Both the position numbers and the translations under genes were made by a program. From contig CANHCC010000004.1 in NCBI GenBank assembly GCA_947459115.1, positions 1 through 37,037 of the forward strand: a stretch of DNA of 37,037 nucleotides, written 5' to 3'. Source of the stretch: Bacteroidota bacterium. GTDB lineage: Bacteria > Bacteroidota > Bacteroidia > J057 > RFSG01. How positions within the stretch are numbered: position 1 is the stretch's first letter; the number at the start of each line of letters is the position of its first letter. This document shows positions 1 to 37,037 of the stretch, one piece after another. The notes under the pieces are model-generated. The model saw only the letters and a program-made list of their open reading frames with translations, made no database searches and was not told where the DNA came from.

Positions 1-73
1 CAAGCGGATGCTTGCACCAAGCGGATGCTTGCACCAAGCGGATGCTTGCACCAAGCGGATGCTTGCACCAAGC
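1..73. repeat. 17-bp palindromic tandem repeat, left edge
   Basis: Four perfect copies of CAAGCGGATGCTTGCAC start at 1, 18, 35 and 52, followed by a half copy (CAAGC) at 69-73. Each unit alternates CAAGC and GCTTG arms separated by GGAT and CAC, so any stretch can fold as short hairpins. The same repeat occurs in the opposite orientation at the right edge of the window (36944-37037). The array probably continues beyond position 1. Confidence 0.95.
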
Positions 74-111
74 ATAATACCACTAGTATCCCCCTCCCAA
101 AAAATAAAAAC

Positions 112-508
112 GCAACAGGCCTGTAAGCCGGGTTCTGTGTGTATAAAATACATGATCATCATTTGTCTAGGCTGCCTGTCACCAGTCAGCTCGATCGGCC
201 TACCCTTCCCGGCGCACTTCCGAAGAAGCTTGTATAACGAGCCGCCATACGGGTTTCCCCGCCGGGATTTATTTGGCCTTTCAACGCCTGAGGTTTACCT
301 GCCTGCCGGTCACCCGGACAAGCCGTGAGCTCTTACCTCACGATTTCACCCTTACCCCACCCGAAAGTAGGGCGGTATCCTTTCTGTGGCACTTTCTGTT
401 CCCCAATCTTTTCAAATTGAAGACCTTCCCGTTAGGAAGCAGGCTGCTCTGTGTTGCCCGGACTTTCCTCCCCCGCCCAAAAGCGGCAGCGATGACCCGG
501 CCTGTTGC
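112..508 (-). ncRNA. rnpB: RNase P RNA (bacterial type A-like)
   Basis: This is the catalytic RNA of RNase P, which trims tRNA 5' leaders. Read on the minus strand, the 5' part carries GGAGGAAAGTCCGGGC (complement of 456-471), the middle carries GAAAGTGCCACAGAAAGG followed by ATACCGCC, and the 3' end carries ACAGAACCCGGCTTACAGGCC; all three are signature segments of bacterial RNase P RNA. A 10-bp P1 helix, GCAACAGGCC (5' end, 508-499) with GGCCTGTTGC (3' end, 121-112), fixes the ends at about 397 nt. A T-rich run (complement of 99-110) directly follows the 3' end and probably ends transcription. ORFs called at 8-328 and 273-521 are shadows of this RNA. The mature ends could differ by a few nucleotides. 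Confidence 0.95.
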
Positions 509-512
509 AGCA

Positions 513-520
513 CAAAGGTA
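513..520 (-). promoter_or_regulatory. -7 element of the rnpB promoter
   Basis: The minus strand reads TACCTTTG, a perfect match to the Bacteroidota TAnnTTTG element. It lies 4 nt before the first base of the rnpB P1 helix. No clear -33 TTG was found. This site gives an internal estimate of the distance from -7 element to transcription start in this genome. Confidence 0.75.
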
Positions 521-574
521 AGGATAATACGCCTGTGTCTCACCCGAATTGGATTCTAAACCCGAAATCCGGGG

Positions 575-603
575 TTTTGTTTCAAAAAATCTTTTTACCT
601 TAG
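575..603 (+). promoter_or_regulatory. Possible promoter of the xdhC-family gene
   Basis: TTTTG at 575-579 and TACCTTAG at 596-603 are spaced as a Bacteroidota -33/-7 pair. The -7 box has one mismatch to TAnnTTTG. The ATG lies 15 nt downstream. Confidence 0.4.
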
Positions 604-618
604 ACCATATTCCAAATC

Positions 619-1449
619 ATGAAATCGGACAGGATTACAAATAGAGGTAGATCGGCGCTGTGCCTTATTGTGGAGACAAAGGGCTCTACTCCACGTAAGA
701 CGGGTACCAGAATGACGGTCTTTGAAGATGGCTCTATCGAAGGGACCATAGGGGGGGGCAGTTTTGAAAAGAAGGTCATCGAAGATGCTCTGGGTCAGTT
801 GCGTGCAGGGCAACCCCGATTGTTTGAACATCACTTGCTTCAGGAGCATGAGATGTGTTGTGGCGGGAGTGTTAAGGTCTATATTGAACCCGAACCTGTT
901 CGGCAAAAGTTATACATTTTTGGGGCAGGGCATGTGGGTAAAGAGGTGGCCGGGATTGGGCAACAGGCCGGTTTTGAAGTTAAGGTGTATGATGATCGGG
1001 AAGAATATATCCAACAAATTCAATTCCCCGGGGTAGAGTCATATTGTATGGATTTTATGGAGGCGCTTGCCTCTATTGGGTTTGATGAAAGATCTTATGT
1101 TGTTATTCTAACTTATCGGCATGACATAGATCGGGCGATATTGCGGTATTGTCTGGGGCAAAAGCGGGCGTATTTAGGATTTATCGGGAGTCTGAGGAAA
1201 ATACTCGTGACACGCAAGATGATGCTGAAAGCAGGCGTTGCCACGGAAGCTGAACTAGATGAAGTGAAAATGCCCATTGGTCTAAACATTGGAGCGGAGA
1301 CCCCGTTTGAAATAGCGGTAAGTATCGTGGCCCAATTGATAGAAGTTAAGAACCGGAATCAACTGACTGTGGCGAATCAGATACTAGACATCGAGCAGTG
1401 TCTGGCAAAGATGCCTGAAGCGGATCATGAGAAGATCGAGCATTCATAA
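619..1449 (+). CDS. XdhC/CoxI family protein
   Basis: XdhC-family proteins help insert or mature the molybdenum cofactor of xanthine dehydrogenase-type hydroxylases. The N-terminal part (residues about 10-95) shows the XdhC_CoxI pattern with ETKGSTPRKTG and GTIGGGSFE; a CCGG motif follows near residue 80. The C-terminal part is a Rossmann domain beginning LYIFGAGHVGKEVAGIG, as in the XdhC_C family. At 276 aa it is slightly short, because the N-terminus begins only about 10 residues before the conserved block; no earlier in-frame ATG fits. It stands alone between rnpB and a convergent hexomutase, and no molybdenum hydroxylase subunit or cofactor gene is in the window, so its client enzyme is unknown. 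The family call is firm; the role as a cofactor chaperone comes from the family. Confidence 0.9.
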   Translation: MKSDRITNRGRSALCLIVETKGSTPRKTGTRMTVFEDGSIEGTIGGGSFEKKVIEDALGQLRAGQPRLFEHHLLQEHEMCCGGSVKVYIEPEPVRQKLYIFGAGHVGKEVAGIGQQAGFEVKVYDDREEYIQQIQFPGVESYCMDFMEALASIGFDERSYVVILTYRHDIDRAILRYCLGQKRAYLGFIGSLRKILVTRKMMLKAGVATEAELDEVKMPIGLNIGAETPFEIAVSIVAQLIEVKNRNQLTVANQILDIEQCLAKMPEADHEKIEHS

Positions 1450-1503
1450 ATTCTGATATGATATAACTTTTTATCAAAGTTTGTTTAGATCTATTAAAAC
1501 AAA

Positions 1504-1534
1504 ACAGCACCCCTTTCGGCGTGCTGTCTTGCTT
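1504..1534. terminator. Bidirectional intrinsic terminator between xdhC-like gene and hexomutase
   Basis: ACAGCAC (1504-1510) pairs with GTGCTGT (1521-1527) around a 10-nt loop. On the minus strand the hairpin is followed by TTTTGTTTTAATAG, a good U-tract for the hexomutase. On the plus strand the tail CTTGCTT is weaker. Confidence 0.7.
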
Positions 1535-1550
1535 GTGAAAAAAATTGGGA

Positions 1551-2948
1551 TTAACCTAAAATGGTCGCTTTCGTTGCGTCCAAAATGGCGAAGCTTTCTT
1601 CACGGGTAGGGGCTTCGGCATAGACCCGAAGGACAGGTTCAGTTCCTGAGGCACGAATCATAACCCAGGAATTTTCATCAAAAATAAATTTGTGTCCATC
1701 TAAGTCCCTTACTTCCTTAATGGTATATTTCCCGAAGCTTTTGTAGTGTCCTTCGTTGCAGGCTTTAACGATAGCTTCTTTCTGATCCTGACGGATGTGA
1801 AGGTCATAGCGCTGCACGGAGAAAGAACCAATCAGGGCATAGACTTCTTCGATTAACTGGGTCAGGGTTTTCCCGGTTTTGGCCATAAATTCAAAGAGCA
1901 TCAGACCGATGAAAATACCATCCCGCTCAGGAACATGGCCTGTCACGGAAATGCCCCCGGATTCTTCTCCACCGGTCAGGACATTCTCATTGACCATGAT
2001 TTCGCAGATATATTTGAAGCCGATTTTCGTGCGTTCAAAAGGCAAGTTGTAGAGGGCACAGAGTTTTTCCAGTTTGGCACAAACAGAAAAGGATACAACC
2101 ACTTTACCACTTAATTTTTTGTAATGGTGGAGGTAATGCACCAGGAGCAGAAGTATATGATGGGAGTCCACAAAGTTGCCATTCTCATCATAGAGGCCAA
2201 TACGATCGGCATCTCCGTCAGTAACAAGACCGATAGAGAGTTTTTCTGATTTGATTAAAGCGGCAAATTCTCCAAGGTTTTTTTCAATGGGTTCCGGGGG
2301 AACGCCGTTAAAGGAAGGATTGACCTCACAATGCAGGAGGCTGGCTTCCGGAAAGAGTTTGCGCATTACATTTTGGCCTGCACCATACATGGCATCATAG
2401 CCGATTTTCATGCCACTGTTGCGAATCGCATTAAGGTCGAAGGACTCTTTCATGTGATTGATGTAAAGTGCTTCGGCATCGTAGTATTCGATTTTTTTCT
2501 CTGCCACAAGGTCCGAGAACCGATTTTCGAAATTAACCGCATGGTCCGGAATGAGGGTTTCTACCTCTGCAACCATTGAAGGAAAAGAGGGGCCTCCAAA
2601 ATGACCTTTCAGTTTATAGCCGGAATATTCCGGAGGGTTATGAGATGCCGTAATGATGATACCGGCGCTGAGTTGCTTGCGTACTGTGGCAAGAGAAATC
2701 ATTGGGGTGCTGGAGAAGCCAGGTGTGATGAACACTTTTACCCCGTTTTGGGCCAGAATGTTGGCTGTGGTCTCTGCAAAGAGTTTTCCATTAAAACGAC
2801 AATCGTAGCCTACAATGGCTGAGGGATTGGGGTAATTTTTTTTGAGCCATTCTGCGGTGGCGAAGGCGACACGACTCAGGTTCTCTATGGTAAACGAATC
2901 GGCAATGATTGCCCTCCACCCGTCGGTTCCGAATTTTATTTTTTCCAT
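1551..2948 (-). CDS. Phosphoglucomutase/phosphomannomutase family (alpha-D-phosphohexomutase)
   Basis: The enzyme interconverts hexose 1- and 6-phosphates in the cytoplasm, supplying glucose-1-P or mannose-1-P for nucleotide-sugar synthesis. All four hallmark loops are present: the phosphoserine loop TASHNP with Ser102, the Mg-binding loop DGDADR at 244-249, the sugar-binding loop GGEESGG at 326-332, and the phosphate-binding loop RASGTEP near 431. The length (465 aa) fits the family. Whether glucose, mannose or another hexose is preferred cannot be read from sequence. It is transcribed convergently with the XdhC-like gene and divergently from the photolyase. A near-consensus -7 box sits only 4 nt before the ATG. 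Confidence 0.93.
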   Translation of the reverse strand: MEKIKFGTDGWRAIIADSFTIENLSRVAFATAEWLKKNYPNPSAIVGYDCRFNGKLFAETTANILAQNGVKVFITPGFSSTPMISLATVRKQLSAGIIITASHNPPEYSGYKLKGHFGGPSFPSMVAEVETLIPDHAVNFENRFSDLVAEKKIEYYDAEALYINHMKESFDLNAIRNSGMKIGYDAMYGAGQNVMRKLFPEASLLHCEVNPSFNGVPPEPIEKNLGEFAALIKSEKLSIGLVTDGDADRIGLYDENGNFVDSHHILLLLVHYLHHYKKLSGKVVVSFSVCAKLEKLCALYNLPFERTKIGFKYICEIMVNENVLTGGEESGGISVTGHVPERDGIFIGLMLFEFMAKTGKTLTQLIEEVYALIGSFSVQRYDLHIRQDQKEAIVKACNEGHYKSFGKYTIKEVRDLDGHKFIFDENSWVMIRASGTEPVLRVYAEAPTREESFAILDATKATILG

Positions 2949-2952
2949 ATAT

Positions 2953-2960
2953 CAAGATTA
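2953..2960 (-). promoter_or_regulatory. Near-consensus -7 element 4 nt before the hexomutase ATG
   Basis: The minus strand reads TAATCTTG, one mismatch from TAnnTTTG, then ATAT and the ATG. By the rnpB spacing, transcription would start at or next to the initiation codon. Confidence 0.5.
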
Positions 2961-3049
2961 ACCTGCGAAATTAATAAAAGAAATGAAGGGTGTGGGGTAG
3001 AGAGTCGGCTGATAGCAACTTTTTGGGCGACAGATTTGTTTGGAAATTT

Positions 3050-4357
3050 ATGTCAATTGTATGCTTTTGGTTTCGGCGTGATTTGCGCCTTCAGGATAAT
3101 GCCGGATTATTTCATGCGCTTCAGTCCGGACATCCAGTTTTGCCCGTATTTATCTTTGATGAGGAGATTTTGGATAAACTTCCCAACAAAGAGGACCGTC
3201 GGGTTGAATTTATTTACGAGTCCCTCGTGCAATTGGACACGCAGTTGAGAGAACAGGGTTCAGGCCTATTGGTGATGAAGGGCAGTCCGGAAGCGGTTTG
3301 GAAGAAGATTATTCAGAAATATAGTCCTACAGCGGTATATACCAACCGGGATTATGAACCCTATGCAAGGCAAAGAGACGGGGAAATAAAAGCTCTGCTT
3401 GAAAGCAAAGGAGTTATCTTTCAAACTTTTAAAGATCAGGTAATATTTGAGGAAGGGGAAGTGACTAAGGATGATGGGAAACCTTATACTGTATTCACCC
3501 CCTATAAGCGGAAGTGGTTGAGTTTATTGACTGAGGGGCATTATAAAGCCTATGCCTCGGATAAGATAGGATCCGGTCAATGGTATCAGGGCGAAATTCC
3601 TTCCTTGATGGCATATGAGGGGACAGGCTTCAGGAAGAGCCTGGAGCAGAGTTTTCCGGATCGAAAAATTCCGGTAAAGATTATCGAACGATATGACCAA
3701 ACACGGGATTTTCCTGCCATTGCAGGAACCAGTCGTTTAAGTGTTCATTTGAGATTCGGGACATTAAGCATTCGTAAGGCCGTTGAAGTTGGCATTCGTA
3801 GTAATGCTACCTGGTTGAGTGAATTAATATGGCGGGAGTTTTACATGATGATATTGTGGCATTTTCCCCATGTGGTGAAAGGTGCCTTTAAACCGGCCTA
3901 TGATGCGATTCCTTGGGAGAATAATCCTGAGTGGTTTAAGGCCTGGTGTGAGGGAAAAACTGGGTTTCCGATTGTGGATGCGGGGATGCGGGAATTATCA
4001 GCGACTGGATTTATGCACAACCGGGTCAGGATGATTACAGCTTCGTTTCTGACAAAACATTTGTTGATTGACTGGCGTTGGGGAGAGGCCTGGTTTGCTG
4101 AGAAGTTGTTGGACTTTGATTTATCGGCCAATAATGGAGGATGGCAATGGGCTGCGGGGAGTGGGTGTGATGCGGCGCCTTATTTCCGGGTTTTTAGTCC
4201 GGATGCCCAGACGGAACGCTTTGATGGTAAAGCCGACTATATTCGAAAATGGGTCCCGGAGTATGGTACTTCAGAGTATCCTAAACCAATTGTAAATCAT
4301 GCTGTTGCAAGAGTGAAGGCTGTAGAAGTTTATCGAAACGCCTTGAAAAACGATTGA
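3050..4357 (+). CDS. phrB: Deoxyribodipyrimidine photo-lyase, class I cryptochrome/photolyase family
   Basis: The protein is an FAD-dependent, light-driven repair enzyme for cyclobutane pyrimidine dimers. I place the start at 3050, the second Met of the ORF track entry, because MSIVCFWFRRDLRLQDN is the normal photolyase N-terminus and the upstream 20 residues match nothing in the family; this gives 435 aa. The N-terminal antenna Rossmann domain spans about 1-130. The FAD domain carries ELIWREFY, TGFPIVDAGMREL, GFMHNRVRM, NNGGWQWAAGSG and PYFRVFSP in the usual order. Members of this family also include cryptochromes, but the general similarity favours a CPD photolyase. The gene is followed 33 bp later by a hypothetical gene that has its own promoter over the photolyase stop. 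Confidence 0.93.
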   Translation: MSIVCFWFRRDLRLQDNAGLFHALQSGHPVLPVFIFDEEILDKLPNKEDRRVEFIYESLVQLDTQLREQGSGLLVMKGSPEAVWKKIIQKYSPTAVYTNRDYEPYARQRDGEIKALLESKGVIFQTFKDQVIFEEGEVTKDDGKPYTVFTPYKRKWLSLLTEGHYKAYASDKIGSGQWYQGEIPSLMAYEGTGFRKSLEQSFPDRKIPVKIIERYDQTRDFPAIAGTSRLSVHLRFGTLSIRKAVEVGIRSNATWLSELIWREFYMMILWHFPHVVKGAFKPAYDAIPWENNPEWFKAWCEGKTGFPIVDAGMRELSATGFMHNRVRMITASFLTKHLLIDWRWGEAWFAEKLLDFDLSANNGGWQWAAGSGCDAAPYFRVFSPDAQTERFDGKADYIRKWVPEYGTSEYPKPIVNHAVARVKAVEVYRNALKND

Positions 4358-4372
4358 AATCCGGTATCTTTA
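4343..4372 (+). promoter_or_regulatory. Promoter of the 4391 operon
   Basis: TTG (4343-4345), 19 nt, then TATCTTTA (4365-4372) matches the Bacteroidota -33/-7 arrangement with one mismatch in the last position. It overlaps the end of the photolyase gene and leaves an 18-nt gap to the ATG. Confidence 0.6.
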
Positions 4373-4390
4373 CACGATTACTGCTGAAAT

Positions 4391-4819
4391 ATGAAGGATT
4401 TTAACGAAAAACTGCTGAAAATCATCGAGAGAAGAAATCAGCTTGCAGAATTAAGTTATAACGACAAGAAATACGATAAAATCGAAGATCAGCTTCACGA
4501 TTTAGAGGATGAATTTACCGACGAATATGGGGAGCAGATGGAAGATATTATTCGTCAGATTCAGCATAAATACAATGCCTGGCAGGAGGTGTTGCATCCG
4601 ACCGCGTACATCGCCCGGAAGTATGTGGAGAAGGTAGATGCCAATGGCAATAAAATTTACTCCGTTACCCGTCAGGATGGGGTAGGAATAGAGAATTCCG
4701 AGACGGGCGAGTTGAAACTGGTCTATGTGCCCTTACCCGCGAGACTGGTGCTGACCGGTCGCCATGGAATCCATGAGGTCTGGAACAGTAATCAGCCCGA
4801 TCAGATTAATCTGATGTGA
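4391..4819 (+). CDS. Conserved-looking hypothetical protein with acidic helical N-terminus
   Basis: I do not recognise a named family. The 142-aa protein has no signal peptide or membrane segment, so it is probably cytoplasmic. Residues 1-70 are highly charged and predicted helical or coiled-coil (ERRNQLAELSYNDKKYDKIEDQLHDL is the style, with acidic clusters). Residues 75-142 look like a small beta-rich domain, with GRHGIHEVWN near the C-terminus. It is the first gene of a three-gene unit in which each stop overlaps the next start: its TGA (4817-4819) overlaps the GTG of the first small lipoprotein. Its own upstream promoter is well formed. Function is unknown. Confidence 0.8.
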   Translation: MKDFNEKLLKIIERRNQLAELSYNDKKYDKIEDQLHDLEDEFTDEYGEQMEDIIRQIQHKYNAWQEVLHPTAYIARKYVEKVDANGNKIYSVTRQDGVGIENSETGELKLVYVPLPARLVLTGRHGIHEVWNSNQPDQINLM

Positions 4820-5040
4820 GAGCACGGGTCTTTTGCAGGCTGAGTGTGTGGATCATTTTGGGGGTTGGGGTATTGTCAGGCTGTAAAAGCAGTCATCAGG
4901 ATTGTGATACGCCGGCAGCGGTGAGACATCGTTCAAGGAGTCAGGCAAGGCCGGGAGGAGGAGGTAAATTTCAATACCGACATCGATATGCCGGTCGTAA
5001 GGGGCCGGAATATCGGAGATACATACATAAACATTGGTGA
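4816..5040 (+). CDS. Small basic lipoprotein, first of a pair
   Basis: The 74-aa product starts at a GTG that overlaps the upstream stop. Residues 1-23 form a lipoprotein signal peptide (basic head, hydrophobic VWIILGVGVL, lipobox LSGC with Cys23). The mature part is about 50 residues, very rich in Arg, Lys and His, with a short GGGG stretch and no hydrophobic segment, so it should be a membrane-anchored, strongly cationic peptide. A second Cys follows the lipidated one in a C-x6-C arrangement, the same as in the next gene. The stop TGA (5038-5040) shares its last base with the ATG of the second lipoprotein, so the two are probably translationally coupled. No function is assigned. The non-ATG start and the low-complexity tail leave some doubt. 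Confidence 0.65.
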   Translation: MRARVFCRLSVWIILGVGVLSGCKSSHQDCDTPAAVRHRSRSQARPGGGGKFQYRHRYAGRKGPEYRRYIHKHW

Positions 5041-5207
5041 TGCATCGTCTATTGGCAGTAATCCTGCTTGGTACAGGAGTGCTTTTGTCTTCTTGTGGGG
5101 GAGGGCCTTCCGGTTGTCCCGGTGTAATGAGTACAGGGAATCGTATCCCCAAGAAAGCGAAGAGACCCAAATACGGCTTATTCCCTAAAAAGATGCAACC
5201 TAAGTGA
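5040..5207 (+). CDS. Small basic lipoprotein, second of a pair (absent from the ORF track)
   Basis: This 55-aa ORF falls below the track's length cut. It reads MHRLLAVILLGTGVLLSSC, a textbook lipoprotein signal peptide with Cys19 in the lipobox, followed by a 37-residue mature part rich in Lys and Arg (IPKKAKRPKYGLFPKK). A second Cys stands seven residues after the lipidated Cys (C-x6-C), as in the preceding gene, suggesting the two are related. Its ATG overlaps the upstream stop as TGATG, and a hairpin with a T-run follows 46 bp after its stop, consistent with the end of an operon. The ORF track entry at 4988-5188 in another frame is its shadow. Function is unknown. Confidence 0.75.
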   Translation: MHRLLAVILLGTGVLLSSCGGGPSGCPGVMSTGNRIPKKAKRPKYGLFPKKMQPK

Positions 5208-5252
5208 AAGGGTCAGAACCTTTTCCACAAATCATAAATCAACTCATCAATC

Positions 5253-5274
5253 TGCCCTGAAAGGGCATTTTGTT
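5253..5274 (+). terminator. Terminator of the small lipoprotein operon
   Basis: TGCCCT (5253-5258), loop GAA, AGGGCA (5262-5267), then TTTTGTT. The six-base-pair stem with a U-rich tail fits an intrinsic terminator. Confidence 0.6.
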
Positions 5275-5316
5275 CTGTCCGGCACTTTAGTGCCGGAAGG
5301 GCATTTTAGTTTGTCC
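5261..5316. repeat. 36-bp direct repeat with embedded palindrome
   Basis: AAGGGCATTTTGTTCTGTCC (5261-5280) recurs, with two differences, at 5297-5316. Between them lies the palindrome CCGGCACTTTAGTGCCGG (5279-5296, 7-bp arms, 4-nt loop). It occupies most of the gap between the converging lipoprotein operon and ftcD. Confidence 0.7.
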
Positions 5317-5326
5317 GCCCCCTTCA

Positions 5327-7009
5327 CTACCCAATTTTTTGATACACCCCTTCCAATAATTCCACTTTTGTCTTTTGGCTTGCACCAAGCAAATCTTCAA
5401 CGGCCTGTTTTAACCCCTGATGAATTGCAGTGTCTTCAATGCCCTGAAGGTTTATCAGCACATTCATGCCTGCACCTTCAATGGCGGTAATGGCACATAA
5501 GACGCCAACTCCGGCATCTGTGATGGAGCTTGGGTTCCCATGCAGAATCATTTCTTTAAGAATGGGGAACACTTCAGCAGCGGTTTGCATAACCTGAAGG
5601 GGGATTTCAGCTGCATAAATATTGGCCTTTTGAATGGCTTGTTTGCGGGCAACTTTCTCTTCTTCTGTTGTTTTGGGTAGGCCGAATGCGGCCATAACTT
5701 CATTAAACGCCCGTGTATCTTCTTCGATCAGGAAGAGCAGTTTTTCCCGGATTTGCTGAGCCTTAAAGGCCAGTGCACTGAAGGTAGGGATGCGGTCTTC
5801 CCATCCTCTTTTTCCAGCTGCCAGGTTTGCGGTCATGGCGGCCAGGCCTGCGGCCAGACTGCCGCACAATGCCGATACAGATCCACCCCCCGGGGCGGGG
5901 GCTTCCGACGCGAGGACTTCGGTAAATCTGGATATGGTTAAATCGTTGAGCCCCTTTGTTGTTTCTCGGAGTTTGTACTCAATGATTTTTTCTTCGGCAA
6001 CAAAAGGCCTGAGGTCACTCAGTCCCATGCTTTGTACTGCCATCTGAATCAGCTCTCGTTCAGATACCCCAATGGAGCGGTTTTGTTTTGCGAGATAAAA
6101 TTTGCCTGCTTCAGTAAGGGCCGAAAGTGGTATCAGCCCGACTATTTCAGTCCCAGACACCCTTAAGCCTCTTTGAGTTGCAGATTTATTCACTTCTTCA
6201 AACGCCTGGTGTAGGGAGGTTACGGATAGATTGGTCAGATTCATCGAGACCTGAGCAAAGCCATATTCCTCGATGAACCAGCCAACGGCTTTGCATTCTT
6301 TGAGGGTTCCGGGAATGCGAACTGGTTCTCCCTTTTCATCTAATATGGGTTTGCCTGACGGTTTCCCGTTGTCGGTTTTTATTCTTCCGTTTTCTCTGAC
6401 ATCAAAGGCAACAGAGTTGGCCAAACGGACAGAAGCTGTATTCAAATTGAAATTCACCGCAGCCAAAAATTCTCTGACCCCTATGACGGTTTGTCCTGAT
6501 TTGGCGTTGAATTCCGCTTTACCATAATCAGGTTTCCATTCAGGCTGTAATATCTTTTTGGCGAATCCCTCATATTCTCCGGAGCGAATGATGGATAAGT
6601 TTTTACGTTCGGTTGATTTCGCTGCGTATTCATACATATAAACCGGAATATTTAATTCCCGGCCAACTCTTTCACCCAATCGGTGGGCGAGCTCAACCGC
6701 TTCTTCGACGGATATTCCGGAGACTGGAATGAGGGGACAGACATCGGTTGCGCCCATTCTGGGATGTGCGCCCTGATGTCGGGTCATATCAATAAGTTGT
6801 CCAGCCATTTTGATAGCCTGGAACGCAGCTTCAATGACTGCCTCTGGGTCTCCGGCAAAAGTAACGACCGTTCGATGGGTACTTGCGCCCGGGTCAATAT
6901 CCAGAAGTTTTACACCGGTTGTCTGGCGGATAGGCTCGCAGATGGCTTCTATGATTTTCATGTCCCGCCCTTCGGAGAAATTTGGTACGCATTCGAGGAT
7001 TCGCTTCAT
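5327..7009 (-). CDS. ftcD: Bifunctional glutamate formimidoyltransferase / formimidotetrahydrofolate cyclodeaminase
   Basis: The protein moves the formimino group from formimino-glutamate (histidine breakdown) to tetrahydrofolate, then releases ammonia to give methenyl-THF. Residues 1 to about 325 are the transferase: MKRILECVPNFSEG start, GASTHRTVVTF, and RHQGAHPRMGATDVCP, in which His82 corresponds to the catalytic His of the family. Residues about 345-560 are the cyclodeaminase domain, with the glycine-rich APAPGGGSVSALCGSLAAG. The 560-aa length is right for the fused form known from animals and some bacteria. No other histidine-utilisation (hut) gene is in the window, so it is an orphan here. 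A perfect -7 box sits 4 nt before the ATG. Inside the last part of the gene, 5378-5390 matches the 13-nt palindromic core of the terminal repeats exactly. Confidence 0.95.
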   Translation of the reverse strand: MKRILECVPNFSEGRDMKIIEAICEPIRQTTGVKLLDIDPGASTHRTVVTFAGDPEAVIEAAFQAIKMAGQLIDMTRHQGAHPRMGATDVCPLIPVSGISVEEAVELAHRLGERVGRELNIPVYMYEYAAKSTERKNLSIIRSGEYEGFAKKILQPEWKPDYGKAEFNAKSGQTVIGVREFLAAVNFNLNTASVRLANSVAFDVRENGRIKTDNGKPSGKPILDEKGEPVRIPGTLKECKAVGWFIEEYGFAQVSMNLTNLSVTSLHQAFEEVNKSATQRGLRVSGTEIVGLIPLSALTEAGKFYLAKQNRSIGVSERELIQMAVQSMGLSDLRPFVAEEKIIEYKLRETTKGLNDLTISRFTEVLASEAPAPGGGSVSALCGSLAAGLAAMTANLAAGKRGWEDRIPTFSALAFKAQQIREKLLFLIEEDTRAFNEVMAAFGLPKTTEEEKVARKQAIQKANIYAAEIPLQVMQTAAEVFPILKEMILHGNPSSITDAGVGVLCAITAIEGAGMNVLINLQGIEDTAIHQGLKQAVEDLLGASQKTKVELLEGVYQKIG

Positions 7010-7013
7010 AGAG

Positions 7014-7021
7014 CAAAAATA
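7014..7021 (-). promoter_or_regulatory. -7 element 4 nt before the ftcD ATG
   Basis: The minus strand reads TATTTTTG, then CTCT, then the ATG at 7009. It is a perfect TAnnTTTG match. By the rnpB spacing, the transcript would begin at the start codon. No clear -33 TTG was found. Confidence 0.55.
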
Positions 7022-7132
7022 ATGGGTTTTGGGGTAACCCTTCGAATTTTAAGAGATCCAATTTTTTTATAAAATTGTTTGATGGAGGTGTATATATAAC
7101 ATTCGCTTAACATTTCATGAAATTCAGGGTAA

Positions 7133-7140
7133 TACCTTTG
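7133..7140 (+). promoter_or_regulatory. -7 element upstream of the DUF47-PiT pair
   Basis: TACCTTTG is a perfect TAnnTTTG match 25 nt before the ATG at 7166, giving a conventional short leader of about 20 nt. Confidence 0.65.
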
Positions 7141-7165
7141 TCGTGTAAAGTTGTAGTTATTCTAT

Positions 7166-7801
7166 ATGGGCATTCTTCAGTTTTTTAATACTCAGGACAA
7201 GATTTTTGTTCCTTTATTTGTGTCGGTGACATCTAATTTGGGCGAACTTTCTGAAATACTTAAAAAAGTCATTGAAACACCTGTGGGTGAACGAGAGGAA
7301 ATGGCCAAACAGGCTCAGGCTATGGATGCAAAGGGGGAAAAGCTCCTTCGTTCCATTATCAAGGAATTAGGCAAAAACTTTATCACGCCCTTCGACCGGG
7401 AGGATATCCATGATTTGGAGACGGCTATAGCTTCAACCCAGGATTTTGTTCATGGTTCTTTGAAGCGAATTCATCTATATCATGTTCAGGAAAATGATTC
7501 TCATTTCATTGAATTATCAGATCAGATTATTCTTGGTGTTTCAAAATTGCAACAGGCCTGTGAGTTGTTAATTAGTATGAAAAATGCCGCGCAAATCAAG
7601 AGTATTTGTCAGGAGATCAAGAAGATTGAACTTGAGGCAGATGCTATTTATGACAGGGCAACTACTGCGTTGTTTGAACAGGAGAAAGATCCGATTGCGC
7701 TGATGAAGAAAAAAGATATTTTGGAGGCTTTGGAAACAGCAACCGATAAAATTGACGAAGCGGCGAATATCATTCGGTCTATTTTGATTAAATACGCCTG
7801 A
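7166..7801 (+). CDS. DUF47 family PhoU-like protein (phosphate transport regulator)
   Basis: DUF47 (PhoU_div) proteins are all-helical relatives of PhoU that accompany PiT transporters and are thought to control them. The 211-aa sequence is helical throughout, starts with the typical aromatic segment (ILQFFNTQDKIFVPLF), and has the family's acidic metal-binding style residues in TPFDREDIHDL and EIKKIELEADAIYD; it ends with an EALETATDKIDEAANII helix. It has no signal peptide and should be cytoplasmic. The PiT gene starts 13 bp downstream, the standard DUF47-PiT arrangement, so the pair almost certainly forms one transcript. Confidence 0.9.
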   Translation: MGILQFFNTQDKIFVPLFVSVTSNLGELSEILKKVIETPVGEREEMAKQAQAMDAKGEKLLRSIIKELGKNFITPFDREDIHDLETAIASTQDFVHGSLKRIHLYHVQENDSHFIELSDQIILGVSKLQQACELLISMKNAAQIKSICQEIKKIELEADAIYDRATTALFEQEKDPIALMKKKDILEALETATDKIDEAANIIRSILIKYA

Positions 7802-7814
7802 TTCAAATCTTAAC

Positions 7815-9014
7815 ATGACTCTGCTTCTTGTAATTATCGTTCTGGCATTGGTATTTGATTATATCAATGGTTTTCATGATGCGGCAAATTCGATTGCAAC
7901 TATTGTTTCAACGAAAGTTTTGACGCCAACTCAGGCTGTGCTTTGGGCTGCCTTTTTCAATTTTATGGCCTTTTTCATTTTTAAAGACCATGGGGTAGCC
8001 AACACAATAGCCAAAACGGTACAGGAAAGTTTTATTACCCTTCCGGTTATTTTTTCCGGATTGGTGGCTGCCATTATCTGGAATCTGCTCACTTGGTGGT
8101 ATGGGATTCCTTCCTCTTCTTCTCATACCCTGATCGGTGGATTTGCTGGTGCAGCTCTGACACATGCTGGATTTAATTTTGCTGCGATTAATGCGGAGCC
8201 GGTGATTCGGACGGTCAGTTTTATTGTTTTGGCACCGCTTATCGGTATGCTCGTGGCTTATTTGGTTTCGGTATGGTTTATTTTTTCTTTCCGTAAATCG
8301 GTTTGGCCAAGTCTTCTCTCTTCTATGTTAATGGTCGGTGTAACTATCGTGCTATTTATGTTTATGGAAACGAATCCGGAGGTGATAAAATCTCATTTTG
8401 AAAGTCCTATTCTTCGGGTGTTATTTTATGAGAAGAATTTTAAATGGGTGCTTCTTGCGATTATTTTATATACCCTGGGAATCTTTACACTTTTCCTTAA
8501 TCGAATGAACCATGCGAAGTCTAATGAGTGGTTTAGAAAGTTGCAACTTGTTTCTTCTGCTGCGTTCAGTTTAGGTCATGGGGGGAATGATGCGCAGAAG
8601 GTGATGGGGATTATTACGGTTGCTTTGATTGCTTCTGGTGAAATTGAAAAGTTTGAAGAGATGCCTGTGTGGGTACCTTTGGCATGTTATGGGGCCATAG
8701 CCGCGGGTACGATGAGTGGAGGTTGGAAGATCGTGAAGACGATGGGGACAAAAATTACTAAGGTTACGCCTTTTGAAGGGGTTGCTGCTGAGGCTGCGGG
8801 TGCTGTTACGCTGTTTCTTTCAGAGAATCTTAAGATACCTGTGAGTACGACTCACACGATTACCGGCTCGATTATTGGGGTGGGTGCTACTAAGCGTTTA
8901 AGTGCGGTAAGATGGGGTGTGACGACTCAGTTGTTTTGGGCTTGGGTTATGACAATTCCGATTTCTGCCGTTTTGGCTGCGCTGACTTTTATGTTGGTGT
9001 CTGCTTTTTCCTGA
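7815..9014 (+). CDS. Inorganic phosphate transporter, PiT family
   Basis: This inner-membrane carrier takes up phosphate, in bacteria usually coupled to protons. The 399-aa protein has about ten hydrophobic segments. The PiT signature appears twice, in the N-terminal half (FDYINGFHDAANSIAT, then GIPSSSSHTLIGGFAG) and again in the C-terminal half (SLGHGGNDAQKVMG, then KIPVSTTHTITGSIIG), reflecting the inverted internal repeat of the family. Length is close to that of other bacterial PiT proteins. It follows the DUF47 gene by 13 bp. About 30 bp after its stop lies an AT-rich palindrome that may help end transcription. Confidence 0.94.
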   Translation: MTLLLVIIVLALVFDYINGFHDAANSIATIVSTKVLTPTQAVLWAAFFNFMAFFIFKDHGVANTIAKTVQESFITLPVIFSGLVAAIIWNLLTWWYGIPSSSSHTLIGGFAGAALTHAGFNFAAINAEPVIRTVSFIVLAPLIGMLVAYLVSVWFIFSFRKSVWPSLLSSMLMVGVTIVLFMFMETNPEVIKSHFESPILRVLFYEKNFKWVLLAIILYTLGIFTLFLNRMNHAKSNEWFRKLQLVSSAAFSLGHGGNDAQKVMGIITVALIASGEIEKFEEMPVWVPLACYGAIAAGTMSGGWKIVKTMGTKITKVTPFEGVAAEAAGAVTLFLSENLKIPVSTTHTITGSIIGVGATKRLSAVRWGVTTQLFWAWVMTIPISAVLAALTFMLVSAFS

Positions 9015-9046
9015 TTTTTTAATTCTGCTGAATAGGGATTCTTCGG

Positions 9047-9061
9047 GACTAAATTTTAGTC
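9047..9061. other. 15-bp palindrome after the PiT gene
   Basis: GACTAAATTTTAGTC has 7-bp arms (GACTAAA and TTTAGTC) around one T. It lies 33 bp after the PiT stop. It could be part of a weak terminator or a protein-binding site; its role is unclear. Confidence 0.4.
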
Positions 9062-9176
9062 TTTCATGATATACCGCTGGTTTCGTTTGTTATTCGGTTT
9101 TACAGATTTATTGAATATCTGACGATGAGCATATTGGGTTGTTTTTTTTGATTAATAGCTATCGTTTTTTTTTCTT

Positions 9177-9320
9177 ACCGCAAGGGGCGCGGAGGGACGC
9201 AAGGTTTTATAAGGGGACGCGAGTGTTTTGACCGCAAGGGGCGCAGGGGGACGCAAGGTTTTATAAGGGGACGAGGATGGTTTTACCGCAAGGAGCGCGG
9301 AGGGGCGCAAGGTTTTTTTT
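9177..9320. repeat. 54-bp tandem repeat, 2.7 copies
   Basis: Copies start at 9177, 9231 and 9285, each beginning ACCGCAAGG and continuing GCGC...GACGCAAGGTTTT. The first two are 54 bp and differ at a few positions; the third is cut short by a T-run. The region is GC-rich inside an AT-rich intergenic stretch. Short ACCGCAAGG...CGCAAGG modules of this kind are familiar to me from intergenic repeats in other Bacteroidota, but I cannot verify that here. Confidence 0.9.
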
Positions 9321-9883
9321 GTGAGGGTAGGGGAATTAGGGGGGAGGAATGTATGGATTAATTTAACCCAAATTATGCATTAGAAAGTTTTTGCTCCCTG
9401 TGAAACGCGCAGAACTACTACTACTACTAAAGCTCAATTTCTGCACTTTTGTTTCTAAACGCTTTGCATTAGAAAAGGTGAGTGTGAAAACATTCTGAAT
9501 CCCTTATTGATGTTGAGTTGCAGAAATAATCATCGACAATGAATAATCTGGGGTTAAATGTTATGGAATTTATCAGGGTACATTAAAACTTCTTGATGGA
9601 CGACAAAATGTAGTAGATACTCCGGCGCACAAAAATTGAAGGGTTTATTTGGGCAATGGATAGAGTTAGGTTAGACTTGTGTTTTGGGTTGGATTTCCAG
9701 TCTTTTTAAGGGGTATGGGTTTAATTTTTTAGAAGTTTCTCGAATTGAGTTGAGAGGTGTATGGTTCTGAGGTTGGTATTAAGTGAGGTGTTTTTGGTCT
9801 TCCTATGAGGGTAATTAGCTTAAAGTGGTTCTATTGTATATTCGAAAGCAATACCTGGAAACAAAGTTTGATTAGCTATCAAT

Positions 9884-9915
9884 AAAAAAGCCACCCCAAA
9901 TGGAGTGGCTTTTTT
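9884..9915. terminator. Strong bidirectional terminator downstream of the T9SS protein gene
   Basis: AAAAAAGCCAC (9884-9894) pairs with GTGGCTTTTTT (9905-9915) around a 10-nt loop. It has A- and T-runs on both sides. It ends the minus-strand gene at 9935. Confidence 0.9.
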
Positions 9916-9934
9916 ATTGCTTTAATATTGGCTA

Positions 9935-11842
9935 TTAGTGAGCGACAGTCATTTTACGGGTCAATTTCTGGTTGCCGGATTTTAGGCTGTAGAAATAGAT
10001 ACCGGAGGAATAAGTTGACAAATCTAGTTCAACAGAATTCAGACCACTGTTCAGGTTTTCTAAAGAACGAGCTTCAATAACTTGACCATGGATGTTGGTA
10101 ACTGTAAATTCAGCGTTGCCACCATTTACTAATTCAAACTCGATACGGGTTCTGTCAGTACCTGGGTTTGGATAGTTTTGGCCAAGGTTGTTCACATTGC
10201 CATTGATTTCTGCTTGGTTAGAAACACCGGAATAGCCGGAGGTTACCAAACGAAGGGCGATGTCTTCAGCAGAACGGTTACGGCTGGCTGCCCAGTTACC
10301 GAACAATACTTCGTAGGTGCGGTAAGAGAAGGGAGGCTGATTGTCAGTAACGATGTATGTAGAATCTCCACCTTGAACAAATGAAATGTAAACACCTTGT
10401 CCGGCAGTCATTTGGATTGGAGGACTGATAGGAAGAGGCACAACAACTAAAGATGAAGCAGGAAGATTTGCTGCTGCAATGGTAGCAGTACCAAGACTTG
10501 TTCCAGCTCCGGGAGCGCCATCATTCAAATACATGTTAATAGTGAAATCACTGGGAACTGTAGTCGTGATTACATAAAGTTCAAGAGAGTCTATTTGTGC
10601 AGGATAAGCAGGAGGCTCGAAATATACCCCTACGCCATTACCAGCGCCAAAGCCACTGATGCCGTGAAGCGCCTGGTCGAATGGGGGCTCAAAACGATCG
10701 TAAGATAATTTAACAAAAGACTGACCACAGTCTACAACATTAAATTCTGTTTCAGCGCGGTTATTGCCTGTAGTAGCATCACCGGTTAAAGCCAGTTGGC
10801 TTCTGAGGAAATAAGATCCAACAGCTGATGGTGTATAGCTTGAGGTTTGAGATACCTGAACTTCCTGACCTGGAGTAAGACCAGCGGTGTAGGAGGTATT
10901 TAATACGGAACCTGCTACCGGTGTAAGGCTTCCGGCTGGGAATACTGAAGTCGTGCACTGAACAGCAGCAGAGATTGGTTGGTTACCCACATTTTTAATG
11001 ATGGACATTGGGGTGTTCGGTACATTCAATGGTACGAAAATACCGCCATTCTCACCATTAAAGTTGGCTTCTGCCTGAACATCAGTTACCTGGAAAGTTA
11101 CAGCAGATGGGTAGTAAAATTTAACAGCTGTGCTGGTGGTTGGGTAAGTGTTATTTGAAACTTGTAAGCCGATTTGACCAGTGATGTTTTCAATTCCAAC
11201 AACCAATGGATTGGTTGCAGTGTTGTATCCATCATCCCAAATGCCATTTTGATCTTTGTATTGGAAAGTGATTGAAGAATCAGCTTTGCAAAGAATGACC
11301 TGGAAGGTATTGGTGCCAGCATAAGCAGAATTATAATAGAAAGGAACACTTTCGTAAGTGATAACCATACTATCAGCTGCAGTGTTGGTGTAGAGATAAA
11401 CACGACCTGGGTTACCTGGCGCTACCTGACCTACAGAATCAGCAAAATTCAAGTCACACATCATTGGTGCGAGGAAATGATTTTGATTGACCGGGAAGGC
11501 AGTAGGCATTGCAGGGAAGCCAATGGTAGTAGAGGCAATATTGGCAATCGGAGAGAATCCGATGTATCCATTAGAGCCAATCCATACTTGTGTAGCATCC
11601 AGCCAATAGTAAGGGAAGTTGAAGCCGATGCTGAAAGGACCGACAACATTGTCATCAGCTAGTCCGGATACGGTAACAACACCCGGGGCGTTACTGATTT
11701 CTACCCAGTTGTATGCCGGGCCATTCGGATCATTGCTGTTTCTCCAGACATATCCGTAGGTATCCGGACCGCCACTGGTTTGTGCAATTACCCGAACCCC
11801 AAGCATGAGTGCAAGTGTGAGGAAGGATAAAACTTTTTTCAT
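9935..11842 (-). CDS. Secreted protein with T9SS type A sorting domain
   Basis: The 635-aa protein has an N-terminal signal peptide (MKKVLSFLTLALMLGVRVIAQ) and a C-terminal sorting domain (about 555-635) that opens with NLGQNYPNPGTDRTRIEF and closes with SGIYFYSLKSGNQKLTRKM, the standard signal for export by the type IX secretion system and attachment to the cell surface or release. Between them the sequence is beta-rich with aromatic and Gly/Asn-rich stretches (for example IGFNFPYYW, SNGYIGF), suggestive of Ig-like or jelly-roll modules; no catalytic motif is visible. It is transcribed alone, with a clear -7 box about 40 nt upstream and a strong terminator. Its substrate or binding partner is unknown. 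Confidence 0.88.
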   Translation of the reverse strand: MKKVLSFLTLALMLGVRVIAQTSGGPDTYGYVWRNSNDPNGPAYNWVEISNAPGVVTVSGLADDNVVGPFSIGFNFPYYWLDATQVWIGSNGYIGFSPIANIASTTIGFPAMPTAFPVNQNHFLAPMMCDLNFADSVGQVAPGNPGRVYLYTNTAADSMVITYESVPFYYNSAYAGTNTFQVILCKADSSITFQYKDQNGIWDDGYNTATNPLVVGIENITGQIGLQVSNNTYPTTSTAVKFYYPSAVTFQVTDVQAEANFNGENGGIFVPLNVPNTPMSIIKNVGNQPISAAVQCTTSVFPAGSLTPVAGSVLNTSYTAGLTPGQEVQVSQTSSYTPSAVGSYFLRSQLALTGDATTGNNRAETEFNVVDCGQSFVKLSYDRFEPPFDQALHGISGFGAGNGVGVYFEPPAYPAQIDSLELYVITTTVPSDFTINMYLNDGAPGAGTSLGTATIAAANLPASSLVVVPLPISPPIQMTAGQGVYISFVQGGDSTYIVTDNQPPFSYRTYEVLFGNWAASRNRSAEDIALRLVTSGYSGVSNQAEINGNVNNLGQNYPNPGTDRTRIEFELVNGGNAEFTVTNIHGQVIEARSLENLNSGLNSVELDLSTYSSGIYFYSLKSGNQKLTRKMTVAH

Positions 11843-11882
11843 GATACTGTTTATTAGGTTTTAGAGTGAATTTTTGTGAATC

Positions 11883-11890
11883 CAAAGTTA
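11883..11890 (-). promoter_or_regulatory. -7 element of the 635-aa T9SS protein gene
   Basis: The minus strand reads TAACTTTG, a perfect TAnnTTTG match, 40 nt before the ATG. A leader of about 35 nt is predicted. Confidence 0.65.
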
Positions 11891-11978
11891 AGAAAAATCC
11901 AGATAAGAATCCCATTTTCATCTATAAAATGAGGGATTTGATTACACAAGTTGGTAACTAAAGTCCATCAAAAATACC

Positions 11979-11995
11979 CCGGAAAGATTTTCCGG
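11979..11995 (-). terminator. Probable terminator of the E2 gene
   Basis: CCGGAAA (11979-11985), loop GAT, TTTCCGG (11989-11995). On the minus strand it is followed by GGTATTTTTG, a short U-rich tail. It lies 33 bp beyond the E2 stop. Confidence 0.5.
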
Positions 11996-12027
11996 AAAAC
12001 ACCATGAAGACTTCTTTCTGGATTAAA

Positions 12028-13389
12028 TTACACTTCCCGGTTGAGGTCCCAGTTTTCTAAATGGTCTGCAACCTTCCGTACAAAGCTCCCCCCGAGCATT
12101 CCATCTACCACCCGGTGGTCATATGAATGGGAGAGGAACATAAACTGACGAATACCAATGCTATCTCCTGCAGGGCTTTCAATTACGGCTGGTTTCTTGC
12201 GAATTGCGCCCGCCGCCATAATGGCTACCTGAGGTTGTAAAATCACCGGTGTGCCCATTACATTTCCGAAAGTTCCAACATTGGTGAGGGTATAAGTACC
12301 ATCACTCAAATCATCCGGGCTGAGTTTGTTAATTCTTGCGCGGTTGGCGAGGTCATTCACTGCCGCTGCAAGCCCAACAAGGTTAAGGCGGTCTGCATTT
12401 TTAATAACCGGTACAATCAGGTTGCCGGAGGGTAATGCAACGGCCATCCCGATGTTGATGTTTTTCTTGTACAAAATATTGGTGCCATCGACGGAGATGT
12501 TGATTCCCGGGAATTCTCGAATGGCTTTCACCAATGCTTCCATAATCATGGGCGTAAAGGTGAGTTTCTCCCCATATTTCTTTTCAAACTCCTTTTTATT
12601 TTTATCTCTCCATTGCACAAGATTTGTTACATCCGCTTCTACAAAGGAAGTTACATGCGGGGACACATGCTTGGAATAAACCATGTTTTCTGCGATAATT
12701 TTCCGCATACGGTCCATTTCCACGATTTCCATTTCACCGGAAAAGGAGTAGGACTTTGGTTTGATTTCTATCAGGTTTCCGGTGCTGCTTGTCGCCGCAG
12801 GAGTTGCAGCAGTTGTCACAACAGGGGCCGGAGTGGATGAAATCACAGGCACTTGACCGCGATTTTGAACATATGCCAAAATATCTTTTTTGGTCACGCG
12901 TCCTTCAGAGCCCGAACCCGGAATCCGATCTAATTCATCCATCCCAATTTTTTCTTCCCTTGCAATATTGAGAACCAAAGGAGAATAAAACCGTCCGGAT
13001 GCTGGTTTTTCCAAGGTAGCGACGGCTTGTTGGATTTGTTGCTGCACAGCTTGAACTGCAACTGGAACATTGCTATGAGTCGCACCATTGCTGGAACTGG
13101 CCGCAGGAATGGCCGATGGAGAGGCTGTGGGGGTATTGCCTCCGGCATCAGAGGTTTCGATTAAGGCAATAACTGTACCCACTGCAACTGTTTGGCCTTC
13201 TTCAGCAAGTAATTGAGTGATTTTGCCGGCCACCGGAGCCGGAACTTCAGAATCAACTTTATCAGTGGCGATTTCTAAGACTGATTCGTCCTGATCAATG
13301 GCGTCACCGGCCTTTTTATTCCATTTCAGGATGGTTCCTTCCATGATACTTTCGCCCATTTTGGGCATCACCATTTCTATAATTGCCAT
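12028..13389 (-). CDS. Dihydrolipoamide acyltransferase (E2) of a 2-oxoacid dehydrogenase complex
   Basis: E2 forms the core of pyruvate, 2-oxoglutarate or branched-chain 2-oxoacid dehydrogenase and transfers the acyl group to CoA. Domains run in the usual order: lipoyl domain (1-80) with EIATDKVDSEV, Lys44 being the lipoylation site; an Ala/Pro/Ser-rich linker; the peripheral subunit-binding domain (about 133-170) with PLVLNIAREEKIGMDEL and GSGSEGRVTKKDI; a second linker; and the catalytic domain (about 215-453), ending with the active-site motif DHRVVDG (His425, Asp429). The substrate cannot be told from sequence; the VDSEVPAP lipoyl motif is common in branched-chain-type E2. No E1 or E3 gene is nearby. 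A perfect -7 box lies 49 nt upstream. Confidence 0.92.
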   Translation of the reverse strand: MAIIEMVMPKMGESIMEGTILKWNKKAGDAIDQDESVLEIATDKVDSEVPAPVAGKITQLLAEEGQTVAVGTVIALIETSDAGGNTPTASPSAIPAASSSNGATHSNVPVAVQAVQQQIQQAVATLEKPASGRFYSPLVLNIAREEKIGMDELDRIPGSGSEGRVTKKDILAYVQNRGQVPVISSTPAPVVTTAATPAATSSTGNLIEIKPKSYSFSGEMEIVEMDRMRKIIAENMVYSKHVSPHVTSFVEADVTNLVQWRDKNKKEFEKKYGEKLTFTPMIMEALVKAIREFPGINISVDGTNILYKKNINIGMAVALPSGNLIVPVIKNADRLNLVGLAAAVNDLANRARINKLSPDDLSDGTYTLTNVGTFGNVMGTPVILQPQVAIMAAGAIRKKPAVIESPAGDSIGIRQFMFLSHSYDHRVVDGMLGGSFVRKVADHLENWDLNREV

Positions 13390-13438
13390 GTCCTTAATAC
13401 TGTTATGCGCTGAATGAGGCCTCTTCTGAAGAGGTGCC

Positions 13439-13446
13439 CAAAATTA
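13439..13446 (-). promoter_or_regulatory. -7 element of the E2 gene
   Basis: The minus strand reads TAATTTTG, a perfect TAnnTTTG match, 49 nt before the ATG. No clear -33 element was found. Confidence 0.55.
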
Positions 13447-13546
13447 CATTATTTATGGGAATTGCCGTAAGATAGACTTAAGAATTCCCGAGAGAATTCG
13501 GCAAGTTTCAATGGAAAATTTTCATGATACAGGATTTCTGCCTGAA

Positions 13547-14800
13547 TTAAAGTTCAGAAAGGAGTTTTTTTCTCAGGGTTAATAAGGCACTCAGGACGCT
13601 GCGCTGTATATTTCTTTGACGATTTTGCTCAAATAAAAACGGATAAGCTTCTGTACTTTGCGCAGAGCTCACCCCAATCCAAACCGTACCCACAGGTTTT
13701 TCCGGACTGCCGCCCTCTGGTCCGGCTACGCCTGTAACCGATAAGCCAAAATCAGACTGACATACGCTACGGACCCCTGTGGCCATTTCCTTCGCCGTTT
13801 GTTCGGATACTGCACCATATTGGAGGAGCGTCTCTGAGGTAACTCCTAACATGGAATTCTTGATTTCATTGGCGTAGGCTATCACGCCCCCTTTCAGAAC
13901 CGTAGAAATTCCCGGAATTTGCACCAGCTTGCCACTGATGTTTCCACCGGTACAACTTTCTGCCAGAGAGAGGGTTTTGCCCGAGGTCTTTAGAAGGGAA
14001 AAGATAATGCCTTCAATGGTTTCTTCATTTCTCCCAAACCCGGCAAGGCCAACCCTTTGTTGTATTTGATGGATAAATTCTATGAGCTTAGTCTGCAAGG
14101 TTTCCTCCTGCCCGGGTTCTGCCTGAGTGGTGAGTTTGACTTTGACAAGCCCGGGTTCCGGCAAGTAGGCAATGTTAATCGTATCCGGCAGAGATTGTTC
14201 TATGTCTTGAATTTGTAAAGCCAGTTCCGATTCCGGGATTCCGCCAACATGTAAAATTTCTTCCAAAACTACCGGCGTATGATAGCGTTGCTTAAGCAAG
14301 GGTAAGACCTGCTGGTCTATTAAGGCCTTCATTTCATAGGGGACCCCCGGAAGAGAAATAAGGATCTTGCCTTCTCGTTCTATCCAAAGTCCAGGGGCCG
14401 TACCCAGATAATTGGGTAGCACCTTGGCGCGAGAGGGAACATCCGCCTGGCTGGCATTCAATACATTTACCTCTCGTCCTCTTGCCGCCATGTAAGCTCG
14501 AATTCTCTCGTAAGTTGGCTCATCACGAATCCATTCTGATTCGCTCCAGGAAAGCAAGCATTTCTTTGTGACATCATCTTTTGTAGGGCCCAGTCCACCG
14601 GTCATAATCAGGATATCGGCCTTTTTAAGTAACAAATCCAGGCCTTGTAAAATGGCATCTGCATTATCTCCGACGGTCAGTTTTTGCCGTACTGAAATGC
14701 CCGCCATTTTTAGGCGCGCGGCAATCCACGAGGAGTTGGTGTCAGTAACGGAACCGGAGAGCAATTCCTCTCCAATGGGTAATAAGGCGGCCTGAATCAT
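13547..14800 (-). CDS. cinA: CinA family nicotinamide-nucleotide amidohydrolase / competence-damage protein
   Basis: CinA proteins recycle nicotinamide nucleotides: the C-terminal domain deamidates NMN, and the N-terminal COG1058 domain is a pyrophosphatase acting on ADP-ribose or NAD in characterised members. The N-terminal domain (1 to about 170) starts AALLPIGEELLSG and has TGGLGPTKDD; the C-terminal domain (about 255-417) has LAESCTGGNISGKL, GVIAYANEIK and GVAGPEGGSPEKPVGTVWIG, the typical amidase signature. The 417-aa length is that of the full two-domain form. The gene is transcribed alone on the minus strand, divergent from the 14903 lipoprotein gene, with a perfect -7 box only 4 nt before the ATG. 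Confidence 0.94.
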   Translation of the reverse strand: MIQAALLPIGEELLSGSVTDTNSSWIAARLKMAGISVRQKLTVGDNADAILQGLDLLLKKADILIMTGGLGPTKDDVTKKCLLSWSESEWIRDEPTYERIRAYMAARGREVNVLNASQADVPSRAKVLPNYLGTAPGLWIEREGKILISLPGVPYEMKALIDQQVLPLLKQRYHTPVVLEEILHVGGIPESELALQIQDIEQSLPDTINIAYLPEPGLVKVKLTTQAEPGQEETLQTKLIEFIHQIQQRVGLAGFGRNEETIEGIIFSLLKTSGKTLSLAESCTGGNISGKLVQIPGISTVLKGGVIAYANEIKNSMLGVTSETLLQYGAVSEQTAKEMATGVRSVCQSDFGLSVTGVAGPEGGSPEKPVGTVWIGVSSAQSTEAYPFLFEQNRQRNIQRSVLSALLTLRKKLLSEL

Positions 14801-14804
14801 GATT

Positions 14805-14812
14805 CAAAAATA
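14805..14812 (-). promoter_or_regulatory. -7 element 4 nt before the cinA ATG
   Basis: The minus strand reads TATTTTTG, then AATC, then the ATG at 14800. It is a perfect TAnnTTTG match, identical in sequence and spacing to the one at ftcD. No clear -33 TTG was found. Confidence 0.55.
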
Positions 14813-14902
14813 CAATTTGAGGCGGATTCGTTCCGTTCAAGTTTGTAATCTTCATAATTAATATCTAAATTCACCCTTTAATCCGTCGCTATTCTTAAGA
14901 GT

Positions 14903-15718
14903 ATGTTCAATAAAGTCACACTCGGAGTATTATTGGTTCTCCTTGCTAGTTCTGGAATCTTTTTCGCCTGTCGTGATGGGCGTAGGACTTATCCTATTGT
15001 TCCGCCCGAGGAGCAAACGCGTGCTTACTTAAAAATAATTAATACAGCTGCTTCTTATCCCCATCCTCCGGGATCCGGCAATCATAATCCTTCCCTGGAT
15101 TTTAAATATGAAACATACAACTCTTCCGCTATCATCGCCAGGAATCTCAGATTCCCGGGTGGGTGGCCGATTCAAGGTTATGCCAATCTGATTGAAGCAG
15201 GTGTAAATGTTGATTCTAATGGTATTGGTAAGTTATTTTTGTCTGCTAATCTCAATCAAACCTGGGTTGAATTAATGAAAAAGCAGGAGATGAGATTAGA
15301 AGGCGAGAAGAAGCACACCGCCTGGGTTATTGATAGTGCCGAAACCCTGATTATGCGGCAGACTTTTGATTCCTATTCATTTTCAGATACTACAGCAGCT
15401 GTCAGGTTTTATCATGCAAATGCCTACGAAATGGATAGAGACCTGATGATTAAATTTAGGTCGCCCAGAGTTACCGGTGATACCTGTGTTTTTGGGGTAG
15501 ATTCTATCTTTCAAAACAACTGTACATTTGCTCAGCAAACTCCGTTCTATGAATTAAAGGGTAACAGAACTTACGATTTGTTCGTGATGAATCGGGATTC
15601 TACCACCACTTTATATTCCAAATCAGGTATAACCCTTTTGCCTAAAGCGGCTTATGCCTTATTTTATTACAAGACCAGTTCAGGGGCCCGGGATTTTCAG
15701 TTGATTCGGATAGAATAA
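14903..15718 (+). CDS. Probable lipoprotein with DUF4397-like C-terminal region
   Basis: The 271-aa product starts with a hydrophobic signal segment (LGVLLVLLASSGIFFAC) ending in Cys22, which probably serves as the lipidation site, although the lipobox is not canonical (Phe at -3). The C-terminal half (about 165-268) resembles DUF4397 domains of Bacteroidota lipoproteins: AAVRFYHANAYEMDRDLMIKF, then FYELKGNRTYDLFVMN and SGITLLPKAAYALFYY. The N-terminal half is unrecognised. It is divergent from cinA, and bioD follows 14 bp downstream, so the two may be cotranscribed, though no functional link is evident. Its role is unknown. Confidence 0.75.
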   Translation: MFNKVTLGVLLVLLASSGIFFACRDGRRTYPIVPPEEQTRAYLKIINTAASYPHPPGSGNHNPSLDFKYETYNSSAIIARNLRFPGGWPIQGYANLIEAGVNVDSNGIGKLFLSANLNQTWVELMKKQEMRLEGEKKHTAWVIDSAETLIMRQTFDSYSFSDTTAAVRFYHANAYEMDRDLMIKFRSPRVTGDTCVFGVDSIFQNNCTFAQQTPFYELKGNRTYDLFVMNRDSTTTLYSKSGITLLPKAAYALFYYKTSSGARDFQLIRIE

Positions 15719-15732
15719 GTTTACAATTTTTT

Positions 15733-16362
15733 ATGGGTAATTTGGAACAAGCCTGTTTTGTTACAGGTATTGGTACAGGTGTAGGTAAAACTTTTGTTTC
15801 TGCTGTATTATGCTCAGGTCTCAAGTCTCTCTACTGGAAGCCTGTTCAGGCAGGACGAGATCCGGAATCTGATACTGAAACAGTGAAGCGCCTGACTGCA
15901 CTGGGAGATGAACACTTTTTGCCGGAATTCAAAATCTTGCAAACCCCATGTTCTCCGCATGAAGCAGCTAAGATAGAGGGCATTCGATTGAATCCGGATG
16001 AGATACATTTACCAACTCCTGTCGGCAAGTTTTTATTGGTAGAAGGGGCTGGAGGAATATTCGTGCCATTGAATGATGAGACCCTTTATATCAGTCTGGT
16101 CAAGCGTTGGAATATTCCTGTTGTGGTAGTGTCGGCAAATTATCTTGGCTCAATTAACCACAGCCTCCTGACTTTAGCAGCAATCAAGGATCAGCAGATT
16201 CCTATTAAAGGCATCATATTTAGTGGCGTTGCAAATCCGGAAAGTGAGAGAGTAATAGAGTCTTATTCCGGATGTAAGGTGCTTGGTAAAATTCCTTTCA
16301 TCGCCAATCCGGATGTTGTTGCAGTACAATCTGCTTTTCAGAAATATATTTCCTGGGAATGA
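15733..16362 (+). CDS. bioD: Dethiobiotin synthetase
   Basis: BioD closes the ureido ring of dethiobiotin from 7,8-diaminopelargonate, CO2 and ATP, the penultimate step of biotin synthesis. The 209-aa protein opens with the P-loop TGIGTGVGKT (residues 11-20), has KPVQAGRDPESDTE (residues about 36-49) for substrate binding, and VEGAGGIFVPL at about 99-109, all typical of the family. No other bio gene is in the window. It follows the 14903 lipoprotein gene by 14 bp and converges on hemA, with only 7 bp between the two stop codons and no obvious terminator there. Confidence 0.93.
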   Translation: MGNLEQACFVTGIGTGVGKTFVSAVLCSGLKSLYWKPVQAGRDPESDTETVKRLTALGDEHFLPEFKILQTPCSPHEAAKIEGIRLNPDEIHLPTPVGKFLLVEGAGGIFVPLNDETLYISLVKRWNIPVVVVSANYLGSINHSLLTLAAIKDQQIPIKGIIFSGVANPESERVIESYSGCKVLGKIPFIANPDVVAVQSAFQKYISWE

Positions 16363-16369
16363 AGATTTT

Positions 16370-17635
16370 TTAATCTTTGGTTTTGGAGACCTCCAAATTG
16401 AAAAGGGTGTGAAGCCCAGCGATGAGTTGGTCGGCCTCTCCTCTTTTACATGCCTCTTTTAGTTGAATGACTGGAAGTTTCATAAATTTCTGAACCAGAT
16501 TTTTAGTGATTTCTTCCACAATTCTTATTTCCTTTTCATCCAGATTTTTGAGATACCTGGCAATTTCCTCTTTACGGAGATTTTCAAGGGCTTCTTTCAG
16601 AAGATGAATGGTAGGGGAGAGGGTGAGCTCCCGACTCCAGTTTTGATATCCTGCAATTTCTTCCTGAATAATTTTTTCAACTGCCGGAATGGATTCCAAT
16701 CTTTTGGATAAAGCTTCTGAGGCGCGAACTTGAATTTCGTCTATATTGAAAAGTACCACGCCGGGGATTTGCTCAACATCCGGATGAATGGATCTTGGAA
16801 CCGATAAATCAAACAAATACTGGTGGTGTAGCAGATGTTGTGAATCCAGCAGGCTATGCGTCAGAATAGGTTCACTGGAATTGACAGCAGAAAAAATAAC
16901 ATCAAAACTTCCTGCCATTTCAGCTAATGCCTCAAAAGGCAGGGTAGGAAATCCTGTTTCTTCGCTAAGTTCATTCGCTTTCGCCTGACTTCTGTTCATC
17001 AGGGTAACATTCCGGAAACTGGAGTACTTAAGGTTTCTTGCGACATCCCCTCCTATTTCACCGAGGCCTATAACTAAAACCTTTGCTTCTGAGGGGTCTG
17101 CTATGGTAATTTCAGCGGTTTCTACTGCGGCATAACTAACGGAAGCTGCTCCGTCCCGGAAGTTGGTTTCGCCCTGAACACGCTTATTTGTGTGAAAGAT
17201 TGTGTGCAGCAAGCGATGTAAGACAGGACCGGCTAGAGTGAGTTCATGACTAATGGAATAGGCTTCTTTGACCTGGTTGGATATTTGCAGATCTCCTACG
17301 ACACCGGATTTCAATCCCATTGAGACCTCAAAGAGATGATGTATCGCCTGATCGCCTTCAATTATATCAAAATAGCGGAGGTATTCTTGAGTAAACGAAA
17401 TGCCTTTTTCTATGAGTAATAAACGAATGATGTGTTCGTAGGAAGCATCATTCCCAACATAATAAACTTCAGTACGATTGCAGGTGGACAGAATCATTAA
17501 CTCTATCGGTGTGATTGCATCTTGAATCGTAAGCATAAGCCTTCTGATATCCCCGGGTTTAATGTAAATCAGTTCCCGGATTTCAACTGGGGCTTTTTGA
17601 TGCGATAAACTAATAGCCTGAAGCGTTGTATTCAT
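16370..17635 (-). CDS. hemA: Glutamyl-tRNA reductase
   Basis: The enzyme reduces glutamyl-tRNA(Glu) to glutamate-1-semialdehyde, the first committed step of tetrapyrrole synthesis in the C5 pathway. I choose the second Met (17635, 421 aa) over the track's 17686 start: it gives the usual N-terminus (MNTTLQAISLSHQKAPVEIRE), puts the catalytic Cys of STCNRTE at residue 52, close to Cys50 of the E. coli enzyme, and a TTG-N20-TAATTTTG promoter lies inside the extra 17-codon stretch. The NADPH-binding Rossmann domain carries VLVIGLGEIGGDVARNL, and a C-terminal helical dimerisation domain follows. It is divergent from the sensor kinase gene; no other hem gene is present. Confidence 0.95.
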   Translation of the reverse strand: MNTTLQAISLSHQKAPVEIRELIYIKPGDIRRLMLTIQDAITPIELMILSTCNRTEVYYVGNDASYEHIIRLLLIEKGISFTQEYLRYFDIIEGDQAIHHLFEVSMGLKSGVVGDLQISNQVKEAYSISHELTLAGPVLHRLLHTIFHTNKRVQGETNFRDGAASVSYAAVETAEITIADPSEAKVLVIGLGEIGGDVARNLKYSSFRNVTLMNRSQAKANELSEETGFPTLPFEALAEMAGSFDVIFSAVNSSEPILTHSLLDSQHLLHHQYLFDLSVPRSIHPDVEQIPGVVLFNIDEIQVRASEALSKRLESIPAVEKIIQEEIAGYQNWSRELTLSPTIHLLKEALENLRKEEIARYLKNLDEKEIRIVEEITKNLVQKFMKLPVIQLKEACKRGEADQLIAGLHTLFNLEVSKTKD

Positions 17636-17643
17636 TTCTGATG

Positions 17644-17674
17644 CAAAATTAACCGGATGAATGTTGATATGCAA
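17644..17674 (-). promoter_or_regulatory. hemA promoter
   Basis: On the minus strand, TTG (17674-17672), 20 nt, then TAATTTTG (17651-17644) is a full Bacteroidota -33/-7 pair. Only 8 nt separate it from the ATG at 17635, so the leader should be about 3-4 nt. It rules against the longer ORF start at 17686. Confidence 0.75.
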
Positions 17675-17810
17675 TTTAGAGCGCAAATTATCGTGTCAAA
17701 AACACAAAATACATGATTCATGTCATTCTTTCCTTGACGGTTCAATGACAAGCTTGTTCAATGTTTTGCCTTTGATATTAAACTACTAACAATAATCAGA
17801 AGAAGTTTGT

Positions 17811-17818
17811 TAATTTCG
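17811..17818 (+). promoter_or_regulatory. Near-consensus -7 element 4 nt before the sensor kinase ATG
   Basis: TAATTTCG has one mismatch to TAnnTTTG and is followed by GGAT and the ATG at 17823, the same 4-nt spacing as at ftcD and cinA. No -33 TTG is obvious. Confidence 0.4.
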
Positions 17819-17822
17819 GGAT

Positions 17823-19049
17823 ATGAGTTTTAGAGATTTATGGCGTTCCTGGTGGATATGGATGGTGGTAGTAACCGCGCTGGTACTTGTTTCTCTAAGT
17901 TTGTGGTATTCTAATTATTTGGTGACCCGCTTATCAATTGAAGAAGAAAGACGGGTGGAATTATTGGCAAGAGCGCAGGAATTTATTGGTTCTGTGGAAG
18001 ATGAGAGTTGTGAATTAAATTTTATTCTGGAAAATATCCTGAAAGGAAATGAGTCCATTCCTGTGATATTTGCAGATTCAGAGGGAAATGTTTTGGAGCA
18101 TCGCAATATCTTGGATTCTACCTGGGTTGGAGAGGCGCGTGAACTAAAGTTAAAAGAGGCATTGGCCGAGATGAAGAATTCCGGAATACCTCCGGTACCA
18201 ATCCGACTTGGTTCAGGGCAGGATGTGGAGCAGGTAGTATTGTATGTGTATTATTCAGAATCCTGGTTATTAAAACAGTTGAGATGGTATCCTTACATCC
18301 AGCTGGTGGTAATTGGCGTGTTTATTTTGTTTGTGTTTATTGGGTATGCCTTGGCCAAGCGAAGTGAACAAAATAATATTTGGGTGGGCATGGCCCGGGA
18401 AACCGCCCACCAACTTGGTACACCTATTTCCGGTATGATTGCCTGGGTGGAACTGTTGAGACTTCCTGTGGTCGAGGAAGCCGATCGGCAGGAGTATTTA
18501 AATGAATTAGAGAGAGATATTTCCAGGCTTCGGAACATCGCAGAGCGCTTTTCCCGCATAGGATCTTCCCCGGATTTACATCCGGAATCTCCTGCTTTAT
18601 TGTTGCTACAATCCGTAGAATATGTTCGAAAACGTCTCCCCAAGAAAGCTGAAGTTATTTTCGAATCAACGATTTCAGAAAGTGTAAAGGTCCCCTTAGA
18701 TGTTAACTTGTTTGGATGGGTCATTGAGAATTTGGTAAAAAACGCATTAGATGCTTTGCCTGATGAAAGAGGAAAGATTCAGATTCGTATCCTAATTGGA
18801 AAAAAAGGGGATGTTCTAATTGAGGTGGAGGATAATGGCAAGGGGATTGCACCAAGGCATCTTTCCAGAGTGTTTGATACGGGATTTACCACCAAAAAGC
18901 GTGGATGGGGTTTAGGTTTAAGTCTTTCCAAAAGGATTATTGAGACTTTCTTTAAAGGTCGTATTATGGTTTATCGGTCTGAACCCGGTGTTGGTACTGT
19001 TTTCAGGATTATCCTCCCGGTAAGCAGCTTACCGAGGTTGGGTAAGTAA
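17823..19049 (+). CDS. Membrane sensor histidine kinase
   Basis: This is a two-component sensor. TM1 covers about residues 10-30 (WWIWMVVVTALVLVSLSLW), a periplasmic sensing domain about 31-155, and TM2 about 157-178 (IQLVVIGVFILFVFIGYALA). The phospho-acceptor helix has ETAHQLGTPISG with His196; the Glu usual after the His is replaced by Gln. ATP-binding boxes follow: N box VIENLVKNALDAL, G1 box VEDNGKGIAP, and GWGLGLSLSKRI. No response regulator gene is adjacent, so its partner is unknown. The last nine codons (VSSLPRLGK) are formed by the first units of a palindromic repeat array, so the natural end was probably just after RIILP. It is divergent from hemA; ruvX and def lie downstream on the same strand across the repeat array. 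Confidence 0.92.
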   Translation: MSFRDLWRSWWIWMVVVTALVLVSLSLWYSNYLVTRLSIEEERRVELLARAQEFIGSVEDESCELNFILENILKGNESIPVIFADSEGNVLEHRNILDSTWVGEARELKLKEALAEMKNSGIPPVPIRLGSGQDVEQVVLYVYYSESWLLKQLRWYPYIQLVVIGVFILFVFIGYALAKRSEQNNIWVGMARETAHQLGTPISGMIAWVELLRLPVVEEADRQEYLNELERDISRLRNIAERFSRIGSSPDLHPESPALLLLQSVEYVRKRLPKKAEVIFESTISESVKVPLDVNLFGWVIENLVKNALDALPDERGKIQIRILIGKKGDVLIEVEDNGKGIAPRHLSRVFDTGFTTKKRGWGLGLSLSKRIIETFFKGRIMVYRSEPGVGTVFRIILPVSSLPRLGK

Positions 19050-19138
19050 CTTACCGAGGGGGGTAAGCAGCTTACCGAGGTTGGGTAAGTAACTTACCGA
19101 GGGGGTAAGTAACTTACCGAGGGGGTAAGTAACTTACC
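19019..19138. repeat. Array of six 15-bp palindromes upstream of ruvX
   Basis: GGTAAG[T/C]A[A/G]CTTACC occurs at 19019, 19041, 19062, 19084, 19104 and 19124, spaced 22, 21, 22, 20 and 20 bp by GAGG(T/G)-type linkers. Each has 7-bp arms around a central A. Copies 1 and 3 have C/G where the others have T/A at the paired inner position, so the dyad is kept. The array starts inside the kinase gene and ends 32 bp before the chosen ruvX start. It may be an operator array, an RNA structure, or a simple expanding repeat. Confidence 0.95.
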
Positions 19139-19170
19139 AAATGGATTTAATCCCTAATTTTACACCCAGT

Positions 19171-19584
19171 ATGGGCAGAGTGTTAGCAATTGATTACGGG
19201 GCGAAAAGGACTGGGCTTGCCTGGACGGATGCCTTGAAATTTATTGCAACTGCGATAGGCTCCTTTCCAACCCACGAATTACTGCCTATGTTGGATGAAA
19301 AAGTAAAAGAAGGACCGATTGAATGTATTGTGTTGGGCTTCCCCAGACGCTTTAATCTGGAAGATACACACAATACACAGGCGGTTCTAAAATTCGCAGA
19401 AATTCTGAAAGCAAGATACCCTGAGGTTAAAATCGATTTATACGATGAAAGATTTACCTCTAAGATTGCAGCCAATACCCTTGCGGAAGCCGGGGTAAGC
19501 AAAAAGAAAAAGAAAGAAAAACAGCTCATTAATTCGATAAGTGCGGTACTTATCCTACAAGACTATCTTCAATACACCTCATGA
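19171..19584 (+). CDS. ruvX: Holliday junction resolvase-like protein RuvX (YqgF family)
   Basis: RuvX/YqgF proteins have an RNase H fold and act in pre-16S rRNA 5' processing, with a possible role in Holliday junction resolution. I use the Met at 19171, giving MGRVLAIDYGAKRTGLAWTD, the standard family start, and 137 aa, the usual length; the track's start at 19141 adds ten unrelated residues. The first catalytic Asp is in LAIDYG, the second conserved region is IVLGFPRRFNLEDTHNTQAV, and LYDERFTSKIA and the basic KKKKKEKQ stretch near SISAVLILQDYL are also typical. Its stop overlaps the def start by 4 nt (ATGA), so the two are translationally coupled. A palindrome array lies just upstream. Confidence 0.92.
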   Translation: MGRVLAIDYGAKRTGLAWTDALKFIATAIGSFPTHELLPMLDEKVKEGPIECIVLGFPRRFNLEDTHNTQAVLKFAEILKARYPEVKIDLYDERFTSKIAANTLAEAGVSKKKKKEKQLINSISAVLILQDYLQYTS

Positions 19585-20150
19585 TATTACCGGTTTATTT
19601 ATATGGCTCTCCTGTGCTGAGAGAAAAAGCCAAAGACATCACTAAGGACCATCCTAATTTAGACAAACTCCTTGCAGACATGTTTGAAACCATGTACAAC
19701 GCGTCCGGTGTAGGTCTTGCCGCCCCTCAAATAGGCAAAGCAATTCGCCTGTTTATTGTGGATGGTAGTCCCATGGATGAATCCGAGGAAGGAGGCGAGG
19801 ATACACGGGATTTTAAAAAGGTATTCATCAATCCCATTATCACAAAAGAAACAGGGGAAGAATGGCCGTTTGAAGAAGGTTGTCTAAGCATTCCGGCTGT
19901 TCGGGAGGAAGTGTGGCGGCCTGAAACGGTCGAAGTGACTTATTTCGATGAAAATTGGACGAAACATACGGAGATATATTCCGGTATTAAAGCCAGAATT
20001 ATTCAGCATGAATATGATCATATTGAAGGAGTCTTATTTACCGACTATGTTACCGGTTTGAGAAAGCAATTGTTAAGAGGTAAGCTCAATAGGATTATAA
20101 AAGGGCAATCTTCTGCTTCTTATCCAACCAGACTCCAGGCTAAAAAATAA
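19581..20150 (+). CDS. def: Peptide deformylase
   Basis: The enzyme removes the formyl group from the N-terminus of new proteins. All three metal-site motifs are present in the 189-aa protein: GVGLAAPQIG (about 43-52), EGCLSIP (about 97-103, Cys ligand) and QHEYDHIEG (about 142-150, two His ligands and catalytic Glu). An acidic insertion (ESEEGGEDTRD) between the first two motifs is seen in many Bacteroidota deformylases. The start overlaps the ruvX stop by ATGA. A strong terminator follows about 55 bp after the stop. Confidence 0.95.
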   Translation: MILPVYLYGSPVLREKAKDITKDHPNLDKLLADMFETMYNASGVGLAAPQIGKAIRLFIVDGSPMDESEEGGEDTRDFKKVFINPIITKETGEEWPFEEGCLSIPAVREEVWRPETVEVTYFDENWTKHTEIYSGIKARIIQHEYDHIEGVLFTDYVTGLRKQLLRGKLNRIIKGQSSASYPTRLQAKK

Positions 20151-20204
20151 TTTGTTCTCTATTCTATCCTTTAGAATAACAAACTGAAGCAATCTGATCC
20201 AAAT

Positions 20205-20234
20205 AAAAAAGCCAATCGTGAGATTGGCTTTTTT
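20205..20234. terminator. Strong bidirectional terminator between def and the 1292-aa T9SS gene
   Basis: AAAAAAGCCAATC (20205-20217) pairs with GATTGGCTTTTTT (20222-20234) around loop GTGA. With A- and T-runs on both sides it can stop both converging transcripts. Confidence 0.92.
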
Positions 20235-20259
20235 TATTAAGTCTTATGAAGCGTTCCTT

Positions 20260-23200
20260 TTACTGCTTGATAAATTTCCCACGGTACACTTTTTCTTTAG
20301 TAGAATACCTTATCCAATAATATCCGGAGGTAAGGGTTTGTATGCCTAATTGCATTTTATTTCCATCTACAATCATGTGTTCCACTGCGATGCCTTTGCC
20401 ATTTACATCCGTTATTTCAAGTAACCCATCTTCTCTGACATCCGGAAGGGTAAAGAAAACAAAGTTTTCCGATGGATTAGGATAGAGTTCTAAGGTGTTC
20501 AAATGCTCCATATCCTCATTACCAGTTGTGCCAATGGTCACGGTTTGATAGGAAGTGTCGTTTTTGCAGGTATTGAAAGCAATCAGACGAACATTGTAAG
20601 TTCCGTAGGCAAGGTAAGTGTGAGAAGGATTCACCTGAGTGCTTGTATTCCCGTCTCCAAAGCTCCAATTGTAGGCAAATGCCTCTGAAGATTGATTCGT
20701 AAACTGAACCTGAACCCCATTGATGGATTTGCTGAAATTCGCTGTAGCAGGAAGGGTTGTCAGAATAGTAATGGTATCCGTCGAGGTACATCCCCCATTG
20801 GTAATATTCCAGGTGAGAACTACGCTGTCTCCCAAAACAATACCTGTGACCTGAGCGTGAGGTTGGTGGGGATTAACCAGGCTAACAGGGCCATACAAAA
20901 TATCCCAGTTTCCGGTTCCAACAAGTGGCGTATTCCCTGTCATTATCTCTATGGTATTACAGGTGGTATAATCTAGTCCAGCATCCGCAGGTGTTGGGGG
21001 GAGAGTTCTGATAACCGTTACTTCATCAAACGAGGAGTAGCAGGTTCCATTATTTATATACCATCTGAATACATTCACGCCATTTCCAATGCCTTGAACA
21101 GGGGAGTTATAGTCGGTAGGATTGGTAATATTGCCCGTACCTGAAATGAGAAGCCAGCTTCCCTGACCGATTGTTGGGATATTCCCGTCGAGTGTTGTGG
21201 AAGAGGTACAAATCTGGAAATCTACCCCTGCATCGGCAATCGTGGCGGGGGCAAGGTATTCAATAGTTACTGTGTCACTGGTCACACACACACCATAGAA
21301 AACAGTCCAGACCAATTCGTTTTGGCCTTCATCTAATCCGGTAACCATTGTATTGGCATTAGTTACACTGTCGAAGGTTGCATTTCCTGAACTAACAGAC
21401 CAGATACTGGTACCGGCAGGGGGAATAACCGCATTGAGCATGGCTGTATCCGTACATACAGACTGATCAGGGCCTGCATAAAATGGAGAAGCATATTGGC
21501 CAACCGATACAATTACCAAGTCAGAAACCTGGCCACATGCATTAGAAACCGTCCATCTGAGGGTGTTGTTGCCTACAGCCAGGCCATTAATGGTGGTGTT
21601 TGGGTCCGTAGGATTGACAAATGTTCCTGTTCCTGAAATCAGTGCCCATGTTCCTGTGCCGGAACCGGGGCTACTGCCAGATAACAAAGCGGATTGTAAG
21701 CAAATGTTTTGGTCAGAGCCTGCATTTACTCCGGTAGGGAGGGTTTGAATGGAGACATTAATTGTATCTCGGTCAATGCACCCACCATTGGTAACAGTCC
21801 AGATGTATTGATTAAGCCCATTTCCTATGCCTGATACAGCGCTGGTTGGTGAGGCAGAATTGGCAAAGTTTCCACTACCGGTTAAGACGCTCCATTGCCC
21901 TGTGCCATTCAGAGGAGTCGCAGCTCCAAGGTTTGCTGAGGTTGAACAGGTAAATACATCAGAACCAGCAATGGCACTAACAGAAGAAGAGTCTATTATG
22001 ATGGTTACATCGCTGGTGGAAGTACAATTTAAGTTGGTTGTGGTCCATCTGAAGACATTGGCTCCCACAGTCATGTTCAGAATGTCAGTGGTAGGACTTG
22101 TGGGGTTAACAATATTTCCATTTCCTGAAACCAAAGACCAAAGACCGGTACCTACGCTGGGGGTATTGGCAAACATCTGTGTGCTATCGTTGAAGCAAAT
22201 GGTTTGGTTAGATCCGGCAATGGATGGGGTAGGACCATCATTTTGAATGGTTACATCTGAAGTGGTTGAACCACAAGAATTCGAAACTGTCCAGCGGAAT
22301 GTATTAATTCCCGGACCTATGTTCGAAACGGCTGTGGTTGGATCATTGTTGTTTACAAAAGATCCTCCCCCGGTAACGGCAGTCCAGGTTCCGGTTCCAA
22401 TGGCAGGTGCATTTCCTGCAAGGATAGTGTTCGGACTACAGATGGTTTGATTGGCTCCTGCTACAGAGGCACTTGGAGGACCATAGGTGATTGTTACATC
22501 TGAAGTACTTGTGCAAGTACCATTCGTAGTGGTCCATCTGTAAACATTGATGCCAATTCCAATTCCTGTCGCTGCACTAGTTGCTATGGTTGGATTGGTG
22601 AAGGTACCTGTGCCAGAAACTACCGACCATGCGCCGGTTCCAATAACAGGTGCTGTTGCACTCATATTGGGTATGGAGGGCACACAGGTTGTTGCATTTA
22701 CACCTGCAATGGCCGGGGAGGGACTGTCATTAATGATTGTGACATTTGAGGTGGCTGAGCCACATGCCGTGGTGGTGACCGTCCAACGGTAAACATTGGT
22801 TCCCTGCGGAATGTTGGTGACGCCCGTGTTGAATGTACTGGTGCTGCCAAATGTCCCGGATCCGGTTACAACCGACCATGCACCCGTTCCTACGGTTGGA
22901 TTTGTGGCGGCCATTGTAGCTGAGCTTCCACAAATGGTTTGATTTGCACCCGCTACCGAAGTTGGGGCATCCGCTAGAGTAACGGTATATTCCTCCCATT
23001 CTCCGCCGTCAGTTGTATTGGTACTGCTGGGGTAATAGGTGGCTGCACATGACAAGACATTTGGCGTAATGCCGGCAACGGACAATACGCGCATCCTTAC
23101 CTGGCCGGTGACCGCTCCCAAGGGTACGGTAAAGTTTCCGGTACCGGGTAGGAGAGAAGGAGCAGTTGGGACTAGCACATTTTCGCCGGCATCATTAAAG

Positions 23201-24138
23201 TTGCCGTTGTTGTTATAGTCTATCCAGGCTGCTTTGCCCTGAGCTAATCCTAAAGAACTAATGCTGATGTTGTAAACACTGCCTTTGCATAGCGTGGTGG
23301 TTGCATTCGGGAAATATTGATAGGCTGTATTGTTATTGTAGGTAGAGTTATTGTTAAGGGTATTTAAGGTTACATTGTTGATGTAGTCCAGGGTAAAGTC
23401 GCAGGTTTCGTTGAAAGGGACTGCACATTCAACCGTGGTTTGAATAGTGTTAGAGTATGCTACGCAGCCTCCATTCACCAGGCGAGCTCTGGCAAACATG
23501 GTAGAGTTGTTTTGAGAAGTAACAAAGAAATTGACACTGGTTGCGCTTGAACCACTGGAGAGCCAAGGGAGCGTATTGAAATAGTATTCCCAATCAATTG
23601 TGCCTGTATGACCCGTAAGTCTGAACACAACGGAGTCGTTCGACACAATGCTCGATCTGGAGGTGGTAGCTGTTCCTCCAACTGCCGGTATAGAACATGG
23701 CACTTGTCTTACCGCGATGTGCGAGCCATTTGTCGAATTGCCTGCACAATTCAATTGGCTGACTAATACTCTGAAAACACCGGTGGATGAGGCTGCCCAG
23801 CTAAATTTTGAAGCTGTTCCGCATCCAGGTGCATCATTGTTGAAAGTCCCAATATAGACACCCGCATTGCTGTTCATCGAGATTTCAGTGTCATAGGTAT
23901 TGGCCCCTCCATCTGTGGAGCAAAACGAAAACTCATAAACATTACCGGCTACTGCATTGAATTGCAGGTATTCTCCCCCCCAAATGTCAAAATAGGTTGT
24001 CCAGGTGGTTGAGATGTTAATCGGCGTAGTATTATAGGCAGATCCACCCTGGCATTGTGCATTTGCATTTTGCCATGGAGTTATCCAAATAAATACCAGG
24101 AGCAAAACGGGTAATAAAGTATTAGTAAAGCTTCTCAT
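20260..24138 (-). CDS. Large secreted repeat protein with GEVED, PKD and T9SS sorting domains
   Basis: The 1292-aa protein starts with a signal peptide (LLPVLLLVFIWITPWQNANAQ). Residues about 30-150 form a beta-rich domain (FSFCSTDGGANTYDTEI); about 280-385 form a GEVED-type domain (WIDYNNNGNFNDAGENV, VRMRVLS). Nine repeats of about 82 aa fill about 393-1131, each with AG.(N/D)QTIC, (V/I)GTG.W.(V/L)(V/I)(T/S)G.G and a FRWT..N..C ending. A PKD domain follows (about 1133-1205; YNWSFGDGNTSTQVNPSHTY), then a T9SS sorting domain (LELYPNPSENFVFF to the end). It is probably exported to the cell surface, perhaps as an adhesin or extended stalk; no enzyme motif is visible. Long ORFs on the opposite strand (for example 21827-22246) are shadows caused by the repeats. 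Confidence 0.9.
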   Translation of the reverse strand: MRSFTNTLLPVLLLVFIWITPWQNANAQCQGGSAYNTTPINISTTWTTYFDIWGGEYLQFNAVAGNVYEFSFCSTDGGANTYDTEISMNSNAGVYIGTFNNDAPGCGTASKFSWAASSTGVFRVLVSQLNCAGNSTNGSHIAVRQVPCSIPAVGGTATTSRSSIVSNDSVVFRLTGHTGTIDWEYYFNTLPWLSSGSSATSVNFFVTSQNNSTMFARARLVNGGCVAYSNTIQTTVECAVPFNETCDFTLDYINNVTLNTLNNNSTYNNNTAYQYFPNATTTLCKGSVYNISISSLGLAQGKAAWIDYNNNGNFNDAGENVLVPTAPSLLPGTGNFTVPLGAVTGQVRMRVLSVAGITPNVLSCAATYYPSSTNTTDGGEWEEYTVTLADAPTSVAGANQTICGSSATMAATNPTVGTGAWSVVTGSGTFGSTSTFNTGVTNIPQGTNVYRWTVTTTACGSATSNVTIINDSPSPAIAGVNATTCVPSIPNMSATAPVIGTGAWSVVSGTGTFTNPTIATSAATGIGIGINVYRWTTTNGTCTSTSDVTITYGPPSASVAGANQTICSPNTILAGNAPAIGTGTWTAVTGGGSFVNNNDPTTAVSNIGPGINTFRWTVSNSCGSTTSDVTIQNDGPTPSIAGSNQTICFNDSTQMFANTPSVGTGLWSLVSGNGNIVNPTSPTTDILNMTVGANVFRWTTTNLNCTSTSDVTIIIDSSSVSAIAGSDVFTCSTSANLGAATPLNGTGQWSVLTGSGNFANSASPTSAVSGIGNGLNQYIWTVTNGGCIDRDTINVSIQTLPTGVNAGSDQNICLQSALLSGSSPGSGTGTWALISGTGTFVNPTDPNTTINGLAVGNNTLRWTVSNACGQVSDLVIVSVGQYASPFYAGPDQSVCTDTAMLNAVIPPAGTSIWSVSSGNATFDSVTNANTMVTGLDEGQNELVWTVFYGVCVTSDTVTIEYLAPATIADAGVDFQICTSSTTLDGNIPTIGQGSWLLISGTGNITNPTDYNSPVQGIGNGVNVFRWYINNGTCYSSFDEVTVIRTLPPTPADAGLDYTTCNTIEIMTGNTPLVGTGNWDILYGPVSLVNPHQPHAQVTGIVLGDSVVLTWNITNGGCTSTDTITILTTLPATANFSKSINGVQVQFTNQSSEAFAYNWSFGDGNTSTQVNPSHTYLAYGTYNVRLIAFNTCKNDTSYQTVTIGTTGNEDMEHLNTLELYPNPSENFVFFTLPDVREDGLLEITDVNGKGIAVEHMIVDGNKMQLGIQTLTSGYYWIRYSTKEKVYRGKFIKQ

Positions 24139-24285
24139 GTGAAAACTAAATGATTTTAAATTTATGCAAGCAAGCCCTCATTTCGAGGATTTCACTTCAA
24201 CAGGTAAAAATAATCAATTCTTCGCGTTTTAGCAATAAAACATCTTTTTCAACGGTTTTATATGAGGTCTGAATGGGGTTTGTTA

Positions 24286-24293
24286 TACCTTTG
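24286..24293 (+). promoter_or_regulatory. -7 element 5 nt before the rsmG ATG
   Basis: TACCTTTG, a perfect TAnnTTTG match, is followed by TCCAT and the ATG at 24299. By the rnpB spacing the transcript would start within a base or two of the initiation codon. Confidence 0.6.
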
Positions 24294-24298
24294 TCCAT

Positions 24299-24967
24299 AT
24301 GTCTAAGTCGGATTTTCCATTGATAAGGGGGTATTTTCCTGAATTTTCAGAAATTATTCTTGAAAAATTCTCAATAGCTAAAGCCCTTTGGATAGATTGG
24401 AATTCCAAGGTCAATCTCGTCTCCAGAAAAGACCTGGAGTTTTTAGAAGAGAAGCATATTTTACATTCTCTGTCCATCGCCAAAGCTTATTCTTTTCCTC
24501 CCGGTACACGATTTTTGGATGTTGGGACGGGTGGAGGCTTCCCGGGGATTCCAATGGCCATAGCCTTTCCGGAATGTCAGGTTATGATGATTGACTCCAT
24601 TGGAAAAAAAATCCAGGTGGTCAAAGAAATTATTCAGGCAACGGGTCTTCAGAATGCTTCTGCTTTTGTTACTCGGTCCGAAGATTTTTCCACACCGACA
24701 GATTTTGTGATTTCCAGGGCGGTAACCCGTATGAAGCCATTCATTCAACAAAGTGGGCATTTAGTAGATAAAACTAAAAACCCCCTTTTTGATGGCTCTA
24801 CTTATCCCAAAAAGGGATATATTTATCTTAAAGGCGGTGATCCGGAGGGGGATCTGGGGGCAGAATTGAAGGAAACCGGTAAGCGATATTCCATGCTTCC
24901 CTTGAAAGATTTGTTCACAGAATCCTTTTTTGAAACTAAATTCCTTGTACATATCCCTTATCCCTGA
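24299..24967 (+). CDS. rsmG: 16S rRNA (guanine527-N7)-methyltransferase
   Basis: RsmG (GidB) methylates N7 of G527 in 16S rRNA using SAM. The 222-aa protein has the family N-terminus (KALWIDWNSKVNLVSRKDLEFLEEKHILHS in essence), SAM motif I FLDVGTGGGFPGIPMAIAFP (about 70-89), MIDSIGKKIQVV, and the conserved SRAVTRMKPF. The ATG at 24299 is supported by the promoter immediately in front. The nuoA promoter overlaps its end, so nuoA need not depend on rsmG transcription. Confidence 0.93.
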   Translation: MSKSDFPLIRGYFPEFSEIILEKFSIAKALWIDWNSKVNLVSRKDLEFLEEKHILHSLSIAKAYSFPPGTRFLDVGTGGGFPGIPMAIAFPECQVMMIDSIGKKIQVVKEIIQATGLQNASAFVTRSEDFSTPTDFVISRAVTRMKPFIQQSGHLVDKTKNPLFDGSTYPKKGYIYLKGGDPEGDLGAELKETGKRYSMLPLKDLFTESFFETKFLVHIPYP

Positions 24968-24975
24968 TAAATTTG
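24945..24975 (+). promoter_or_regulatory. nuoA-nuoB promoter
   Basis: TTG (24945-24947), 20 nt, TAAATTTG (24968-24975) is a full match to the Bacteroidota -33/-7 pattern. It begins over the end of rsmG and leaves 26 nt to the nuoA ATG. Confidence 0.75.
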
Positions 24976-25001
24976 TACTCTATTAATAATTAAGATTCAT
25001 C

Positions 25002-25364
25002 ATGGTTGAATACATTCCTTTAATTATTCTCATCGGGCTCGCCCTTTTTCTAGGCTTATTGCTGACGAATTTATCTGCATTGGCTGGTCCACTCAGGCCC
25101 AACAGAATCAAGTATTCTCCCTATGAGAGTGGGATGGATCCTGTTGGAACTGCGAGAGATCGTTTTTCCGTGAAGTTTTACCTGGTAGCTATGTTCTTTA
25201 TCCTTTTTGATATCGAATTGGTGTTTATGTACCCATGGGCAACTCAATACAAGCAATTAAATGAAATGGGTCCTTTTGGGTTCATTGAGATGTTAGTCTT
25301 TGTCGTGATTCTTTTTGTTGGATTTATCTATCTGCTTAAAAAAGGCGGATTAAAGTGGGATTGA
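25002..25364 (+). CDS. nuoA: NADH-quinone oxidoreductase subunit A
   Basis: NuoA is a small membrane subunit of respiratory complex I at the junction with the peripheral arm. The 120-aa protein has three transmembrane segments: about 4-26, about 60-80 and about 88-110. The conserved loop KYSPYESGMDPVGTARDRFSVKFYLVA and the charged FDIELVFMYPW segment in TM2 are diagnostic. It is followed 23 bp later by nuoB. Confidence 0.95.
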   Translation: MVEYIPLIILIGLALFLGLLLTNLSALAGPLRPNRIKYSPYESGMDPVGTARDRFSVKFYLVAMFFILFDIELVFMYPWATQYKQLNEMGPFGFIEMLVFVVILFVGFIYLLKKGGLKWD

Positions 25365-25387
25365 TTTTAGTTTAATGTAGTCAGATT

Positions 25388-25870
25388 ATGGGAATTGAAA
25401 AGGCACTTGCACAAAATGGTTTTTTGACCACAACGGTTGATGCAGTAACAAATTGGGCCAGAGCGAATGCTTTATGGCCAATGCCAATGGGCCTTGCCTG
25501 TTGTGCTATTGAAATGATGGCATTTGCCGGTCCTAAATTCGATGCTTCTCGTTTTGGAAGTGAGGTATTTCGTTTTTCTCCCAGACAAGCGGATCTTATG
25601 ATTGTCGCCGGATGGTGCTCTTATAAAATGGCTCACTCTGTTAAGCGTGTCTGGGATCAGATGCCCGATCCTAAATGGTGTATCGCTATGGGCGCCTGCG
25701 CATCTTCCGGTGGGATGCACCGCGTTTATGGTGTGGTTCAGGGAATTGATACTTTTCTTCCGGTCGATGTGTATATCCCCGGATGTCCCCCAAGACCAGA
25801 AACCGTTCTGCATGCGCTTCAAACCATACAGCAACAAATTATTAAAGAACATTCTATCCTTCAGGATTAA
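25388..25870 (+). CDS. nuoB: NADH-quinone oxidoreductase subunit B
   Basis: NuoB carries the N2 iron-sulfur cluster that passes electrons to quinone in complex I. The four cluster ligands are visible: Cys38 and Cys39 ([11 protein letters not shown]), Cys104 ([10 protein letters not shown]) and Cys133 ([10 protein letters not shown]). Length (160 aa) is normal. The usual nuoC or nuoCD gene does not follow: a strong terminator begins 7 bp after the stop and an unrelated operon starts next, so the remaining complex I genes must lie elsewhere in the genome. Confidence 0.95.
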
Positions 25871-25876
25871 AATTCT

Positions 25877-25906
25877 AAAAGGCCGGTTCATCCGGCCTTT
25901 TCTTTG
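25877..25906 (+). terminator. Terminator after nuoB
   Basis: AAAAGGCCGG (25877-25886), loop TTCAT, CCGGCCTTTT (25892-25901), then CTTTG. The 10-bp stem with a U-tract is a convincing intrinsic terminator and closes the nuoA-nuoB unit. Confidence 0.9.
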
Positions 25907-25939
25907 TTCAGGCAATCCCCAATTTTTGCGATTCTGATT

Positions 25940-26830
25940 ATGGCTTTTCAAATATTTTCGGATTTGGATTCCTCTATCCCCCTGACGCGTCCGGATTGTC
26001 TGTTTGATGACTATACTTTTTTTAAAAGGCATGCAGGCCATTTCCCTCATTCCATTTATGTTTTTAATACTGAAATTGAAGAAGGAGCCGGGTTGTTAAA
26101 CATCAATAATGCCTTTTATCATCCCGGCAGGGGGAGTTTTGGATTATTGCCCTTGAATGGAAATTCCTTTAATTCTCCATTGTTATTGCTTCAACAGCCC
26201 GTATATACCACTTCGCCCCCCGAACTTTGGCTGAATCACTTTCAGTCGGATTATATCGAACGATTAACTGCTAATGGGTTTCTTCTGTTTATGGAGGAAC
26301 CATCCTTTTTGATTGAAGTTAAAGAAGAAGTACTAAGCCTCAGAATGGATAGAGGAAATGTGAAAAGACTTAACAAAGGCATACGATTGGGGGTTGAAAC
26401 TTCCTTGGATGTTACCTGGGAACCCCTATATCAATTGCTTTCGGAGAATCGTGCACAAAAAGGTGTCAAATTGGCTATGTCGGAAGCAGAAGTAAACTTT
26501 ATGATGCAGCAGTTTCCCACTGATTGCTTCTGGTTTTCCACCCGAAAAGATGGGGAGGTTATTGCCTCTGCATTTGTGCTTCAATCCTTACCCGGATGCT
26601 GGCAGGTAGTTTATTGGGGACATCGCCCGGGTACTGAAGACTTAAGTCCTGTTACCTCTTTGGCAAATTCCATTTATGAAGCGGCCCGTCATCGGGATAT
26701 TCTGTTCCTGGATTTGGGTACGGCTAGTCTGGAGGGGAAACCCAATCAAGGTCTGATTCGATATAAACAAAATCTGGGGGCTGTTCCTTCCCGAAAAGCT
26801 ACCTTTGTCAGACATGCTTCTCAAACATGA
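25940..26830 (+). CDS. GNAT/FemAB-like N-acyltransferase, first gene of a six-gene cassette
   Basis: The sequence resembles the GNAT-fold acyltransferases of the FemAB/Acetyltransf_6 type, which add acyl or aminoacyl groups to amino sugars or peptides: an N-terminal half with FLLFMEEPSFLIEV, a linker rich in basic residues (MDRGNVKRLNKGI), then a C-terminal GNAT-like core with CFWFSTRKDGEVIASAFVL, VVYWGHRPGTED and FLDLGTASLEGKPNQGLIRYKQNLG. I prefer the Met at 25940 (296 aa) because the track's start at 25904 lies directly on the tail of the nuoB terminator. A weak -7-like AATTTTTG (25921-25928) precedes it. Its stop overlaps the next start by ATGA. The exact substrate is not known; context suggests an amino sugar. 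Confidence 0.72.
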   Translation: MAFQIFSDLDSSIPLTRPDCLFDDYTFFKRHAGHFPHSIYVFNTEIEEGAGLLNINNAFYHPGRGSFGLLPLNGNSFNSPLLLLQQPVYTTSPPELWLNHFQSDYIERLTANGFLLFMEEPSFLIEVKEEVLSLRMDRGNVKRLNKGIRLGVETSLDVTWEPLYQLLSENRAQKGVKLAMSEAEVNFMMQQFPTDCFWFSTRKDGEVIASAFVLQSLPGCWQVVYWGHRPGTEDLSPVTSLANSIYEAARHRDILFLDLGTASLEGKPNQGLIRYKQNLGAVPSRKATFVRHASQT

Positions 26831-27564
26831 GTAGAGATTTAAATCAATACAGTAAGGCCTATGCCGCCCAGCCTTTTGAACCGGTAATGGTCAAATATCG
26901 GCGAATAAGAACTCTGGAAATGCTGGGTGATGTTTCTGCTTGTCGCATTTTGGAAATTGGCTGTGGTTCGGAACCTGCGTCCGCCTGGATTCCGGTTTAT
27001 CAATCCCTTACGATTCTGGAACCGGCAGAGGCGTTTTTTCAGTCCGCCCTTGTTCAAACCCAAGGATTCGAAAAGGTGCATGTCATTCATTCGAGTGCTG
27101 AAAATATTCAACATTTGCCTGAAGCGCCTTTTGATGTGATTTTGCTGAATAGTTTATTACATGAATTGCAACATCCTGACATTCTGTTAAATGCACTTCA
27201 TCCCTGGTGTCATGCAGGAACACGAATACTCATAAATGTGCCCAATGCGTGGTCTTTCCACCGCCAATTGGCGGTGAAAATGGACTTGATACCATTCCCG
27301 GAATTTCTTTCCCAGGCCAACCTGACCTTTCAACAAGCCACTGTCTTTAATACGAGTAGCCTGAAAGCGTTGTGTGAAGGGTGTCATTATGAAGTTCAGA
27401 ATGCTCTTACCTCATTTATCAAACCTTTCACCCATGCTCAAATGCAGGAAATGTTGGACAAGGGTCTCCTCTCAGATAATTTATTGGAGGGGTTATATCA
27501 AATGAGTTCTGAAATGCCAGATGCGGGAGCAGAAATATTTTTTCTTTTAACTCCTGCAAAATGA
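26827..27564 (+). CDS. Class I SAM-dependent methyltransferase (cassette gene 2)
   Basis: The 245-aa protein has a Rossmann methyltransferase core: motif I ILEIGCGSEPASAW (about 40-53), an acidic residue ending strand 2 (TILEPAE), FDVILLNSLLHEL (motif IV region) and RILINVPNAWSFHRQLAVKM after it. It overlaps its neighbours on both sides by 4 nt (ATGA), so it is tightly coupled in the cassette. It is a distant relative of cassette gene 4, with which it shares the unusual (I/F)HR(R/Q)LAVKM(G/D)L segment. The acceptor (sugar hydroxyl, amine or carboxyl) cannot be inferred. Confidence 0.85.
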   Translation: MSRDLNQYSKAYAAQPFEPVMVKYRRIRTLEMLGDVSACRILEIGCGSEPASAWIPVYQSLTILEPAEAFFQSALVQTQGFEKVHVIHSSAENIQHLPEAPFDVILLNSLLHELQHPDILLNALHPWCHAGTRILINVPNAWSFHRQLAVKMDLIPFPEFLSQANLTFQQATVFNTSSLKALCEGCHYEVQNALTSFIKPFTHAQMQEMLDKGLLSDNLLEGLYQMSSEMPDAGAEIFFLLTPAK

Positions 27565-28922
27565 AATACAGGGTGGTTGTCATGGGATCTCAGCCGGCAG
27601 CTTTGGTTTCTGCCTCTGAACTTCAGGCAGCAGGTGAAGATTTTATCTGGTTGAAAGGTCCCGCACCCGGTGGGGGGATTTTTAGAGGAATTCATTTTGC
27701 CGGTCGAGATTGGGATGCCGGGATGAATCTATTGGAATTTACCGCCCTTAAAGACTCAACCTCCGGGGAGATAACTTCTTATTCCCCTAAAGTGCGGTAT
27801 GATTATGTTAGGTTTCTACCCCAAATCCGAGCGTGGCTGGAAAAGCGTATTCAAATCAAACAGGTGCCAACCCCGGAAATGTACTTTAGGGGTCAAGCGC
27901 TGCCAGACTTTTTGATTTCAAACCATTCGGCGTTTTTTCAAAAATTGCCTGAAGAAATTCGGTCTGAAATTTTTGCATTTGTAAGTCGGGTGTCTTTGTC
28001 TAATCCCCTTCATGCCAGGTTTAAGCATGAAAATCCCACGAGTTTTGAGTCTGTTTCCTATCGAGAAGTTGCATATGCCAATCATGGTGTTTGGCTTCAG
28101 CAAAATTTGATTGAACCTTGGCTGGAAAAAATTACTTCCGGCGATGGGCTTCAGATTCCTGCCCTGTTTCATCGTCAGGCCTGGGCACCCTTGTTTTATC
28201 CGGAAACCCTTCAGCGTTTTTTACAAGATCCTGCCTATCAGTTGCCTCCCACAATTTTTGAATATCCTCAGGGCGAGGGATTTGGTGCCTGGATGCAGCG
28301 GGAAGAAGCGGATTTGAAAGATAAACTCGATACCTCGAATTGGAAAAGTATATCAAGGACGCCTTCCGGATGGACAATCCACACAGAACATAATTCTTAT
28401 GAATGTCAGCACCTGGCTTATACCGGTGATTTGAGTCAGTTTCTGGAATTGTCAGGCCGCAAGCAGGGCAACACCTTACGGAGAGGCAAATTGGGTTTTA
28501 TTGGTATTTATCTGAATCAGAAAGATTTGCTTAAAGAAACTTCTGTCCTGAATGTTCCGGAAAAAGATTTTGCCCTGTTTCGTCTGATGGATCAAACCTT
28601 ATGTGCCGGCTTAGATTCGGAATCTCATTTTATCCTTGGGGAGTTTGCTCAAAGTGTTCCCGAAGAATCAGAAGTTCGCAAGATTATGGAAGAATCCGGC
28701 TGGATTCGGGAAGGAAGTGAAATTAAAATAGCGGGAAGTCTGGGTCCGGTTTCTGCTTTTGTCATGCCGGAGTTTGAAAACCTCAGGATTTTCCGGAATT
28801 TGCAGGAGGAAATGGAATCCCATTTTCCAAATTTGATCCGGATGGGGAGTGCTGGAGAAATGACTTCAGTTTCGCTTAATGATCAGATTGTACAGGGTTT
28901 ACAATTGCCCCATAGCATATGA
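27561..28922 (+). CDS. UDP-galactopyranose mutase-like / amine-oxidase-fold flavoprotein (cassette gene 3)
   Basis: The 453-aa protein begins with a divergent dinucleotide-binding motif (VVVMGSQPAALVSASELQAAG) followed by a GG-rich turn (GPAPGGGIFRGI), as in FAD enzymes of the UDP-galactopyranose mutase, protoporphyrinogen oxidase and amine oxidase group. The C-terminus (LIRMGSAGEMTSVSLNDQIVQGLQL) matches the FAD-contacting end of that fold, where a Gly-rich motif precedes a helix. The middle is unrecognised. The first Gly of the usual GxGxxG is retained but the third is replaced by Ala, so FAD binding should be tested. It overlaps both neighbours by ATGA. A role in oxidation or ring contraction of a sugar is possible from context only. 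Confidence 0.7.
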   Translation: MKYRVVVMGSQPAALVSASELQAAGEDFIWLKGPAPGGGIFRGIHFAGRDWDAGMNLLEFTALKDSTSGEITSYSPKVRYDYVRFLPQIRAWLEKRIQIKQVPTPEMYFRGQALPDFLISNHSAFFQKLPEEIRSEIFAFVSRVSLSNPLHARFKHENPTSFESVSYREVAYANHGVWLQQNLIEPWLEKITSGDGLQIPALFHRQAWAPLFYPETLQRFLQDPAYQLPPTIFEYPQGEGFGAWMQREEADLKDKLDTSNWKSISRTPSGWTIHTEHNSYECQHLAYTGDLSQFLELSGRKQGNTLRRGKLGFIGIYLNQKDLLKETSVLNVPEKDFALFRLMDQTLCAGLDSESHFILGEFAQSVPEESEVRKIMEESGWIREGSEIKIAGSLGPVSAFVMPEFENLRIFRNLQEEMESHFPNLIRMGSAGEMTSVSLNDQIVQGLQLPHSI

Positions 28923-29647
28923 GTGTAACACGGGAAGAACTGGATAAAACAGCTCAGGAATATCATCTTCAGGATGTGTTGGAGGACAAACACATTGAAG
29001 GTGCTTGTCAGGAATATTCTTTCACTTGGGTTTTTGATCGTCTTAAACCTCATCAGCATGTGCTTGAAATGGGCTACGGGGATGGCTTGTTTAGCGCCGC
29101 CTTACATAACAGGAATATTTCTTTTTCTATTGTGGAAGGAGCACTTTCATTGGTGCAGGAGGTGCAGAAGCGATATCCGGAGGTGAAAATTTATCATGAG
29201 TTGTTTGAAGCCTTTACTCCGGCCGAGCAGTATGATGTTATTCTTGCCACGCATGTATTAGAACATGTGGACGAACCTGTTGCTTTGCTGAAAAGCATGA
29301 AAGCCTGGTTGAAACCGGGTGGAAAAATTATAGTTATTGTTCCCAATAAGGATTCTATTCACAGAAGACTTGCGGTTAAAATGGGACTTCAACCCAGGTT
29401 GGATACCCTTGGACAAAGAGATTTATTGGTGGGACATCAAAGAGTGTATGGACTGGATACATTAAGACAAGACCTGGAAGAAGCCGGTTATTGTGTGAAT
29501 CATCAGACGGGTTTTTTTCTAAAAGTCTTACCCAATTCCATGATGAAGGGCTATTCTCCGGAACTGATTAAGGCGCTTAACGAGATTTCTGAAGACTTGG
29601 CCCCGGATCTGCTTGCCAATATTGGGGTGGAAGCCAGCATTGCCTAA
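28919..29647 (+). CDS. Class I SAM-dependent methyltransferase (cassette gene 4)
   Basis: The 242-aa protein is a Methyltransf_11/23-type enzyme: motif I VLEMGYGDGLFSAAL (about 43-57), the acidic end of strand 2 FSIVEGA, YDVILATHVLEHVDEPVALL (about 103-122) and KPGGKIIVIVPNKDS. The segment IHRRLAVKMGLQP after motif VI matches cassette gene 2, so the pair probably arose by duplication. It overlaps the flavoprotein stop by ATGA and precedes the glycosyltransferase by 3 nt. Methyltransferases with this layout often act on sugars in surface-polysaccharide clusters, but the substrate is unknown. Confidence 0.88.
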   Translation: MSVTREELDKTAQEYHLQDVLEDKHIEGACQEYSFTWVFDRLKPHQHVLEMGYGDGLFSAALHNRNISFSIVEGALSLVQEVQKRYPEVKIYHELFEAFTPAEQYDVILATHVLEHVDEPVALLKSMKAWLKPGGKIIVIVPNKDSIHRRLAVKMGLQPRLDTLGQRDLLVGHQRVYGLDTLRQDLEEAGYCVNHQTGFFLKVLPNSMMKGYSPELIKALNEISEDLAPDLLANIGVEASIA

Positions 29648-29650
29648 CGC

Positions 29651-30616
29651 ATGAATACACTGCCTCTCATATCTGTCATTATTCCCTGCTACCGGAATGA
29701 AAAGAATATTCCGGTGACCGGCAGAAAGTTAATTGAAAATGAATCCCTGCTGCAAGGAAAAGCGCGGTTTGAATATATATTGATTGACGATGGGTCTCCG
29801 GATAATACCTGGGAAGCTATTTTGAGTTTTCGAGACCAATATCCTCACAAAGTAAAGGCCATTCGGTTTACCCGAAATTTTAGTTCTACTAATGCCACTT
29901 ATGCAGGAATGGAAGAGGCCGAAGGAGATTGTACGATCATAATCTCCGCTGACCTTCAGGATCCGATTGAGTTATTTCCTAAAATGTTTGACTATTGGCA
30001 AAAGGGCATGCCATTGGTCGTGGCGAACAGAAACAGCCGGGAGGAACCACTTTGGCAAAGATGGGTCTCCGGTCTTACCCATTCTCTTATTCGAAAATTT
30101 GCGTTAAAAAATCTTCCGCATGGAGGCTTTGATTTTGTCCTCTTTGATCGTAAAGTACGAGAGCATGTAGTACAGATTCAGGACAAAAATTCGTTTTTGC
30201 CCTATCTTTTAATTTGGCTTGGCTATGATTTTGTCTCAATTCCTTATGTGAGGAAGAAGCGGGAAATTGGCAAAAGCTCCTACACGCTTGGCAAGAAAAT
30301 TAAATCCTTAGTGGATTCTTTTGTGGCATTTTCTTTCTTTCCGGTAAGGTTGATTTCTTTGTTAGGTCTATCCCTCGGGCTAATAGCACTGATTTATGCC
30401 GGTGTTGTCCTCGTTGGAAAATACCTTGGCTTAATTCCCATTGATGGTTGGAGCAGTATGATGGTAATTCTGCTGCTTGTTTCTTCCTTTCAAATGATAG
30501 GAATAGGGATTTTGGGTGAATACATATGGCGAACATTGGACGCTTCCAGAAATCGCCCGAATTTTATTGTGGCCGAAAAACATTTGCCTACCCCTGAATC
30601 CTTAGATAAAACATGA
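29651..30616 (+). CDS. GT2 family glycosyltransferase, polyprenyl-phosphate type (cassette gene 5)
   Basis: The 321-aa protein is a GT-A fold family 2 enzyme of the DPM1/GtrB/ArnC kind, which puts a sugar on undecaprenyl phosphate at the inner membrane. The N-terminal catalytic domain has SVIIPCYRNEKNI, the Asp-rich ILIDDGSPDNTW, the metal-binding IISADLQDPIEL and a SFLPYLLIWLGY segment. Two C-terminal transmembrane helices follow (about 230-255 and 270-295), then the typical IGILGEYIWRTLDASRNRPNFIV tail motif. It overlaps the DegT aminotransferase by ATGA. Confidence 0.9.
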   Translation: MNTLPLISVIIPCYRNEKNIPVTGRKLIENESLLQGKARFEYILIDDGSPDNTWEAILSFRDQYPHKVKAIRFTRNFSSTNATYAGMEEAEGDCTIIISADLQDPIELFPKMFDYWQKGMPLVVANRNSREEPLWQRWVSGLTHSLIRKFALKNLPHGGFDFVLFDRKVREHVVQIQDKNSFLPYLLIWLGYDFVSIPYVRKKREIGKSSYTLGKKIKSLVDSFVAFSFFPVRLISLLGLSLGLIALIYAGVVLVGKYLGLIPIDGWSSMMVILLLVSSFQMIGIGILGEYIWRTLDASRNRPNFIVAEKHLPTPESLDKT

Positions 30617-31728
30617 TTCCTTATCTGGATTTAAAATCCTTACATCTTGAGATGAAGGCGGATTTGGAAAAGGCTATTTCCCGGGTCCTTACCTCTGGTT
30701 GGTATATTCAGGGAGAGGCTTGTGAAGCCTTTGAAAAAGAATGGGCCGCTTATTGTGGCGTAGCTTATTCGGTGGGGTGTGGGAATGGACTTGACGCACT
30801 CCGTCTGGTTTTGGAGGCTTGGAAAATTCAAGGGAGAGTGGAAGTCGGGGATCATGTGTTAGTCCCCTCCAATACTTATATTGCTACCTGGCTGGCGGTC
30901 ACGCAAGCCGGTCTTGTGCCAGTTCCGGTTGAACCCGATGAAGTCTCCTGTCTGGTGACAGCAGAACAATTCCAGAAAGCGCTAACGCCCCGAACAAAAA
31001 TCTTACTTCCGGTTTATCTTTATGGAAGAATATCCGATATGGAGGATATAATGGAATTGGCCCGTCAAAAGCAGTTGTTGGTATTAAGTGATGCTGCTCA
31101 GGCGCACGGCGCTTCCCGGAAGAATAAAAAAGCAGGTGCCTGGGCGCATGCCGAAGCCTTCAGCTTTTATCCCGGTAAAAATTTGGGGGCTCTGGGAGAT
31201 GGAGGGGCGGTGTGTTCGGATGATCCTGATTTAATTCGCCTCGTAAAGATTCTGGGGAATTATGGGTCCGAAAAAAAATATCACAACCTTTACCAAGGAT
31301 TGAATTCTCGCCTGGATGAACTGCAGGCGGCCATACTTAGAGTAAAATTGCCATTTCTGGACGCCTGGAATCAAGAGAGAAGTCGCCTGGCATCCTTGTA
31401 CTTAACAGGAATTTCTAATCCCTTAATCACTTTGCCTTTGAAGGCCGAAGCCGGGGTTTCAGTTTGGCATATTTTTCAGGTGCAATCGCTTTATCGGGAT
31501 GAATTGCAGGCTTATTTGCAAGGACGAGGTATCTCAACGGTGATTCATTATCCTATTCCTCCTTTTCTTCAGCCGGCCTATCAACAAGAATTTTCTGGAA
31601 AGAAATTTCCTCTGAGTGAAAAAATTCATGCCCAAACCCTCAGTCTGCCTCTATATCCCGGCCTTTCGGATTCTGATGTTGCAGAAATTATTCACGCCTT
31701 AAATGATTTTATACCAAAGGAAAAGTGA
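30613..31728 (+). CDS. DegT/DnrJ/EryC1/StrS family sugar aminotransferase (cassette gene 6)
   Basis: This PLP enzyme transfers an amino group to a keto sugar nucleotide. The 371-aa sequence has GCGNGLDALRLVLEAW, VPSNTYIATWLAVTQAGL, DAAQAHGAS (Asp160 for the PLP pyridine nitrogen) and FSFYPGKNLGALGDGGA with Lys189 as the Schiff-base lysine. The GNGLDALRL and NTYIATWLAV style resembles FdtB/QdtB, the dTDP-3-amino-3,6-dideoxyhexose aminotransferases, better than the 4-aminotransferases, which would pair well with an N-acyltransferase. The upstream keto-sugar genes (thymidylyltransferase, dehydratase, isomerase) are not in the window. It ends the cassette; mqnE follows with its own promoter. Confidence 0.9.
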   Translation: MIPYLDLKSLHLEMKADLEKAISRVLTSGWYIQGEACEAFEKEWAAYCGVAYSVGCGNGLDALRLVLEAWKIQGRVEVGDHVLVPSNTYIATWLAVTQAGLVPVPVEPDEVSCLVTAEQFQKALTPRTKILLPVYLYGRISDMEDIMELARQKQLLVLSDAAQAHGASRKNKKAGAWAHAEAFSFYPGKNLGALGDGGAVCSDDPDLIRLVKILGNYGSEKKYHNLYQGLNSRLDELQAAILRVKLPFLDAWNQERSRLASLYLTGISNPLITLPLKAEAGVSVWHIFQVQSLYRDELQAYLQGRGISTVIHYPIPPFLQPAYQQEFSGKKFPLSEKIHAQTLSLPLYPGLSDSDVAEIIHALNDFIPKEK

Positions 31729-31747
31729 GTTCAGGTGAACTTTCAAT

Positions 31748-31775
31748 TTTGACTGAAAGTTATTGTTTAAATTTG
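31748..31775 (+). promoter_or_regulatory. mqnE promoter, -7 element 4 nt before the ATG
   Basis: TTTG (31748-31751), 16 nt, TAAATTTG (31768-31775), then CACT and the ATG at 31780. The -7 box is perfect. A transcription start at the A of the ATG is predicted. Confidence 0.6.
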
Positions 31776-31779
31776 CACT

Positions 31780-32952
31780 ATGTTAGAATCAATCGGTTTG
31801 TCTGCTCGTTATCGTGGCAATCTTGACGCCAATCTGATCCGGATTGCGGACAAGGTTTACAATGAAGAAAGAATTACCAATGAGGACGCGTTGGCTTTGT
31901 TCCAGTCCAATAATCTGGGGTTTCTGGGTGAATTGGCGCACGCCATTCGGGTGCGTAAGCATGGGTTAAATACCTATTTCAACCGAAATTTTCACATAGA
32001 ACCAACGAATATCTGTATTTATACCTGTTCCTTCTGCGCTTTCGCTCGTCGTCCGGATGAAGAGGGGGGCTGGGAATATACCCTTGAGCAAATTGAAGAT
32101 CAGGTCAGGCAGTACAATGGCAAACCCATTACCGAGGTACATATCGTCGGTGGCGTTCACCCCAAAAGAGGGGTGGATTATTATGGAGAAATGATTCAGC
32201 GTATCAAGGCCATTCGACCTGACATTCATGTAAAAGGCTTTACAGCAGTGGAGTTGAAAGTTATGTTTGCCAGAAGTCGCATGAGCATTGAAGAAGGCTT
32301 GCTGGCTCTAAAAGCATACGGTCTGGATTCATTACCGGGTGGAGGCGCTGAGATTTTTCACCCCGACATTCGCTCCCAGATTTGTGATACGAAAGCCTCA
32401 TCCGATAATTGGCTTCAAATTCACGAAGCAGCCCACACCCTTGGGATTCCGTCCAATTGCACCATGTTATATGGTCATATTGAACAGCATGAGCATCGGG
32501 TCCATCACATGGAGCAGTTAAGAAATCTTCAGGACAGAACAGGTGGTTTTAATACCTTTATTCCCTTAAAATTCCGGAATGAAAACAGTGATCTTTCTCA
32601 TCTGAAAGAGGTCAATATGATTGAAGATTTAAAGACCTATGCAGTCTCCCGAATTTATTTGGACAACATCGCTCACCTGAAAGCCTACTGGCCTATGATT
32701 GGTCGGGATACCACCCAGATTTCCTTGTCCTTTGGGGTGGATGATATTGATGGAACCATTGATGATTCTACAAAAATTTATTCCATGGCAGGGTCTGAAG
32801 AAAAAAATCCGGCCATGACTACCCCGGAATTAATTCGCCTGGTGAAGGACGCCGGCTTCCGGCCTATTGAAAGGGATACCCTTTACAACATTATCAATGA
32901 TTTCGGAGACAAAGACTTCACCGAGACAGTAGATATTCCCGTACTTAGCTAA
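31780..32952 (+). CDS. mqnE: Aminofutalosine synthase (radical SAM)
   Basis: MqnE joins 3-enolpyruvyl-benzoate (from MqnA) to SAM to form aminodeoxyfutalosine in the futalosine route to menaquinone. The 390-aa protein carries the radical SAM motif CIYTCSFC (Cys79, Cys83, Cys86), then LPGGGAEIFHPDIRSQIC, TMLYGHIEQHEHRVHHMEQL, GGFNTFIPLKF, and the C-terminal DDIDGTIDDSTK and ERDTLYNII segments. GGGAEIFHP, the LDNIAHLKAYWPMIG segment and the ERDTLY end match MqnE better than the related MqnC. A histidine-phosphatase gene starts 4 bp after its stop. Confidence 0.93.
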   Translation: MLESIGLSARYRGNLDANLIRIADKVYNEERITNEDALALFQSNNLGFLGELAHAIRVRKHGLNTYFNRNFHIEPTNICIYTCSFCAFARRPDEEGGWEYTLEQIEDQVRQYNGKPITEVHIVGGVHPKRGVDYYGEMIQRIKAIRPDIHVKGFTAVELKVMFARSRMSIEEGLLALKAYGLDSLPGGGAEIFHPDIRSQICDTKASSDNWLQIHEAAHTLGIPSNCTMLYGHIEQHEHRVHHMEQLRNLQDRTGGFNTFIPLKFRNENSDLSHLKEVNMIEDLKTYAVSRIYLDNIAHLKAYWPMIGRDTTQISLSFGVDDIDGTIDDSTKIYSMAGSEEKNPAMTTPELIRLVKDAGFRPIERDTLYNIINDFGDKDFTETVDIPVLS

Positions 32953-32956
32953 GCCC

Positions 32957-33568
32957 ATGCTTAGATTGTTTTTGCTTCGTCATGGAGAAACAGATTATAA
33001 TCTCCAGAAAATTGTTCAAGGGGGAGGCATTGATTCAGACTTAAACCTCACAGGGTATAATCAGGGTGAAAAATTCCATAAGCGATACCAATCGGCCAGG
33101 TTTGATGCTATTTATTGCAGTGGATTGAAGCGTACAAGGCAGACCTTGCATGCTTTTTCAAGGGAAGGAAAAGAAATTATTTCTTTAGAGGGATTGAATG
33201 AAATGGGGTGGGGGGAGCTTGAAGGCAAGCCCTTTGACCCTGTCAGTCATGCCGCTTTTTTGGCAATGAACGAGAAATGGGCCAATGGGGAATTAAACCT
33301 GGCCTTGCCCGGAGGGGAGTCCCCGCAATATGTCTGGGAGAGGTCCTCTGCTGCTGTTTTGGAGATAGAGAAAAGGCATAAAAATGGAAATGTTTTGATT
33401 TGCACCCATGGCAGAACTTTGAGAATTTTATTGAGTGGGATGTGCGGCTATGGTCTCGATAAAATGAATTGGTTTCCCCATGAAAATACTGGCTTGAATA
33501 TACTCCGCCGGCAAGGCACACAATGGCAGTTTGAAAAAATCAATTGTTTACAGCACTTAGCGGGATGA
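32957..33568 (+). CDS. Histidine phosphatase superfamily protein
   Basis: The 203-aa protein belongs to the phosphoglycerate mutase-like branch of histidine phosphatases. The catalytic RHG motif is in FLLRHGETDYN (His9), followed by the substrate arginine in YCSGLKRTRQTL and the second His in LICTHGRTLRILL; LNEMGWGELEGK supplies the acidic residue. Substrate is not defined by sequence; relatives include cobalamin-pathway phosphatases and general phosphomonoesterases. Its position between mqnE and mqnA, overlapping mqnA by 4 nt, suggests cotranscription and perhaps a role near menaquinone synthesis, which has no known phosphatase step. Confidence 0.9.
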   Translation: MLRLFLLRHGETDYNLQKIVQGGGIDSDLNLTGYNQGEKFHKRYQSARFDAIYCSGLKRTRQTLHAFSREGKEIISLEGLNEMGWGELEGKPFDPVSHAAFLAMNEKWANGELNLALPGGESPQYVWERSSAAVLEIEKRHKNGNVLICTHGRTLRILLSGMCGYGLDKMNWFPHENTGLNILRRQGTQWQFEKINCLQHLAG

Positions 33569-34335
33569 AACTCAGAGTATGCGCCGTATCGTATTTGAAT
33601 ACCCGTCCTTTTTTATATGGAATCCGGCAGGTGTTTCAAGAGTCAGAAGTGTCCATAACTACCAGGATTCCCTCTGCTTGTGCGACAGATTTTAAAGAGG
33701 GGCATTCAGATCTTGCCCTGGTGCCGGTGGGCGCTTTGCCGGAGTTAGGTTTTTCAGATGTCTTACCTCATTGGTGTATTGGCGCAGAAGGCAAGGTAGA
33801 TTCTGTATTTGTTTGTTCTCATCAGCCCATTGCCGAAGTGAAGAATTTGATTCAGGACCAGCATTCCAGAACTTCCAATCTGTTGGCCTCTGTTCTGTTG
33901 AAGCATCACTGGAAAGTTACTGCGGAAATTCAACCCGCCCGCGATGGGGCCTGGAAAACGCCTTTACGGGATACGGCTTATGTTATTATTGGCGATAAGG
34001 CCGTGACAGCAAAAGATGCTTTTCCTTTTGTGTACGATTTAGCCGAAGAATGGCGGCAGTATTCAGGATTGCCATTTGTTTTTGCCGTGTGGGTTCACCG
34101 AAATTTAGAGTCAGATATTCTGAACAAGATTCAGATCGCCTTTGAAAAAGGAATGGGTGCTTTACCCTTAGTGGCGGAGCAATCAGGACCGGATTTTGGC
34201 CTTGATGCTGAAAAAGCCCTTGACTATTTTACCAGATCTCTCAGCTATCGTCTGGATAATCCTAAGAAACAAGCTATCAAAAAGTTTTTAGCTGAAAGTG
34301 CTGCGATAACCCTCCCTGCGATTGAAAGACAGTAA
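33565..34335 (+). CDS. mqnA: Chorismate dehydratase
   Basis: MqnA dehydrates chorismate to 3-enolpyruvyl-benzoate, the first step of the futalosine menaquinone pathway. I start at 33565 (256 aa), not at the track's 33544: MKLRVCAVSYLNTRPF is the standard beginning, and the ATG overlaps the preceding stop as ATGA. The SYLNTRPFLYG motif, the DLALVPVGALPEL segment and SNLLASVLLKHHW (typical SRTS or similar loop) place it in the MqnA/MqnD periplasmic-binding fold; RDTAYVIIGDKAV and FVFAVWVHR are typical of MqnA. MqnB, MqnC and MqnD genes are not in the window. Confidence 0.93.
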   Translation: MKLRVCAVSYLNTRPFLYGIRQVFQESEVSITTRIPSACATDFKEGHSDLALVPVGALPELGFSDVLPHWCIGAEGKVDSVFVCSHQPIAEVKNLIQDQHSRTSNLLASVLLKHHWKVTAEIQPARDGAWKTPLRDTAYVIIGDKAVTAKDAFPFVYDLAEEWRQYSGLPFVFAVWVHRNLESDILNKIQIAFEKGMGALPLVAEQSGPDFGLDAEKALDYFTRSLSYRLDNPKKQAIKKFLAESAAITLPAIERQ

Positions 34336-34353
34336 TAAGGGTGACCAGGGCGA

Positions 34354-34392
34354 TTTCCCCGACCCAAGACGGGGGAATTCTTGCCTTTATTT
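34354..34392 (+). terminator. Weak terminator-like hairpin after mqnA
   Basis: TTTCCCCG (34354-34361) pairs with CGGGGGAA (34370-34377) including one G-T pair, around loop ACCCAAGA, followed by TTCTTGCCTTTATTTG. The tail is not a clean U-tract. Confidence 0.4.
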
Positions 34393-34419
34393 GTAAAGGA
34401 TGTCGAAAAATTGTAACTT

Positions 34420-34427
34420 TATATTTG
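34420..34427 (+). promoter_or_regulatory. -7 element upstream of the DUF4625-like lipoprotein
   Basis: TATATTTG is a perfect TAnnTTTG match 19 nt before the ATG at 34447. No well-spaced -33 TTG was found. Confidence 0.5.
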
Positions 34428-34446
34428 TATTTGAGCAATTTCTCCA

Positions 34447-35241
34447 ATGAATCGAATCACGCCATACTTGTTCTTGGTCCTGGGTGTTATTAGTTTGGTT
34501 TCTCTTTCTTGCAAAAAGGAAAATCCGGGATTGAATCTCAAAGAGGATAAAACCAAGCCTTCGATTAATGCGGTTTCTCCTGTGAGTTCTAATGCGACCT
34601 ATTCTAACGGGCAACAAATTCAATTTAAGGCAACACTGACCGATAATCGCATGGTAGAGTCTTATCGCATCAAAATTGAGTTTGATCAAGAACGGAATGA
34701 ATCTCAGGTACATGCGACGCCTTGGTATTTTGTTCAGAGTTATAAAACCGATGGCAGAAGCAAAGAGGTTACCCAAATTATTCCTGTGCCTCAAAATGCA
34801 CTGGCCGGCCCATACCGAATGACCATCTTTTGTACCGATACCAAAAAAAATGAGGCAGATTCCGTTGTTGTGGACTTAAATATTTACAATACTAATGATC
34901 TTCTACCTCCCACCTTTACAGACAACAATACCGGAGTAGATGCCGATCGTACACTTAGTATCAGCACTTTAAATAATAATGCCTTTACCATTTTAGATAC
35001 GATTCAGGAAAATGATCGTCTTACGGTCATTCGGTCCGATGGTTTTAACAACAGAACTCTGGCTAAACTGCCTTTATTGCCTACTGAAGTGAATTTAATG
35101 GTACAAGGTTCTACCAATTTGTACTACTACGAGCAAACGCTGTTTTTCCCGGATACAGGTAAATATACTTTTCGCTTGATAGCAAGGGATTTGATGAATA
35201 ACACAGGGCTAAAGGTGGTTAAATTTAATATTGTTCCCTGA
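34447..35241 (+). CDS. DUF4625-like lipoprotein
   Basis: The 264-aa protein has a lipoprotein signal peptide (YLFLVLGVISLVSLSC, Cys22) followed by KKENPG. From about residue 35 it resembles the DUF4625 group of Bacteroidota lipoproteins: DKTKPSINAVSPVSSN, a GQQIQFKATLTDNRMVESYRI style Ig-like domain with ANALAG..RMTIFCTD type strands, and a second beta-rich part ending FRLIARDLMNNTGLKVVKFNI. It should sit in the inner leaflet of the outer membrane or on the surface. The TPR protein gene begins 33 bp after its stop, so the two probably form one operon. Function is unknown. Confidence 0.8.
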   Translation: MNRITPYLFLVLGVISLVSLSCKKENPGLNLKEDKTKPSINAVSPVSSNATYSNGQQIQFKATLTDNRMVESYRIKIEFDQERNESQVHATPWYFVQSYKTDGRSKEVTQIIPVPQNALAGPYRMTIFCTDTKKNEADSVVVDLNIYNTNDLLPPTFTDNNTGVDADRTLSISTLNNNAFTILDTIQENDRLTVIRSDGFNNRTLAKLPLLPTEVNLMVQGSTNLYYYEQTLFFPDTGKYTFRLIARDLMNNTGLKVVKFNIVP

Positions 35242-35274
35242 GGCTTTTAATTCCTGAATATCCGGGAGTGGTTT

Positions 35275-36924
35275 GTGTTATTGCGTTTTAAATTTTCACT
35301 CTTTTCTGCATTCATATTTTTTTCGGGGCTTCTCTCTGCTCAGGGAGTCTTACCCGATACATCTCGTAATGCCTGGTATAGAGGCTGGGAAATTTCGATT
35401 CAGGATTTAGAGAAAAAAATCCAGCTTTATACCGCACAAATTGATAGTGCAGAAGATGATTGGGCGCGATACTATCGGGGAGTGGCTTATCTTCAAAAGG
35501 GCTATTATCGTCAGGCAGAAACAGACTTACTCGCTGCTTTGAATTATCCCAAGCGGACGATTAATCCGGCCTGGCCCTATGCTATGCTGGCTCAGAAAGC
35601 ATATTTATTGGCAGAATATAAACTTGCTATAAAGAATGCTACCCTGGCGATTGAGACCTATGATTCTTTGGCCACGGCCTGGAGGATACGAGCCAGAACT
35701 TATTTGGCTTTGGGTAATACACCGCTTGCCTTTGAAGATTTACAACAAGCCATTCGTCTTGATGCCGCCAATCCGGAAAACTTGTGGGAAAGAAGTGGGA
35801 TTTCTCTTGCTCGGGAAGACTATATCAATTGTTTGAATGATTTGAATCTCCTATTGAAATTAGAGCCCGGAAGGTTGGATTACCTGACTCGAAAAGCCTG
35901 GTGTTTATATCAATTAGGCAAAGACTCAGAAGTATTTAAAATGCTTCCCGGACTGAAGAATTCCAATCTGGAGGACCCTGTACAGAATTCAGCTCTTGCG
36001 GATTTGATGTTTGTATATCAGGAATTACAAGAGGCTGAAAGATTGTATTCTCGTGCAATTCAACATTATGAGTCCCAGATTTATAAAGATCCCTCCTATG
36101 CAGTAAGAAATAAAAAGGTCATCCACGAAAATTATCTATACAGAGGTATGGTTCGTATGGATTCAAAAAAATTAAGGGAAGCATTAATTGATTATACCAG
36201 CGCAGTTACAGTTGAACCCACAGATTATCGCACGCATTTGTGTATTGGGGAATTGCAAACCTTTCAGGGGAATTACCGGGATGCCATTACTTCGTATGAA
36301 CAGACCATGAGGTTGAATCCTACGCTGAAAGAAGGATGGGTAAATTATGGCTATTGTTACGATCAATTGGGGCGATATAAAGAGGCGATCAATATTTTTA
36401 CCAAGGGCATACAACGAGACTCAACGAATTGTTTGTTGTTTAATAATCGGGGTTTTACCTATTTAAACATTCGAATGCTTGACAAGGCTTTGGTGGATAT
36501 TCAGATGGCGGTGTCTTTGTGTCCTGAGGAGATGATGCCAAAGGTTTCATTGGGGGAATATTATTATTTATTGGACCAATACGATGACGCGCTGTTGCAT
36601 TTAAATACTGCCTTAAGTATCCAGGATGGGTCTGAATCAGCAAGGCGAACGGGGTATTTTGTGAGGGGGAAAGTATGGCTGAAAAAGCGGGAGTTGGTAA
36701 AAGCCAAACAGGATTTGGAGAAAGCATTGGAATTAGATCCAAAGAATGCAGAGATAGCAGAGACCTTGGGTTTGGCCTTGTATCGGATGGAGAAATTTTG
36801 TGAGGCGATGGCGATGTTTCGTAAAGCCCTGAATCTGGATGTCAATAATGATGTGAAGAAGGCACCCAATTCCACTTATTATATTTCAATGATCCAGGAG
36901 ATTGTGGTGAAGGGATGCCCTTGA
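35275..36924 (+). CDS. Exported tetratricopeptide-repeat (TPR) protein
   Basis: The 549-aa protein consists mostly of TPR units (pairs of helices that act as protein-binding scaffolds). Examples are ARYYRGVAYLQKGYYRQAETDLLAAL, CIGELQTFQGNYRDAITSYEQTMRLNP, NYGYCYDQLGRYKEAINIFTKGI and GLALYRMEKFCEAMAMFRKALNLD, about ten in all. A signal peptide (FSLFSAFIFFSGLLSAQ) precedes them, so the protein is probably periplasmic. The start is uncertain: a GTG at 35275 or a TTG at 35281 are the only options before the signal peptide; an in-frame TAA at 35248 excludes earlier ones. It follows the DUF4625-like gene closely. The partner is unknown. Confidence 0.85.
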   Translation: MLLRFKFSLFSAFIFFSGLLSAQGVLPDTSRNAWYRGWEISIQDLEKKIQLYTAQIDSAEDDWARYYRGVAYLQKGYYRQAETDLLAALNYPKRTINPAWPYAMLAQKAYLLAEYKLAIKNATLAIETYDSLATAWRIRARTYLALGNTPLAFEDLQQAIRLDAANPENLWERSGISLAREDYINCLNDLNLLLKLEPGRLDYLTRKAWCLYQLGKDSEVFKMLPGLKNSNLEDPVQNSALADLMFVYQELQEAERLYSRAIQHYESQIYKDPSYAVRNKKVIHENYLYRGMVRMDSKKLREALIDYTSAVTVEPTDYRTHLCIGELQTFQGNYRDAITSYEQTMRLNPTLKEGWVNYGYCYDQLGRYKEAINIFTKGIQRDSTNCLLFNNRGFTYLNIRMLDKALVDIQMAVSLCPEEMMPKVSLGEYYYLLDQYDDALLHLNTALSIQDGSESARRTGYFVRGKVWLKKRELVKAKQDLEKALELDPKNAEIAETLGLALYRMEKFCEAMAMFRKALNLDVNNDVKKAPNSTYYISMIQEIVVKGCP

Positions 36925-36943
36925 GGAAGGGGGGGATGCTCCG

Positions 36944-37037
36944 GCTTGGTGCAAGCGTCTGCTTGGTGCAAGCATCCGCTTGGTGCAAGCATCTGCTTGG
37001 TGCAAGCATCCGCTTGGTGCAAGCGTCTGCTTGGTGC
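36944..37037. repeat. 17-bp palindromic tandem repeat, right edge
   Basis: GCTTGGTGCAAGC cores start at 36944, 36961, 36978, 36995, 37012 and 37029 (last partial), separated by 4-nt spacers that vary (GTCT, ATCC, ATCT). It is the reverse complement of the left-edge repeat, whose spacer is always GGAT. The invariant CAAGC/GCTTG arms with variable spacers show which part is conserved. The array runs off the window. Confidence 0.95.

Follow-up and report, generated by a model that had tools for sequence, protein, structure and literature searches.

EcnA and EcnB of E. coli, as cited in PMC5105897, are linked small cell-envelope lipoproteins, and the small lipoprotein LptM promotes the oxidative maturation of LptD via substrate mimicry (PMC10567701). 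In F. johnsoniae, SprF and PorG have unstructured periplasmic tails whose cysteines are joined to the lipoprotein GldK by intermolecular disulfides (PMC12635249). The surface-export signals described for Bacteroidota lipoproteins are the acidic motifs K-(D/E)2, Q-A-(D/E)2, SDDDD and SDDFE (PMC5080379). The pair of genes reported here, ORF1 and ORF2, resembles EcnA/EcnB in encoding tandem tiny envelope lipoproteins, yet the two proteins show no sequence match to the entericidins and are not helical and amphipathic. As proposed below, they would share with SprF and PorG a cysteine in a flexible periplasmic segment at the Bacteroidota outer membrane, whereas SprF and PorG are anchored by beta-barrels, are not lipoproteins and carry a Cys-x-Cys or a single Cys.

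ORF1 and ORF2 lie in a window (the whole stretch of DNA analysed, 37,037 nucleotides) from a Bacteroidota genome, termed G000, where they form a string of three overlapping forward-strand frames with an upstream gene starting at 4391 (Table 1). The first-pass annotation had described two overlapping short lipoproteins, each with C-x6-C and a mature part crowded with Arg and Lys, and the sequence bears this out, with pI values of 10.7 for mature ORF1 and 10.5 for mature ORF2. By inspection, both proteins begin with a lipoprotein (signal peptidase II) signal: in ORF1 the n-region, h-region and lipobox read MRAR..LSVWIILGVGVLSG↓C (lipobox LSG↓C, Cys23), and in ORF2 the signal reads MHRLLAVILLGTGVLLSS↓C (lipobox SS↓C, Cys19 when numbered from the ATG at 5040). 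In both, a second cysteine stands exactly seven positions beyond the lipidated one. Mature ORF1 has 52 residues, is Arg/His rich (13 K/R, i.e., 9 Arg and 4 Lys, plus 5 His) and ORF1 carries a net charge of +10 at pH 7; mature ORF2 has 37 residues, is Gly/Pro rich (13 of 37), contains 9 K/R (7 Lys, 2 Arg) and no acidic residue at all, and the ORF2 net charge is +9. The two are not paralogues of each other as far as hhalign can tell, since it gave no match between them.

Table 1. Features of the window in and around the ORF1/ORF2 locus.
Feature	Positions	Strand	Basis or state in relatives
4391 gene, soluble acidic 142-aa protein, pI 5.1	4391..4819	+	92% identical in G007
GTGA overlap, 4391 gene stop and ORF1 GTG start	4816..4819	+	sequence; G007 junction identical
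ORF1, basic lipoprotein precursor, 74 aa, GTG start	4816..5040	+	sequence; kept in G007
ORF1 C-x6-C, CKSSHQDC, lipidated Cys23 to Cys30	4882..4905	+	G007: CKSSNQDC
ORF1 last 14 residues, RKGPEYRRYIHKHW	4996..5037	+	unchanged in G007
GTGA, ORF1 stop overlapped by probable conserved ORF2 GTG start	5037..5040	+	in-frame GTG before ATG 5040
ORF2, basic lipoprotein precursor, 55 aa (ATG) or 56 aa (GTG)	5037..5207	+	sequence; kept in G007
ORF2 C-x6-C-P, CGGGPSGCP, Cys19 to Cys26-Pro27	5094..5120	+	G007 CGPGPSACP; G054 CAPQVCP; G266 CAPAICP
ORF2 C-terminal motif RPKYGLFPKKM	5163..5195	+	GLFP and Met invariant in four ORF2-type proteins
Fused glutamate formimidoyltransferase/cyclohydrolase	5327..7009	-	
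Protein with TIGR04183 (T9SS type A sorting domain)	9935..11842	-	
Protein with TIGR04183 (T9SS type A sorting domain)	20260..24138	-	
Bacterial RNase P RNA class A gene	108..508	-	

The same arrangement is retained in G007, a genome from another family of this order. There, homologues of ORF1 and ORF2 follow directly behind the homologue of the 4391 gene, on the same strand, with the same GTGA junction and with intact frames, so the condition under which the first-pass annotation would have given up the genes, namely that no conserved frame exists in relatives, does not hold. Identity to G007 is 63% overall and 77% in the mature part for ORF1, and 65% and 81%, respectively, for ORF2; in both proteins the signal peptides are less conserved than the mature parts and the C-termini. 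Substitutions at the three codon positions number 21/12/42 in ORF1 and 17/15/38 in ORF2, a third-position excess in each case (p=5e-5 and p=2e-4). The lipoboxes of the G007 homologues read FNG↓C (ORF1, less canonical) and FFS↓C (ORF2). Within the window, the stop of ORF1 overlaps the ATG of ORF2 in TGATG; this ATG is missing in G007, where translation must start at GTG, so the conserved start of ORF2 is probably the GTG at 5037, giving a GTGA overlap of the same type as that between the 4391 gene and ORF1. On this sequence evidence, ORF1 and ORF2 are genuine, conserved, uncharacterised genes.

The 4391 protein is predicted by AF2 as a helical hairpin plus a six-strand beta domain (pLDDT 93.8); a fold search of PDB with this model found nothing at E<=0.001, and no family in Pfam or NCBIfam reaches its cut-off for the protein. 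Its family is found at high confidence in 30 of 395 genomes of the class, and a scan of named genomes kept 80 loci, mostly from Cytophagales with some from other orders. In the scans of 4391-family loci, the ORF1/ORF2 pair stands beside the family only in G000 and G007. The earlier expectation that the pair always follows a 4391-type gene therefore fails from both sides: the other 4391 relatives examined lack the pair, and a parallel pair in two further genomes (G054 and G266, see below) adjoins pdxH and folD rather than a 4391-type gene. Because no such lipoproteins occur at the other 4391 loci scanned, the pair is not an obligate partner of the family; a dependence of ORF1/ORF2 on the 4391 gene was rejected on the same ground, and the two seem unrelated in function.

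Upstream of the three-gene string lies a photolyase gene, and the convergent gene downstream ends beside the ORF2 stop. A glutamate formimidoyltransferase plus methenyltetrahydrofolate cyclohydrolase-like fusion also adjoins the trio in G007. Among the neighbours of ORF1/ORF2, no envelope gene that would indicate a partner is present. Confident matches to the ORF1 and ORF2 profiles are limited to 2 of the 395 class genomes, again G000 and G007, which are also the only carriers of ORF2 among the 22 genomes of the order searched; most weaker profile matches in the 395 genomes proved to be chance frames. Sequence searches of Pfam, NCBIfam and PDB returned nothing significant for either protein, Pfam gives no family for them even at E<=10, and no protein-family library searched describes ORF1 or ORF2. 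A phage origin, including an Rz1-like outer-membrane spanin, was rejected, given that 2.9 million viral contigs hold no relatives and that the chromosomal context is housekeeping.

The parallel pair extends the ORF2 type beyond these two genomes. G054, which belongs to the class but lies outside the order, encodes two abutting lipoproteins between pdxH and folD, and G266, likewise from outside the order, retains the pair at the same place. The frames abut without a gap (TAG-GTG in G054, TAA-TTG in G266), and the second lipoprotein gene of G054 is joined to folD by ATGA; codon-position bias for this pair is 21/13/52 (p=2e-7) and 30/21/44 (p=0.006). The first G054 protein has 91 residues (SSCAPKACPAND), a net charge of +20 and the C-terminal end RRPKYKFFETRLKKKQFKHQTK, while the second has 75 residues, the stretch SCAPQVCPANG and a GLFPKSM end, compared with GLFPKKM in ORF2. 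A relationship between the two is evident in their mature N-termini (P=3.5e-6), and the first has in addition an RPKY-x-x-F like that of ORF2 (P=0.006). The G054/G266 pairs resemble ORF1/ORF2 in consisting of adjacent basic micro-lipoproteins in overlapping or abutting frames within an operon, with the more basic one first and a GLFPKxM end on the second, whereas they differ in a Cys-x4-Cys-Pro spacing (x4 rather than x6), greater length and other neighbours.

Between ORF2 and the second G054/G266 protein, the hhalign score (P=3e-4) derives from the C-terminal motif alone, and the two further have in common, outside the scored region, the lipobox and P-x-x-C-P. All four ORF2-type proteins (G000, G007, G054 and G266) display S-C, P-x-x-C-P, a basic linker, G-L-F-P and Met. 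For ORF1 and the first G054 protein, hhalign gives P=0.45, and only layout, charge and P-[EK]-Y are in common; with no sequence tie here, it is by their order, charge and layout that the two pairs would be equivalent, and any relation of ORF1 to the ORF2-type group would be one of layout only. The parallel pair and the near-identical ends indicate that ORF2 is probably a member of a Bacteroidota group not described before and defined by a lipid anchor, a second cysteine in a CP step, a flexible basic linker and a C-terminal P-x-x-G-L-F/W.

Further candidates carry a comparable end. A weak profile match led to a 145-aa basic lipoprotein in G189 with C-x8-C, which ends HPEMGLFPKDMRK where ORF2 ends RPKYGLFPKKMQPK, and its relatives end HPQMGLFPNGHPG (G057) and HPQLGLWPNGHPG (G160). 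These three Lys-rich lipoproteins resemble ORF2 in having a lipobox, a second cysteine 9 residues on (C-x8-C), basic composition and a similar end (HPxMGLFP or HPxLGLWP), but differ in a mature part of 120-130 residues with a long Lys-rich linker and in being encoded by a single gene. Mature ORF2 aligns with them over 18 C-terminal columns (hhalign P=3e-4); the lipobox and second cysteine, outside those columns, agree independently.

Run over 188 genomes, a profile of the last 19 residues retrieved a basic envelope protein of G038 ending AKNPEMGLWGKEM (E=1.7e-5). The matches ranked below it are not significant on E-value alone: a G102 protein with an ordinary signal peptide, an SCPDFG start and the end RKPQMGLFDKKM, a G031 protein ending KKPQMGLFDPK, and the G054 protein ending RKPQKGLFPKSM, which is accepted despite its E-value because of its lipobox, P-x-x-C-P and adjoining lipoprotein. 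As a chance control, none of 5,362 ORFs in 645 kb of loci of the unrelated 4391 family has a [KRH]P..GL[FW] C-terminal end, and lipobox-plus-CP occurs among them in two long proteins only. A DNA pattern for GLFPK[KDNE][MV], run over 217 genomes, ends a basic lipoprotein, among the ORFs listed, only in ORF2 and G189; the other matches were set aside as chance. The proteins of G038 (L223, 1489-2312, minus strand), G102 (L236, 1495-2001, minus) and G031 (L233, 1480-2275, minus) are rich in Lys and repetitive, with D-x-F or DSYS as the repeat and P-x-M-G-L-F/W at the C-terminus; the G038 and G031 frames seem split between a lipoprotein start and the protein end. Both the C-terminal motif and these relatives elsewhere are additions to what the first-pass annotation contained.

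Regarding function, our preferred reading, which we hold tentatively and somewhat short of probable, is that ORF1 and ORF2 are periplasm-facing, lipid-anchored tethers. Both proteins would be co-translated, pass through Sec and receive their lipid on the first cysteine. Residues +2 to +6 after that cysteine are KSSHQ in ORF1 and GGGPS in ORF2, and neither CKSSHQD nor CGGGPSG contains one of the acidic surface-export signals cited above, which makes a periplasm-facing position likely, though those signals may not be the ones used in this order. A short flexible tether, with its Gly/Pro-rich (ORF2) or Arg/His-rich (ORF1) basic stretch, would contact an anionic polymer, either peptidoglycan or lipid A phosphate. 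As the first cysteine is occupied by lipid, the second can pair only with another molecule, and it would form an intermolecular disulfide with the twin protein or a periplasmic partner, for which the SprF and PorG tails offer a precedent in the phylum (PMC12635249); it could also stay reduced or bind something else. Finally, docking on a protein partner would fall to the invariant peptide at the C-terminus (RPKYGLFPKKM in ORF2, RKGPEYRRYIHKHW in ORF1), as suggested by the placement of a flexible basic linker between membrane anchor and invariant peptide. Variation in linker length across the wider group fits such a tether, and the disorder predicted for ORF2 (see below) is weak evidence for it. 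Translational coupling suggests matched amounts of ORF1 and ORF2, which would suit a heterodimer. Several points count against this reading: the group is patchy, with ORF1/ORF2 in so few genomes of the class, which is unlike a core envelope part; ORF1 gives no significant match to the first G054 protein; and the neighbourhood offers no envelope gene as a candidate partner. That ORF1/ORF2 and the G054/G266 pairs represent, in two branches, a two-component Bacteroidota tether not described before, in which paired lipid-anchored proteins would hold a partner through a reversible intermolecular disulfide plus a GLF docking peptide and the linker would range from ~15 to >100 residues by lineage, appears doubtful; the parallel pair and the motif are a useful small-protein finding, and nothing yet shows a new kind of system.

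The first-pass annotation had suggested that such short cationic anchors bind LPS, peptidoglycan or nucleic acid or serve as accessory subunits of an envelope complex, and these roles are compatible with the charge and the anchor seen in the sequence. In the barest form of this idea, ORF1 and ORF2 would be basic lipoproteins without specificity, neutralising lipid A and peptidoglycan or bridging the two through charge, with neither a protein partner nor a disulfide. The high net charge of both proteins speaks for it, as does the predicted disorder of ORF2, whose model, built on an alignment of only four sequences, is unstructured beyond the signal peptide and has no predicted helix (pLDDT 62, pTM 0.22); but the exact C-terminal sequences and the second cysteine are conserved, which is more than a pure charge role would need, and we regard this explanation as rather unlikely.

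Less probable still is a part in the type IX secretion system (T9SS) or gliding track, in which the second cysteine would be disulfide-bonded to GldK/PorK in the manner of the SprF and PorG tails. The two TIGR04183 proteins of the window, T9SS substrates, imply that the host probably has the system, and the GldK bonds of flexible Cys-bearing tails are documented (PMC12635249), but the pair is rare although T9SS is widespread in the phylum, SprF and PorG are barrels rather than lipoproteins, and no gld/por gene lies near ORF1/ORF2. We consider it equally improbable that the two act as small lipoprotein chaperones of an outer-membrane beta-barrel, for which LptM in LptD oxidation provides the precedent: the LptM model matches neither ORF1 nor ORF2, and LptM was described in Enterobacteria. 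An antidote/toxin pair like the entericidins, prompted by the likewise linked EcnA and EcnB, is very unlikely given that Pfam yields no match at E<=10, that Gly/Pro-rich mature ORF2 with no predicted helix contrasts with an amphipathic helical lysin, and that the genes abut or overlap housekeeping genes in an operon. That ORF1 and ORF2 are chance open frames, as their shortness and absence from most relatives might suggest, can be dismissed, since conservation in a different family of intact frames, lipoboxes, Cys spacing and C-termini, with third-position bias, already refutes it.

If the second cysteine of the proposed tethers bonds intermolecularly, these proteins would be very small, simply testable additions to the disulfide attachments of the gliding/T9SS track in the same phylum. 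More generally, frames of 40-75 aa are easily missed in annotation, so very small Bacteroidota envelope proteins of a class marked by a conserved second cysteine and a common C-terminal peptide may be largely uncounted; the combination of lipobox, P-x-x-C-P, basic linker and P-x-x-G-L-F/W provides a search key for others.

The class also harbours many lipoproteins of 40-51 aa with C-x5/6-CPAY, in one case as a tandem (G022). These CPAY[S/G] micro-lipoproteins (L170-L179) resemble ORF2 in size (~40-51 aa) and in the succession of lipidated Cys, x5-6 and Cys-Pro, but lack the GLFP end; they were rejected as close kin, since the similar layout is not accompanied by significant profile similarity to ORF2 or ORF1. 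One CPAY protein matches the PG1828 family lipoprotein (NF050142, NCBIfam), a small Bacteroidota lipoprotein, below cut-off and mostly over the signal peptide; NF050142 matches neither ORF1 nor ORF2. The G022 tandem (L177, 1311-1617, minus strand) encodes SSCMSSKVDCPAYS and SSCRAKKVDCPAYG and is divergent from a uracil-DNA glycosylase gene, beside which L179 (G239) has a single micro-lipoprotein copy. At L170-L172 (G229, G034 and G174), a CPAYS-type micro-lipoprotein lies beside an MtaB-like methylthiotransferase gene and is flanked on the other side, in G229 and G034, by the gene for a LolD-like ABC ATPase.

Follow-up and report, generated by a model that had tools for sequence, protein, structure and literature searches.

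The six co-directional plus-strand genes g1 to g6, at positions 25940-31728 of the window (the whole analysed stretch of 37,037 nucleotides), most likely direct the synthesis of an unusual amino sugar, acylated and methylated, which is loaded on a membrane lipid for export (Table 1). We give a probability of roughly 0.6 to the view that this cassette is the operon of an Arn-like pathway, the product of which would be a lipid-linked, N-acylated and methylated 3-amino-3,6-dideoxyhexose. The general plan of this pathway is already known, and the exact six-gene set is rare. In the proposed scheme, RmlB and a putative RmlA, both encoded outside the cassette, would supply dTDP-4-keto-6-deoxyglucose, and an FdtA-type ketoisomerase, likewise from outside, would shift the keto group to C-3. 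After transamination at C-3 by g6, the new amine would be acylated by g1 with acyl-CoA or, in a FemAB-like manner, an aminoacyl-tRNA as donor, and g2 and g4 would add methyl groups to the sugar or to its acyl group. One further, probably redox, step tied to the acyl and methyl modification might be carried out by g3. Finally, g5 would put the sugar on polyprenyl phosphate at the inner membrane face, and an unlinked flippase together with a GT-C glycosyltransferase would bring it to a surface acceptor. The families of g2, g4, g5 and g6, the conservation of the set, the co-occurrence of its parts elsewhere and the presence of RmlB and an FdtA-family gene in the genome are seen at the level of sequence; the substrates, the order of the steps, the acceptor and everything concerning g3 we infer.

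Table 1. Genes of the cassette and elements at its borders (positions in the window).
Feature	Position	Strand	Characteristics
Intrinsic terminator 3' of nuoB, upstream border of the cassette	25877..25901	+	10-pair stem AAAAGGCCGG/CCGGCCTTTT, T-rich tail
g1, FemAB/GNAT-like (PF13480-type) acyltransferase, 296 aa	25940..26830	+	Acetyltransf_6 (PF13480) 17.1 bits, below the Pfam cut-off of 22; TIGR03019 25 bits
g2, class I SAM methyltransferase, 245 aa	26827..27564	+	Methyltransf_23 (PF13489) 34.3 bits; motif I LEIGCG
g3, possible divergent FAD oxidoreductase, 453 aa	27561..28922	+	no match in Pfam, NCBIfam or PHROGs
g4, class I SAM methyltransferase, 242 aa	28919..29647	+	Methyltransf_23 (PF13489) 75.9 bits
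g5, GtrB/ArnC/PgfS-like GT2	29651..30616	+	Glycos_transf_2 (PF00535) 87.8 bits; GtrB phrog_841, E 5.9e-72
g6, DegT-family (DegT_DnrJ_EryC1) sugar aminotransferase, QdtB/FdtB (C-3) type	30613..31728	+	PF01041 319 bits; PLP lysine in SFYPGKN
Inverted repeat, g6-mqnE intergenic region, downstream border	31738..31761	.	AACTTTCA-N8-TGAAAGTT; same site conserved in G007

An earlier note on this DNA had described the genes as tightly packed between a nuoB terminator and mqnE, and the coordinates agree with this description. The junctions g1/g2, g2/g3, g3/g4 and g5/g6 are 4-nt ATGA overlaps, and g4 and g5 are separated by 3 nt; the mechanically called g1 frame begins at a TTG at 25904, and its ATG start is at 25940. 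The hairpin upstream has the longest stem of the hairpin scan, in which hairpins as a class were not above chance (10 found, 7.9 expected), and a hairpin with a T run is likewise located 3' of nuoB in G007, a genome of the same order but of a different family. Downstream, a 51-nt gap separates g6 from mqnE, which starts at 31780. The inverted repeat in this gap matches the window exactly once, where 0.02 matches are expected if up to two mismatches are allowed, and is absent from the fetched loci other than G007; it may belong to mqnE rather than to the cassette. The matches of a sigma-70 promoter scan were not above chance. The neighbours of the cassette are rsmG, nuoA, nuoB, mqnE, a phosphatase gene and a VitK2_biosynth (MqnA-type) gene.

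On contig C19 of G007, the arrangement rsmG-nuoA-nuoB-six genes-mqnE recurs in identical order. As the same six genes with the same order and neighbours are thus found in a second family, the cassette is not a chance arrangement, and the expectation that the genes are conserved together is borne out. Protein identities between the two cassettes are 48 % (g1), 55 % (g2), 50 % (g3), 70 % (g4), 82 % (g5) and 58 % (g6), with 99 % for the flanking nuoB and 88 % for mqnE. The dN values of 0.15-0.55 lie below dS, which is saturated so that no value is computable. In 16 further genomes of this order, the region upstream of mqnE was found not to contain the six-gene cassette. A recent horizontal gain was considered and is not favoured, because the GC content of the cassette matches that of the host in both G007 and the genome studied here (G000).

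The closest solved relative of g6 is QdtB (3frk; 364 bits, E 6.8e-108), followed by 2oga (351 bits), WbpE (220), ArnB (133) and 2fn6 (85); against the ArnB profile NF008658, g6 reaches 157.7 bits at a cut-off of 631. QdtB and 2oga (DesV) are C-3 enzymes and 2fn6 (PseC) is a C-4 enzyme, and these scores place g6, as far as sequence comparison can tell, in the QdtB/FdtB group of C-3 aminotransferases. All three outside relatives of g6 occur in FdtA-bearing loci (L017, 47 %; L018, 47 %; L082, 41 %). The view that the nucleotide-sugar front end is missing holds at the cassette but not for the genome. RmlB is found over its cut-off in both genomes, in G000 as a full-score match on contig C111, where no surrounding sugar cluster would identify its pathway. 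G000 also carries one FdtA-family ketoisomerase gene with an HAH motif (C2:7976-8380), which is unlinked to the cassette and may serve another DegT aminotransferase of this genome. No FdtA-family gene was found in G007, though it has the cassette, and the ketoisomerase step is therefore not universal. FdtB without FdtA is reported to yield some Fuc3N (PMC5207245), and in Geobacillus an FdtB without FdtA has been read as acting on a different sugar (PMC5109656).

We propose that g1 N-acylates the amino sugar. Its relative in Roseomonas p1318-2 (L021) matches PF13480 over the cut-off (32.4 bits), its relative in Acetoanaerobium noterae (L082) matches both PF13480 and FemAB PF02388 under the cut-off, and its relative in L017 (35 % identity over 157 aa) has no family match of its own. 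The two methyltransferases g2 and g4 are paralogues (31 % identity, E 2e-19), and relatives of g4 are present in the amino-sugar loci L017, L018, L028 and L029. Contig profile scans with the g3 and g4 alignments returned no relatives, the 8-residue peptides probably being too weakly conserved.

The glycosyltransferase g5 scores 167 bits against PgfS, under the equivalog cut-off, and is similar over its full length to ArnC with 133.8 bits at an equivalog cut-off of 529. It contains an ADLQDP motif and a C-terminal hydrophobic region (220-292) with TM-like segments, and we propose that it is a membrane-anchored polyprenyl-phosphate sugar synthase, as suggested by these similarities. Elsewhere, relatives of g5 are accompanied by GtrA or by a GT-C of the PMT type. 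Neither a flippase nor a GT-C is among the six cassette genes; at other sites, none linked to the cassette, each of the two genomes encodes a single GtrA and several PMT_2 proteins, and none of these PMT_2 proteins resembles the Acetoanaerobium GT-C. A link of the cassette to a specific GT-C among them was considered and discarded: a single full-length similar pair exists between the genomes (L064/L065, 38 %), and it is unlinked. With a single GT2 and no Wzx or Wzy among its genes, the cassette is, as had been stated before, not a standard O-antigen locus.

The related loci in other bacteria join the same parts. In L082, a run of genes encodes a hexapeptide acyltransferase, a g5-like GT2 (42 % identity to g5 over 306 aa), a g1-like FemAB/GNAT protein, a PMT_2 GT-C, FdtB and FdtA, so that this locus contains the pathway that we propose together with its front and back ends. 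L018 carries relatives of g4, g5 and g6 in the order of the cassette, with GtrA after them, and has two FdtA genes. In L017, genes for FdtA, FdtB and a GT2 and relatives of g1, g3 and g4, in this order, adjoin a flagellin gene, and in Roseomonas overlapping relatives of g1, a methyltransferase and g3 lie near flgG/flgA/flgH. These loci support the Arn-like reading. The prediction of the earlier note, an N-acylated amino sugar that is moved to polyprenyl phosphate, is supported, and the methylation that it called possible is probable. Its author did not recognise the combination as a described pathway, and no description of the exact set was found in the literature searched. The sub-combinations, however, are met again in amino-sugar loci of recognisable kinds, namely flagellin-linked islands and the FdtA/FdtB/GT-C cluster, which makes the cassette a mosaic variant of pathways already known rather than an isolated unknown.

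The Arn (L-Ara4N) pathway of lipid A modification consists of ArnB, ArnA, ArnC, ArnD and ArnT. The cassette resembles it in the proposed succession of an aminotransferase, an N-modification of the amine, an ArnC-like GT2 acting on undecaprenyl phosphate and a later GT-C transfer. It differs in that g6 is of the C-3 (QdtB) type and not of that of ArnB, that FemAB/GNAT acylation replaces ArnA, and that two methyltransferases and g3 are added; no match to the ArnA formyltransferase, ArnD or ArnT families was found among the six genes. The FdtA/FdtB/FdtC (dTDP-Fuc3NAc) and QdtA/B/C (dTDP-Qui3NAc) pathways are similar with respect to g6 and its relatives, whereas the cassette has no adjoining FdtA and no hexapeptide FdtC/QdtC, and its product would reach polyprenyl phosphate. 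Multi-component transmembrane glycosylation systems combine a GT-A, a GtrA flippase and a GT-C (PMC8035078). By its sequence, g5 is of the membrane-linked GT-A kind that makes the C55-P-sugar, but the cassette brings no flippase or GT-C and instead has dedicated sugar genes beside the GT.

Flagellin islands also combine a DegT aminotransferase, an N-acyltransferase and a methyltransferase for a modified amino deoxysugar, according to the available parts of the accounts on Pseudomonas syringae viosamine (PMC3927599) and Geobacillus FdtA/FdtB (PMC5109656), in which no g3 counterpart was found. As VioA/VioB/VioM-type amination, acylation and methylation are known for flagellin glycans (PMC3927599), and as relatives of g1, g3 and a methyltransferase adjoin flagellin or flagellar genes in L017 and Roseomonas, the cassette might instead make a nucleotide-activated amino sugar that is attached directly, in the cytoplasm, to a surface or secreted protein, with g5 as an ordinary sugar transferase. 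The flagellar linkage is seen only in these two relatives. We consider such a role improbable, since the cassette itself lies between housekeeping genes, and the full-length match of g5 to GtrB/ArnC/PgfS-type enzymes, its C-terminal membrane region and the GtrA or PMT-type partners of its relatives argue against an ordinary transferase. Modification enzymes that in other bacteria adjoin flagellar genes perhaps act on a lipid-linked sugar in Bacteroidota, which, if true, would be a surface modification so far undescribed. That the cassette is one part of a more extensive system for a surface polysaccharide, with the remainder elsewhere in the genome, appears very unlikely. Each of its families is typically found in polysaccharide loci, and DegT aminotransferases are also present in other glycan clusters of the genome, but the identical six-gene content and borders in two families, the flanking housekeeping genes and a GC content fitting both hosts speak against it.

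The Arn-like pathway that we favour leaves the role of g3 unexplained, and no characterised member of its family was found. The previous label of a UGM-like flavoprotein, with reference to UDP-galactopyranose mutase, is not supported: no GLF/UGM profile matches, even at E 10, the GxGxxG motif is degenerate (GSQPAA), and the family profile gives just a marginal similarity to FAD amine-oxidase-type proteins in the N-terminal ~55 residues. An AlphaFold model from the single sequence has a mean pLDDT of 35 and is unusable. The only match in viral contigs, in an unrelated 3017-aa protein, is spurious, and no g3 was found in phage records. With this weak FAD signal and the lack of FdtA in G007, g3 could be a sugar C-3 oxidase that delivers a 3-keto nucleotide sugar for transamination by g6, which would make the cassette self-sufficient and FdtA unneeded. 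The pairing of a dehydrogenase with a DegT enzyme is a known logic (GnnA/GnnB, WlbA/WbpE). We nevertheless regard such an oxidase as unlikely, as the g3 relative in L017 coexists with FdtA and FdtB, where an extra 3-oxidase would be superfluous, and the Roseomonas relative has no adjoining aminotransferase; the absence of g3 from the Acetoanaerobium and L018 loci does not discriminate, because an oxidase predicts it too. A tentative proposal, which we hold to be possible though doubtful, is that g3 founds a new enzyme family in Bacteroidota and Pseudomonadota, catalyzing an undescribed step on the acylated amino sugar (e.g. N-acyl/N-methyl oxidation) that is coupled to the FemAB/GNAT acyltransferase and the SAM methyltransferases. 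If so, non-flagellated Bacteroidota would have, in the sugar of the cassette, a surface decoration of a new type. In both L017 and L021, the g3 homologues adjoin relatives of g1 and of a methyltransferase, so that the family is tied to these two activities in three separate settings, and as this linkage occurs in a compact conserved set, the function of g3 is testable in a defined context.

The cassette consists of six co-directional genes, g1 to g6, which lie between nuoB and mqnE. ATGA overlaps join four of their junctions and a 3-nt gap separates g4 and g5, which bears out the packed six-gene arrangement described in the earlier note, with matching coordinates. The identity of MqnE was confirmed with a score of 466.7 bits against a cut-off of 434.55. 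A perfect inverted repeat in front of its gene, kept at the same position only in G007, a genome from a second family of the order, could be an mqnE operator or could mark where the cassette transcript ends.

Features of the cassette, its borders and further genes of the window
Feature	Position	Strand	Remark
g1	25940-26830	+	FemAB/GNAT-like
g2	26827-27564	+	methyltransferase
g3	27561-28922	+	no family
g4	28919-29647	+	methyltransferase
g5	29651-30616	+	GT2
g6	30613-31728	+	aminotransferase
Strong hairpin, T-rich tail	25877-25901		3' of nuoB
Perfect inverted repeat	31738-31761		AACTTTCA-N8-TGAAAGTT, immediately 5' of mqnE
mqnE	start 31780		
DUF4625 protein	34447-35241		3' of futalosine genes
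Big protein	9935-11842	-	Por secretion tail
Big protein	20260-24138	-	Por secretion tail

A g3 profile search covering 22 genomes of the order matched only the source genome of the window and G007; the gene occurs in 2 of 100 relatives, which are these same two genomes, while an even sample of 396 members of the phylum contained it once, in the source genome. The earlier note had made its reading depend on the genes being conserved together in relatives, and contig C19 of G007 indeed carries rsmG, nuoA, nuoB, the six cassette genes and mqnE in the order of the window. Between the two genomes, the g1 to g6 proteins are 48, 55, 50, 70, 82 and 58 % identical, compared with 99 % for nuoB and 88 % for mqnE. 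Cassette dN values of 0.15-0.55 with saturated dS fit genes that are under purifying selection and evolve faster than their neighbors. Judged by composition, the cassette is probably not a recent acquisition, as in each genome its GC content tracks that of the host. The stretch examined upstream of mqnE in another 16 genomes of the order (at most about 1.5 kb) contained none of the cassette genes. G007 also contains a second MqnE-like gene (C7:219041-220132, 71 % identity), distant from the cassette.

The match of g1 to Acetyltransf_6 (PF13480) is sub-threshold and its FemAB-type match is weak, g2 and g4, 31 % identical to each other, are paralogous class I methyltransferases, and g5 is a GtrB/ArnC/PgfS-type GT2 enzyme whose C-terminal region is hydrophobic. 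The DegT aminotransferase g6, which retains the PLP lysine in the motif SFYPGKN, is closest to QdtB (3frk, 364 bits), followed by WbpE (220 bits), ArnB (133 bits) and entry 2fn6 (85 bits). The cassette itself has no nucleotide-sugar front end, as the earlier note had stated, but the source genome encodes RmlB with a full score at C111 and a single protein of the FdtA family (C2:7976-8380). RmlB is present in G007 as well, and no FdtA was found in that genome. FdtB is reported to be partly active without FdtA (PMC5207245), but in Geobacillus the absence of FdtA was read as a sign of a different FdtB substrate (PMC5109656). Each of the two genomes has one GtrA and several PMT_2 proteins, unlinked to the cassette.

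Relatives of the parts occur in distant loci. L017 (G539:C33:1-11325) is arranged as FdtA, FdtB-like (47 % identity to g6), GT2, g1-like, g3-like (30 %), g4-like methyltransferase (43 %), two DegT-like genes and a methyltransferase. This contig with a glycan island, placed in a Bacteroidota genome bin, probably comes from a flagellated bacterium and was binned in error, because its GC content of 54.6 % is far above the 38 % of a congeneric locus from another genome and because it carries a flagellin gene at the contig end. On the Roseomonas marmotae plasmid p1318-2 (L021), a GNAT, a methyltransferase and a hypothetical protein, relatives of g1, the methyltransferase and g3, abut or overlap in the window's order 3' of flgG, flgA and flgH. 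Across 72,556 plasmid records, g1 and g3 relatives used as independent queries each led to this locus; g1 yielded one further record and g3 none. Directly 5' of the triad lies a 655-aa protein (6174-8141) without a Pfam or NCBIfam family, a candidate glycosyltransferase. The Acetoanaerobium noterae locus L082 combines a hexapeptide acyltransferase, a g5-like GT2, a g1-like FemAB/GNAT protein, a PMT_2 GT-C, FdtB (41 % to g6) and FdtA; its record NZ_CP154629.1, circular, 2.6 Mb in size and catalogued as a plasmid, looks like a chromosome. In the Bacteroidota locus L018 (G587:C1), methyltransferase, GT2 (52 % to g5), FdtB (47 % to g6) and GtrA are consecutive, with two FdtA genes close by. Methyltransferases of the g4 type are also found on plasmids, in amino-sugar loci that include DegT, WbqC and GNAT genes, and one of these loci has FdtA.

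The loci L017, L021, L082 and L018 suggest that the cassette is a mosaic of two recurring sub-modules. One comprises FdtB, a GtrB-like GT2 and acyl/methyl modification, and is accompanied elsewhere by FdtA, GtrA or a GT-C. The other comprises g1, a methyltransferase and g3, and elsewhere adjoins flagellar genes.

For g3, searches of Pfam, NCBIfam and PHROG profiles returned no family. A profile of four homologues matched FAD amine oxidases only at E 0.13 and above, always N-terminally, single members reached E 0.05-0.18 against NAD_binding_8 and carotenoid desaturases, and direct comparison of the profile with one FAD oxidase gave no support. In the homologues the first glycine motif has degenerated (GSQPAA, GNSIST, GGSVAA), and the second strand lacks a following acidic residue. 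The case for a flavoprotein is weak. We infer that a step on the acyl or methyl part is a more likely role for g3 than that of a C-3 oxidase, because FdtA and FdtB accompany its relative in L017 and because the Roseomonas relative has no adjoining aminotransferase.

Judged from sequence, the simplest mechanism would be Arn-like: g6 would aminate the sugar at C-3, N-acylation and then methylation would follow, and an additional g3 step would precede the final transfer to polyprenyl phosphate. No description of the six-gene combination was found in the open-licence literature. How GT2, flippase and GT-C work together across the membrane has been reviewed (PMC8035078). A small gene set that aminates, acylates and methylates a deoxysugar is established for the modified viosamine of Pseudomonas syringae flagellin (PMC3927599), and the flagellin of Clostridioides difficile bears acylated Fuc3N (PMC5207245).
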